Below are positions 1 through 43,427 of a stretch of DNA of 43,427 nt, piece by piece. The stretch's first letter is position 1, and every line of letters starts with the position of its first letter. The stretch is taken from assembly GCA_026399755.1 (NCBI GenBank), contig JAPLQI010000083.1, positions 1-43,427 on the forward strand. The letters run 5' to 3'. The stretch comes from Pseudomonadota bacterium (GTDB lineage: Bacteria; Pseudomonadota; Gammaproteobacteria; Burkholderiales; Chitinibacteraceae). The notes under the pieces are model-generated. The model made no database searches and had not been told where the DNA came from. It saw only the letters and a list, made by a program, of their open reading frames with translations. The position numbers and the translations under genes are program-made.

Positions 1-82
1 GCAAAAGAGTCGATAAATTACCAATTATGTCAGTTAAGGCGCTTAATCATATTGTAATTATAAATCAGTGAGTTGCGATTGA

Positions 83-2149
83 TTAAAGATGTTGCCGCAT
101 GCCTTGAATAAAGGCAAGCGGCTTAAGTTGATAGGATTGCCCCTCTCCCCAACTCAAAATACAATCCACTACCATCTCATCACTGAGCACCCGCTGAAAT
201 GCCACGTTTAGTGTTCTAAGCCCGTCCGTATCATTTAATCCCAATAAAAGCAGCACATCAGCATGAGTTACCTTGCCTATTAATGACGCCCGCTTCAATC
301 CAATTTTATTTAGAAAATAATCATTACAAAACTGTAAAACGCCATCGGCCCCAACAATATAAATGGGAAAGGGTGCACCATTTATTGCCCCAGCCAAAAG
401 ATCCAATTGATCAAGCAATACACGATTGGTGGCCGCCCTCTGCTTACCGAGCATGACCAGCCTAAGATTCCAAATTACAAAAATAACGATAACAAAAAAC
501 ACAAGAACGATGATGCTATAAATTAATGATTTATGATCAAGCCAGCGGCCTGAAGACACCATAGGCGGGGCCTGCCAGCGACTACGAATCATTGATCGCT
601 CTTCAACAGAAATCGCAGCCAAAGCCTTATCTAAAATAGCAAGCAACTCTACCGAATCTTTTTTTACAGCAAAAGCAGGTTGATATAGGACTTGCTCATC
701 GCCTAAATCTAGCATCGAAGAAATATACAATTCATTTTCAAATAGACTATGAATATAATACTCAGCCCGAGGCAACGTCACCAACGTTGCATCTACTTTG
801 CCTACCGTGGCAAAGCCCAATGCTTCCAGTGCATTATTCATATTTAATAATTTAATTTTCGGATATTTTCTTTTTAATACCTCTATTAGCTCTTCATTGT
901 CGACAACAGCCAGTTTCAAACCATCCATACTTGAAAGATCATCAATTCTGGCCGCTCCTTTTTTAACCACAAAAACAAATTGACTATAAAATATAGGCCG
1001 GCTAAATATAAATTTCTTCTTTAATGAAATTGAGCGTGACAAAGGTGCATACACATCAATTTTACCATCTTCGATCATAGAAAAAGCATCACTCAAAGAT
1101 GAGCTACGGGATATTTTAAAAGTCAAACCCGTATTAAATTCTATTATATTTAAAACATCACCAAGCACCCCCTGCAAACCACCATTTATATCAAAATATG
1201 ATATAGGGGCCATGTAGTCACCCACATCAATACTTACAACAGGGTTTTTATTTATCCATCGCCGTTCTGATTCAGTGAGTATGATTTTATTTTTATTACC
1301 CAGAACAATACCGTTACCGTTCCAACGACGGGCAATCCCTGATTTTTCCTCGCCTGTAATGGCTTTGAGCGCAGCGTTAACAACACGCTGCAATTGTGTA
1401 TTATTTTTTTCAAAAACATAACAACAACCATAACTTCCTAAATCAATTTCGCTCAATCTATTTATTTCAAGGTAATTATAAAAATCATTATTAATTAAAT
1501 AATTAGCAGAAATTAAATCAATAATCATCACATCCGCCGCCCCAAAAGCAACCGAACCAAGCGCATTACCAACTGAAGAAAACGATTTGAAATTAGAATT
1601 TGAATATTTATTTTTCAAAACAGATAAAGGAATGTAATCAGGCACTACGGCAATATTTACGCCACTAAGATTTGCAGGGAAATGGCTTTGTTCTTTTTTC
1701 CTTGATACAACAACAAGATTATTCTCAATATACTTATCACTAAAAATATACCCACCATCGGAGGAATAAAAAAAATCCGAACCATCCAATAAATCAATCT
1801 CACCCGCTTTTAAAGCATCCAACAAGAGCGCTTGGTTGGCATAATGATAGACCTCAACCCTAAGCCCTAGCGACTCTGCAATCACCCCCATATAGTCTGC
1901 AGTTACTCCAGAAAACTCACGCCCATAAGTTGTAATACCAAACGGGGGCACATCGGGTAACGCAACGCCTAGTTTTAATACTTTTTTTGCTCTTAACCAA
2001 CGTGAATCTTGTTCATCAAGCGGCACATCATGCATGGTAGAAAAAACATACTCTGACAACACCAACTTATCCAAAAAAGGAACCTGTGAGCTGGCCTGGT
2101 GCATAAACAAGGAAAGTAACAAAAATATAAGATACTTTACATGGCTCAT
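83..2149 (-). CDS. BvgS/EvgS-like periplasmic sensor with PAS domain but no kinase
   Basis: The 688-residue product has a signal peptide (to about residue 21) and two tandem bacterial type 3 solute-binding (Venus flytrap) domains at roughly 55-280 and 300-535. One membrane segment follows at about 545-568 (rich in I, V and F), then a cytoplasmic PAS domain from about 585 to the end. This is the sensory half of BvgS/EvgS-type hybrid kinases. The histidine kinase, receiver and HPt modules normally found after the PAS domain are missing; the stop comes about 25 residues after the PAS core and no kinase reading frame follows in the remaining 82 bases. The start overlaps the stop of the response regulator by 4 bases, so the two are translationally coupled. 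It lies downstream of a fimbrial operon, suggesting fimbrial control. The protein is either truncated or works with a separate kinase. The sensory assignment is firm; the function without a kinase is unknown. Confidence 0.85.
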   Translation of the reverse strand: MSHVKYLIFLLLSLFMHQASSQVPFLDKLVLSEYVFSTMHDVPLDEQDSRWLRAKKVLKLGVALPDVPPFGITTYGREFSGVTADYMGVIAESLGLRVEVYHYANQALLLDALKAGEIDLLDGSDFFYSSDGGYIFSDKYIENNLVVVSRKKEQSHFPANLSGVNIAVVPDYIPLSVLKNKYSNSNFKSFSSVGNALGSVAFGAADVMIIDLISANYLINNDFYNYLEINRLSEIDLGSYGCCYVFEKNNTQLQRVVNAALKAITGEEKSGIARRWNGNGIVLGNKNKIILTESERRWINKNPVVSIDVGDYMAPISYFDINGGLQGVLGDVLNIIEFNTGLTFKISRSSSLSDAFSMIEDGKIDVYAPLSRSISLKKKFIFSRPIFYSQFVFVVKKGAARIDDLSSMDGLKLAVVDNEELIEVLKRKYPKIKLLNMNNALEALGFATVGKVDATLVTLPRAEYYIHSLFENELYISSMLDLGDEQVLYQPAFAVKKDSVELLAILDKALAAISVEERSMIRSRWQAPPMVSSGRWLDHKSLIYSIIVLVFFVIVIFVIWNLRLVMLGKQRAATNRVLLDQLDLLAGAINGAPFPIYIVGADGVLQFCNDYFLNKIGLKRASLIGKVTHADVLLLLGLNDTDGLRTLNVAFQRVLSDEMVVDCILSWGEGQSYQLKPLAFIQGMRQHL
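122..139 (+). repeat. dispersed 18-bp motif, copy 1 (inside the sensor gene)
   Basis: CTTAAGTTGATAGGATTG. Read on the minus strand it encodes QSYQLK near the C-terminus of the kinase-less sensor. Near-identical copies lie in intergenic DNA at 13710-13727, 19689-19706, 19795-19812, 20420-20434 and 42830-42847. Confidence 0.6.
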
Positions 2150-2772
2150 ACGGGGGTATTCCTACTCACCATATTGATTAAATCAGTAAGACTGCTAATC
2201 CCCAATTTAGTAAAAATCCTAAGCTTATATGTACTCACCGTTTTAGGGCTTAACAGCATATCAGCGGCCATTTCTTTATTGCTTTTCCCCAAAAGCAACT
2301 GCTGCATAATCATCATTTCACGGTTAGATAAACTATTCAGCATTTGACGCTCTGACTGCAATAGATTATCCCCCGTAGAGGCTAAAAATGACTGGTTTGG
2401 AAAATACCCCACCCCTTTCATTATCATCTTTATTGCATCAACTAAATCTGTGATTTCTTTATCTTTCCCCAAATAGCCGGAGGCCCCCGCTCGCATACAG
2501 CGCTGCACCATCTGTTCAGGATCACCTGATGAAAAAACCATAACCCGAATAGGAAGCTTTGATTTTTGAATACGAGCAATCACCTCAAACCCATCTAAAT
2601 TAGGGATAGAAAGATCCAAAACCAGCACATCAGGAACTAAACTCTGGGCCAATTGCCAAGCATCCACCCCATTATCCGCTTCACCCACCACAACTAAACC
2701 ATTCTGTTCCAGCAGCATTTTTACCGCCAATCGAACAACAGGGTGATCATCCACAATTAAAACTTTTGTCAT
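2146..2772 (-). CDS. NarL/LuxR-family response regulator (BvgA-like)
   Basis: This 208-residue two-component response regulator has an N-terminal receiver domain with acidic residues D8 and D9, phospho-acceptor D53 (in VLDLSIP) and the conserved lysine K103 (GKDKE). A C-terminal LuxR-type helix-turn-helix spans about 145-200 (LSNREMMIM, SPKTVSTY). The ATG at 2772 is chosen because the receiver begins directly there; a TTG at 2808 would add 12 residues of no domain value. It overlaps the downstream sensor gene by 4 bases and follows the last minor pilin by 116 bases on the same strand. In BvgAS/EvgAS-type systems the regulator is phosphorylated by the partner hybrid kinase, but that kinase module is absent from the adjacent sensor, so the phosphodonor is unclear. 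Control of the neighbouring fimbrial genes is inferred from position only. Confidence 0.9.
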   Translation of the reverse strand: MTKVLIVDDHPVVRLAVKMLLEQNGLVVVGEADNGVDAWQLAQSLVPDVLVLDLSIPNLDGFEVIARIQKSKLPIRVMVFSSGDPEQMVQRCMRAGASGYLGKDKEITDLVDAIKMIMKGVGYFPNQSFLASTGDNLLQSERQMLNSLSNREMMIMQQLLLGKSNKEMAADMLLSPKTVSTYKLRIFTKLGISSLTDLINMVSRNTPV

Positions 2773-2888
2773 AAAAAATCCATAAGTGAAGCACCCATCA
2801 CATGCCAAATAACTATTCCCACATTTGCCTTAAACAAAAACACCCATAGACGAAAATACCATTATCTACAGGTCATAAAAAAACCACA

Positions 2889-3413
2889 CTAAGGATAATT
2901 TAATGTGAAGTTTGCTACCGCACTAAAACCCCCTGCTCCAATCGTTTTACTTTCAATGGTACTAGGATCACCGCGAACAAACGCACTAAATTGAAGCGTG
3001 TTCTCACCTGAAGTTAAATCGATCCCCCCTGTTGAGGAGCCTAAAGGCAAAATATTATTTTTATATTTCAAGCCTATTGCCACACCTGATGCAATAGACC
3101 CAGTATCAAGCGCCAATAGACCACTTTGCTTAGTACTCTTTTCACCCGTAAAAACAATGCTAACTGATTTACTAATACTAAGATCACAATTTTTTAAAAT
3201 CAAACTAAAATCTTTTGTACCCGCTTCACCTGAAGCGTACAAATCCTTAGTTGATATGGCATTAAAGCGTACTATTTGATCACCACTTTCTATTGCTAAA
3301 ATGCAGGGGCTTGCAAGCAATTCTCCTGAAATCTTCACATTAATTGCCATTGCATGCTTTGGTATAAACATGAGCAGGCCCAACAAGAAAATTTGATACA
3401 TTAGCAGTTTCAA
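2889..3413 (-). CDS. fimbrial minor subunit (type 1 pilin-like)
   Basis: The 174-residue product has a Sec signal peptide (cleavage after HAMA, about residue 23), two cysteines that would form the pilin disulfide (in SPCIL and KNCDL), and the C-terminal beta-zipper pattern typical of chaperone-usher pilins, ending FTLNYP. Such subunits are secreted, capped by the periplasmic chaperone and assembled at the outer-membrane usher by donor-strand exchange. It is the last structural gene of the minus-strand fimbrial operon and resembles the major pilin at 8748-9272 in its ending (NFTLNYP versus TFALNYP) and its internal GLLAL segment, so the two are probably duplicates. A minor shaft or terminator role is possible but cannot be told from the sequence. 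Confidence 0.88.
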   Translation of the reverse strand: MKLLMYQIFLLGLLMFIPKHAMAINVKISGELLASPCILAIESGDQIVRFNAISTKDLYASGEAGTKDFSLILKNCDLSISKSVSIVFTGEKSTKQSGLLALDTGSIASGVAIGLKYKNNILPLGSSTGGIDLTSGENTLQFSAFVRGDPSTIESKTIGAGGFSAVANFTLNYP

Positions 3414-3424
3414 AATAAAACACC

Positions 3425-3922
3425 TTATCTAATGATAGAAATCAACGTAATAGTTGCTGAAAACTTCCCAAGAGCTATTGATTTTGTTGTATCTAATTTA
3501 GTGGGAGCAATACTTAGTTTCAACTTATCATTTGTAGAGTTGACTAAAAAATTACTCCCACTTCTTACAACCTGGTCATTTACTAATAATTTCAAGCCCA
3601 AATTAATATTACTAGTTCTTAACACATTAGTAGTACCCACAAAAGTGCCATCAATTTTAGCTAGATACTCCGCAGCCCCCAAACCAGCGATGCATTTTTG
3701 AGGGATATCGAACTGAATAGATGGTTCACTACCTATCTTTTGAATATCCAACTTTCCCAAATCAATATTATATTCTGTATTTAGATTAAAAGCGCAGCGA
3801 GCAGGAATAAAAACACTCCCGTTTAATTTAACCACCAGATTTACATCACCCGCAGCAAAAGCATCTGATCCCAATAGTAAATTGAACAATATAAGGAATG
3901 AAAAATTAAAAATTTTATTCAT
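3425..3922 (-). CDS. fimbrial minor subunit, divergent
   Basis: This 165-residue secreted protein has a signal peptide ending near SDAFA. It has two cysteines (PARCAF and PQKCIA) and alternating hydrophobic beta strands like those of chaperone-usher pilins. The ATG at 3922 is preferred over a TTG at 3955 because it places the signal peptide at the N-terminus. The C-terminus (SATITLISIIR) lacks the usual penultimate aromatic residue of pilins, so it is a divergent subunit. It lies 11 bases upstream of the next pilin gene and 54 bases after the adhesin-like gene, all in one transcription unit. Assignment rests on context, size and cysteine pattern; the subunit's exact place in the fibre is unknown. 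Confidence 0.75.
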   Translation of the reverse strand: MNKIFNFSFLILFNLLLGSDAFAAGDVNLVVKLNGSVFIPARCAFNLNTEYNIDLGKLDIQKIGSEPSIQFDIPQKCIAGLGAAEYLAKIDGTFVGTTNVLRTSNINLGLKLLVNDQVVRSGSNFLVNSTNDKLKLSIAPTKLDTTKSIALGKFSATITLISIIR

Positions 3923-3976
3923 TATGTACTCTAAAATAACAAGGGATAAATTCAAAATAGAGAATAGCTTTCATTC

Positions 3977-5011
3977 TTATGGAAACACAATAGTCAATGT
4001 GGCTGTGGCTGTAAAATTTCCACTTACGTTTTTACCGCTTCGCTTGACTGGCACAAAACCTACAGGAATTGTCCCACGGCCACCAGTAGAAGACACCTGA
4101 AACGAAGCTCCTGGATTAACGACCTTATTTGCAAACATCATAGCGATCCCTAAATCCGCGGTTATTTTCGTGTCTATTGTCGAAGCAATAAGCGTATTAG
4201 ATAAAGTGGATGAAGTAGCTGTAAGACGTACCGTTAAATTACTTGCATCCACCACAGTACCGGTACAATCAAAACCTAAGTTATATGCCTTATAATTACG
4301 AGCACTTACACTCGCAGAAGTAGTAATCAAATCAGAATTAATACTTCCAAAATTGATATTTAAATCTGCCCCCGCATTTATTTTGCATTTAGACGGAAAA
4401 GTTAACGTAGTGGCCTCAGTCTGCAATTTCAAATAAGGCTGCGCTGAAAACACAGCACCCTCTGTATCCGCATAGGCAAGAAAAACAGATGAAATAACAA
4501 TGCCAGCGGGAATCCTTATGGAGCCTCCCGTCACGTTACGCCTCAATTTATAATAAAGAGATCCGCCATATGTTGGCAGACTCAATCCCATCGATTTGTT
4601 AGCATACGTTCCAGTCTCTATGGTTGCACCACCGGTATTTACAAGCGAAAAAGGAGCCGTATTACCAGCAGGCGTAAACCCAGGTATTAAACCATATACA
4701 ACACGTACATCAATATCATCAGTCAATTTATAATAGCCAGCATTAATACCTGGGGTTAACCCACCCATTGTGGATCTTAAATGCATAGCCCCAGGTTTTT
4801 CTCCTTTTGTATTACTACAAAAAACGGTCTGGTATTGGCCTGGCAACCCCCAACGAGGTAGAACCTCAGTCCCTACTGTATTGCTCTTAAAAATATCACT
4901 AGCTAAAACAGGTGCAGTAGTTAACCCCGCTTGACAATTAATAGCAGCAAAAGAAAATGCAGAATATGTCACTGCAATGCATAAAAAAACAATCCTAAAC
5001 AGATTATTCAT
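3977..5011 (-). CDS. fimbrial tip adhesin-like two-domain subunit
   Basis: The 344-residue product is about twice pilin length, as expected for a FimH-type two-domain adhesin. It has a signal peptide (cleavage near SFAA, residue 23), an N-terminal lectin-like region (about 25-200) with a cysteine pair (INCQ and VFCSN), and a C-terminal pilin domain (about 205-344) with another cysteine pair (SKCKI and FDCTG) that ends in the beta-zipper ATLTIVFP. It follows the chaperone gene directly in the operon. Adhesins of this type sit at the tip of the fibre and bind surface glycans. The ligand cannot be predicted here, since FimH pocket residues are not recognisable by eye. Confidence 0.82.
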   Translation of the reverse strand: MNNLFRIVFLCIAVTYSAFSFAAINCQAGLTTAPVLASDIFKSNTVGTEVLPRWGLPGQYQTVFCSNTKGEKPGAMHLRSTMGGLTPGINAGYYKLTDDIDVRVVYGLIPGFTPAGNTAPFSLVNTGGATIETGTYANKSMGLSLPTYGGSLYYKLRRNVTGGSIRIPAGIVISSVFLAYADTEGAVFSAQPYLKLQTEATTLTFPSKCKINAGADLNINFGSINSDLITTSASVSARNYKAYNLGFDCTGTVVDASNLTVRLTATSSTLSNTLIASTIDTKITADLGIAMMFANKVVNPGASFQVSSTGGRGTIPVGFVPVKRSGKNVSGNFTATATLTIVFP

Positions 5012-5047
5012 AGCTATACGCCTTTAAGTACATCCACTTTCAATTAA

Positions 5048-5767
5048 TTACTTTTTTACCGCACATTGATCTTCACTACATGCAAATAACAACTCTATAT
5101 GCCCGCCATAATCATTAATGTACGTCAGCACAAAATGATTCAATTTATTGTCTTTCATAGGTAAATCTAAGCTTGATTTTGGCGCTATCATAAAGCCTGA
5201 AAAATCTGCAATAGACTCCTCTTTTTCTGCAAGTGCGAACTTTGTTACCGTAATATGATAGGGCGTTGGGTTTACCACCTGAAAGCCTGTAGCCACTTTA
5301 TTGACCATCAATTGACTTTGCCATTCAACATCACCAAGCAAACCAATACTTTTAGGGCGATAAAACATTTTAATTTGTGTCTGCATTGCAATTTGCATTA
5401 CATTTTCTTTATCACTTTTTGGCGGTATTTCACGTAGATTAAAATAAAAAACACTTTCTCTATCCTGCGGCAAATTCGCAACTAAAGCCGTTTTTTCAAT
5501 TCGTACTAAGCTTTCTGAGTCAGCCTCTAAGCGCTGCAATGGGGGTAAAACAGCAAAAGGAATATTCTCTTTTTTGTAGTCTTTATTTTCCAACCAAGCT
5601 TGCGCCAAATAGGGCAATGTCTTGCTCCCATTAAAAATCCTAAGGCTGGTTGACTTATCCTGCTCGTTATAAACTAATCGTGTTCTATCCAAACCAACGG
5701 CGGCATTAACAATCGAAGCTTGCGTGCCACATACTACTGCAAATATTATAAAGAATAATGATTTCAT
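5048..5767 (-). CDS. periplasmic fimbrial chaperone (FimC/PapD family)
   Basis: This 239-residue chaperone has a signal peptide (cleavage near VNA, about residue 22), then the first immunoglobulin-like domain with the family arginine in GLDRTRLVYNE. The proline-rich PLQRLEADS motif, the FYFNLREIPPK segment and the TQIKMFYRPK segment containing the conserved basic anchor residue follow. The ATG at 5767 is chosen because AAAGGT lies 8 bases upstream; an in-frame ATG at 5791 has no good ribosome-binding site. The chaperone donates a strand to pilin subunits in the periplasm and hands them to the usher. It starts about 30 bases after the usher stop. A cysteine pair near the C-terminus (FACSEDQCA) is present, as in some members of the family. 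Confidence 0.92.
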   Translation of the reverse strand: MKSLFFIIFAVVCGTQASIVNAAVGLDRTRLVYNEQDKSTSLRIFNGSKTLPYLAQAWLENKDYKKENIPFAVLPPLQRLEADSESLVRIEKTALVANLPQDRESVFYFNLREIPPKSDKENVMQIAMQTQIKMFYRPKSIGLLGDVEWQSQLMVNKVATGFQVVNPTPYHITVTKFALAEKEESIADFSGFMIAPKSSLDLPMKDNKLNHFVLTYINDYGGHIELLFACSEDQCAVKK

Positions 5768-5794
5768 CTTATAGTTACCTTTAATTTTCATTTA

Positions 5795-8245
5795 TTAATA
5801 GGGCACACACGTTAATGCGGCTAGACTTTGAGGGGTATATTTTTCTGCAATATAAACACGGCATTTACTATCACTCCAAGTGGCGGTAAATTCGCTATCT
5901 GAATTTATCCCAGACAAGTACGCCATTCCTGCGTCACTTACCAAGCCAGCCACACGCCCCTTAACATCCACAATTTGAACCCCAAAAGGAAGATACCTGC
6001 CATCTGGCAATGTAAGCGTAGTCATTAGCTTCATTCCCTGCTGTACAGATAGCTTTCTATAGCCAACCGCCCCTTCTGTTAATGTTGCATCCACAACGGG
6101 GCTTGATACTTCAACGTCATCGGCCAATTGATTCACATCCACTGCAGCGCTGGTTCGAGCATAGCTATTTACATCACCAACAACGGCCTTTCCCCAGTAA
6201 TTGCTTTGCGTGCGCCCACCATTAATAGCCACCCCTCCCACGCCAGCGGTATCAAGCATCAATCTTGTGCCACCATTCACGCTTTGTTGATGCAAAGCGG
6301 CCCCTTCTGCGGTAATCGTTATTGCACTCCTAACGGTTGCAGCAGCAGACCAATACTCGCCACTTTCATGCCCCACACTCAAGGTAGTGCTCGCCATTGC
6401 TCCTTCATGGGCATAATAGCCACGCACAGATTCAGCACTACCCCCTTCTTTATTTCTTACCCCAGCACTGATTTGCCAATGATTTCCGTCGTTTTGATAA
6501 TTACTATATGTAACATCATGACTATTTACGTCATTATTTCTACTTGCCGCATAATGCGCTGAAGCACCCTGCCCCATGGGTATGGACAAGTTCATTGATA
6601 GCATATTGCCACTGCTATTTTGATTTACATTTTTAGAAAAAGACAAATTAGCAGACATGCCTTTTATGAAGCCAGAATCAAACATTTTGCTTACTGACAA
6701 TTGAATACGCTCTTCAGGAACAATATTCCAATAATCCTGATGAGTATAAGATGCATATACAGAGGTTTTAAAATTTGAAAAACTTTTACTGCCCGTAACG
6801 GTATACATGGATTTACTGTTTCCAATATTTACTAGGGCTTTATTTGCTTCTAAAAACTCATTCATGCTCATAAATTCACGCTGAGAAAAGCGGTAACCTG
6901 CAAAGGCAATATCACCATCAATTTCATCAAAACGCTTCGAATAATTTAACCGATATGAAAAGCCTTGACGATCATTCTCGTTAGCTAGATTCGCTGCAGA
7001 ACGCGTTATATCCAATGATAAAGCACCAAGTTGATATAAATCTCGGCCAAGACCCAATGCAACAGCATTATATTTTTCTGAAAAAATAGATCCGCCGAAC
7101 AAAGACCAACTATTACTCACCCCCCACGAAAACTCACTAGAGCCAAATAATATATCCCCAGAATTACCCGATTTATAACCAGAAGCTGACGATTTACCCA
7201 GTGCAGCCTTATACCGTACACTGCCTGGGCGTGTTAAATAAGGAATTGTTGCTGTATCCACACTAAACGTTTGAATGCTGCCATCTTGCTCAAGCACTTT
7301 CACCTGTAATTGGCCACGCACCCCACGCCCTAATTCTTGAATATTAAATGGCCCTGCAGGAACAATCGTTTCATACAAAATATTAGCATTTTGGGAAATA
7401 GTCACCTTTGCATTTGTTTTAGCAATGCCTCTTATCTCTGGTGCATAGCCTTGTAATGCAGGTGGCAACATACGATCGTCGCTACTTAGCGCGATTCCGG
7501 TATAGCGAAAAGAATCAAATAAATCCGAGCCTAGATAATTATCACCGATGACCAAAGTAGAATTGATACTTGGTAATGCTCGATAGGCATAAATACGCGA
7601 CCAATTGAAACGCTCCTCCGCATCTCCCGTACCTTGATTACCGCCCTGAAAATCACCTCTAAAACGCCACGCCCCCAAATTGGCACCTAGCGTTCCATAT
7701 ACACTTAGCTTTCGCTCACTAGGCTTATTTTTAAATCTAGACTCATAAGCAGTGGCACTATAATCCAGCATCAAACTCGGCAATCCATTATCCCAAAAAG
7801 CGGGTGGAACCCAATCTGCATCAGAATATTCCATATAAGCTAAAGGAATGCCAATTGCAATATACCCTTCATTAATTGCATTACGGATACTTATACCTTT
7901 CAGCTCACTAAAATCAGCACATTCACCATTATGCCAGTATGAAATTAACTTAATCGATTCATCTTTTAAGCCTAACTTAGCAAGCACATCAGACGTAATA
8001 CAGGCCTCTGCACTTTCTTCCGGCAATCCGCGGGCATGAAACATCACTGGCAGTTCAGGAATTAAATGATTATTTGATTTAATTCCTAATATGTAACGGC
8101 CTGGCAAAACATAACCAACTTTAGAGAATACAGACAAATCAATATTTTCACGATCAACCGCATCTAATACGCTAATATTAAATTCTACAGCGCAACATAT
8201 AGTAGGGATAAATAAAATAGTACCCAGTAGTTTTCTATTAAACAC
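5795..8245 (-). CDS. outer-membrane fimbrial usher (FimD/PapC family)
   Basis: The 816-residue usher contains an N-terminal periplasmic domain with the usual opening (VLPGRYILGIKSN), a cysteine pair in that domain (EACIT and GECAD), a long 24-strand beta-barrel region with the family segments FNWSRIYAYRAL and YAPEIRGIAKTNAKV (about 200-300), the plug, and C-terminal domains ending with a cysteine pair (DSKCRVYI and ALTCVPY). Ushers form the outer-membrane pore through which chaperone-subunit complexes are ordered and polymerised. It is the first gene after the roughly 500-base gap following the major pilin, an arrangement common in fimbrial operons, where read-through past a weak terminator lowers expression of assembly genes relative to the pilin. 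Confidence 0.95.
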   Translation of the reverse strand: MFNRKLLGTILFIPTICCAVEFNISVLDAVDRENIDLSVFSKVGYVLPGRYILGIKSNNHLIPELPVMFHARGLPEESAEACITSDVLAKLGLKDESIKLISYWHNGECADFSELKGISIRNAINEGYIAIGIPLAYMEYSDADWVPPAFWDNGLPSLMLDYSATAYESRFKNKPSERKLSVYGTLGANLGAWRFRGDFQGGNQGTGDAEERFNWSRIYAYRALPSINSTLVIGDNYLGSDLFDSFRYTGIALSSDDRMLPPALQGYAPEIRGIAKTNAKVTISQNANILYETIVPAGPFNIQELGRGVRGQLQVKVLEQDGSIQTFSVDTATIPYLTRPGSVRYKAALGKSSASGYKSGNSGDILFGSSEFSWGVSNSWSLFGGSIFSEKYNAVALGLGRDLYQLGALSLDITRSAANLANENDRQGFSYRLNYSKRFDEIDGDIAFAGYRFSQREFMSMNEFLEANKALVNIGNSKSMYTVTGSKSFSNFKTSVYASYTHQDYWNIVPEERIQLSVSKMFDSGFIKGMSANLSFSKNVNQNSSGNMLSMNLSIPMGQGASAHYAASRNNDVNSHDVTYSNYQNDGNHWQISAGVRNKEGGSAESVRGYYAHEGAMASTTLSVGHESGEYWSAAATVRSAITITAEGAALHQQSVNGGTRLMLDTAGVGGVAINGGRTQSNYWGKAVVGDVNSYARTSAAVDVNQLADDVEVSSPVVDATLTEGAVGYRKLSVQQGMKLMTTLTLPDGRYLPFGVQIVDVKGRVAGLVSDAGMAYLSGINSDSEFTATWSDSKCRVYIAEKYTPQSLAALTCVPY

Positions 8246-8747
8246 CCCATCCCCTCTTTTATAAAAAAATAGTAATATAGCAATAATTTAACATTACCAG
8301 CCGGTATGGCCCTGTATATTAGCGAGCAAAACGATGGTTAATTCAAAACCACAACAAACAACTCATAAGTAAATTAATAAATAGTGCACGAACTATTTGC
8401 ATCTACACCCAAAAACAAATAAAGCGCGCAAAAAAACGCTCACAGCAGGTATTTAATTATCAAACAAAATAGATATGCATCTTATGCGAAAGTGGAAGCC
8501 AAAGTTTAGCCAACCTCTTCACTGATAAAGAATCAAGAGTAGTGCGGCCATGGCATGGCCCAAGTAATCTAAGTATAAGTTTTAATTAAGAATGATATGA
8601 GATGGTACTGGGTGCAAAACAAAAGCATCGTTATGCACCCTTACACATAGCGCATTAACAAAATAAGCGATAATTCTTATAGTTTTTATCAAAAAAAACC
8701 GAAGAAACATTTAATTAAAGCTAATTAATGTTTATGCAAAAATTAAG
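8246..8747. other. intergenic region between major pilin and usher
   Basis: No credible reading frame is seen in these 502 AT-rich bases. They contain an AT-rich hairpin followed by a T tract on the minus strand just after the pilin stop (8691-8733) and a GC-rich 15-bp palindrome, GGCCATG-G-CATGGCC (8546-8560), that could be an operator. The usher promoter, if it has its own, should lie here, but no convincing -35/-10 pair was picked out. Confidence 0.5.
8691..8733 (-). terminator. weak terminator or attenuator after the major pilin gene
   Basis: On the minus strand an AT-rich imperfect inverted repeat (AAACATTAATTA pairing with TAATTAAATGTTT, one bulge, 8705-8733) is followed within a few bases by a run of eight T (8691-8698). 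Its weakness and its position between pilin and usher fit partial read-through, but this is inference. Confidence 0.45.
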
Positions 8748-9272
8748 TTATGGATAATTTAATGCAAACGTCGCAGTCGCCGTAAAGTTACCTGGCTTAA
8801 TATCCTCGGCACTTACCGCCGCAGTAGTAGGCTTCAAGTAAGCATTAAATTTTAAATAATTCTCACCAGGTAGCAATAGAGTTTGGGCACTGGCGGTACC
8901 CAACACCATTGGTACACCATAAGAATCGTCGATCTGAATACCCGCCCCTGAAGTACCTCCCTCAAGAGCTAACAAGCCATCGTTAGCCGGGCCACTAAAC
9001 GTAATCGTTACATTCTTTTTAGTTGCATTAGTGCAATCTTCTAGCTTGATCGTGAAGTTAGATTTAAGCTTGCCATCCTTTGAAAAAATGGATTTATTTG
9101 AGATTGCGCCCATAGGGATAATTTGATTTTGTGTTGAAGCTGAAATTGAGCATGGTGCATCAATAATTGAGCCTTCAAATTTAACGGTACCAGTGCCCTC
9201 ATCCGCAGCGAATACAGAGCCTGCAAACAACATCGAACACGCCATAACGGATACAATAGACTTTAACTTCAT
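8748..9272 (-). CDS. major fimbrial subunit (type 1 pilin family)
   Basis: This 174-residue pilin has a signal peptide (cleavage after SVFA, about residue 23), one disulfide pair (DAPCSIS and LEDCTNA), and the pilin C-terminal pattern FTATATFALNYP. The start at 9272 is set by the signal peptide; longer in-frame starts upstream only add non-signal residues. Its place as first gene, followed by a weak terminator and a long gap before the usher, marks it as the likely main shaft subunit, which must be made in large excess. It is divergent from the exporter gene at 9497, so a shared 224-base control region lies between them. Likely regulated by the BvgA-like protein encoded at the end of the cluster (inference). 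Confidence 0.9.
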   Translation of the reverse strand: MKLKSIVSVMACSMLFAGSVFAADEGTGTVKFEGSIIDAPCSISASTQNQIIPMGAISNKSIFSKDGKLKSNFTIKLEDCTNATKKNVTITFSGPANDGLLALEGGTSGAGIQIDDSYGVPMVLGTASAQTLLLPGENYLKFNAYLKPTTAAVSAEDIKPGNFTATATFALNYP

Positions 9273-9427
9273 AGCATTTATTCCAAATATATTAATTAGA
9301 GATGAGTGCGTCATATACAGATAGCCATATGGCATTGACGCCACCGACAGAAACAATTTTATGCTTATTCAATTTAATCCACACGTCAGCACAGACTCAA
9401 TTAAGACGAGAACATTCTTTTACTGTC

Positions 9428-9443
9428 GTAGGAAAAATCCTAC
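9428..9443. promoter_or_regulatory. 16-bp palindrome, candidate operator between pilin and exporter
   Basis: GTAGGA-AAAA-TCCTAC is a perfect 6-bp inverted repeat with a 4-base centre. It lies 156 bases upstream of the major pilin start and 54 bases upstream of the exporter start. On the minus strand it contains TTTCCTA, matching the heptamer bound by BvgA in Bordetella (known from that family). Which gene it controls, if any, is unknown. Confidence 0.3.
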
Positions 9444-9496
9444 AGCCGTCTGCAAAAAAAACCGTACCCTTTCCAATATTTAAAGAAGCACAACAC

Positions 9497-10681
9497 ATGC
9501 GCTATTTCCCACCTTGGCTGCTCTTACTGGGTGCGCTTACCGCACTTGGCCCGCTTTCCATTGATATGTATTTGCCCAGCTTTCCTGCTATTTCACATAG
9601 TTTGGGGGCCTCACCTGGCTCGGTGCAGCTGACGCTTGCCAGCTTTTTTATTGGTCTGGCCATAGGCCAGGCGATTTATGGCCCGTTTAGTGATCGATTT
9701 GGCCGTAAGCCACCGCTCTACTTTGGCCTTGTGATTTATATTCTGGCCTCCATAGGCTGCGTCTTTGTCACACATATCGATCAGCTGATTGCTTTGCGCT
9801 TTTTACAAGCGCTTGGTGGCTGCGCAGGCATGGTGGTTTCTCGGGCGGTAGTGAGGGATAGATGCAATGTGCAGGAAATGGCAAAAGCTTTTTCTACCCT
9901 GATGCTGATCATGGGGCTGGCCCCCATCTTGGCGCCGATTGTAGGAGGGTGGGTGGTCACCACACTGGGCTGGCGCGCCATTTTTGCTTTTCAAATGCTG
10001 TTTGCATTGGCTTGTTTAATTAATGTGCATTTCTTTTTTAAAGAAACGCACAATACTCAGCACAGCCCAGCACTTGAATTGGGCAAAGTTTTAAAAGGCT
10101 ATGCCGCGCTGATCCGCGATAAAGCCTTTATGCGCCACACCCTAACGGGCTCTCTAATTATGGGTGGCTTCTTTGGCTATATCGCCGGATCGCCTTATAT
10201 TATTATCGAGTTATTCGACGTGCCCGCCGAGCACTTTGGCTGGATCTTTGGTAGCAATGCAGCGGGCTTTATTATCAGTAGCCAATTTAATGTGCGTGCA
10301 CTTAAAAACCACAGCTCCGCCACGCTACTCAGACGCGCGCTGTATTTGCCTGCTATTTCTGGGCTCAGCCTATTTTTGCTGCAAATCTTTGGCCTGCTGA
10401 ATTTCCCACTCTTGCTGCTAGGTTTATTTGTTTTTATCACCAGCATGGGCTTTATCACCCCCAACACCTCGGCAATGGCTTTGCAAAACCAAAGCAAACA
10501 AGCTGGGCTGGCTTCTGCCCTGCTCGGTACCTTGCAATTTGGCTGCGCCACACTGGCCGGTTTGTTAATGGGCTTGTGGCACGACAACAGCGCACTTCCC
10601 TTGCTGACTCTGCTCGCCGCATGTGGCACAGGCGCATGGTTGCTTAATCGCACAGGGCCAGCGACGGTTGTAAAAGTTTAA
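9497..10681 (+). CDS. Bcr/CflA-family drug-resistance MFS transporter
   Basis: The 394-residue inner-membrane protein has about 12 hydrophobic segments. It carries the DHA1-family opening PLSIDMYLPSFPAI, typical of Bcr/CflA proteins, the loop 2-3 motif GPFSDRFGRKP, and the helix 4-5 region RFLQALGGCAGMVVSRAVVRD. Proton-driven export of drugs such as bicyclomycin, sulfonamides or chloramphenicol is the role of characterised relatives; the substrate here is not known. The ATG at 9497 is chosen because the first transmembrane segment starts directly there; the frame is open further upstream but those 65 residues show no domain. It is transcribed divergently from the pilin gene and ends before a strong terminator, so it is monocistronic. 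Confidence 0.9.
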   Translation: MRYFPPWLLLLGALTALGPLSIDMYLPSFPAISHSLGASPGSVQLTLASFFIGLAIGQAIYGPFSDRFGRKPPLYFGLVIYILASIGCVFVTHIDQLIALRFLQALGGCAGMVVSRAVVRDRCNVQEMAKAFSTLMLIMGLAPILAPIVGGWVVTTLGWRAIFAFQMLFALACLINVHFFFKETHNTQHSPALELGKVLKGYAALIRDKAFMRHTLTGSLIMGGFFGYIAGSPYIIIELFDVPAEHFGWIFGSNAAGFIISSQFNVRALKNHSSATLLRRALYLPAISGLSLFLLQIFGLLNFPLLLLGLFVFITSMGFITPNTSAMALQNQSKQAGLASALLGTLQFGCATLAGLLMGLWHDNSALPLLTLLAACGTGAWLLNRTGPATVVKV

Positions 10682-10692
10682 ATAGTACTCAC

Positions 10693-10722
10693 CGTGTCGC
10701 CCTCTTAGGCGACACGTTTTTT
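10693..10722 (+). terminator. rho-independent terminator of the exporter gene
   Basis: Perfect 9-bp GC-rich stem (CGTGTCGCC / GGCGACACG) with a 6-base loop followed by six T, 12 bases after the stop codon. Confidence 0.92.
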
Positions 10723-10892
10723 CAAGCAAGTGATGACGTGCAAGCCCAAAAAGCAAGACGAAGCCTTCTTCTTCCTGGCATGCTTTTTGTATGAAAAATA
10801 CGCCAGCAAGCCGTCAGATTCACTCCCCCAGCTGCAAGCTCACCCCCTTATTAACAGGGCGCTACCCTGATGGTGGGCTTTCATTTAGAATC

Positions 10893-10916
10893 AATACTTT
10901 CGTATTCACCGAATAC
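10893..10916 (+). promoter_or_regulatory. overlapping inverted repeats in the alaS leader
   Basis: Two mutually exclusive inverted repeats share a central segment: AATAC-TTTC-GTATT (10893-10906) and GTATTC-ACC-GAATAC (10902-10916). The second ends 14 bases before the alaS ATG, and no good Shine-Dalgarno sequence is visible. In E. coli AlaRS represses its own gene by binding a palindrome near the transcription start (established knowledge). Whether this one does so is inference. Confidence 0.35.
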
Positions 10917-10930
10917 CGACCCTACACACT

Positions 10931-13558
10931 ATGAAATCAAACGAAATCCGCCAGAAATTCCTCGACTTCTTTGCCTCTAAAGGCCACCAAGTCGTCAACT
11001 CCAGCCCACTTGTGCCAGGTAATGATCCAACGATCATGTTTACCGTGGCCGGCATGGTGCAATTTAAAGATGTGTTTCTGGGCTTTGATAAGCGCAATTA
11101 CACCCGTGCCACCACCAGCCAAAAATGCTTACGCGCTGGCGGCAAGCACAACGACTTAGAAAACGTTGGCTACACCGCACGTCATCACACTTTCTTTGAA
11201 ATGCTCGGCAACTTTAGCTTTGGCGATTATTTCAAGCGCGATGCGATTCATTACGCTTGGGAATTTCTGACTGGCCCTGAGTGGCTAGCCATTCCTAAGG
11301 AAAAACTGCTGGTTACGGTTTACGCCTCAGATGACGAAGCGTTTGAGATATGGAATAAAGACATGGGCGTGTCTGCGGATAAAATCATCCGCATTGGCGA
11401 CAACAAAGGCGGCGCTTTTGCATCAGATAATTTCTGGGCGATGGGCGACACCGGCCCTTGTGGCCCTTGTACGGAGATTTTCTACGATCACGGCGATCAT
11501 ATCTGGGGCGGCCCTCCGGGTAGCCCGGAAGAAGACGGCGATCGCTTTGTAGAAATCTGGAACAATGTATTTATGCAATTCAACCGCGATGCAGACGGCG
11601 TAATGCACCCGCTGCCTAAGCCATCGGTTGATACCGGCATGGGGCTAGAACGCCTATCCGCCGTGCTGCAAAAAGTACATACCAATTACGAAACAGATTC
11701 CTTTGTTGCCTTATTGCAAGCTGCAGCGGCCGCAACGGGCGTGCCTTACAACCAAGAAACACCTTCGCTTAAGGTCATTGCCGATCATATCCGCGCGTGT
11801 TCCTTCCTGATTGCTGACGGCGTATTACCAAGTAATGAAGGCCGTGGCTATGTATTGCGCCGCATCATTCGCCGCGCCGTGCGTCATGGCTATAAATTGG
11901 GCCAGAAGAAATCGTTTTTCTTTACGCTGTTTGCTGCACTGGTGGCCGAAATGGGCCACGCTTATCCAGAGCTAACGCAAAAACAAACCCTGATCGAAGA
12001 AACGCTGAAATACGAAGAAGAGCTATTCGCCAAAACGCTAGAAAACGGCATGGCCCTGCTCGATACCGCCTTAGCGGGTGGTAAAACGGTATTGGATGGC
12101 GCAACCGCCTTCAAGCTGTCTGACACCTACGGCTTCCCTATCGACTTAACCGCTGACGTATGCCGCGAGCGCAATGTCAGCGTAGATATGGAAGGCTTTG
12201 AAGTGGCGCTGAACACCCAACGCGCACAATCCAAAGCAGCCGGTCAGTTTAAAGCCGTAACCGGCCTTGTGTACGACGGTGAGGCCAGCTGCTTCCACGG
12301 CTATACCGAAAGCACCCAAGTCGCCAAAGTATTGGCGCTGTACCGTGGTAGCGAGCCAGTTGAAGTACTGAACGCAGGCGAAACAGGCGTGGTTGTGCTG
12401 GATCACACCCCATTTTACGCCGAATCAGGCGGCCAAGCCGGTGACGTAGGGAGCATTCGTGCTGCGGGCGATATCCTGTTTGACGTAACTGACACGCAAA
12501 AAGTGAAGTCCGATGTATTTGGTCATCAAGGCACAGTGAGCAACGGCAATCTGAAAGTAGGCGATGCCGTAACCGCCAGCATTGATCTAGCCAAACGCCA
12601 AGCCAGCCAACGCAACCACAGCGCAACCCACCTGCTGCACGCCGCACTGCGCACCGTACTTGGCACGCATGTGGAGCAAAAAGGCTCGCTAGTCACCTTT
12701 GAGCGCACCCGTTTTGACTTTAGCCAACCCAAACCGGTAACCCCAGCTGAAATCGCCCAAATTGAAGCCTTGGTCAACGAAGAAATCATGCGCAACGACG
12801 CCGTTTCTGCTGCAGAAATGAGTTTTGACGACGCAATTGCCGCCGGTGCTATGGCGCTATTTGGCGAAAAATATGGCGACGATGTGCGCGTATTGCAAAT
12901 GGGCGAATTCTCTACCGAGCTATGCGGCGGCACGCACGTTGGCCGCACAGGTGATATCGGCCTGTTTAAAATTGTGGCTGAAGGCGGCATTGCGGCAGGG
13001 ATACGCCGCATTGAAGCCATCACCGGCGAAGCCGCTTTAGCACTAATTCAAGCACAAGACAGCGAAATCAAAGCACTGGCCGCGATGACGCAATCTAAGC
13101 CAGGTGAATTAGTCAACAAGCTGGAAAAACTGCAAGCTGAGCTAAAACTGGCCCAGAAAGAAGTGCAAAACCTAAAAGGCCAAATGGCCTTTGCCCAGCT
13201 AGACAGCCTAGTTGGCGGGGCCTTGCGCAGCATCAACGGCATCAAATGCATGGCAGCCGTAGTTGAAGGCGCAGAAGGCACCGTATTGCGCGAAATGAGC
13301 GACAAACTCATGGACCGCCTACAAAGCGGCATCGCCCTGCTCGCCAACGTATCTGAGGGTAAAGTCAGCCTAGTCGCCCGCGTCAGCAAAGATTTAACCG
13401 GCAAAGTAAAAGCCGGCGAACTCGTCAACTTCGTCGCCCAGCAAGTCGGCGGCAAAGGCGGCGGCAAACCCGACATGGCACAAGCGGGTGGTATAGAGCC
13501 TGAAAACCTAAAAGCAGCACTAGAAAGCGTTCCGGCATGGCTTGAAGCCAAGCTGTAA
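10931..13558 (+). CDS. alaS: alanyl-tRNA synthetase
   Basis: This 875-residue class II synthetase charges tRNA-Ala with alanine in the cytoplasm and has full family length. In order it shows the N-terminal catalytic core with [15 protein letters not shown], the [13 protein letters not shown] segment and the [10 protein letters not shown] motif; the tRNA-recognition region; the editing domain with zinc-site residues HSATH (HxxxH) and CGGTH; and a C-terminal coiled-coil plus DHHA1-type domain rich in glycine ([15 protein letters not shown]). Editing hydrolyses mischarged Ser- or Gly-tRNA-Ala. It stands alone between two terminators. The start matches the usual [14 protein letters not shown] opening. 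Regulation may involve the palindromic leader just upstream. Confidence 0.99.
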
Positions 13559-13581
13559 GGCTGTGGTGTAGTTATTAAAAA

Positions 13582-13611
13582 AGCGACTCTTGCCTAGAGT
13601 CGCTTTTTTTT
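13582..13611 (+). terminator. rho-independent terminator of alaS
   Basis: Stem AGCGACTCT / AGAGTCGCT with a 5-base loop followed by eight T, starting 24 bases after the alaS stop. The A-run before the stem would also allow function in the reverse direction. Confidence 0.93.
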
Positions 13612-13709
13612 GTTTTTATGCGGGGAAAGCTAGGTTTTGAAATACAGAGGGCACGGAAACTTAAGGGTTTGGCTCAAAATAACTTTCCGAATTAATCTAT
13701 CTCATTACC

Positions 13710-13727
13710 CAATCCTGTCAACTTAAG
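13710..13727 (-). repeat. dispersed 18-bp motif, copy 2
   Basis: CAATCCTGTCAACTTAAG, the reverse complement of the 122-139 copy with one mismatch. Confidence 0.6.
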
Positions 13728-13744
13728 ATCAACGTAAAGAATGG

Positions 13745-13830
13745 TTTTGCTTAGGGTGTGCAAGTCGTTTTTCTTGCGCACCGGCCTTCGGTGCGCAACG
13801 GCTTCGTCGTTGTGCAGCCTACGAGCACCG
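13745..13830 (+). repeat. MITE-like element (family B), copy 1
   Basis: The segment begins GGTTTTGCTTAGGGTGTGC and contains the hairpin TTGCGCACCGG-CCTT-CGGTGCGCAA and then GTCGTTGTGC. Related copies lie at about 27025-27102 (reverse orientation) and 39484-39565. No coding capacity is seen, which fits a non-autonomous mobile element. Confidence 0.6.
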
Positions 13831-13899
13831 ATTTAACTTATGACATAAGCTGACGTCGATAGACGTGTCTCCCCCCAAGTCTTTACAAACAGAAACGTG

Positions 13900-13924
13900 A
13901 CTTATAGTCCGTAGACCTATAAGT
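13900..13924 (+). promoter_or_regulatory. C-box operator of a restriction-modification controller
   Basis: ACTTATAG (13900-13907) and CTATAAGT (13917-13924) form a perfect 8-bp inverted repeat around TCCGTAGAC. This closely matches the known C-box consensus (ACTTATAGTCnGTAGACTATAAGT type) bound by controller (C) proteins of type II R-M systems. It lies 43 bases upstream of a truncated C-protein gene, the expected autoregulatory position. Confidence 0.85.
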
Positions 13925-13967
13925 ATCACCCACCCCATGATAACCATAGAAAAAAAGGGGCATCACC

Positions 13968-14105
13968 ATGGAAAATCAAGGCTTAATTGAATTTGGCATT
14001 CGGCTAAAAAATATACGTTTAGCGCAAGGATTAAGCCAAGAACAATTGGGCATGATTGCCGAATTAGATCGCACCTATATCAGTGGCATTGAGCGCGGAG
14101 TTTGA
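13968..14105 (+). pseudogene. truncated XRE-family controller (C) protein of an R-M system
   Basis: An ATG preceded by AAGGGG at good spacing opens a 45-codon frame that encodes the first helix-turn-helix of a C protein: RLKNIRLAQGLSQEQLG, then LDRTYISGIERG, the recognition-helix signature shared by C.BamHI-type controllers. Intact C proteins continue with an RN-type turn and about 30-35 more residues; here a stop follows one codon after IERG, where the sequence switches into an unrelated gene. The C-box upstream is intact. No methyltransferase or endonuclease gene is found nearby, so this is a deletion remnant of an R-M locus. The DNA-binding helices are complete but the dimerisation helices are missing, so activity is unlikely. 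Confidence 0.85.
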
Positions 14106-14394
14106 CATTCAAGGCTTAGAGCTGGATTGGTGCTTAATCGGCGGGGACGCTGATTATCGTTACCAAAACAGGCAATTTGAACACTGGAAGTTCACAGGCA
14201 CCACGTGGAAGAAAAGGCATCAGCTTGAACAGCAGCGCTTTTTAGAAAACGCCTATCGCGTTTTACTCACCCGCGCCCGCCAAGGCATGATTATTTTCAT
14301 CCCCCTTGGCGATCAAGCTGACCCGACGCGCCAGCCACAGTTTTTAGATGAAACTTTTGATTATTTAATGAGTTGCGGCATCGAGCTTATCTAA
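14098..14394 (+). pseudogene. 3' remnant of a DUF2075 helicase-like gene
   Basis: About 98 residues match the C-terminal end of DUF2075 (Schlafen-like/UvrD-type ATPase) proteins. EFDIQGLELDWCLI is the motif VI-side segment of these helicase-like proteins, WKKRHQ and LENAYRVLLTRARQGMIIFIPLGD are the last conserved motif, and PTRQPQFLDETFDYL closes the protein. The Walker A and B motifs and everything upstream are gone. The reading frame can be opened only by a GTG inside the truncated C-protein gene, so it is not expected to be an independent gene. The junction with the C gene lies near 14097-14103 and shares the bases GGAG/GAG, consistent with a simple deletion. DUF2075 proteins are often near R-M and other defence genes. 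Confidence 0.85.
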
Positions 14395-14425
14395 TTGAGC
14401 GATCAGCAAATAGGATTACGACCCC

Positions 14426-14941
14426 ATGCCCCCCACCCTCCAATCTCGCCGACTACAATCCTCCGCCGATATCGCAGCACTGCAATCTGTACTCGAAAAC
14501 ACCGCGACCTTTAGCTTACTCACCGAGGGGCATTTGCCTAGCCCAACGGCGGCGCAGGAAGCCATGTTGGCGAGGCCTCCTAATTTGAGTGCGGACGATA
14601 AATGGATGTTGGGGTTTTATCTTGATGGCAATCTAATCGGCTGTGCAGATATTTGCCGTGGCTATCCAGAGGCAGGCACGGCGTTTATTGGCTTGCTGCT
14701 TTTTGCCGAGCCATTTCAGGGCCAAGGTCATGGCAAAACCGCAATGCAGCATTTACGCAGGCTTGCTCTTACATGGCATTGCCAACGTATCAAAATTTCG
14801 GTGATTGCCAACAATACGGCAGCACTGGCATTTTGGCGGCGAGAAGGCTTTGTTGAACGACTCAGAAAACCTGCGATAGGCTTTTTGGACGATGCCATTG
14901 TGATGGAATGCCAGTTAAATCTGTTGCAAGCTGCACACTAG
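14426..14941 (+). CDS. GNAT-family N-acetyltransferase
   Basis: This 171-residue GNAT protein would transfer an acetyl group from acetyl-CoA to an unknown amine. The central beta strands (WMLGFYLDGNLIGCADI) lead into strand 4 (AFIGLLLFAEPFQGQGHGKTAM), which contains the acetyl-CoA pyrophosphate-binding signature Q/R-x-x-G-x-G/A as QGQGHG. The later NNTAALAFWRREGFVER segment is the typical last motif of the fold. The start ATG has AGGA about 9 bases upstream. It lies 31 bases after the helicase remnant, in an accessory region with two further GNAT genes. The substrate cannot be told from the sequence. Confidence 0.88.
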   Translation: MPPTLQSRRLQSSADIAALQSVLENTATFSLLTEGHLPSPTAAQEAMLARPPNLSADDKWMLGFYLDGNLIGCADICRGYPEAGTAFIGLLLFAEPFQGQGHGKTAMQHLRRLALTWHCQRIKISVIANNTAALAFWRREGFVERLRKPAIGFLDDAIVMECQLNLLQAAH

Positions 14942-15003
14942 CCTTGCTTCTGTCATAAACGTCCTTTAATCTCTTGGTACTTACAATTACAGCAAGATGA
15001 GCC

Positions 15004-15864
15004 ATGAGCTTTGATGATTTTATTAAAACAGCGTGGGCAGATCATGGCGATCAGCCTTTAGTGGTTGCCGATCGGCTGAGTAGCTCGTGTCATCTTGTAC
15101 AGGCGGCCAGCCAAGTCCCCGCTTTTGCCCGCTTAATTACCCATGTGTATGGCGAGCATTTGGCGAATTGGGACGCGGGCATTAGCTTGCTGAAATCGCT
15201 TCCCTGTATAGATAAGGAGCTGATCGCACAAAGCGCCATCACGGTCAGCATCGCCACCCTGCGCTATGGCAGTGGCGAAGTGGATGCGCTGGCTTCGCTG
15301 TTGCCACTTGATAAAATCACCGTATTAGCAAACGCCAGCAGCCTGTTTGCGGCGCAGCAAAAAGGCACCTTCGCCATTGAAAGCTATGCCGAAGCGCTTG
15401 CTGCCTATGCACAATTAGACATTGAGCCGAAGCAAGCGCCAGTTCATCGTGCACTTGCCGTTGCCGGGAGCAATCTGGCTGGCACACTAGAAGAACAAAG
15501 CCTTCGCAGCGATGCCGAAACAGCCGCCATGCTGCTAGCAGCCCAAAGCGCCCTTAAGTTCTGGAAACTGGCAGGCACTTGGCTAGAAACCGAGCGCGCC
15601 GAGTACCGCTTGTGCCGTAGCGCCTTGCAAGCGGGGCTGCGGGATGAGGCGGTGCAAGCGGCCCAGCGCTGCTTAGATATCTGCACGCAAAATAACGCCC
15701 CCGCCTTCGAGCTATTTTTCGCCCATGCCGTGCTGGCGATTTCCCAAAAAGACCTAGCCGATACTTTTGAAAAACATCGTGCAGCGGCCATTGCGTGTCT
15801 TGAGCAAGTCCCACTTGATGAGCAGCATTGGTGTGAGGCGGAGTTGAAGGAGTTGAATCAGTAA
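15004..15864 (+). CDS. uncharacterised alpha-helical repeat protein
   Basis: The 286-residue cytoplasmic protein has no signal peptide or membrane segment. It is alanine-rich and almost entirely helical in appearance. Repeated helix pairs such as AIESYAEALAAYAQLD, AAMLLAAQSALKFWKLAGTW and EAVQAAQRCLDICTQNN resemble TPR/Sel1-type repeats used for protein binding, but no repeat is strong enough for a firm family name. The ATG at 15004 follows AAGATGAG. It is separated from the GNAT gene by 62 bases and may be co-transcribed with it. A tandem REP array follows its stop. Function unknown. Confidence 0.7.
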   Translation: MSFDDFIKTAWADHGDQPLVVADRLSSSCHLVQAASQVPAFARLITHVYGEHLANWDAGISLLKSLPCIDKELIAQSAITVSIATLRYGSGEVDALASLLPLDKITVLANASSLFAAQQKGTFAIESYAEALAAYAQLDIEPKQAPVHRALAVAGSNLAGTLEEQSLRSDAETAAMLLAAQSALKFWKLAGTWLETERAEYRLCRSALQAGLRDEAVQAAQRCLDICTQNNAPAFELFFAHAVLAISQKDLADTFEKHRAAAIACLEQVPLDEQHWCEAELKELNQ

Positions 15865-15934
15865 GGCATTAGTGTGGGCACGCTAACACCCCTTATGCAC
15901 AGCACTAAAGCCAACAATATGCATTGCATATTTT

Positions 15935-16246
15935 GTAGGGCGGGTGAAACCCGCGAGCCATGCTGAAAAATACGCGGGTTGCACCCGCCCTACGATGATT
16001 CAATGCTTGTCATTGTGCGGCAACGCCATGACATTTGGTTAGGTCAATGGATTGGGGTGAAACCCGCCAGATTTTGGTATGAAATGCTACGAAAGCCGGC
16101 GGGTTGCACCCGCCCTACGGAGATTCAATGCTTGTCATCGTACGGCAGCGCCATGATATTTGGTTAGGCCAATGAGATTGGGGTGAAACCCGCCGAGCTT
16201 TACTGAAACACGAAAAACGGCGGGTTGCACCCGCCCTACGATGATT
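15935..16246. repeat. tandem array of REP-like hairpins (three units)
   Basis: Three hairpins have arms of the type GGGTGAAACCCGCC and GGCGGGTTGCACCCGCCCTAC. They begin near 15936, 16055 and 16181 and are separated by two 60-bp spacers that are almost identical to each other (starting GATTCAATGCTTGTCAT). Unit lengths are about 113 and 126 bases. The array lies between the helical-repeat gene and the phosphoesterase. Short open frames through it are repeat artefacts. The element ends (GTAGGGCGGGTG) match copies at 19760, 26915 and 28721. Confidence 0.85.
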
Positions 16247-16359
16247 TAAAGCATGTAGACGCAAGCACAGCAGCGCTTACCTCATTGACCGGCCTAAGCC
16301 ACCCTAGCAATGCACATAGTCAGGTAAATAATAAACCTCACTCAAACACAGGACACCCC

Positions 16360-17088
16360 ATGCGCCTCGCCCTTGTTTCAGATATTCACGGTAATTTGCC
16401 CGCCTTAGAAGCCGTGGTTAAAGACATTGCCCGCCATGGTGTGGATGCGGTGATCAACTTGGGAGATAGCCTTTCTGGCCCCTTGATGCCGCTTGAAACG
16501 GCGCAGTTTTTAATGGCACAAGACTGGGTGCATCTGGCGGGCAATCATGAGCGCCAACTTTTGGCTGCAAATAAAATGAATGCGTCAGATGCCTTTGCGC
16601 ATAGCCAGCTTGGCGCTAAGGAATGGGCTTGGCTGGCGACATTGCGAAGCTGCGCGCCGCTTAATTCCGATGTATTGCTCTGCCACGGCACGCCGCGTAG
16701 CGATGTTGAATATTTTATGGAAACGGTAGAGCCCACGCAGCTACGCGTGGCAACGCAAGCTGAAATCCAGCAACGCCTTGGCGATGTTCGGGCGGGCATA
16801 ATCGCCTGTGGCCACACACACATTCCAAGGATGATGCGCAGCAGCTTAGGCCAGCTGATTATCAACCCCGGCAGCGTGGGCCTGCCCGCTTACGACGATA
16901 TTCACCCCTATCCGCACAAGGTAGAAAACGGCAGCCCCGACGCCCGTTACGCCATTGTGGAGCAAGGCAAAGGCAGCTGGTCTGGCTCACTCATTGCCAT
17001 TCCTTACAAATTCAAAGCGATGGCCAAGTTGGCGCAAGCAAGGCAGCGGCCAGAATGGGCCAAGGCTTTATTAAGCGGATATATTTAA
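16360..17088 (+). CDS. calcineurin-like metallophosphoesterase (YfcE/MJ0936 type)
   Basis: The 242-residue protein shows the five metallophosphatase motifs in order: SDIHGN (residues about 7-12), GDSLSGP in place of the usual GDxVxxG, GNHE (about 67), a histidine motif LLCHGTP, and GHTH (about 150) followed by NPGSVG. These coordinate a two-metal centre that hydrolyses phosphodiesters or phosphomonoesters in the cytoplasm. The start at 16360 is set by the direct opening MRLALVSDIHGN and an upstream AGGA; the frame runs further upstream into the REP array but that part is not real protein. It appears monocistronic. The physiological substrate is unknown. Confidence 0.9.
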   Translation: MRLALVSDIHGNLPALEAVVKDIARHGVDAVINLGDSLSGPLMPLETAQFLMAQDWVHLAGNHERQLLAANKMNASDAFAHSQLGAKEWAWLATLRSCAPLNSDVLLCHGTPRSDVEYFMETVEPTQLRVATQAEIQQRLGDVRAGIIACGHTHIPRMMRSSLGQLIINPGSVGLPAYDDIHPYPHKVENGSPDARYAIVEQGKGSWSGSLIAIPYKFKAMAKLAQARQRPEWAKALLSGYI

Positions 17089-17329
17089 TGACTTTATTTG
17101 TTTTAAAAAGCAGGTAAAAAAAACGGCACTTCATCAGCGTTCATTAGCAGCGGACGGCTGAATAAATAAGTGAATGCCCACTAAAAATTCCAAATAAATA
17201 CCCCGAAAAAATACTGCCAGAAAAAGTATTCTCAAAGAATCCTCGCAAATATTGTGCATATCACCACCTGCGCTAATGCGATTTTAAGTTTGTGTATACT
17301 GCGCCATCCCATTTTGCACAGATGCTCCG

Positions 17330-18127
17330 ATGCCTGTTATTTCCCGTAAGCTGATCAGCATCTTAACAGCAGCGCTGATGCCGCTTGCTCATGCTGACAT
17401 TAACCTTGATGCCTTGCAGCTTATTGTAAACAATCAGGAAATATCCCCTATTCCCCAGGGATGGACGATGGGTGCGGTGGCCTACGCAGGCTCATCGCCT
17501 TATCAGGCCGCCAGCCACAGCGTCATGGCCATCCCCGGTGCAATTTATATCGGCAAACAAACCATGTATCTGGGCGACCGGCTGCTGCACACGTTTTATG
17601 AGAATAAAGATTTCAATATCTACGGCGTGGGGCGGTTTCGTGGCGGCAATTTAAACCCTGAAGATCATGCGGAATGGGCAGGCTTAAAGCAGCGCAAATG
17701 GGAACTTGATGCAGGCATAGGCACGCATATCTACACGCCTGTTGGCCTGATTACCGCAAGGGTTGCCAGTGATATCAGCGGCCGGAGTAAAGGGCAGGAC
17801 GCCCTACTCTGGTTTGATGCCCCCATCGTGCGTGAAAAATGGGCCATCATGCCGGGCATGGGCATGATTTGGCGCAGCAAGAACTTAGCCAACTATTACT
17901 ACGGCGGCGTTTCCAGCGAAGAAGCCACTGCAGTACGCCCTGCCTATGATGTGGGCTCAACTTTATCTTTATCAGCCAGCCTGGTGATGACTTACCGCTT
18001 CAGCCGCCACTGGCTGGGCGGCATCGTGCTTGCTGCTGAGCGCTACCCTGATGCAATTAAAAACAGCCCGCTTATTAATAAAAAAGGCGAATACGATTTA
18101 TTAATGGGCGTCGGCTATGTCTGGTAA
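17330..18127 (+). CDS. MipA/OmpV-family outer-membrane protein
   Basis: This 265-residue protein has a signal peptide (cleavage after AHA, about residue 22). Beta-barrel features include a plug-like start (GWTMGAVAYAGSSPYQA), alternating aromatic and hydrophobic strands, YYGGVSSEEA as the conserved OmpV loop, and a C-terminal strand ending in aromatic W (LLMGVGYVW) as needed for outer-membrane insertion. The family includes MipA, a scaffolding protein for murein enzymes, and OmpV-type porins; which role applies here is not clear. A TATACT box at 17295-17300 may be the -10 element, with no clear -35. It stands alone, 240 bases after the phosphoesterase gene. Confidence 0.88.
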   Translation: MPVISRKLISILTAALMPLAHADINLDALQLIVNNQEISPIPQGWTMGAVAYAGSSPYQAASHSVMAIPGAIYIGKQTMYLGDRLLHTFYENKDFNIYGVGRFRGGNLNPEDHAEWAGLKQRKWELDAGIGTHIYTPVGLITARVASDISGRSKGQDALLWFDAPIVREKWAIMPGMGMIWRSKNLANYYYGGVSSEEATAVRPAYDVGSTLSLSASLVMTYRFSRHWLGGIVLAAERYPDAIKNSPLINKKGEYDLLMGVGYVW

Positions 18128-18227
18128 TGCACTGTCTCTTAATTACGCAGGCAGACAAGATTAAATTGCCCGGGGCCGGATATATCGCAATAATTAAAGA
18201 CCTGACACACCGCTTAAATAAGCCCCC

Positions 18228-18764
18228 ATGCCCCTTACTCAAACTTGCACAACCATTATCCGCCAGGCCAAAGCAAGCGATGCACTGGCCATTGGCCAGA
18301 TACGTGTCGCCGCATGGCAAGCCGCTTATGCGGCCTTTATGCCCGCAGATTTTCTAGCCGCGCTCGACCCAGCCGCCCATATTGAATCACTACAAAGCAA
18401 GCTATCGGCTCCATCGCGGGATTTTTATCTAGTGATGACCGATCAACACAATCAGGCTACTGGCTTTTATTTACTTGGCAAACCGCGCTTTGAAACCGCA
18501 GATAACAGCGCCGAGCTCTGGGCGCTCAATGTTGCCCCAAGCGCATGGCGCAGTGGGCTGGGGTTTGAATTGATGCAAGACGCCATCACCAAGGCGACGC
18601 ACTTTGCTTACCAGCGCATTTTGCTGTGGTGCATCAGCGAAAACCACGCGGCACGGGGGCTTTACGAGCGTTGCGGTTTTAAGTATACCGGCGAAACGCG
18701 CAGCAGCTCCACACTGACAGGCCATCCATTACACGAAGTGTGTTATGAATTGTGTCTAAGTTAA
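18228..18764 (+). CDS. GNAT-family N-acetyltransferase
   Basis: The 178-residue protein opens with the GNAT pattern IIRQAKASDALAIGQIRVAAWQAAY, shared with RimI/PhnO-like and phosphinothricin-type acetyltransferases. ELWALNVAPSAWRSGLGFELMQ carries the acetyl-CoA loop (WRSGLG), and LWCISENHAARGLYERCGFKYTGE is the C-terminal motif. No strong ribosome-binding site precedes the ATG, so the exact start is slightly uncertain, though the fold begins within a dozen residues. It sits in a run of small same-strand genes (18228-19677) that includes another GNAT and a VOC protein. The substrate is unknown. Confidence 0.88.
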   Translation: MPLTQTCTTIIRQAKASDALAIGQIRVAAWQAAYAAFMPADFLAALDPAAHIESLQSKLSAPSRDFYLVMTDQHNQATGFYLLGKPRFETADNSAELWALNVAPSAWRSGLGFELMQDAITKATHFAYQRILLWCISENHAARGLYERCGFKYTGETRSSSTLTGHPLHEVCYELCLS

Positions 18765-18803
18765 ATAAAAGCGCTCTATCCTTGCAATACGAAATGGATT
18801 GCC

Positions 18804-19250
18804 ATGCTCATCACCACCACTAGCGATATCGAACAAGCCCTATTGATTGCCGCCCAAGCAATAGGCTCAATGGATAGCCTTAGCCAAGCAGAATGCGATG
18901 AATTAATACCCCATATCGCAGAGAATTACTCCCTTTGGCAATCAAATAAAGCAGCACATTTATTTTTGCAATGCGTGCATCAAGACCGAGTTATTGGCAC
19001 CATTTTAGTAAAACACTTTTGGAACTTAGCCGAGTTCTATGTATTACCTGAATTCCATGGCCAAGGGGTAGGAAAAAAGCTATTAAAAGCAGCATTGGAA
19101 ATTTGCCATATTCAATCGCCCCGTGGCCATTTACGGGTTAATTCATCACCCAATGCTGTTAGCTTTTATACTCAGGCTGGATTTGATAATTTCGATTTAG
19201 CCACACCATTACCCTATGGTTGCGTGCCACTTATCTATTATTTCTCATAA
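18804..19250 (+). CDS. GNAT-family N-acetyltransferase
   Basis: This 148-residue GNAT protein contains the core strand and loop LAEFYVLPEFHGQGVGKKLLKAA (acetyl-CoA signature HGQGVGKK) and the C-terminal HLRVNSSPNAVSFYTQAGF motif. It is shorter than, and not closely similar to, the other two GNAT proteins in the window, so these are not recent duplicates. It lies 39 bases after the preceding GNAT gene and 34 bases before the VOC gene, suggesting co-transcription. Substrate unknown. Confidence 0.87.
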   Translation: MLITTTSDIEQALLIAAQAIGSMDSLSQAECDELIPHIAENYSLWQSNKAAHLFLQCVHQDRVIGTILVKHFWNLAEFYVLPEFHGQGVGKKLLKAALEICHIQSPRGHLRVNSSPNAVSFYTQAGFDNFDLATPLPYGCVPLIYYFS

Positions 19251-19284
19251 AACAAAACCATTCATATTAATTAAAGAGAAAAAC

Positions 19285-19677
19285 ATGCTTCACCATTTAT
19301 CATTCGGCGTCACAGATATCCAACGCTCAGCGGTTTTTTATGACGCCGTATTCGCCCCGCTTGGCTATATTCGGGTTTGGGAAGATTTTGAAGGCGATGA
19401 TGCGGCAGTGGGCTATGGCATTAAAGATGGTGGCGACAAATTTGCGATTAAGTTATGCAAACATATAGCTATTGGCCAAGGGTTTCATTTAGCGTTTTCA
19501 GCCACAAATAGGACAGCAGTTGATGCATTTTATATAGCCGCCCTAGCAAATGGCGGCAAGGATAATGGCCCCGCCGGATTACGGCCAGATTATGGCGAAC
19601 ACTATTACGCCGCTTTTGTGATTGATCCAGATGGATATCGAATTGAGGCGGTGAAATACACCGCCACAATAAATTAG
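19285..19677 (+). CDS. VOC-family (glyoxalase/bleomycin-resistance fold) protein
   Basis: The 130-residue single-domain vicinal oxygen chelate protein begins with the conserved first strand MLHHLSFGVTDIQRSAVFYDAVFAPLG. A central HLAFSATNRTAVDAFYIAAL follows, and it ends with YYAAFVIDPDGYRIEAVKY. Metal-ligand candidates are the histidines in HHLSFG and GFHLAF and the glutamate in RIEAV. VOC proteins include lyases, dioxygenases and antibiotic-binding proteins; short members like this are mostly uncharacterised. The ATG at 19285 follows AAAGAG and starts directly with the fold; the open frame extends upstream into the previous gene but without support. Confidence 0.87.
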   Translation: MLHHLSFGVTDIQRSAVFYDAVFAPLGYIRVWEDFEGDDAAVGYGIKDGGDKFAIKLCKHIAIGQGFHLAFSATNRTAVDAFYIAALANGGKDNGPAGLRPDYGEHYYAAFVIDPDGYRIEAVKYTATIN

Positions 19678-19688
19678 GGAGGCAAACC

Positions 19689-19706
19689 CAATTCTATCAA
19701 CTTAGC
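19689..19706 (-). repeat. dispersed 18-bp motif, copy 3
   Basis: CAATTCTATCAACTTAGC, a degenerate copy of the motif family, 12 bases after the VOC gene stop. Confidence 0.5.
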
Positions 19707-19759
19707 CATATCTCATGCCGTGGCCACACAATTAACAAACATTGAATCATCGTCGGGCT

Positions 19760-19781
19760 CGGCGGGTTTCACCCGCCCTAC
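19760..19781. repeat. single REP half-element
   Basis: CGGCGGGTTTCACCCGCCCTAC is one hairpin arm pair of the REP family, without the partner half found at 26915 and 28721. Confidence 0.7.
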
Positions 19782-19794
19782 GAAAAGCATTTCG

Positions 19795-19812
19795 CTTAAG
19801 TTGATAAGATTG
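19795..19812 (+). repeat. dispersed 18-bp motif, copy 4
   Basis: CTTAAGTTGATAAGATTG, one mismatch to the copy at 122-139, inverted relative to copy 3; the REP half-element lies between the two. Confidence 0.6.
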
Positions 19813-19870
19813 AGTTTCACTTGCCAAACAAATTCAAAAATCAAACACGGCGCTCAAAGAATACATTTGC

Positions 19871-19907
19871 ATAAAGATAATTAAACAAGAGGTTTAATTA
19901 TCTTTAT
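19871..19907. repeat. perfect 16-bp inverted repeat
   Basis: ATAAAGATAATTAAAC and GTTTAATTATCTTTAT are exact reverse complements around a 5-base loop (AAGAG). It lies 35 bases beyond the GFA stop codon, so it may act as a terminator for that gene, but no T tract follows on either strand. Confidence 0.6.
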
Positions 19908-19941
19908 AGAGTTGTACCACAGTTGCTTATCAAAAAATAAA

Positions 19942-20310
19942 TCACTCAGGTAATAAAACCTGAGAAGCACCATCGCCCACGCCAATTTCGCCTAATTCAA
20001 AGGGATTAACTCCGGCAATACACGCCACATTAAAACCAAATTGTGATGGATTACTACGCCGCTGATGATGGGTGTAGATGCCACATACTTTACAAAAATA
20101 ATGTTTAGCCGTTTTGGTATTCCATTGATAAAGGGTGAGCATGTTTTCCCCTTTAATTACTCGCAAATCTTCAACCGGCACACTGGCAATAATCGAGCCT
20201 TTGCGGCTGCATAAGGAACAATTGCAGCGGCGCAGATTCTCTAAGCCCTGCGCTAAATCCACCTCAAACACCACTGCACCACAATGGCAACTTCCTTGCC
20301 TTGTTTCCAT
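19942..20310 (-). CDS. GFA/CENP-V family zinc protein
   Basis: This 122-residue protein belongs to the GFA family (glutathione-dependent formaldehyde-activating enzyme-like; Mss4-like fold). It carries the cysteines that bind two zincs: CHCG near residue 8, CNCSLCSRKG near 29-34, and FCKVCGIYTHH near 72-75. Most family members have no proven formaldehyde activity, so only the fold and zinc binding can be claimed. A strong AAGGAGAAGG ribosome-binding site precedes the ATG at 20310. It is a single-gene unit on the minus strand, flanked by a long inverted repeat downstream and a dispersed repeat upstream. Confidence 0.92.
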   Translation of the reverse strand: METRQGSCHCGAVVFEVDLAQGLENLRRCNCSLCSRKGSIIASVPVEDLRVIKGENMLTLYQWNTKTAKHYFCKVCGIYTHHQRRSNPSQFGFNVACIAGVNPFELGEIGVGDGASQVLLPE

Positions 20311-20419
20311 GCCTTCTCCTTCAATATCAATCCTATTACTTCAAGGGAATGAGTAGCTTGAGCCAACGGGCTTTATCGCGTAGCCCAAGCTAAAAATATT
20401 ATGTACCGTTCTGGCTTTG

Positions 20420-20434
20420 CTTAAGCTGATAGGG
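20420..20434 (+). repeat. dispersed motif, copy 5 (degenerate)
   Basis: CTTAAGCTGATAGGG, matching 13 of the first 14 bases of CTTAAGTTGATAGG; it lies in the GFA upstream region. Confidence 0.45.
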
Positions 20435-20473
20435 CCACCTTCAATATCGGTCACTATATTATCAAACGCGCAT

Positions 20474-20502
20474 AAAAATAGCCTGCAGCGCAGGCTATTT
20501 TT
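20474..20502 (-). terminator. bidirectional rho-independent terminator
   Basis: Arms AAAAATAGCCTG and CAGGCTATTTTT pair perfectly around CAGCG, with a T-rich tail on both strands. It lies 17 bases past the stop of the small periplasmic protein gene and can end that transcript. Confidence 0.9.
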
Positions 20503-20519
20503 ATTTTAAAAAAAAGTAT

Positions 20520-21077
20520 TTAATTAGCCCAAACTACCAGCTTCATCCGTGTGCGCACCAGCAATTGATCACCCGCTTCTGCTTTAGCCAGCAACTCTCT
20601 ATTGCTCACAGGAATAGTTATAATTTTGCCCGCTACATTTTTAACCCGCGCATTACCCGCGTTTAAATCCACACTTAAAATATCGTTATAAATAGTCTGT
20701 TTTTTAACGATGCCTGCACCATCAGCATTCACATCACTGCCCTGCTCATCAACGACTTTACGTACGCCTGCGCCGCCTTTTTGTAAGATATAGGCCATTG
20801 ATTTAGCAGCGTTCACAGTCACTTTGTCATTTACTTTTAAAGTATCAAAACGCGTGATCTTGCTATTGATATTTACAAATTCTAGCTCTTCACCATCGGG
20901 CGTAAGCAGAATTAAGCTGCGCTTAGCTACATCGATGGCAACAACTTTGGCCTCAATCATTGTTTTTTCAGCCAAGCCAATCAAAACTTCATTATCTACA
21001 GGTTCCTGAGCTAAGGCCACCTGTCCAAATAATACACCAGCAGTAATCATCAGCGAGCAAAGTATTTTATTACGCAT
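20520..21077 (-). CDS. small secreted protein with DUF5666-like strands
   Basis: The 185-residue protein has a signal peptide (cleavage after ALA, about residue 23). After it come short beta-strand blocks like those in DUF5666/OB-type periplasmic proteins: IEAKVVAIDVAKRSLILLTPDGEELEF, then the DTLKVNDKVTVNAAKSMAYIL segment in which a step of the form V-x-V-G-D-K-V is conserved. A second block, VDLNAGNARVKNVAGKIITIPV, and a closing GDQLLVRTRMKLVV follow. It is probably a soluble periplasmic protein of unknown function. It is monocistronic, closed by a strong terminator. The related but much larger repeat lipoprotein at 23523 lies 2.4 kb away. Confidence 0.8.
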   Translation of the reverse strand: MRNKILCSLMITAGVLFGQVALAQEPVDNEVLIGLAEKTMIEAKVVAIDVAKRSLILLTPDGEELEFVNINSKITRFDTLKVNDKVTVNAAKSMAYILQKGGAGVRKVVDEQGSDVNADGAGIVKKQTIYNDILSVDLNAGNARVKNVAGKIITIPVSNRELLAKAEAGDQLLVRTRMKLVVWAN

Positions 21078-21237
21078 TTTAATTCCCTAGTGAATGAGAT
21101 TCAGACAAATAGGCTAACATATATTTCCAGGCTACGTATCCGCGATTACACCCAAAAAATACCGCAAACAATCAGACACCTTACACAAAGCCATCAAATT
21201 GAATAAAAAATATAACAATTGTATTTACGCAATTAAA

Positions 21238-21657
21238 TTAACGACGCCCCCAAAAATCTTTTAATAGCATTAATCCATCACTATCTTTTTTTGCCCCCGC
21301 AGATTCATCTACGACTTTTTCCCAGCGAGCGGAAGATAATGCCAGCAGCTGTGATTTAGTGGCTTTAGTATAGCCCATATGCCAATCAGAAAAATTACGC
21401 TCGCTGATTTTTTCCTCGCATAAACAAATAATCCCTGTATGCCGCCGGCTGGCCTCAATTCGATTAAATGTCTCACGCACCATAGATTCAGGCCCTTCAA
21501 TGCACTGCATAAAATCGCCGTCGTTATATAGCAACACCCCCGTTATACCATTCAGACTATTCTGCACAACCGCCCCCAAAAGCAAAGCCTCTAATTCCGC
21601 CTCATCCATTAAATGAGTCGCCGTACTTACATAAACTAGAATGTAAAGGTCAGTCAT
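21238..21657 (-). CDS. stand-alone BLUF-domain blue-light photoreceptor
   Basis: The 139-residue protein is a BLUF domain (sensor of blue light using FAD) plus a short tail. Key flavin-site residues can be placed by spacing against AppA: Tyr9 (in LVYVST), Asn33 (in QNSLNG) and Gln51 (GDFMQCIEG), which drive the hydrogen-bond switch after illumination, and Trp91/Met93 in SDWHMGY near the C-terminal strand. The spacing Y-N-Q (24 and 18 residues) equals that of AppA. There is no output domain, so it must act through a partner, as PixD or YcgF-type proteins do. An AAGGAAA sequence precedes the start. No obvious partner gene adjoins; it is divergent from trpS across 434 bases. Confidence 0.94.
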   Translation of the reverse strand: MTDLYILVYVSTATHLMDEAELEALLLGAVVQNSLNGITGVLLYNDGDFMQCIEGPESMVRETFNRIEASRRHTGIICLCEEKISERNFSDWHMGYTKATKSQLLALSSARWEKVVDESAGAKKDSDGLMLLKDFWGRR

Positions 21658-22091
21658 TTTTCGCTTTTCCTTTCACTTATAAAGGCAGTAATATTTACTG
21701 CATCACAAACAACAACATGTAATCGATCAGACCTTATTTATAGCGGGAAAATTGTTATTTTAACAATTCCACACAATATATATCGAATTACCACTCACAA
21801 ACTCGCTCCATCGAGTCGCCGCTAAAGTAAAACCTAGCCCAACAAAAACAAACCCCAAAACCTTGTATTTAAATCGCTTTACTTAATAAGCGCACCAGCA
21901 ACATCATGCGTGGCATAAATTCGCCAAAAGCTTGAAGCACTTCCTTATTAATCGAACTTTTGCGACTAGACCCATCACCCATAAAAACATTTATGAATGC
22001 GCTTTCGATCAAGGCATGCTTAGGTACTTACACCAATTCGCCTTGTGCTAGACTTGCAGCCATTCTTGCAGCGTGCGATATAGGAAAAGTG
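21658..22091. other. divergent intergenic region between BLUF gene and trpS
   Basis: These 434 bases hold no convincing gene. The region must contain the promoters of both neighbours. An inverted repeat CGCTT-TACTTAAT-AAGCG lies near 21876-21893. No leader peptide or riboswitch was recognised. Confidence 0.45.
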
Positions 22092-23390
22092 ATGAGTTTG
22101 CGTGTTCTTACCGGCATTACCACCTCGGGTACGCCCCATTTGGGCAATTATGTAGGCGCAATTCGCCCAGCGATTGTTGCTAGCCAAAGCCCAGACAGCG
22201 ATTGTTTCTTTTTTATGGCCGATTACCATGCGCTGATTAAGTGCGATGACCCGGCCCGAATCGAGCGCTCGCGCTTAGAAATTGCCGCTACTTGGCTGGC
22301 GGCTGGCCTAGACCCTGAACGCGTGACTTTTTACCGCCAAAGCGATGTACCCGAAGTCACCGAGCTGAACTGGCTGCTGACGTGCGTCACAGCCAAGGGC
22401 CAAATGAACCGCGCCCACGCTTACAAAGCCAGCACCGATGTGAACGAGGCCGCGGGCGAAGACCCTGACGCAGGCATTACCATGGGCTTGTTTTGCTACC
22501 CTATTTTAATGGCCGCCGATATTCTACTATTCAATCCGCATAAAGTACCTGTGGGCCGCGATCAGATTCAGCACATTGAAATGACGCGCGATGTAGCCGC
22601 CCGCTTTAACCATTTATTTGGCCAAGGCAATGATTTATTTGTATTGCCAGAGGCTCATATCGAAGAGCACGTTGCCACTCTGCCCGGCCTAGATGGCCGC
22701 AAAATGAGCAAAAGCTACGACAATACGATCCCGCTCTTTGAAGGCGGCCAAAAGGCGATGAAAGAAGCCATCGCAAAGATTGTGACCAATAGCCTCTTGC
22801 CAGGGGATGCAAAAGACCCGGACAACTCGCACCTTGTGACGATTTTTGAAGCCTTTGCCTCAAAAGAGCAAACGCAGCAATTTAAAGACGAGCTGCGTGC
22901 GGGCCTAGGCTGGGGCGATGCAAAGAAACGCCTGCTGGATTTAATTGAGCGCGATATTGCGCCCATGCGTGAGCGCTATGAAACCCTGATGGCGCATCCA
23001 GAAGAAATTGAAGTGCTACTGCAAGCCGGTGCCGCCAAAGCCCGTGCCACCGCAGCGCCTTTATTAAAAAAAGTACGTGAATCCTTAGGCCTGCGCGCCA
23101 TGCAAGCGATTGCAGCACCCGCTGCCAAAGCCGAGAAAAAAGAAGCGCTGCCACTGTTTAAACAATTCCGCCTAGAAGATGGTTTGTTTTACTTTAACTT
23201 TAGCGCCGCCGACGGCCGCCTGCTACTGCAAAGCACAGGCTTTGCTCAAGGTAAGGAAGCGGGGCAATGGATCGCTAAGCTTAAAAACGAAGGCGTGGCA
23301 GCGATTGATGGCAATACGCCCATTAGCTTAAGCGAAGGTGTTACCGCTGCAGATGTAAGCGCGGCTTTGGCGGTGTTGTTGGTGGAATAA
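22092..23390 (+). CDS. trpS: tryptophanyl-tRNA synthetase, long form
   Basis: This class I synthetase charges tRNA-Trp. The HIGH-type motif appears as [10 protein letters not shown] at residues about 14-23, the KMSKS loop as [10 protein letters not shown] at about 200, and the tryptophan-pocket segment as [25 protein letters not shown] between them. The ATG at 22092, preceded by GGAAA, gives 432 residues, about 100 more than E. coli TrpRS (334). The extra length is a C-terminal extension from about residue 345 with [21 protein letters not shown], which looks like a small YegP/DUF1508-type domain. The gene is alone and ends at a strong terminator. Confidence 0.97.
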
Positions 23391-23423
23391 AGCCCCCTTA
23401 GGCCTCTATCAAAATCAAACCAC

Positions 23424-23459
23424 AAAAAAGCCACTCAAATCATCATGAGTGGCTTTTTT
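23424..23459 (+). terminator. bidirectional terminator between trpS and the lipoprotein gene
   Basis: Arms AAAAAAGCCACTCA and TGAGTGGCTTTTTT pair perfectly around an 8-base loop with T tracts on both strands. It serves trpS (+) and, convergently, the DUF5666 lipoprotein gene (-). Confidence 0.93.
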
Positions 23460-23522
23460 TACGCTCAAAGAAATACGCTTTGCTGATTAAAACAAGGGAC
23501 GACTCAACAAAGCATCACCACC

Positions 23523-25433
23523 TTAATCCCCAAACGACACCCTTGTTGCAATCAGCACGCCATTACTCAATGCGCCCTTCACTTCCACGACGCGGCCATT
23601 GGCAAGATCGCTGCTTTTCCCGTCTTTAAACTCCGCCTTGCTGGCATCGGTTTTTTGCCCTGCAACTTTAAAATCACTGACGGACACAAAATCGCTCAGT
23701 GCGCCTTTTACCTCTAGCGTGCTTGCCCTGCCTTTGATTTCTATTTTTTGCGCTTGCAGCTGATCTGCGCTTTTTAGCACGCTGACTTCTACTTTTACGC
23801 CGTTCACCAGACTAGCTGACGTTCCGCCCTCTATAGGAGTGGTGCTACTCCAAAGTATGAGCACGCCATTTAATTTAAACTGGCTGCTGCTTACCCCACT
23901 CACTACCCCTCCCAGTTTGACAGGCTCTACCTTGGTAGCCATAAATTTCACTTCACGTACTTGTAAAACATCAGCAATCACCTCGCCCCTGACGGTCACT
24001 TTTTTGCCATTGGCAAAATCTGCCTTCACAGCAACTTTATCTGAGCCGGTATTGAGATACACCGTTTTATCAGTCAATTGCATGGCTTGACTTACACCCG
24101 CCAAAGTAAACTTGCCGCTCGAAACCACATAATCTTTAACTTCCCCGGGGAATGTTCTGACCAATTGATCAGGCTTGGCACTCGTGCTTGTACCCGTGCT
24201 GGTTTCAATTTTTAACGATTTAGCATTCACCACACCACTCGCGATGCTGCCTTCTAGCTTAACCAAGACGCCATTAGCTAGATTATCGGCCGTGCCACCT
24301 TCAATTTTTGCCGTACTGGCATCGACCAAAGCGCCGCGTACTTTAAAACTGGCCAGCGAGATATAGTCCGTAACAGGGCCTTTTAGCTCGATTTTGGCGT
24401 CTGCACTGTCTTTTACAAATTTCACCCCCACAGCTACCAATTTATCGGTCTGCCACACGCCACCCACCCGCACCGCCTTACCATTGGCTAGATCGGCCAC
24501 TACGCCGCTTTCAAACTTGGCCCTACTGGCGTCCACCAACACTTCGCCGATTTTAAAACTGACTGCCTTGACATCCAAACCGGCAATCAGCCCGCCGATT
24601 TGCATTTTTAGCCCATCACCAGCCTGCGGCTTTCTAACTTTCAGTGCCTTGGCGGTCATTACATTGGCAGCGCTAATCGCTTGATCGCTCCATGCAGCAA
24701 TCAATTGACCATTTTCTAACACCACACCTTCTGGGCGAAGTTTTGCCCCGCTAAAGTTAACCGTTAAGCCACTCACCACCAGCGTTTTAGCCGTGTTGTC
24801 TAGCGCGCTCACCACGCCAACTACCCGCACCATCACGGCACTGGCTGGGTCTTTGCGCTCAATTCGGGTTGCCACAATCACACCTGCAGCATCGCGGCTG
24901 CCGTGCACTTCTACGATATCGCCAACCAATAAATCAGCCAGCACGCTAGCGCCTTCAAATACCGTGGGAGCGGCGGCATCGGTCGATACTTTTATCGTTT
25001 GCCCTGCCAGTTTGAAGCCTACGCCCACTTGTAATTCAGAAATTTTGCCGTAAACCTCGGGCAAGGCAGTCAACGTTTTGATTTTGTCATCGCTACCCTG
25101 ATCGGATTCCACCTTCATGCCCAGCTTGATGTCATTGCTGGTGCCGGTACTGCTCAGCGATGGATCTTGCTCAACCTTAAAGCTGGCGCTGCTGTCATCC
25201 AGCGTAACGCCATCAATAATCACGCTACCAAAGCCGGTGACCGTGCCTTGGGCATAAGCGCCACCACTTGGGGCGGGGGTTGGAACAGCTGTTGGCACCG
25301 TGGTGGGTACAGATGTTGGCGTTGTTGCTACCGGCGTTGTTTCAGACGACGAGCCGCCACTGCCGCCACCGCAGGCATAAAGCCCAACACTTGCCACCAA
25401 AGCTAAGGTCCAAACTTTTAAGCGCTGATCCAT
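23523..25433 (-). CDS. DUF5666-repeat lipoprotein
   Basis: This 636-residue lipoprotein has a signal peptide with lipobox LYAC and Cys about residue 21. A glycine/serine and Thr-Pro-Val-rich linker (to about residue 60) is followed by about eight beta-rich repeats of the DUF5666 type. Repeats begin with blocks such as QGTVTGFGS, YGKISELQ, VGVVSALD, GGLIAGLD, KGPVTDYIS, PGEVKDYV, GGVVSGVSS and KGALSDFVS, and many contain an LANGxxVxVxG strand. The ATG at 25433 is chosen because GGGAG lies 7 bases upstream; an adjacent in-frame ATG at 25436 is too close. It is probably anchored in the outer membrane and exposed to the periplasm or outside. No enzymatic motif is visible; function unknown. It is transcribed divergently from hmp. 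Confidence 0.88.
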   Translation of the reverse strand: MDQRLKVWTLALVASVGLYACGGGSGGSSSETTPVATTPTSVPTTVPTAVPTPAPSGGAYAQGTVTGFGSVIIDGVTLDDSSASFKVEQDPSLSSTGTSNDIKLGMKVESDQGSDDKIKTLTALPEVYGKISELQVGVGFKLAGQTIKVSTDAAAPTVFEGASVLADLLVGDIVEVHGSRDAAGVIVATRIERKDPASAVMVRVVGVVSALDNTAKTLVVSGLTVNFSGAKLRPEGVVLENGQLIAAWSDQAISAANVMTAKALKVRKPQAGDGLKMQIGGLIAGLDVKAVSFKIGEVLVDASRAKFESGVVADLANGKAVRVGGVWQTDKLVAVGVKFVKDSADAKIELKGPVTDYISLASFKVRGALVDASTAKIEGGTADNLANGVLVKLEGSIASGVVNAKSLKIETSTGTSTSAKPDQLVRTFPGEVKDYVVSSGKFTLAGVSQAMQLTDKTVYLNTGSDKVAVKADFANGKKVTVRGEVIADVLQVREVKFMATKVEPVKLGGVVSGVSSSQFKLNGVLILWSSTTPIEGGTSASLVNGVKVEVSVLKSADQLQAQKIEIKGRASTLEVKGALSDFVSVSDFKVAGQKTDASKAEFKDGKSSDLANGRVVEVKGALSNGVLIATRVSFGD

Positions 25434-25638
25434 CATCCATCTCCCATAAATATATGCAGCAATAAGCTTTATGGATTGTGGTGGGTAAACATCGGCTGAC
25501 AATCATACTTACGGCCTTTTCCGTGATAAGCGGTGCAAACGCACAGACCTTTCTACACAAACAAACACCCTCTTTAATCAATAATGCGCAAGCGCATAAA
25601 TCAAGGCCACAGCACTTAGTTTTTAAAATGTGTAATTT

Positions 25639-25685
25639 TACCTATACACCCCAATGTTTAATAGGTAAATTAAATGCACATTTAA
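25639..25685. promoter_or_regulatory. candidate operators upstream of hmp
   Basis: Two palindromes lie within 65 bases of the hmp start: TACCTAT (25639-25645) with ATAGGTA (25661-25667), and TTAAATG-CA-CATTTAA (25670-25685). The second resembles the AT-rich dyads bound by the nitric-oxide repressor NsrR in other proteobacteria, with incomplete match. The assignment is a guess. Confidence 0.3.
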
Positions 25686-25702
25686 AAAACACAGAGATAC
25701 AT

Positions 25703-26902
25703 ATGCTGAATGCCACCCAACGCGATCTAGTCCGCGCCACCGCTCCCATCCTCAAGCAACACGGCGTTGCACTGACCACACACTTTTATGCACGGATGTT
25801 TCAGCACAATCCGGAGCTAAAACAAATCTTCAACGAAGGCAACCAGCAATCAGGCGCGCAGCAGCAAGCACTCGCCATGGCTGTGGCGGCCTACGCCGAG
25901 CATATCGACAACCCTAGCGTGCTCGCCCCTGTGCTCACCCATATCGCCAATAAGCACATCAGCCTTGGCATACGCCCAGAGCACTACCCGATCGTGGGCC
26001 ATCATTTGCTGGCATCTATCCGTGAAGTATTGGGCGCTGCTGCCACAGATGAGTTAATAGCAGCTTGGGCCGCAGCTTATGGTCAGCTTGCTGATGTATT
26101 AATTGCCGAAGAAGCGCAGCTCTATGCTGCAGCCGCTTTTAAACAAGGCGGCTGGACAGGCTGGCGTGGTTTTGTGGTGGCAAAAAAAGAACAAGAAAGC
26201 AGCGAAATCACCTCCTTCTACTTACGCCCCGCCGACGGTGGCAGCGTGCCCGATTACGCGCCAGGCCAATATATTTCAGTAAGGATGTTTGTGCCAGAAT
26301 GGAATCTAATGCAGCCGCGCCAATACAGCTTGTCTGATGCACCTGGCAACGATTACCTGCGTATCTCAGTAAAACGTGAACAAAGCGGCGACATCATAGG
26401 CCAAGTGTCTAATCTACTGCACAACACAGTAAATGTTGGCGATGTGGTCGACCTGGCCCCGCCAGCGGGTGATTTTGTCCTGCATCAGGATCGAACAACC
26501 CCCGTCGTTTTAATTAGCGGCGGCGTGGGCATTACCCCAATGATGGCGATGCTGAAGCACTTAGCAAAAACCGGCAGCGATAGAGCCGTGCGCTTTGTAC
26601 ACGGCTGCCGTAATAGCGATGTGCATGCATTTAAAAACATCGTCAATCAGCTAGCGACTCAAGAATCCAGCGTCGAGAAAGTAGTGTTTTATGGCGACGC
26701 CTGCCCAGACCACAGCCACGACCATTTAGGCTATGTCGATCTAGCTAAAATCGCTGACAGCGTGATTTTGCCCGACGCCGATTACTACCTCTGTGGGCCA
26801 CTGGCCTTTATGCAAGCCCAGATCAAATCATTACAAGCGATGGGAATTAGTGCAGAGCGGATTCATGCGGAGGCATTTGGGACTGGGGGCGTGGCGGCTT
26901 AG
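25703..26902 (+). CDS. hmp: flavohaemoprotein (nitric oxide dioxygenase)
   Basis: The 399-residue enzyme converts NO plus O2 to nitrate using NADPH or NADH, protecting against nitrosative stress. An N-terminal globin domain (1-140) includes distal-side Tyr29 and proximal His85 (NKHISLGI). The FAD-binding domain (about 150-260) has RQYSLSD and GDIIGQVSNLLH, and the NAD-binding domain (about 265-399) has GGVGITPMMAML and YYLCGPLAFM. It has standard length and order. The ATG at 25703 is chosen because it opens the globin directly (MLNATQRDLV); the frame is open far upstream without a domain. It stands alone; palindromes upstream may mediate NO control. Confidence 0.96.
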   Translation: MLNATQRDLVRATAPILKQHGVALTTHFYARMFQHNPELKQIFNEGNQQSGAQQQALAMAVAAYAEHIDNPSVLAPVLTHIANKHISLGIRPEHYPIVGHHLLASIREVLGAAATDELIAAWAAAYGQLADVLIAEEAQLYAAAAFKQGGWTGWRGFVVAKKEQESSEITSFYLRPADGGSVPDYAPGQYISVRMFVPEWNLMQPRQYSLSDAPGNDYLRISVKREQSGDIIGQVSNLLHNTVNVGDVVDLAPPAGDFVLHQDRTTPVVLISGGVGITPMMAMLKHLAKTGSDRAVRFVHGCRNSDVHAFKNIVNQLATQESSVEKVVFYGDACPDHSHDHLGYVDLAKIADSVILPDADYYLCGPLAFMQAQIKSLQAMGISAERIHAEAFGTGGVAA

Positions 26903-26914
26903 TTATATAGCGGC

Positions 26915-26983
26915 GTAGGGCGGGTGTAATCCGCCGTTTTCATCGTATTTCATACCAAACTCGGCGGATTTCACCCGCCCTAC
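26915..26983. repeat. complete REP-like element with 12-bp terminal inverted repeats
   Basis: The element starts GTAGGGCGGGTG and ends CACCCGCCCTAC (perfect inverted ends), with inner arms AATCCGCC and GGCGGATT. It lies 13 bases after the hmp stop and can form a long stem-loop. Confidence 0.88.
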
Positions 26984-27024
26984 AAAAGATGCATTACATG
27001 ATTTTGGCTTAGGAAATCTCGGTT

Positions 27025-27102
27025 TTTATAGGGGGCACAACGACGTAGGCGTTACGCACCGAGAGCCGGTGCGTAGCGCATTGCACACCCTATAAAATCA
27101 GC
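27025..27102 (-). repeat. MITE-like element (family B), copy 2
   Basis: Read on the minus strand: TTTTATAGGGTGTGCAATG, then a CGCACCGG-CTCT-CGGTGCG hairpin, GTCGTTGTGC and CCCCTATAAAAACC. The ends TTTTATAGGG and CCCCTATAAAA are near-perfect inverted repeats. It lies downstream of the dnaB stop. Confidence 0.65.
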
Positions 27103-27172
27103 TTTTGTTATGTTTTTGGCTTTAGCGATCTGCGTGGACAAGGTAACGCTTTTGGCCCACGCAACTCAGCTC

Positions 27173-28588
27173 TTACTCAATATCACTCGACCAGCCATCT
27201 GGGCGAACCAAGGCGTTTTCGAAGCGGGAGTGCTGGCCCACAAACACCAGCGGTATCTTGCCTACGGGGCCGTTACGGTGTTTACCGATAATGCATTCGG
27301 CAAGGCCTTTGAATTGGGTATCGGGGTTGTAGTATTCATCGCGGTACATAAATAAAATCAAATCCGCATCTTGCTCAATCGCACCAGACTCTCGCAAATC
27401 CGACATCATCGGGCGCTTATCTGTGCGCTGCTCTACAGACCGAGAAAGCTGCGAGAGCGCAATAATCGGCACTTTTAATTCTTTAGCCAGTGATTTTAAG
27501 CCACGGGAAATCTCACCCAGCTCAGTCGCGCGGTTCTGATCTTTTGCACCCGCTCGCCCCGCCATCAACTGCAAGTAATCGATCACGATCAGCCCTAGCT
27601 GTCCACCACATTGCCTTGCCAGACGCCGCGCCTTGGTACGAATATCCAAGGCAGTTAATGAGCCGGTTTCTTCAATAAAAATCGGCGCTTCGTTCATTTT
27701 GCCGACGGCGTGCGTCAGACGCACCCAATCTTCATCTTCAAAACGACCCGTTTTAAGCTTGTGCAAATCGATGCGGCCAATCGAGCCAACCATACGCATA
27801 CCCAGCTGAGTTGCGCCCATTTCCATAGAGAAAATCGCTACCGGCAGCTTAAGCTCGATGCCAACGTGCTCGGCAATATTCACCGAAAACGCGGTTTTAC
27901 CCATAGAAGGCCGGCCTGCCACGATAATTAAATCGCCTGCCTGCATGCCCGAAGTCATACGATCGAGATCTAAAAACCCCGTTGCAACGCCCGTGACTTC
28001 GGATGGATTGTCTTGCTGGAAGAGATGATCGATGCGCTCAACAATTTCTTTTAAAATCGGCGGCATGCCGATAAAGCCTTTCTGCCCACGGGAAGATTGC
28101 TCAGCAATTTGGAACACGGCCGATTCGGCCTGATCCAGCAACTCGGAAGCTTCACGCCCGCTGGGGCTGTAGGCTGCATCGGCAATATCCGTGGCCACCG
28201 ACGCCAACTGGCGCATCACCGATTTTTCGCGGACAATCTCACCATAACGACGGATATTGGCGGCAGATGGAGTGTTTTGCACCAAAGAGCCCAAATAGGC
28301 CAAGCCGCCCACATAAGTAAGCTCTTCGTGGGTATCGAGCGCTTCGGCCACGGTAATCACGTCAGCGGGGCGGCCTAATTCAACCAGCTTGGCGATCACG
28401 GCAAAGATGCGGCGGTGATCATCGCGGTAAAAATCGGCTTCAAACAAGGTGTCGGCAATCTTGTCGAATGAGCTGTTATCCAGCATCAGGCCACCAAGCA
28501 CAGATTGCTCAGCCTCAACCGAATGCGGTGGCATGCGGATGTTTTCAAGTTGCGTCATGGAGTGGTCGGGGTTACGATGCTCGGTCAT
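27173..28588 (-). CDS. dnaB: replicative DNA helicase
   Basis: This 471-residue hexameric helicase unwinds DNA at the replication fork, equal in length to E. coli DnaB. It shows the N-terminal DnaB domain (PPHSVEAEQSVLGGLMLD, then VGGLAYLGSLVQNTPSAANI), a linker, and the RecA-like C-terminal domain with Walker A GRPSMGKTAF, Walker B LIVIDYLQLM, the SQLSRSVEQR loop and DLRESGAIEQDADLILFMYR. The ATG at 28588 (MTEHRNPDHS) is chosen; a further in-frame start 13 codons upstream adds no domain. No intein or insertion is seen. It is on the minus strand, divergent from ratA across a region with a duplicated sequence and a REP element. Confidence 0.97.
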   Translation of the reverse strand: MTEHRNPDHSMTQLENIRMPPHSVEAEQSVLGGLMLDNSSFDKIADTLFEADFYRDDHRRIFAVIAKLVELGRPADVITVAEALDTHEELTYVGGLAYLGSLVQNTPSAANIRRYGEIVREKSVMRQLASVATDIADAAYSPSGREASELLDQAESAVFQIAEQSSRGQKGFIGMPPILKEIVERIDHLFQQDNPSEVTGVATGFLDLDRMTSGMQAGDLIIVAGRPSMGKTAFSVNIAEHVGIELKLPVAIFSMEMGATQLGMRMVGSIGRIDLHKLKTGRFEDEDWVRLTHAVGKMNEAPIFIEETGSLTALDIRTKARRLARQCGGQLGLIVIDYLQLMAGRAGAKDQNRATELGEISRGLKSLAKELKVPIIALSQLSRSVEQRTDKRPMMSDLRESGAIEQDADLILFMYRDEYYNPDTQFKGLAECIIGKHRNGPVGKIPLVFVGQHSRFENALVRPDGWSSDIE

Positions 28589-28680
28589 TTTTTTACATCT
28601 AGTTTGGCTTCTTTGGAAGCTCGGCATTTTACGCTACAAACAACGATCAAGTGCGGCGGATAGAAATATCTCACGCCGCC

Positions 28681-28720
28681 ATATAAAGACAAACTAAGCA
28701 GTCAATTCGTAAAACAATTA
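28681..28720 (+). repeat. direct repeat: degenerate copy of the ratA start region
   Basis: Forty bases starting ATATAAAGACAAACTAAGCA match the real ratA start region at 28839-28880 with two substitutions and one 2-base gap. The ATG start codon reads AAG here, so it is not translated. The two copies are 158 bases apart and flank a REP element. Confidence 0.9.
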
Positions 28721-28778
28721 TAGGGCGGGTGCAAGCCCCGTGTTTGTTAACATTGCTCGCGGGTTTCACCCGCCCTAC
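28721..28778. repeat. REP-like element between the duplicated sequences
   Basis: TAGGGCGGGTG at the left and CACCCGCCCTA at the right are inverted ends, with inner arms partly decayed. It abuts the degenerate direct repeat on its left. Confidence 0.85.
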
Positions 28779-28838
28779 ACTACAAAGCAAGAAAATGAGT
28801 GGGAAGCAGATTTTTAGCATCTCCCAAGTCGGCTTATT

Positions 28839-28880
28839 ATATAAAGACAAACTATGCAGTCTATTCGTAAAACAGTATTA
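28839..28880 (+). repeat. direct repeat: intact copy spanning the ratA start
   Basis: The intact partner of 28681-28720. It contains the ratA ATG at 28854 and the first nine codons. Confidence 0.9.
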
Positions 28881-29282
28881 GTCACCCATTCTGCTGATCG
28901 CATGTTTGATTTAGTCGATCATGTTGAAAACTATCCAAAATTCTTGCCTTGGTGCGGCGGAGTAGAAGTGCACGAGCGGACTGACACCGTGCTGGATGTC
29001 ACCGTGCAAATTGAGTTTTTAAAAGTAAAAACTTTTTTCCGCACCCGGGATATTAAATCTAAGCATTTAATCGATATGCAATTTGTGGATGGCCCGTTTA
29101 AAGCCTTGCACGGTGTATGGCGCTTTACCCCGCTGATGGAAGACGCGTGCAAAGTAGAATTTGAGCTGGATTATGAGTTTTCTAGCCGTGGTTTAGAAAT
29201 GATTATTGGCCCGGTATTTAATAAAATCACCAGCACTTTTGTAGATGCTTTTATTAAGCAAGCCGACAAAATCCATCCATAA
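28854..29282 (+). CDS. ratA: RatA/COQ10-like START-domain protein
   Basis: The 142-residue SRPBCC/START-fold protein has the conserved opening MQSIRKTVLVTHSADRMFDLVDHVENYPKFLPWC. Later comes FVDGPFKALHGVWRFTPL and the closing helix IIGPVFNKITSTFVDAFIKQADK. E. coli RatA was described as inhibiting 70S ribosome association, whereas close homologues of COQ10 bind ubiquinone; the physiological role is disputed. It is followed after 20 bases by the rnfH gene, an order conserved in many proteobacteria. A degenerate copy of its first 40 bases lies 158 bases upstream. Confidence 0.92.
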   Translation: MQSIRKTVLVTHSADRMFDLVDHVENYPKFLPWCGGVEVHERTDTVLDVTVQIEFLKVKTFFRTRDIKSKHLIDMQFVDGPFKALHGVWRFTPLMEDACKVEFELDYEFSSRGLEMIIGPVFNKITSTFVDAFIKQADKIHP

Positions 29283-29302
29283 GCCAACATCTGAAGCCCA
29301 TC

Positions 29303-29611
29303 ATGAGCACACTCATCAATATTGAAGTGGTTTATGCCACGCCCACATTGCAAAAACTGATCACCCTAAAAGTGGCGAACGGGACGAGTGCGGAAGATGC
29401 AATTACTCAATCGGGCATTCTGGACTTCTTCCCTGAAATTGATTTATCCAGTAATAAGATCGGTATTTTTTCAAAAGCTTGCAAACTCGACACCGTATTA
29501 CGGGAAAAAGATAGGGTAGAGATTTACCGTGCCCTACTGGCCGACCCCAAGGAAATCCGCAGGCAGCGGGCATTAGAAGGAAAAGTCACCAAAAAAGGTG
29601 GTGGCATTTAG
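29303..29611 (+). CDS. rnfH: RnfH-family ubiquitin-fold protein
   Basis: This 102-residue protein of the RnfH (RatB/UPF0125) family has a beta-grasp fold. INIEVVYATPTLQKLITLKVANGTSAEDAITQSGIL is the conserved first half, NKIGIFSKACKLDTVLREKDRVEIYRALLADPKEIRRQRA the second. It is encoded 20 bases after ratA in the usual pair and ends 24 bases before the convergent hybrid-kinase gene. The molecular function is not established; the name reflects some homologues in rnf clusters. The lysine-rich C-terminal tail ends in GGGI. Confidence 0.92.
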   Translation: MSTLINIEVVYATPTLQKLITLKVANGTSAEDAITQSGILDFFPEIDLSSNKIGIFSKACKLDTVLREKDRVEIYRALLADPKEIRRQRALEGKVTKKGGGI

Positions 29612-29634
29612 CCTAGCCCTCTAAAACCCAAACC

Positions 29635-32600
29635 TTAAACCACCTTCAGTCCCGCATTCATTTTCTGCAAAATAGGCAAGGCTTCGCCAAAGTTAAACCT
29701 TTCCAAGGCAATTCTAAAGGCGGCAAACTCGGCCGGATCAAAGAAATCTGACATGGCATCGCCGTATTTACTCATCACGGTTAAGGCTTCTGCATCCATA
29801 TCGTTCAGCAAGCGCTCTAGCCAAATTAATAAGTTTTGTAACTCTTTAATCGGTATTTTCCCTACGGGCTTGGGGGCATTAGCAAAGGCATCTTCACCGT
29901 TGATATAAATAAGCACTTCATGCATTAAAACATTTAAGTGTTTATCTAAAGCCAGCAAATCTTCTTTGACCTCATTGATCCCGCCGCCATGAGAAATCGC
30001 GGATTCAATTCGCCCAGCAATACCTGCCACCGCCACGCCACCCAAAGTAGCACTTAGCCCTTTTAGGGTGTGTGCAAAACGCAGTGCAGGCTCTAATTCA
30101 TTATTGAGCAAGGCTTGATTAATCCGCGTCACGCAATCAACTTCAGTGCTGCTAAATTGCTTCAACATCCGTAGATAGAGTGAGGGATTATTCATCACAA
30201 ATCCCAAGCCCACCTTCACCTCCAGCTCAATAAACGTGGCTTGTGCAACAGCCGCCGACAGGCTTGGTGCCTGCGCTACAACAGGCGCGGGCGCTTCCAA
30301 TGGCACAGCAAGCGGCACTTCTAAATGTTTTTCTGCTGAGGGCTGCGCCAATACCTCCACGCTTTCGGCGATAAGCACCAACGGTGTAAGCACGCCAGAT
30401 GGCGAGGTAATTCGCCAGTGTTTTAAGCAGCTAAACAACTGCATGGGATCAATAGGCTTAGAGACATGATCATTCATCCCCAAATCTAAGCAACGCGCCC
30501 GCTCTTCCACCATGGCATGCGCTGTCATGGCAACCAATGGAATATGGCTATAGCGGGCATCGGCACGAATACGTTTGGATGCCTCGTAGCCATCCATCAC
30601 CGGCATCTGCATATCCATTAAGATTGCTTCAAAGTAAGTTGGGCCAAATTCTTCCAGCCGATCTAATGCCTCTTGTCCGTGATTGGCTACCACGACTTCT
30701 ACCCCAACCATCGCCAGCAGCTCAGTAGCAATTTGCTGATTAATTGGGTTATCTTCCGTTAGTAAAACCCGCATCTTCTTCAGCCCTGCGCCTTCTTCTT
30801 CCTGAGGCTCTTTATTACTTAATGCCACATCATCATCCCGAGCAAACAGGGAAATCAGGCAATCGGTTAGGGATGATGCGTTTACGGGTTTAGTCAGCAC
30901 CGCACCAATATTCAGCGTCTGAGCCTGCACATAAATATCTTCACGATCAAATGCAGTGACAATCACAATTTTTGGCCCCTCTTGCGGCAGTGCTTCTTGA
31001 ATCTTTTGCGCGGCCTGAGCGCCATCCATATGTGGCATTTGCCAATCCAGCAAAATCAAGCCAAACGGATCACCTCGCTGCTGAGCCGCAATAGATAACT
31101 CCACAGCACCTTGCCCCGAGCCTACATTTTCAATTCGCACATCAAAACGTTTTAATACTTCGATAATAGCGAGACGCGCATGTTCATGATCATCCACCAC
31201 CAACACACGCATATTATTAATTTCTTTGGGCGCGGCTCGCTTTCTAATTTCTTTTTCTTCCACGCCAAACCAAGCCGTGAATACAAAATGACTCCCTACC
31301 CCACTTTGACTTTCCGCCCAAATTCGTCCGCCCATTAATTCAACTAAACGCTTACTAATTGAAAGCCCTAGGCCCGTACCACCAAATTTACGGGTGGTAC
31401 TGCTATCGGCCTGAGTAAAGGGCATAAATAATTTGCCGAGTTGGTCGGGCGTCATACCAATACCGGTATCTCTCACTCTAAATTCTAATTGCACCTGTTC
31501 TTTATTTCTATCTAAGCAAGTAATGGTGATTTCCACATCCCCCACTTCGGTAAATTTAACTGCATTATTTACCAAATTAATCATAATCTGGCTTAATCGT
31601 AAAGAATCCCCAACTAGGCAAGGTGGAATATCTTCTGGGTTATGAATAACAAACTCTAAGCCCTTTTCAAATACCTTTTGTGTCGTTACCGTACACACAT
31701 TATTAAGCACTGTTTCTAATTCAAACGGGGCCAATTCAATATTCAGTTTTCCTGCTTCAATTTTTGAAAAATCTAGAATATCATTAATAATCCCCAGCAA
31801 AGAAGTACCTGCATGATGGATTTTAGATAAATAATCTCTTTGTTTAGGTGGCATTTCTGCTTTTAATGCCAAATGCGACAAGCCAATGACCGCATTCATT
31901 GGGGTGCGGATTTCATGACTCATATTGGCAAGGAAACTGGATTTCACTGAGGCGGCTTCTTCTGCGCGGGTTTTAGCTAATTGCAGCTCTTGCTCAACTA
32001 ATTTTCGCTGACTAATATCACGCGCAAATAAAGTGCCACTGCAATGCCCATCCATATTTAATACCGTCATGCCAACTTCGATCGGCAACAAACTACCCGA
32101 GCGATTACGTGCCAGCAATTCCCAAAATCGAGCCGTGGTAATTCGCGAGGTGATTTCGCTTAAACCCCGCTCTAATACCAAAGGAAAATCGCCATCGCCT
32201 TCAATATGAATCAAGCTTTGTAATTTCAAACCCACCACTTCAGTAGCAGCAAAACCAAAAGTTAGCTCTGCAGCGCGGTTCCAATCCGTAACGCAACAAT
32301 CTTGATCAAGCAAGATCACCGCAATGGGCGCGCCTTCAATCACAGCCTTTGATTGCATTTCACTTTGCTGCAAAGCCATTGATCGGCGATCCACCTCTTG
32401 CTCCAGCCCTTGCTTATGCGCTGCTAGCTCGGCATTGCTTTCTGTCAGCACAGACATTAATTCATCACGTGTTTGCTCATTAATAATATTTTTGACCTGC
32501 AAAATGCTTTCTGCTTTTTGAATGCCGACACGAAACTCAAGCAGCACGGCCCCATCGGGCATAAGCTGCTGCACATCAAAAAAAGCCGACAAAGTGTGTT

Positions 32601-32838
32601 TTACCCAGCCGCCTTCTACACGCACCTCAAAGCTAAGGGCATCATGATCAAAACCCAATGGCAAAATATGATGAGAAGTGGACTGCCTGACAAATTGGCA
32701 AAGGGAATAAAAGCCCGTGAGTAAGAAATCGCTGCGCATGCGATTTAATTGCAAGCATTCTAGTGCTCGTCGTAATTTATCTCGGGCAATAAAAACACCT
32801 TCTTCTGAGCGCAAATCCAACAGGCCAAGTTCAGTCAT
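29635..32838 (-). CDS. stressosome-linked hybrid histidine kinase (PAS-HisKA-HATPase-REC-REC-HPt)
   Basis: The 1067-residue cytoplasmic hybrid kinase has no transmembrane segment. From the N-terminus: about 1-105, a domain with the pattern of RsbT-type anti-sigma ATPases ([19 protein letters not shown]) but without the N-box asparagine; a coiled coil (about 110-160); a PAS domain (about 165-275); HisKA with His308 (MSHEIRTP); HATPase with NAVKFTE and [19 protein letters not shown]1 with Asp598 ([10 protein letters not shown]); REC2 with Asp742 ([10 protein letters not shown]); and an HPt domain with His923 (AHTLKGL). It starts within the stop of the RsbX-like gene (ATGA overlap), so it belongs to the stressosome operon and is likely its output. 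No cognate response-regulator gene follows. Confidence 0.93.
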
Positions 32839-33413
32839 AATGTGCACTTTATCGCCAGGCAAGTGGCATCGTCGTACAACTTCCCAAAACGGCTGAGCAA
32901 ATTAGCTACCATTTGATTCAGGCTATTCCTGCGCTCCAACAGTATTTGATCCGCAGCAATATGCTCCTGTATGCCATCCGTCGCCAAAATAAATACATCG
33001 TCGCTTTTAAAGCTAAATGTTTCGATACGAATGCTGCGCAAAATAATGCCTAATGTGCCCGCCTGAGCCGGAAAGGTATAGCAATCCTGCCCCAGCTTAC
33101 GCATCACCGTATTGCCGATAGTAATACAGCGTGCATTGCCATCATCGCCCAAAAAAGCCATCGTAATGGCCGTTCCACGCGAACCACGGATATGCACATG
33201 CAAGGCCTTGAGCATCAATTCAAGATCTTCACTGCTGTTTTCTTCTAGCCATTGCTCACACAGCCTAGCCAGCTCATGCGCCTCTGGCCCATGCCCCAGC
33301 ACATCCAAAATACCGACTAATACGCCGTGCTCCATTTTCTTGATAAAGGTGCCATCACCGCACACCACCTCACCAAAACAAGGGCGTAAACAACGCGCAT
33401 ATTCGAAATGCAT
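32835..33413 (-). CDS. rsbX: RsbX-like PP2C-type phosphatase
   Basis: The 192-residue protein is of the length and fold of RsbX (199 residues in B. subtilis). PP2C/SpoIIE metal and catalytic motifs are CGDG near residue 19, [10 protein letters not shown] near 36-45, [18 protein letters not shown], and the final DDAT. In stressosomes RsbX removes phosphate from RsbR and RsbS to reset the complex. The ATG directly follows the stop of the RsbT gene, and its own stop overlaps the start of the hybrid kinase by 4 bases, placing it between kinase switch and output. The small size and absence of a sensor domain favour RsbX over RsbU/RsbP. Confidence 0.88.
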
Positions 33414-33830
33414 TTAGGTTTTCCACTTGCGAAATAAGACTCGTGTACCCATTTCTGGCTCTGACGTGATTTCAAATTCATCCGCTAAACGACGCGTTCC
33501 CGGCAAGCCCAACCCTAGTGTCCCTTTGGTGCTGTAATGCTCGGACATCGCCAGTGCCATATCTTTAATACCTGGGCCTTGATCTTCCGCCATCACCTCC
33601 AGCCCCTCACGGTTTTTGACCACCACCCAAGAAAAGGACATCACGCCCTCGCCAGCGTATTTCACAATATTGGTGGCCAGCTCAGAAGCACCGGTCGTTA
33701 TTTCTGTGACTGCAACGGGTGAAAAACCACATTGTTTGGCTAAAGAAAAAGTGTAAGCCACCAGCATAGCCACATCCGCATCGTTGCGTATTTTTCGCCA
33801 AACTGTGGCCATTTCTAGGCTAGGTTTCAT
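33414..33830 (-). CDS. rsbT: RsbT-like switch serine kinase
   Basis: This 138-residue GHKL-fold serine/threonine kinase has the N-box segment VTEITTGASELATNIVKYAGEG, G1 box AEDQGPGIKD, and G2 box KGTLGLGLPGTRRLAD, as in B. subtilis RsbT. In a stressosome it phosphorylates the STAS domains of RsbR/RsbS and then leaves to activate a downstream partner. The ATG at 33830 is chosen since it overlaps the RsbS stop by 11 bases, giving translational coupling; a later ATG at 33812 would still keep the fold. Order RsbR-RsbS-RsbT-RsbX is exactly that of known stressosome loci, supporting this over a generic anti-sigma factor. Confidence 0.9.
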   Translation of the reverse strand: MKPSLEMATVWRKIRNDADVAMLVAYTFSLAKQCGFSPVAVTEITTGASELATNIVKYAGEGVMSFSWVVVKNREGLEVMAEDQGPGIKDMALAMSEHYSTKGTLGLGLPGTRRLADEFEITSEPEMGTRVLFRKWKT

Positions 33831-34188
33831 GGAGTAAATCCAGAGCTTGTCTAATGGTTTGACAGCCACGCAGCGCAGATAAATCACTATCTAGCGCCGC
33901 CAGCCCCGCAACAACACCGGGCCTAAACCCAATAAATACTGTTTTTGCCCCCATGATTTTTAACATTTGTGTGAGATCAACTAAGGCTGCAAAGCCATCC
34001 ACATCCAGGGCGTCCACCTCAGACAAATCCAGCATCACGCCTTTGACAGCAACCTTGGCCACCTGCTGCAATAGCTTACTTTGCAGAGCAATCATCGTAG
34101 AGGGCCGCAAATCGCTTTGCACACAGGCAAGTAATGCATCTTCAACTACAGAAATTGCTACCCCTCCTCCTGAATCGTGCTCGTTCAT
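33820..34188 (-). CDS. rsbS: RsbS-like STAS scaffold protein
   Basis: The 122-residue single STAS domain closely follows RsbS: VAISVVEDALLACVQSDL at the start, GVMLDLSEVDALDVDGF in the phosphorylation-loop region, then KIMGAKTVFIGFRPGVVAGLAALD and RQALDLL. RsbS forms the stressosome core with RsbR and holds RsbT. The serine phosphorylated by RsbT in B. subtilis (Ser59, in DSF) aligns without gaps to Val63 (LDVDGF), so that switch site is missing. An excellent ribosome-binding site (AGGGGAGGTG) precedes the ATG. It is 84 bases downstream of the RsbR gene and overlaps rsbT. The assignment rests on sequence pattern and gene order. Confidence 0.88.
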   Translation of the reverse strand: MNEHDSGGGVAISVVEDALLACVQSDLRPSTMIALQSKLLQQVAKVAVKGVMLDLSEVDALDVDGFAALVDLTQMLKIMGAKTVFIGFRPGVVAGLAALDSDLSALRGCQTIRQALDLLHET

Positions 34189-34272
34189 TACACCTCCCCT
34201 GAGCTCTATTTTTTTGCTTTATGCCTCAGCCAAGCCGAAAACCGGCCCCTTATGCATAAACATCAACAGAAG

Positions 34273-35175
34273 CTAAGCCTCATCCACTTTTTTCATTCTG
34301 ATACCCACACTCTTAAATGCCTGCTCTAGCGCATCACGCAAAGTGGCATGGGTAGTCATGCCCTCAATATCAATCCCTAAATGCACAATAGTTTGCGCAA
34401 TCCCTGGTGACACCCCCGATATCAGGCTGGTACAGCCCATTAAGCGAGTCGCCTTAGTGATTTTAATCAGGTGATTGGCAACGCCCGAATCCACAATCGC
34501 CACACCAGAAATATCCATAATAAATACACGGGAGCGGGTTTCAGAAATCTTCATTAAAATGGCCGCCATAATGTCTTGCGCCCGTTTTGAATCAATAATC
34601 CCCACCACCGGCAGCATTAAAATATCCTGCCAAATCATGGTGACTGGCGTAGACATCTCCATTAAGGCACGGCTTTGATCATTAATTCTTTCATTAATTA
34701 AGCGACTATAGGTTTCCACTACAATCGTGGTATCTAAATGCAATAATTTAGTAATTGAGGCAACGGCCTTGCCATACTCCTCACTAAACAATCCACCGTC
34801 ATAAAGTTTCTTAGTAAACAACACAAATGAGTAATTCATGCCTGCAAAATAACTAGGTAAAGATAAACCAATCCGCGCATGAGTTTCGCCCAAACGACGG
34901 CGATCCTCCATATAGGCATCATCTAGGTGAGCGGCAAAAAAAGTTTTCCAATAATTTAGCTGCGAATTTTGTGCCCGCTTTTTCACCTCATCATTCGCCA
35001 TCAGCGTTTGATACTCTGGCAACTCGCGCATCCAATCATAAAAATGAGTAATGTATTCGGACATTCTCGGCACGACTAAAGCGCCATATTTACGCACTAC
35101 CTCAAGATCCACCTCATCAATATCATGCAAACGCATGATGTCTTTAATCGATGTTTGGCTGGTATGTTCATGCAT
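34273..35175 (-). CDS. rsbR: RsbR-type stressosome sensor with globin domain
   Basis: This 300-residue protein has an N-terminal protoglobin/globin-coupled-sensor domain (about 10-165) with aromatic helices (YWKTFFAAHLDD) and the GETHARIGL motif, where His99 is the likely haem ligand. The C-terminal STAS domain (about 175-292) holds FIMDISGVAIVDSGVANHL and SGVSPGIAQTIVHLGID. The residues phosphorylated in B. subtilis RsbR (Thr171 and Thr205) align with Ser196 (IIDSKRA) and Ser230 (IVDSGVA). Comparable haem-binding RsbR proteins occur in Vibrio stressosomes. The start at 35175 is set by AGGGG at 7 bases; two upstream in-frame starts are less well placed. It is the first gene of the operon. Confidence 0.92.
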   Translation of the reverse strand: MHEHTSQTSIKDIMRLHDIDEVDLEVVRKYGALVVPRMSEYITHFYDWMRELPEYQTLMANDEVKKRAQNSQLNYWKTFFAAHLDDAYMEDRRRLGETHARIGLSLPSYFAGMNYSFVLFTKKLYDGGLFSEEYGKAVASITKLLHLDTTIVVETYSRLINERINDQSRALMEMSTPVTMIWQDILMLPVVGIIDSKRAQDIMAAILMKISETRSRVFIMDISGVAIVDSGVANHLIKITKATRLMGCTSLISGVSPGIAQTIVHLGIDIEGMTTHATLRDALEQAFKSVGIRMKKVDEA

Positions 35176-35431
35176 CTTCATTCCCCTCGTATTACCTAAA
35201 ACTAACGACACCCATGCTTACATGAAAAACATGGCACGCCACCCCAAAATTCTCGCTGAAAGCTTCGCAATAAAACATTGCTGCCTTTCTAGATAGCTAG
35301 GCGAAAGAACTTTAGCAATATATAAACTCAAACTTTCCAGACCCGAAGAAATCTGACTAAACAAAGTCAGTCTATAGAAAGATACGGCCCAGCCAAATAG
35401 CGAAACGTAAGCCTACTTACAAAAAAATTAC

Positions 35432-35460
35432 AAAAAAAAGCCACCATACTTGGCGGCTTT
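35432..35460 (-). terminator. rho-independent terminator of the DUF4124 gene
   Basis: On the minus strand AAAGCCGCCA and TGGTGGCTTT form a 10-bp stem (one G-U pair) with a 4- to 5-base loop, followed by eight T. It separates the DUF4124 gene from the stressosome operon promoter. Confidence 0.88.
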
Positions 35461-35484
35461 CCTCGCATAAAAATGCAACTTAAC

Positions 35485-35907
35485 TTACGGGCAAAAGCGT
35501 TTTACGCTGGCCTCAACGCTTGCCGTTTCTGCTTTACGCTGAGCAGCCTCCATAAACTCTAATTTGCCTTTCTCATTCACACTGGAAAACTTTTTTGAGC
35601 CTTGCAAATAACCCAAGCGCGCTGTAGCCTCTTTACAGGCTTTTTCATCTTTTTCACTTTTTACAGGGGCAGGTACGCTGGCCACAGGTGCGCTGGCCTT
35701 TACCGCTATTCCGCTGGCCATAGACGCGTCTTTTCTCCCCCCAGACATCGTGCTGACAGGTAAATCCTTTGTTTTAACGACTTCTGCTTTATTGCCTTTA
35801 GGCGGCTGATCGGAATAATGCATCTTGCCGTCCGCATCTTTCCATTTGTAAATTTCCGCGTGCGCAGCACAAGCGAGAAGTAAGCTTAAAACAATCGCCA
35901 TTTTCAT
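35485..35907 (-). CDS. DUF4124-domain periplasmic protein
   Basis: The 140-residue protein has a signal peptide (cleavage after AHA, about residue 17) followed directly by the DUF4124 motif EIYKWKDADGKMHYSDQPPKG. The rest is a charged linker, an alanine/valine/proline stretch and a helical C-terminal region with two cysteines (KACKEATARLGYL and KRFCP). The ATG at 35907 is preferred because AAGGAT lies about 9 bases upstream; an ATG two codons later is also possible. DUF4124 proteins are common in beta- and gammaproteobacteria and have no known function. It is monocistronic, followed by a terminator. Confidence 0.88.
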   Translation of the reverse strand: MKMAIVLSLLLACAAHAEIYKWKDADGKMHYSDQPPKGNKAEVVKTKDLPVSTMSGGRKDASMASGIAVKASAPVASVPAPVKSEKDEKACKEATARLGYLQGSKKFSSVNEKGKLEFMEAAQRKAETASVEASVKRFCP

Positions 35908-36440
35908 TATCAAATATCCTTCGTTGTATGAACCAACACAATCCACATTGAAGTTGAAACAAATTTATCTTGTAAATATAGGTTAATTTAAATAACCCAT
36001 ATCAATCAATGCCAAATAAATAATTTTATCATAAATATTTTTAAAAATAGAATAAAAACAATCAGTGCGCATGAAATGCAATTAACAATGTGCTTTATCA
36101 AAAATAAAACACCCCGCAAAAAGAATGAAACTTTCCACAAGAAAAATCGTCCATCTTTCAGACAAACCTTACTCCTTATTTCGAATACACTCTATTAGCT
36201 TGACTATTGATCGGGGAATACCAGCATTCTCTATACACAAGGGAATAATAGTTTACAAGCGACAAAAGAAGGCCGAAAGCAACTTACTCAAACAAATAGC
36301 GTAAATGTAATCGATACTATAGGGCATCTGAAATCACAAGCCCAAGCCCCCTAATATAACGACTACCTAGCAATGACCTGCCAAAGATGGCTGTGCAAAT
36401 ACGCAAGCCGAAGACCTACCAAAAAAGCAAAGGAACCTGC
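35908..36440. other. AT-rich intergenic region before the mannoside genes
   Basis: About 530 bases of mostly AT-rich DNA hold no convincing gene; an in-frame upstream start at 36387 only lengthens the glycosidase. Promoters of the divergent DUF4124 gene and of the glycosidase must lie here. A LacI-type operator candidate is listed at 36306-36319. Confidence 0.5.
36306..36319. promoter_or_regulatory. candidate LacI-family operator
   Basis: TGTAATCGATACTA agrees with the LacI-family consensus TGNAANCGNTNNCA except at the second-last base. It lies 122 bases upstream of the glycosidase start. No LacI-type repressor gene is in the window. Confidence 0.25.
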
Positions 36441-39431
36441 ATGAGCGCCATTCTCTTTTATGACCACCAACTGGCTTATCATGGCGATCGGCCCCGACCG
36501 GAGGACTTGGCGCTTTGGCAGGAGCACGGCACCTTGGCCGATTGCAAGACTTTGATTAATGCGCTAAACAGCGCCTCTGCAGGTAGCTGCTTAGTTGCCA
36601 GTCATGGCCCTTATTTTCCGAGTGAGGCATGGCCGGTCTTGCTACGCTTTTTACAAAATGGCGGTAATTTGCTCAGCATGGGCAATATGCCTTTTTCCGC
36701 CCCTAGCACTTTGTTTAGGGATTTAAACATCCATGAAATGCTAGCTATCAATACAGCTGCAACGCTTAGCATAGAGGCCAGCCAAAAATATCCACTTCTC
36801 ATGGATAAAACCCATCTTTTTACGCCACAAGACGCTAGCTGTGGCTTTGTGCTAATGCCAACAAAGCATAAAGATTGCCCCAAGGAATCAGGCTCGAGCG
36901 GGCCAATGGATGCCCGAATTTATCCGCTCATTAGCAGCATCGACGCCGCAGGCCGCGCCATTGCCGCGCCGGTCGTACTCATCGAAAATCATCGAGGCCG
37001 CTTTGCTGGTAGCCGCTGGATCTTTGTGAATGTAGATGCCAGCGCCCTGTTTTGGGAGCAAGGCGGCAGCGAGGCACTGCTTGAGTGGGCCAAATTTTGC
37101 GGCCGAGGCGTAAGCGAAATCTGGATTAAACCCGATTTCGCCTGCTACTACCCCAGCGAAGTCCCTACGATTAACTTACAAATTGAAGCCTTACGTAGCA
37201 ATGCAGCTTGCCAGTGGCAATTTGAAATCAAAATCATGCAAGCGGGCAAGATGCTGATTCAAGAAACGCTAGCGCTCACTACTACCCCGCACGGCCCTGT
37301 GTTTCACCGCAGCACGCTACCTATGGTGGTTGTACACGGCTATTACGCCATCCACTGCCGAGCCGTTTCAGCCTTTGGCGAAGTCCGTGAATTACAGCAG
37401 GGATTTTGGGGGCGAGACCACCGCTTACTCGAAGAAGGCCAGCCACTTTGCGCAGGCCGCGATTACTTCACCCGTGGCGGCAAGCCCGTGCCGATTGTCG
37501 GCATGACCTATATGGCCAGCGATGTGCATCGCAAATTTTTACAATTACCCAACCCAGCGGTATGGGATAGGGATATGGCCGAATTTGCCCGCATGGGCAT
37601 CAACTATATTCGCACCGGCATCTGGACCGCATGGCGACAAGTGATGTTTAGCGATGGCCACGCGCAAGAAGCTGCCTTACGCGCCATCGATGCCTTCTTA
37701 CACTGCGCCAAACGCCACAATCTGGAAACGTGCTTTACCTTTTTTACCTTTACCCCAGAAACATGGGAAGGCCAAAATCCCTACCTAGACCCACGCGCTA
37801 TCGCTGCACAAAAGCGCTTTATTTCAGCCATTGTTAGCCGCCACAAAAACAGCAGCCATGTGCACTGGGATTTAATCAACGAGCCATCCATGTTTAACCC
37901 CGAGCAGATTTTCCTTGGGCCGCGAAGCGTGCAAGACACTATCGAAATCGCCGCATTTAGAACATGGCTGCAAGAGCAAAACGCAGATATCGCCAGCTGG
38001 CAGCAGCGCTGGAACCGCAGCCCTGCCGATCTGCCCGATTGGAACGCGGTACTTCCACCGCAACATCAGGATATAGGCCATAACCCAACTGAAATTCTGC
38101 CTAAGCAACACGGCATTTGGCTGGATTACAGCCTCTTTAGCCAAGCCATGCTCAATCGCTGGATCGCCGATTTAAGCGCCACCATCCGTGCCATCGCCCC
38201 GAACCGCCTGATTACAGTCGGCCAAGACGAGGCACTGGGGATGCAACGTCCATCGCCGATGTTTTTTGCCGAAACGGTGGATTACACCAATGTGCATAGC
38301 TGGTGGCTGAATGACGATTTGGCTTGGGATACTATCTTTAGCAAAACGCCAAATAAGCCAAGCCTCGTGCAAGAAACCGGCATCATGCATATCGAAAACC
38401 CTAATGGGCGCAGTAAGCGCAGCGAAACCGAACTCGCCCATATGCTAGAGCGCAAATATGCTTACGCATTTATTAATGGCGGCGCGGGTGCAGTACAGTG
38501 GTTGTGGAATATCAACTACCATATGGATAACATCAACGAATCGCATATTGGTGCATGCCGAGCCGATGGCACGCGTAAGCCCGAAGCCATGATCAGCGAA
38601 GATTTCGGCAGCTTCTTTAAAGCCATCGCCCCGATGATGCAAGACAGGCAGCTGGAAGACGTGGCGGTGATTTACCCCTTCAGTAACGATTACGGCAACC
38701 GCCGCTTTGCGCTAGAAGCCACGCAGCGCTTAGTGCGCGTCATGCAATACGAGCTGAAAGTGCCGGTACGCGCTATCAGTGAATATCACCTCGCCGACTT
38801 AGATCACGCCCCCGCCAAGCTGATTATCATCCCCAGCCCGCACGCCCTATCGCAAGCCGCCCGCGATTGGATTGGGCTATGTAAAACGCCCATCTTACTG
38901 ACTGGCCCCTGCGACTTAGACGCTTACTGGCAACCTTGCCAAGCCCTAATGAGCGAATCAGACACGTGCAATCTGCAGCGTGAGGAATCTATCCATATTG
39001 GTAGCCATAAGTATCGCGCCAGCTTTGGTGGTGACAAAATCGCCAAGCTTAGCAAGGGAAATTCACTGGGTAACTTACAAACCACAGGCAACATCCTTTG
39101 GTGCCCACTACCCCTAGAAATGAACGATCGCACTGAGCCGCTGCTTGCGCTCTATCAAACCGCGCTGGATTGGGCAGGCCTAAGCTCACCTTTAAACTGG
39201 CTATCCGGCGAGCAACCCGGCGTATTCGCCCAGAAACTCAGCTTTGAGTTTGGCGCATTATGGATTTTGGTGAACGAATCAGGGCAGACAGAAGCCATAA
39301 GCTTTGAAGACAAAGCCAGCGGCATCACCTACTCACTCACCATCGCCAGCGAGCGAGCGGTCTTATTTGCTACAGACAAGGAAGGCAAAGTGACGGCAAG
39401 ATTGAGGAAGCATAAGGTGAATCAGCTGTAA
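36441..39431 (+). CDS. clan GH-A glycoside hydrolase, probably mannoside-active
   Basis: This 996-residue protein has no signal peptide, so it is cytoplasmic. The N-terminal part (about 1-330) is a beta-rich and flavodoxin-like domain of unknown role. A TIM-barrel (about 340-680) carries the GH-A acid/base Glu481 in HWDLINEPSMF and nucleophile Glu645 in SLVQETGIMH, 164 residues apart; the C-terminal part (about 700-996) resembles the GH42-type trimerisation and beta domains. It could be a beta-galactosidase-type (GH42/GH2-like) or beta-mannosidase (GH5-like) enzyme; the adjacent GH125 and mannose isomerase favour a mannoside. The ATG at 36441 follows AAAGGAAC; an earlier start at 36387 is less likely. 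Its exact family cannot be fixed by eye. Confidence 0.82.
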   Translation: MSAILFYDHQLAYHGDRPRPEDLALWQEHGTLADCKTLINALNSASAGSCLVASHGPYFPSEAWPVLLRFLQNGGNLLSMGNMPFSAPSTLFRDLNIHEMLAINTAATLSIEASQKYPLLMDKTHLFTPQDASCGFVLMPTKHKDCPKESGSSGPMDARIYPLISSIDAAGRAIAAPVVLIENHRGRFAGSRWIFVNVDASALFWEQGGSEALLEWAKFCGRGVSEIWIKPDFACYYPSEVPTINLQIEALRSNAACQWQFEIKIMQAGKMLIQETLALTTTPHGPVFHRSTLPMVVVHGYYAIHCRAVSAFGEVRELQQGFWGRDHRLLEEGQPLCAGRDYFTRGGKPVPIVGMTYMASDVHRKFLQLPNPAVWDRDMAEFARMGINYIRTGIWTAWRQVMFSDGHAQEAALRAIDAFLHCAKRHNLETCFTFFTFTPETWEGQNPYLDPRAIAAQKRFISAIVSRHKNSSHVHWDLINEPSMFNPEQIFLGPRSVQDTIEIAAFRTWLQEQNADIASWQQRWNRSPADLPDWNAVLPPQHQDIGHNPTEILPKQHGIWLDYSLFSQAMLNRWIADLSATIRAIAPNRLITVGQDEALGMQRPSPMFFAETVDYTNVHSWWLNDDLAWDTIFSKTPNKPSLVQETGIMHIENPNGRSKRSETELAHMLERKYAYAFINGGAGAVQWLWNINYHMDNINESHIGACRADGTRKPEAMISEDFGSFFKAIAPMMQDRQLEDVAVIYPFSNDYGNRRFALEATQRLVRVMQYELKVPVRAISEYHLADLDHAPAKLIIIPSPHALSQAARDWIGLCKTPILLTGPCDLDAYWQPCQALMSESDTCNLQREESIHIGSHKYRASFGGDKIAKLSKGNSLGNLQTTGNILWCPLPLEMNDRTEPLLALYQTALDWAGLSSPLNWLSGEQPGVFAQKLSFEFGALWILVNESGQTEAISFEDKASGITYSLTIASERAVLFATDKEGKVTARLRKHKVNQL

Positions 39432-39483
39432 ATAAATCGGGGAGAACAAACGAGCATCCCTGAGCATCCAATAGTAAAAAACC

Positions 39484-39565
39484 GGTTTTCATAGGGTGTG
39501 CGAGTCGTTTTTCTTGCGCACCGTTTTTCGGCACACCGACTTAGTCGTTGTCCCCCCATAAAACC
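39484..39565 (+). repeat. MITE-like element (family B), copy 3
   Basis: Starts GGTTTTCATAGGGTGTGC and shares the 19-base string GTCGTTTTTCTTGCGCACC with copy 1. It ends GTCCCCCCATAAAACC, with near-inverted ends GGTTTTCAT and ATAAAACC. The right end resembles bases 42862-42880 next to the IS3 element. Confidence 0.65.
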
Positions 39566-39629
39566 GAATTGATGCCCTACTAAGCAATAAGTATCTGCAC
39601 AAATTGAAATGAACCAGGAATGTAGCCTT

Positions 39630-39773
39630 AGGGTGGGTTAGGCCAGAAAATGCATTCAATATAGGCGCTGCCCTATCCTGGCCGTAACCCACCGCAGCGC
39701 CGTGCCATGGTGGGTTACGCGCGACATAGATCAGCACCCTAATGTGTATCAAGAGCGCCCTAACCCACCCTAC
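39630..39773. repeat. pair of REP elements of the GGGTGGGTTA subfamily
   Basis: The first runs from AGGGTGGGTTAGGCCAG to CTGGCCGTAACCCACC (39630-39693). The second runs from GGTGGGTTACGC to GCGCCCTAACCCACCCTAC (about 39708-39773). The inverted ends and paired arrangement match bacterial interspersed mosaic elements. They fill the gap before the GH125 gene. Confidence 0.85.
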
Positions 39774-39863
39774 GATGACCTTTTACTTCTGCAGAAATTC
39801 TGTAGATACTTAGGCCCCCTAAAGCTAAACCACACATCCTTTCATCAATAGCTGAGCCATCCC

Positions 39864-41171
39864 TTGCAGCCAAAAAAATTCCACAGCCCCGCCGTCAACG
39901 ACCATATCGAAAGCATCAGCCAGCACATCTCTAATCCCGCCTTAGAGCGCTTATTTCGCCAGTGTTACCCCAACACCCTCGATACCACCGTGGCGTTTCA
40001 GATGGTGGATGGCCTGCCGGATACTTTTGTAATTACCGGCGATATCCACGCCATGTGGCTGCGGGACAGCGCGGCGCAGGTTTGGCCTTATTTAGCGCAT
40101 ATCCGAGCAGACCCTGAGCTTGCCACCATGATTGCCGGGCTGATCCGCCGCCACAGCGCCTGCATCCTGATCGATCCTTACGCCAACGCCTTTAACGACG
40201 GCCCTGCCCATAGCCAATGGCAGAGTGACAACACCATCATGTTGCCCGAATTGCACGAGCGCAAATGGGAGCTGGATTCGCTGTGCTATGCCATCCGACT
40301 GGCGCACGGCTATTGGCAAGGCAGCTCCGACCGCAGGCCTTTTGATGCGCAATGGCTGGCAGCCATGAAGCTAGCTGTAGCCACCATGAAAGCGCAGCAG
40401 CGCAAAGAGAATCGCGGGCCTTACTCTTTTACCCGCAGCGGCAGCTGGCAAGCCGATACCTTGGCTTGCGATGGCTGGGGCAACCCTGCTCGCCCCGTGG
40501 GGCTGATCGCCTCAATGTTTAGGCCATCGGATGACGCCACTGTTTTGCCGTTTTTTGTGCCATCCAACTTTTTTGCCGTGATTAGCCTGCGCCAGCTCGC
40601 CAGCATGGTGCTCGACCTCGACTCAGCCTTTGCCACCGAATGCACCGCTCTGGCTAATGAAGTCGCCGCCGCGCTGCAAGCCCACGCCATTGTTCAGCAC
40701 CCTAAACACGGCGCAATTTACGCCTATGAAGTGGACGGCTACGGCAGTGCGCTGCTAATGGACGATGCCAATATTCCCAATCTACTGTCCTTACCTTATC
40801 TAGGGGCAGTAGCGCAGAATGAAGAGGTCTATCAAAACACCCGCCGCTTTGCGCTCTCCTTTGACAACCCGTGGTTTTTTAAGGGGGGCCAGTTTGAAGG
40901 CAATGGCAGCCCGCACACGCTTGCGCCGATGATTTGGCCGATGTCCATCATCATGCGTGCCATGAGCAGCGATCAAGACGACGAAATCAGCCTCTGCCTG
41001 CACATGCTTAAAAGCAGCCACGCCGAAACTTACTTTATGCACGAATCATTTAATGCCAATCAGCCGCAGCAATTTACCCGCAGCTGGTTTGCATGGGCCA
41101 ACACCCTGCTGGGTGAACTCATCAGCAAAATAGCCCAAGAGCGCCCCCATTTACTCTCTGCAAAGGAATAG
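39864..41171 (+). CDS. GH125 exo-alpha-1,6-mannosidase
   Basis: The 435-residue (alpha/alpha)6-barrel protein has GH125 hallmarks: DTFVITGDIHAMWLRDSAAQVWPYL near residues 53-76, YANAFNDGPAHSQWQSD, SFTRSGSWQADTLACDGWGNPARPVGLIASMFRPSDDA, VPSNFFAVISLRQLA, and FMHESFNANQP. By motif position Asp203 and Glu394 are the candidate catalytic acid and base (Asp220 and Glu393 in the Clostridium enzyme). Family members release mannose from non-reducing alpha-1,6 ends, for example in N-glycans. The start is a TTG (an in-frame stop lies five codons upstream); no better start is available. It is followed after two bases by the isomerase gene. No signal peptide: cytoplasmic. Confidence 0.93.
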   Translation: MQPKKFHSPAVNDHIESISQHISNPALERLFRQCYPNTLDTTVAFQMVDGLPDTFVITGDIHAMWLRDSAAQVWPYLAHIRADPELATMIAGLIRRHSACILIDPYANAFNDGPAHSQWQSDNTIMLPELHERKWELDSLCYAIRLAHGYWQGSSDRRPFDAQWLAAMKLAVATMKAQQRKENRGPYSFTRSGSWQADTLACDGWGNPARPVGLIASMFRPSDDATVLPFFVPSNFFAVISLRQLASMVLDLDSAFATECTALANEVAAALQAHAIVQHPKHGAIYAYEVDGYGSALLMDDANIPNLLSLPYLGAVAQNEEVYQNTRRFALSFDNPWFFKGGQFEGNGSPHTLAPMIWPMSIIMRAMSSDQDDEISLCLHMLKSSHAETYFMHESFNANQPQQFTRSWFAWANTLLGELISKIAQERPHLLSAKE

Positions 41172-41173
41172 CC

Positions 41174-42340
41174 ATGTTTCGCACTAGAGAATTCTTACTT
41201 AAACATATTCGCCATACGATGGCGTTTTACGACCCGATTTCGGTCGACCCGGCGGGTGGTTTTTATCATTACTATATGGATGACGGCAGCGTTTACGATA
41301 AGGAAAGCCGCCACCTCGTCTCGTCCACCCGCTTTGTATTTAATAACGCCATGGCGTGGCTAGAGTTTGGCGAAAAGGAGTATCAGGCGCGCGTCAGGCA
41401 CGGCATTGATTTTATCCGCAAAGTGCATTTCAACCCGCTTTCCGGCGGCTACGCTTGGGAAGTTAAAAACGGCGAAGTGACGGATGCCACCAACCAATGC
41501 TACGGCCTCGCCTTTTTGATGCTGGCTTACGCCTGCGCCTATCGCAGCGGCATGGATGAAGCCAAAGTATGGCTGGATGAAACTTACGACACCATGGAGC
41601 AACATTTCTGGCTGCCCGAATACGGCGTTTACGCCAGCGAAGCCAGTAGCGATTGGGTACTAGATGATTATCGCGGCCAAAACGACAATATGCACGGCTG
41701 CGAAGCCATGCTCGCCGCCTTTGAAGCCACCGGCGAAATTCGCTATTTAGACCGAGCCAAACTACTGGCAGCCAACTTTACCCAGCGCCAAGCCGCCTTA
41801 ACCGAAGGGGCAATCTGGGAGCATTTCCGCACCGATTGGACGCCCAATTTGCAATACAACAAGGGCAACAAGACCAACATCTTCCGCCCTTGGGGCATCC
41901 AAACAGGCCACCAAACCGAATGGGCCAAACTGCTACTCATTTTAGACCGCCACGACCCGCAGCCCTGGCATCTAGCCCGCGCCCGCGAGCTATTTGAGAC
42001 CGCCATGTCATCAGGCTGGGACGAAGCACACGGCGGGCTAATCTACGGCTACGACTTAGACGGCGAGCCTTACGATCAGGATAAATACTTCTGGGTACAA
42101 GCCGAATCCCTCGCCGCCGCTGCCTTGCTGGCGGATCGCACTAGGGATGAAAAATACTGGCAAGCCTACGACAAAATCTGGACCTACAGCTGGGAGCATT
42201 TTGTCGACCACCAACACGGCGCGTGGTACCGCGTACTCAGCCCCGACAACCAGAAAATCGACCAACACAAATCCCCAGCGGGCAAAACCGACTACCACAC
42301 TATGGGCGCGTGTCATGAGGTTTTGAAGGTGGTTGATTAA
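41174..42340 (+). CDS. AGE/YihS-family mannose isomerase
   Basis: This 388-residue (alpha/alpha)6-barrel protein belongs to the N-acylglucosamine 2-epimerase superfamily. Three histidines that form the E. coli YihS active site (His176, His248, His383) occur here as His174 (DNMHGCEA), His246 (QTGHQTEW) and His381 (GACHEVL), with identical spacing. YihS and related ManI enzymes interconvert D-mannose and D-fructose (YihS also sulfoquinovose), which fits the adjacent alpha-mannosidase. The ATG has GGA 8 bases upstream, inside the end of the GH125 gene, and follows its stop by two bases, so the two are translationally coupled. An epimerase acting on a mannose-containing disaccharide is an alternative. 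Confidence 0.92.
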   Translation: MFRTREFLLKHIRHTMAFYDPISVDPAGGFYHYYMDDGSVYDKESRHLVSSTRFVFNNAMAWLEFGEKEYQARVRHGIDFIRKVHFNPLSGGYAWEVKNGEVTDATNQCYGLAFLMLAYACAYRSGMDEAKVWLDETYDTMEQHFWLPEYGVYASEASSDWVLDDYRGQNDNMHGCEAMLAAFEATGEIRYLDRAKLLAANFTQRQAALTEGAIWEHFRTDWTPNLQYNKGNKTNIFRPWGIQTGHQTEWAKLLLILDRHDPQPWHLARARELFETAMSSGWDEAHGGLIYGYDLDGEPYDQDKYFWVQAESLAAAALLADRTRDEKYWQAYDKIWTYSWEHFVDHQHGAWYRVLSPDNQKIDQHKSPAGKTDYHTMGACHEVLKVVD

Positions 42341-42356
42341 GCGAGGTAATTAAAAC

Positions 42357-42386
42357 GTAGGGCGCAATCGCCGCATGTATTGCGCC
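42357..42386. repeat. short hairpin element truncating a toxin gene
   Basis: GGCGCAAT (42361-42368) and ATTGCGCC (42379-42386) are perfect inverted repeats, preceded by GTAG as in the REP families. It lies directly between the isomerase stop and the toxin stump. Confidence 0.65.
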
Positions 42387-42403
42387 GTTGAGGTAATCGT
42401 TGA

Positions 42404-42469
42404 TATAAATCCACTCAATCTAGCGACATTGAATATGCCAAGTTAATGGCCGCAAGCCTTGAGGAATAA
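42404..42469 (+). pseudogene. C-terminal stump of a HigB/Gp49-like toxin
   Basis: A 21-residue frame (KSTQSSDIEYAKLMAASLEE after a stop codon) ends three bases before the antitoxin ATG. It matches the end of phage-derived Gp49/HigB-like toxins, which close with GGDKSxQ...DIxxAKxxA. The rest of the toxin (about 75-80 residues) is missing; a hairpin element stands in its place. The last bases (GAGGAATAA) provide the antitoxin ribosome-binding site, which explains their preservation. No activity is expected. Confidence 0.72.
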
Positions 42470-42472
42470 ATA

Positions 42473-42757
42473 ATGACTACCTTTACCCCATTTGATGTGG
42501 CAGATCATCTTGACGATAAAGAAACCATCAGTGCTTACTTATCTGAAGCACTTGCAGACCCCGACCCTGCCATGTTTTTACTTGCCATCAAAGACGTAGC
42601 TCGCACCCGTGACATGACACAACTCGCAAAAGATTCTGGATTAGGTAGAGAAAGCTTATACAAAGCACTTGCACCGGGCAGCAAGCCTCCTTACGAAACA
42701 ATTATGAAACTCTTGCATGGGCTAGGCATTAAATTAAACGCCACACCTTCGGTGTAA
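42473..42757 (+). CDS. orphan HigA-like antitoxin (addiction-module antidote, COG3636 type)
   Basis: The 94-residue protein has the family start FTPFDVADHLDDKETISAYLSEALADPDPAMFLLAIKDVARTRDMTQLAKDSGLGRESLYKALAPGSKPPYETIMKLLHGLGI in shortened form: DVADHLDDKETISAYL, then a Cro/C1-type helix-turn-helix (MTQLAKDSGLGRESLYKAL). Such proteins bind their toxin and repress the operon. GAGGA lies 8 bases before the ATG. Its toxin survives only as a C-terminal fragment immediately upstream, so it is an antitoxin without a functional partner here. It could still act as a DNA-binding regulator or neutralise a toxin encoded elsewhere. A terminator follows. Confidence 0.9.
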   Translation: MTTFTPFDVADHLDDKETISAYLSEALADPDPAMFLLAIKDVARTRDMTQLAKDSGLGRESLYKALAPGSKPPYETIMKLLHGLGIKLNATPSV

Positions 42758-42771
42758 TTTAAACATAAAGC

Positions 42772-42800
42772 AATGGCGACCAGATGGTCGCCATTTTGTT
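42772..42800 (+). terminator. rho-independent terminator of the antitoxin gene
   Basis: Stem AATGGCGACC / GGTCGCCATT with a 4-base loop, followed by TTGTTT. It starts 15 bases after the stop. Confidence 0.85.
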
Positions 42801-42829
42801 TATTCCCTCTCTATTTGCGGATTAATCCC

Positions 42830-42847
42830 AAACCCTATCAATTTAAG
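42830..42847 (-). repeat. dispersed 18-bp motif, copy 6
   Basis: AAACCCTATCAATTTAAG, a degenerate copy in the reverse orientation, just outside the IS3 element. Confidence 0.5.
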
Positions 42848-42926
42848 GTGAATTCGTAGGGTAATCCCCCCACAAAACCAGCTCATTTTTAGGTAGAATT
42901 TTCTCGCAGTCTTTGAGGAGCTCTAC

Positions 42927-43193
42927 ATGAAAGCAGCACGTTATTCCGACAGTCAGATTATGGCGATTTTAAAGCAAGCCGAAGCCGGCTCGACCGTTCC
43001 TGATCTATGCCGCGAGCACGGCATGAGTTCTGCCTCTTTTTATAAGTGGCGCGCTAAGTTTGGCGGTATGGACGTCTCGATGATGACGCGCATGAAAGAG
43101 CTGGAGGATGAAATCAAGCGCCTTAAAAAGATGTATATCGAAGCCCAAATGCAGGCTGACATCATCAAGGAGGCCATGTCAAAAAAGTGGTGA
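42927..43193 (+). CDS. IS3-family transposase OrfA
   Basis: The 88-residue OrfA has an HTH_8-type helix-turn-helix (YSDSQIMAILKQAEAGSTVPDLCREHGMSSASFYKWRAKFGG in outline; key residues CREHGMS and FYKWR) and a leucine-zipper-like C-terminal coiled coil (MKELEDEIKRLKKMYIEAQ). It binds the element's ends and joins OrfB by -1 frameshifting to form the active transposase. GAGGAGC precedes the ATG. It appears intact. Confidence 0.93.
   Translation: MKAARYSDSQIMAILKQAEAGSTVPDLCREHGMSSASFYKWRAKFGGMDVSMMTRMKELEDEIKRLKKMYIEAQMQADIIKEAMSKKW
43181..43187 (+). promoter_or_regulatory. A AAA AAG slippery heptamer for -1 frameshifting
   Basis: The heptamer is in the correct orfA phase (TCA-AAA-AAG) two codons before the orfA stop, and the -1 frame continues open into orfB. 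This is the standard IS3-family programmed frameshift signal. Confidence 0.85.
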
Positions 43194-43427
43194 AGCCATC
43201 TCAACGTCGCGAGATGGCTCACTGGGCCGTTGAAACCAAGTCTGTGTCCATTCGTGCGGCTTGTGCTAGTTTTGCGATTAGCACAACTTGCTATCGCTAT
43301 ATTCGTAAGCTGGATGCAGAAAATGCCCAACTCGCTGATTCATTAGTCCAGCTCACGGAAACGCATTGCAACTGGGGCTTTGGCCTCTGCTTTTTGCATT
43401 TGCGCAACGTCAGGAAAAAGCACTGGA
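43181..43427 (+). CDS. IS3-family transposase OrfB, 5' part (runs off the window)
   Basis: The -1 frame beginning at the slippery site is open to the window end for 82 codons. It encodes VVKPSQRREMAHWAVE, then VSIRAACASFAISTTCYRYIRK, ENAQLADSLVQLT and WGFGLCFLHLRNVRKKHW, which is the N-terminal region of IS3/IS51-group OrfB before the DDE integrase core. The catalytic D, D and E residues would lie beyond the window. No internal stop is seen. Confidence 0.88.

Follow-up and report, generated by a model that had tools for sequence, protein, structure and literature searches.

Globin-type stressosome modules with the gene order RsbR-RsbS-RsbT-RsbX (RSTX) occur in alpha-, beta- and gammaproteobacteria, including Chromobacterium and Herbaspirillum, and phosphorelay outputs have already been described in other RSTX modules (Heinz 2022, PMC9237108). 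The route from Gram-negative stressosomes to their two-component outputs was left open in that study: no RsbU_N domain was found in VvD1 of V. vulnificus and no VvRsbT-VvD1 interaction was detected, so that another coupling element is needed; that assay likewise failed to detect RsbT bound to RsbR or to RsbS on its own. Regulation of the glyoxylate shunt in a V. vulnificus delta-RSTX mutant is intermediate between wild type and delta-D1, and both mutants are similar in phenotype (Cutugno 2023). The V. brasiliensis system shows O2-dependent control, with intermediate activity for NO and CO, weak phosphorylation of RsbS, and redox sensing judged unlikely (Jia 2016, PMC4976288); the non-conservation of its RsbS sites has already been remarked upon. 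In B. subtilis, S59A stressosomes keep signalling (Gaidenko & Price 2014).

Here we analyze such a locus in a window of 43,427 nucleotides (the whole stretch of DNA analyzed, to which all positions refer) from a freshwater bacterium whose genus is very probably Iodobacter. The original prediction saw interest in a betaproteobacterial version of a stressosome with phosphorelay output, but globin RSTX modules of betaproteobacteria, and phosphorelay outputs as well, are already published (Heinz 2022, PMC9237108), so that the headline is known and the kind of locus is familiar. More interesting are features that the prediction overlooked: the N-terminal domain of the kinase, the absent RsbS serine and the missing D2 partner.

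Results

The operon lies on the minus strand, as do all features given below, with globin-RsbR, RsbS, RsbT and RsbX at 32835-35175, followed by a hybrid histidine kinase (29635..32838). The predicted RsbR-RsbS-RsbT-RsbX order is borne out by Pfam matches to all four proteins and by matches of RsbR and RsbS to 7o0i, a globin stressosome of solved structure. The kinase starts with an ATG at 32838 that shares an ATGA with the RsbX stop, making the predicted translational coupling plausible, and no sigma factor, RsbV or RsbW gene is recognizable beside the operon in the ORF lists of the neighbourhood, inspected by eye, in line with the earlier statement that sigma and anti-sigma genes are absent. 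All five genes have orthologues in matching order in Vibrio loci, a gene-for-gene conservation that also takes in another genus from the same family, as well as genome G114; the Vibrio likeness noted earlier as "related" layouts was thus real but understated. RSTX order, judged without the short loci (L014-L027 and others below 4 kb), is retained across the compared loci, with exceptions among divergent ones, which excludes a chance arrangement. Presumed second copies of genomes already included (L035, L038, L053, L054, L079 and L084) were left out of the counts; because L008 and L009 belong to one species, L028-L031 to one genus and nine rows to one genus, what is counted is loci and not events that arose independently. 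L048 has a fusion of RsbT with RsbX, the contig of L049 runs out inside the kinase, and L047 has masked stretches and no identified effector. The rsbR-rsbS spacer (34189..34272) is 84 nt long in the window, versus 8-11 nt in three relatives printed.

The rsbR gene (34273..35175) opens with ATG at 35175, and its stop ends at 34273. Residues 9-159 match Protoglobin (PF11563, E 2.9e-25), close to the 10-165 of the original prediction, while residues 184-283 match STAS (PF01740, E 9.1e-13) instead of the STAS_2 family expected. The protein matches chain 7o0i_B (E 6.4e-127), and from this likeness it would bind haem and assemble with RsbS into an RsbR:RsbS particle. The GETHARIGL motif is present as predicted, with the proximal haem ligand His99 (34879..34881), a His in 34/34 RsbR sequences; Tyr46 (35038..35040), also invariant (34/34), is a probable distal-pocket tyrosine. 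By globin numbering, we take Tyr46 to be the distal tyrosine of Jia 2016. Both RsbR acceptor positions, equivalent to V. vulnificus Ser199 and Thr233, are occupied by Ser or Thr in all 34 sequences. O2, NO or redox had been proposed as the signal; the V. brasiliensis data support O2 better than NO or redox (Jia 2016, PMC4976288).

The longest ORF of the switch kinase rsbT (33414..33830; HATPase_c_2, E 1.8e-10) starts at GTG 33887, but a start at the Met at 33830, where the longest ORF of L034 begins, is more likely. ATP motifs are present in all 25 aligned RsbT sequences. The rsbX gene (32835..33413; SpoIIE, E 5.9e-9) encodes a PP2C-type feedback phosphatase; with RsbS, RsbT and this phosphatase adjoining globin-RsbR, the locus is a stressosome of the Vibrio type.

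A departure from the Bacillus paradigm is found in the STAS scaffold protein RsbS (33820..34188; STAS, E 1.8e-7), whose best PDB match is 7o0i_a (E 1e-15). Ungapped alignments with 6qcm, 6jhk and 9o4r, together with column counts, place Val63 (34000..34002) at the position of Bacillus Ser59 and Listeria Ser56, so that the window RsbS lacks the canonical (Bacillus-type) phosphorylatable serine. Among the 34 rows of this column, Ser occurs once (L032, an RsbU_N locus) and Thr twice (both V. penaeicida). The serine is absent in 32/32 loci whose kinase carries the N-terminal domain described below, and kept in 3/3 loci with an RsbU_N effector (L032, L120, L135), a count that leaves out RsbU_N-hit loci without a recognizable RsbS: L121 gave no RSTX match, and L132, L133, L134, L136 and L137 gave no RsbS match. 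Since serine loss and N-terminal domain largely share one lineage, the two have not become associated repeatedly in evolution. Another RsbS acceptor may exist, as RsbS of V. brasiliensis is weakly phosphorylated.

By domains and orthology, the hybrid kinase is the orthologue of the post-RSTX kinase of Vibrio loci, with the architecture PAS-HisKA-HATPase-REC-REC-HPt that confirms the predicted two receivers and HPt. Pfam matches delimit PAS (32008..32349), HisKA (31750..31944), HATPase_c (31276..31611), REC2 (30430..30768) and HPt (29941..30171); the limits of REC1 (30859..31197) are approximate, taken from a second Response_reg stretch, a BLAST segment and Asp598. The phosphorelay residues (HisKA His308, REC1 Asp598, REC2 Asp742 and HPt His923) are invariant in 30/30 kinases. 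A helical RDELM... linker (32344..32469), conserved in the alignments, joins the N-terminal domain to PAS and may, by analogy, be likened to signalling helices. RsbU_N has no Pfam match on this kinase, although the library recognizes it in three RsbU_N effectors at 7e-7 to 1e-8. The kinase is probably the output of the stressosome.

The N-terminal domain itself (residues 1-128, 32455..32838) matches no Pfam family above cut-off, and residues 1-116 are left uncovered by the best 25 of 155 NCBIfam kinase matches. Its AlphaFold model has a pLDDT of 88.7 and a pTM of 0.82. Two models with overlapping input were compared with known structures using Foldseek: the first was built on 11 sequences headed by that of the window (best E 1.5e-3, nothing at E ≤ 0.001), the second on only the 6 Vibrio sequences among them (best E 1.1e-5). 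The top 8 and top 16 matches, respectively, are all RsbW, SpoIIAB or anti-sigmaF (UsfX) entries with a probability of 1.00, and chains 6m36_A, 1tid_A, 1th8_A and 1l0o_A were verified to be the kinase, not its STAS partner. These matches have moderate TM-scores (0.49-0.57 by query) at an rmsd of 3.8-6.5 Å. The domain is thus predicted to adopt an RsbW/SpoIIAB-type GHKL fold. In profile-profile comparison it also aligns colinearly with RsbT (score 22.2, P 0.006), above the maximum of 17.4 over 100 column shuffles and the 8.3-8.4 of reversed profiles; neither the window RsbT alone, searched against the domain profile (E 0.24), nor the group of short kinases, compared with the RsbT profile (E 0.3), gave a significant match, leaving descent from RsbT itself unproven. 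None of the N, G1 and G2 ATP boxes was found by pattern in any domain (0/27), and the domain is apparently catalytically dead.

The distribution of this domain is restricted. A profile search found it in 13 of 43 family genomes, one copy apiece and always at RSTX, and in none of the other 30, a count that includes the genomes whose loci built the profile; all matches at E < 0.001 lie at RSTX. In 4 of the 18 RSTX genomes it failed to pick up a domain that later gained support from hhalign, so that absence by this search is not proof. The domain is retained by kinases of differing architecture (some without PAS, one non-hybrid) and evolves fast, with 15-26% identity to Vibrio. A role as a stressosome-docking pseudokinase is plausible.

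The REC-HD regulator D2 is absent beside the kinase in 9/9 genomes of the window's genus, a statement about the locus only. All nine genomes carry, away from the operon, a REC-HD regulator with about 60% identity to Vibrio D2; in the four of its nine loci whose surroundings were read (L074-L077), a large ORF of 771-802 residues adjoins it; the kinase domains of this ORF were examined in the window's genome. In a free tree, the unlinked regulator groups with other paralogues, outside the D2 clade. Constraining this regulator to group with the full set of 18 stressosome D2s gave p 0.0013 in the AU test, but the D2 of L046 itself falls outside the group, and constraining the 18 by themselves gave p 0.022; without L046 (17 core D2s and 8 rows), p-AU for the unlinked regulator joining was 0.054, which does not reject that grouping, and this regulator may or may not be a relocated D2. 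The D2 match in L010 is divided between two reading frames.

Discussion

The locus combines Vibrio-type gene content and orthology, intact catalytic and haem residues, an RsbS without its serine, a kinase domain of restricted distribution and a D2-less layout. We consider it fairly likely that it encodes an O2-responsive Vibrio-type RsbR:RsbS stressosome whose output is the co-translated hybrid kinase, controlled via its dead N-terminal GHKL docking domain. Without O2, the RsbR haem-globin would let RsbT phosphorylate the core, as shown for V. brasiliensis, and RsbX would reset it. Its dead RsbT/RsbW-fold domain would tether the kinase to the stressosome or let it exchange there, either by filling sites of the RsbT type on the STAS core or by pairing with RsbT, the latter version being weakened by the undetected VvRsbT-VvD1 interaction (Heinz 2022). 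Altered docking would then be relayed by the helical linker and PAS to HisKA, from there to REC and HPt, and on to a response regulator whose gene lies elsewhere. With the acceptor serine missing, canonical RsbS phosphorylation would stand outside the switch, and the signal may be borne by phosphorylation of RsbR (Ser196/Ser230) or by its conformation.

An alternative is that released RsbT phosphorylates the kinase directly, as Heinz 2022 (PMC9237108) suggested and the retained ATP motifs of RsbT would permit, the N-terminal domain being merely a structural or dimerization element. We regard this as unlikely: it leaves unexplained why otherwise differing stressosome kinases carry an RsbW-fold pseudo-domain found nowhere else in the 43 family genomes. 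The fast evolution of the domain, its lack of ATP motifs and the intermediate delta-RSTX phenotype would also suit an independent small-molecule sensor, with a ligand in a degenerate GHKL pocket and a kinase merely co-expressed with the stressosome; the confinement of matches to RSTX, the overlap of the kinase start with rsbX and the similarity of both V. vulnificus mutants (Cutugno 2023) make this quite improbable. Equally improbable is an ordinary known Vibrio-type locus with a generic alpha/beta resemblance and a neutral RsbS change, which accords with the orthology of all five genes, the moderate TM-scores and the recorded V. brasiliensis RsbS sites, but not with top matches from a single, also RsbT-like, family, an RsbT profile match exceeding all 100 shuffles, or a serine missing from 32/32 loci with the domain.

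The dead fold copy on the kinase suggests how cage and kinase may communicate. Tentatively, and with somewhat less confidence than in the docking mechanism itself, we propose that proteobacterial stressosomes possess a second output adaptor that had gone unrecognized, a dead RsbT/RsbW-fold domain on histidine kinases that replaces RsbU_N on the cage or RsbT, and that the stressosomes using it have abandoned canonical RsbS phosphorylation, working as a natural "S59-null" through RsbR phosphorylation or conformation alone. If true, an output kinase bearing a conserved pseudokinase domain confined to stressosomes would make the coupling directly testable, and the natural absence of the serine bears on the debate, raised in B. 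subtilis by Gaidenko & Price 2014, whether RsbS phosphorylation is an essential switch. In the literature searchable here, no account was found of the RsbW/SpoIIAB-fold kinase N-terminus, the RsbS serine pattern or the absence of D2 from the locus in the genus.

It is instructive to compare the locus with known systems. Its gene order is that of V. vulnificus RSTX-D1-D2 (Heinz 2022; Cutugno 2023), except that D2 (REC and HD) is missing from the locus in the window's genus (9/9; VvD1 and VvD2 were compared by description only). Thirteen other Vibrio-type loci average 60% identity to the window for RsbR and 44% for the kinase, and their kinases carry the pseudo-GHKL domain. The structure closest to the window RsbR, 7o0i, likewise has an RsbS without the switch serine (Gly). 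V. brasiliensis shares the haem RsbR, with its proximal His and its distal Tyr, but has, by description only, a downstream RsbU-like phosphatase and a CheY-like neighbour (Jia 2016). The Bacillus/Listeria RsbR-RsbS-RsbT-RsbU system has the STAS scaffold and switch kinase in common with the window and differs, according to the cited papers, in its non-haem sensor, RsbS serine, RsbU_N effector and SigB output. The proteobacterial RsbU_N loci L032, L120 and L135 also contain RsbR, RsbS, RsbT and RsbX; RsbR is of the globin type in two of them, as judged by Pfam for L120 and by 35% identity to the window RsbR for L032, and two drive a histidine kinase, but their effectors join through RsbU_N, without pseudo-GHKL, and the RsbS serine is kept. 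Finally, the fold predicted for the N-terminal domain of the kinase is that of the anti-sigma kinases RsbW, SpoIIAB and UsfX; unlike them, the window domain has no N, G1 or G2 box and is fused to a histidine kinase.

Results

On sequence grounds, the window locus is a Vibrio-type stressosome. The genes rsbR, rsbS, rsbT and rsbX (together, RSTX) are followed by one for a hybrid histidine kinase, all on the minus strand from 35175 down to 29635. Pfam domains bear out the original prediction of this gene order, of a protoglobin domain on RsbR (Protoglobin, E 2.9e-25; STAS, E 9.1e-13), and of a hybrid kinase with two receivers and an HPt domain directly after RsbX (1067 residues, PAS-HisKA-HATPase-REC-REC-HPt); RsbS is one STAS domain and nothing else, RsbT is HATPase_c_2, RsbX is SpoIIE-type, and the RsbX stop and kinase ATG (32838) share an ATGA overlap. 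The suggested comparison with Vibrio vulnificus RsbR agrees: a PDB search gives 7o0i_B (E 6.4e-127) and 7o0i_a (E 1e-15) as the best solved relatives of RsbR and RsbS, in an entry that we take to be the V. vulnificus stressosome structure. With 48:12 chains the entry fits the 24:6 dimers given in Heinz 2022 (PMC9237108), which prints it as 7O01. The proximal His and distal-type Tyr are unchanged across 34 of 34 RsbR sequences, and all 34 have Ser or Thr at both positions of the VvRsbR acceptors, Ser199 and Thr233. RsbR is also the most conserved component between the window and 13 Vibrio-type loci (mean identity: RsbR 60%, RsbS 35%, RsbT 49%, RsbX 37%, kinase 44%).

The nearest named records of RsbR include three titled Iodobacter (95-96% identity) and a bin labelled Janthinobacterium (92%). 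Because of these records and the NCBI taxonomy, which places Iodobacter in Chitinibacteraceae, Neisseriales, Betaproteobacteria, we call the window's genus group Iodobacter. The rsbR-rsbS gap (34189-34272) is 84 nt, vs 8-11 nt in three Iodobacter-type relatives (L004, L013, L033), and the extra stretch appears by eye to contain a GC-rich inverted-repeat-like run. Elsewhere in the window lie a flavohaemoglobin with Globin, FAD- and NAD-binding domains (25478-26902, plus strand, some 7 kb away from rsbR), presumably an NO dioxygenase; by eye, a sugar-enzyme-like ORF run (large glycosidase-like, mannosidase-like, epimerase-like) upstream of the stressosome on the opposite strand (36387-42340, plus); and, by appearance, a chaperone-usher fimbrial cluster (2889-9356, minus; usher-like 816 aa, chaperone-like 247 aa, several pilin-like). 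The window's genome also holds a second strong protoglobin match (L001, G000:C10:39631-40086, E 6e-35) in an open frame of 337 residues.

Few genomes carry the system. With a cut-off of E <= 1e-60, RsbR turned up in 5 of 399 genomes from the window's order and 4 of 398 from its phylum (own genome counted in each), in 1 of 369 from its class (the window's own), and in 10 of 197 from G877's family; at E <= 1e-40, 14 of the 43 genomes in the window's own family have it, nine of these being Iodobacter. In Vibrio, RSTX is followed by a kinase (D1) and by D2, a receiver plus HD-domain protein whose HD domain we assume to be HD-GYP. Six named Vibrio loci have the order RSTX-kinase-D2, as do four genomes from a second genus in the window's family, G114, and 9 of the 10 genomes from G877's family that were positive (some of them the named Vibrio genomes); the tenth (locus L087) has a shorter kinase, and D2 was not found there. 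In one of the six, a V. mimicus record (L010:13430-14574), the match to D2 is divided between two frames that overlap, so either the gene is broken or the sequence contains an error.

Residues 1-128 of the kinase match no Pfam family above cut-off (window residues 1-166 and 27 relatives searched). An AlphaFold model from 11 sequences (pLDDT 88.7, pTM 0.82) has the element order beta-alpha-alpha-beta-beta-beta-beta-alpha. Chains of RsbV/RsbW, UsfX-RsfB and sigF/anti-sigma entries fill the first eight places when the model is compared with the PDB (E 1.5e-3 to 2.1e-3, prob 1.00, TM by query 0.54-0.57), a SiaB-SiaC chain is ninth, and the top 20 also include SpoIIAB chains and the Rv1364c RsbU-RsbW protein; no PDB match reached E <= 0.001. 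A second model, from only the six Vibrio sequences of the 11 and thus not independent (pLDDT 81.7), matches 6m37 at E 1.1e-5, with 10 matches at E <= 0.001 and RsbW, SpoIIAB or anti-sigmaF-complex chains in the first 16 places. Among the matched chains, which also include those of 8ih8 and 8jzt, a profile search identified 6m36_A (same sequence as in 6m37), 1tid_A, 1th8_A and 1l0o_A as kinase chains. In profile-profile alignment the domain is colinear with RsbT over 105 columns (score 22.2, P 0.006; maximum 17.4 in 100 column-shuffled controls, 8.3-8.4 for reversed profiles). Two other comparisons count against this match: taken singly, the window's RsbT scored E 0.24 with the domain profile, and a set of three short kinases scored E 0.3 with the RsbT profile. 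By pattern, N, G1 and G2 boxes occur in 25 of 25 RsbTs and in 0 of 27 N-terminal domains. On these results the domain very probably has an RsbW/RsbT-family GHKL fold without ATP binding (pseudo-GHKL); its derivation from RsbT itself is unproven.

At E <= 0.01 the domain occurs once per genome in 13 of 43 family genomes, each time at the RSTX locus. The remaining 30 gave no match, among them G027 with its RsbU_N-effector stressosome; because the 13 include loci that built the profile, the informative part of this search is the absence elsewhere. Among 18 genomes picked for having RSTX (G027 again included), 11 gave a match, all 11 at RSTX and below E 0.001, with one weak second match (G1314, E 0.07). 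The seven without a match are G027 and G181 (RsbU_N effectors), G252 (locus L047, no effector identified), and those of L048, L051, L052 and L087. Here hhalign supports the domain in L048 (E 2.8e-5; a non-hybrid kinase without PAS), L052 (2.1e-5) and L087 (4e-7); L051 is weak alone (0.0044 over 19 columns) and is counted solely through the group L051/L052/L087 (1.1e-6). L049 gave 2e-8, and five RsbU_N effectors gave E 0.28-0.58. In all, 32 of 34 loci carry the domain, the exceptions being L032 (RsbU_N) and L047. In stressosome locus L048 (10541-11623), one 361-residue protein has RsbT-like and RsbX-like domains.

Ungapped alignment to solved RsbS proteins shows that RsbS of the window has Val where B. 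subtilis has the switch serine Ser59 and Listeria has Ser56. Across 34 loci this column holds Val 9, Arg 9, Gly 5, Thr 2, Leu 2, Ile 2, and one each of Ser, Lys, Asp, Pro and Met. The only Ser is that of L032, and Ser is retained in two further RsbU_N loci with recognisable RsbS, L120 (LDSF) and L135 (VDSF); Ser is therefore found in 3 of 3 RsbU_N loci vs 0 of 32 pseudo-GHKL loci, two of which, both V. penaeicida, have Thr. The pseudo-GHKL loci come mostly from a single lineage, so the pattern is an association between two groups and does not amount to repeated co-evolution. A further serine, Ser56 in RsbS of the window, lies seven residues upstream of the switch position; it is conserved in 32 of 34 and could be an alternative acceptor. 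The globin stressosome L120 (6392-10206) has RsbU_N fused straight to a small histidine kinase, with a second RsbT-like gene next; L135 (4499-9893) has an RsbRD_N-type RsbR, two adjacent RsbT-like genes and an RsbU_N-PAS-HisKA-REC kinase.

D2 is at the RSTX locus in none of nine Iodobacter genomes, and all nine have an unlinked REC-HD protein with about 60% identity to Vibrio D2. A large ORF stands beside it in the four of the nine loci that were read; in the window's genome this is a HisKA-HATPase-REC-HPt kinase. In the free tree the unlinked protein does not belong to the cluster formed by 17 stressosome D2s (support 88/83). Constraining it to join them is not clearly rejected (p-AU 0.054, L046 excluded); the value of 0.0013 with L046 included was owed largely to L046. 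The protein could be a relocated D2 or another paralogue, and the coupling proposal does not depend on this. A further REC-HD paralogue (L078:1667-6914, in G028) follows, by eye, a long kinase-like ORF and a FIST/NosP-like ORF. All 30 kinases compared retain the four phospho-residues, so the relay presumably still operates.

Discussion

The original prediction regarded a stressosome with phosphorelay output as being of interest in a betaproteobacterium. Such systems were already established: Heinz 2022 (PMC9237108) describes haem binding, a cryo-EM structure, globin RSTX modules in Proteobacteria (Chromobacterium and Herbaspirillum among them) and eleven types of architecture downstream, phosphorelays being one kind; Jia 2016 (PMC4976288) reports O2-dependent control of the V. 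brasiliensis stressosome; and Cutugno 2023 (PMC10014275) reports similar phenotypes for RSTX and D1 deletions and its companion paper (PMC10436020) co-transcription of the modules. Our literature search found no paper with Iodobacter and stressosome together. We found no description of the kinase N-terminal domain in the accessible literature on stressosomes (globin and Vibrio types, distribution, RsbT-like and hybrid kinases) and on VvD1 and VvD2, a scope that leaves aside subscription papers such as the Pane-Farre surveys of 2005 and 2017.

We propose that departure of O2 from the RsbR haem would lead RsbT to act on RsbR, and that an altered STAS surface, or altered free RsbT, would change docking of the kinase's dead RsbT-like domain. 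This change would be relayed via the helical linker and PAS to HisKA, phosphate would pass from REC to HPt to a regulator encoded elsewhere, and RsbX would reset RsbR. Of this mechanism, the components and their conservation are what is established here. According to Heinz 2022 (PMC9237108), VvD1 is without an RsbU_N domain, and a VvRsbT-VvD1 interaction was looked for and none found.

As to RsbS, Jia 2016 (PMC4976288) states that conservation of the B. subtilis sites does not extend to V. brasiliensis and that RsbS phosphorylation is weak there. In B. subtilis, S59A stressosomes still give between 13% and about 60% of the ethanol response, and the figure varies with the RsbR set (Gaidenko & Price 2014, PMC3944199). 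In Listeria, release of RsbT is attributed to Ser56 phosphorylation (Martinez-Bond 2025, PMC12154155). The window-type group would have to function without that step.
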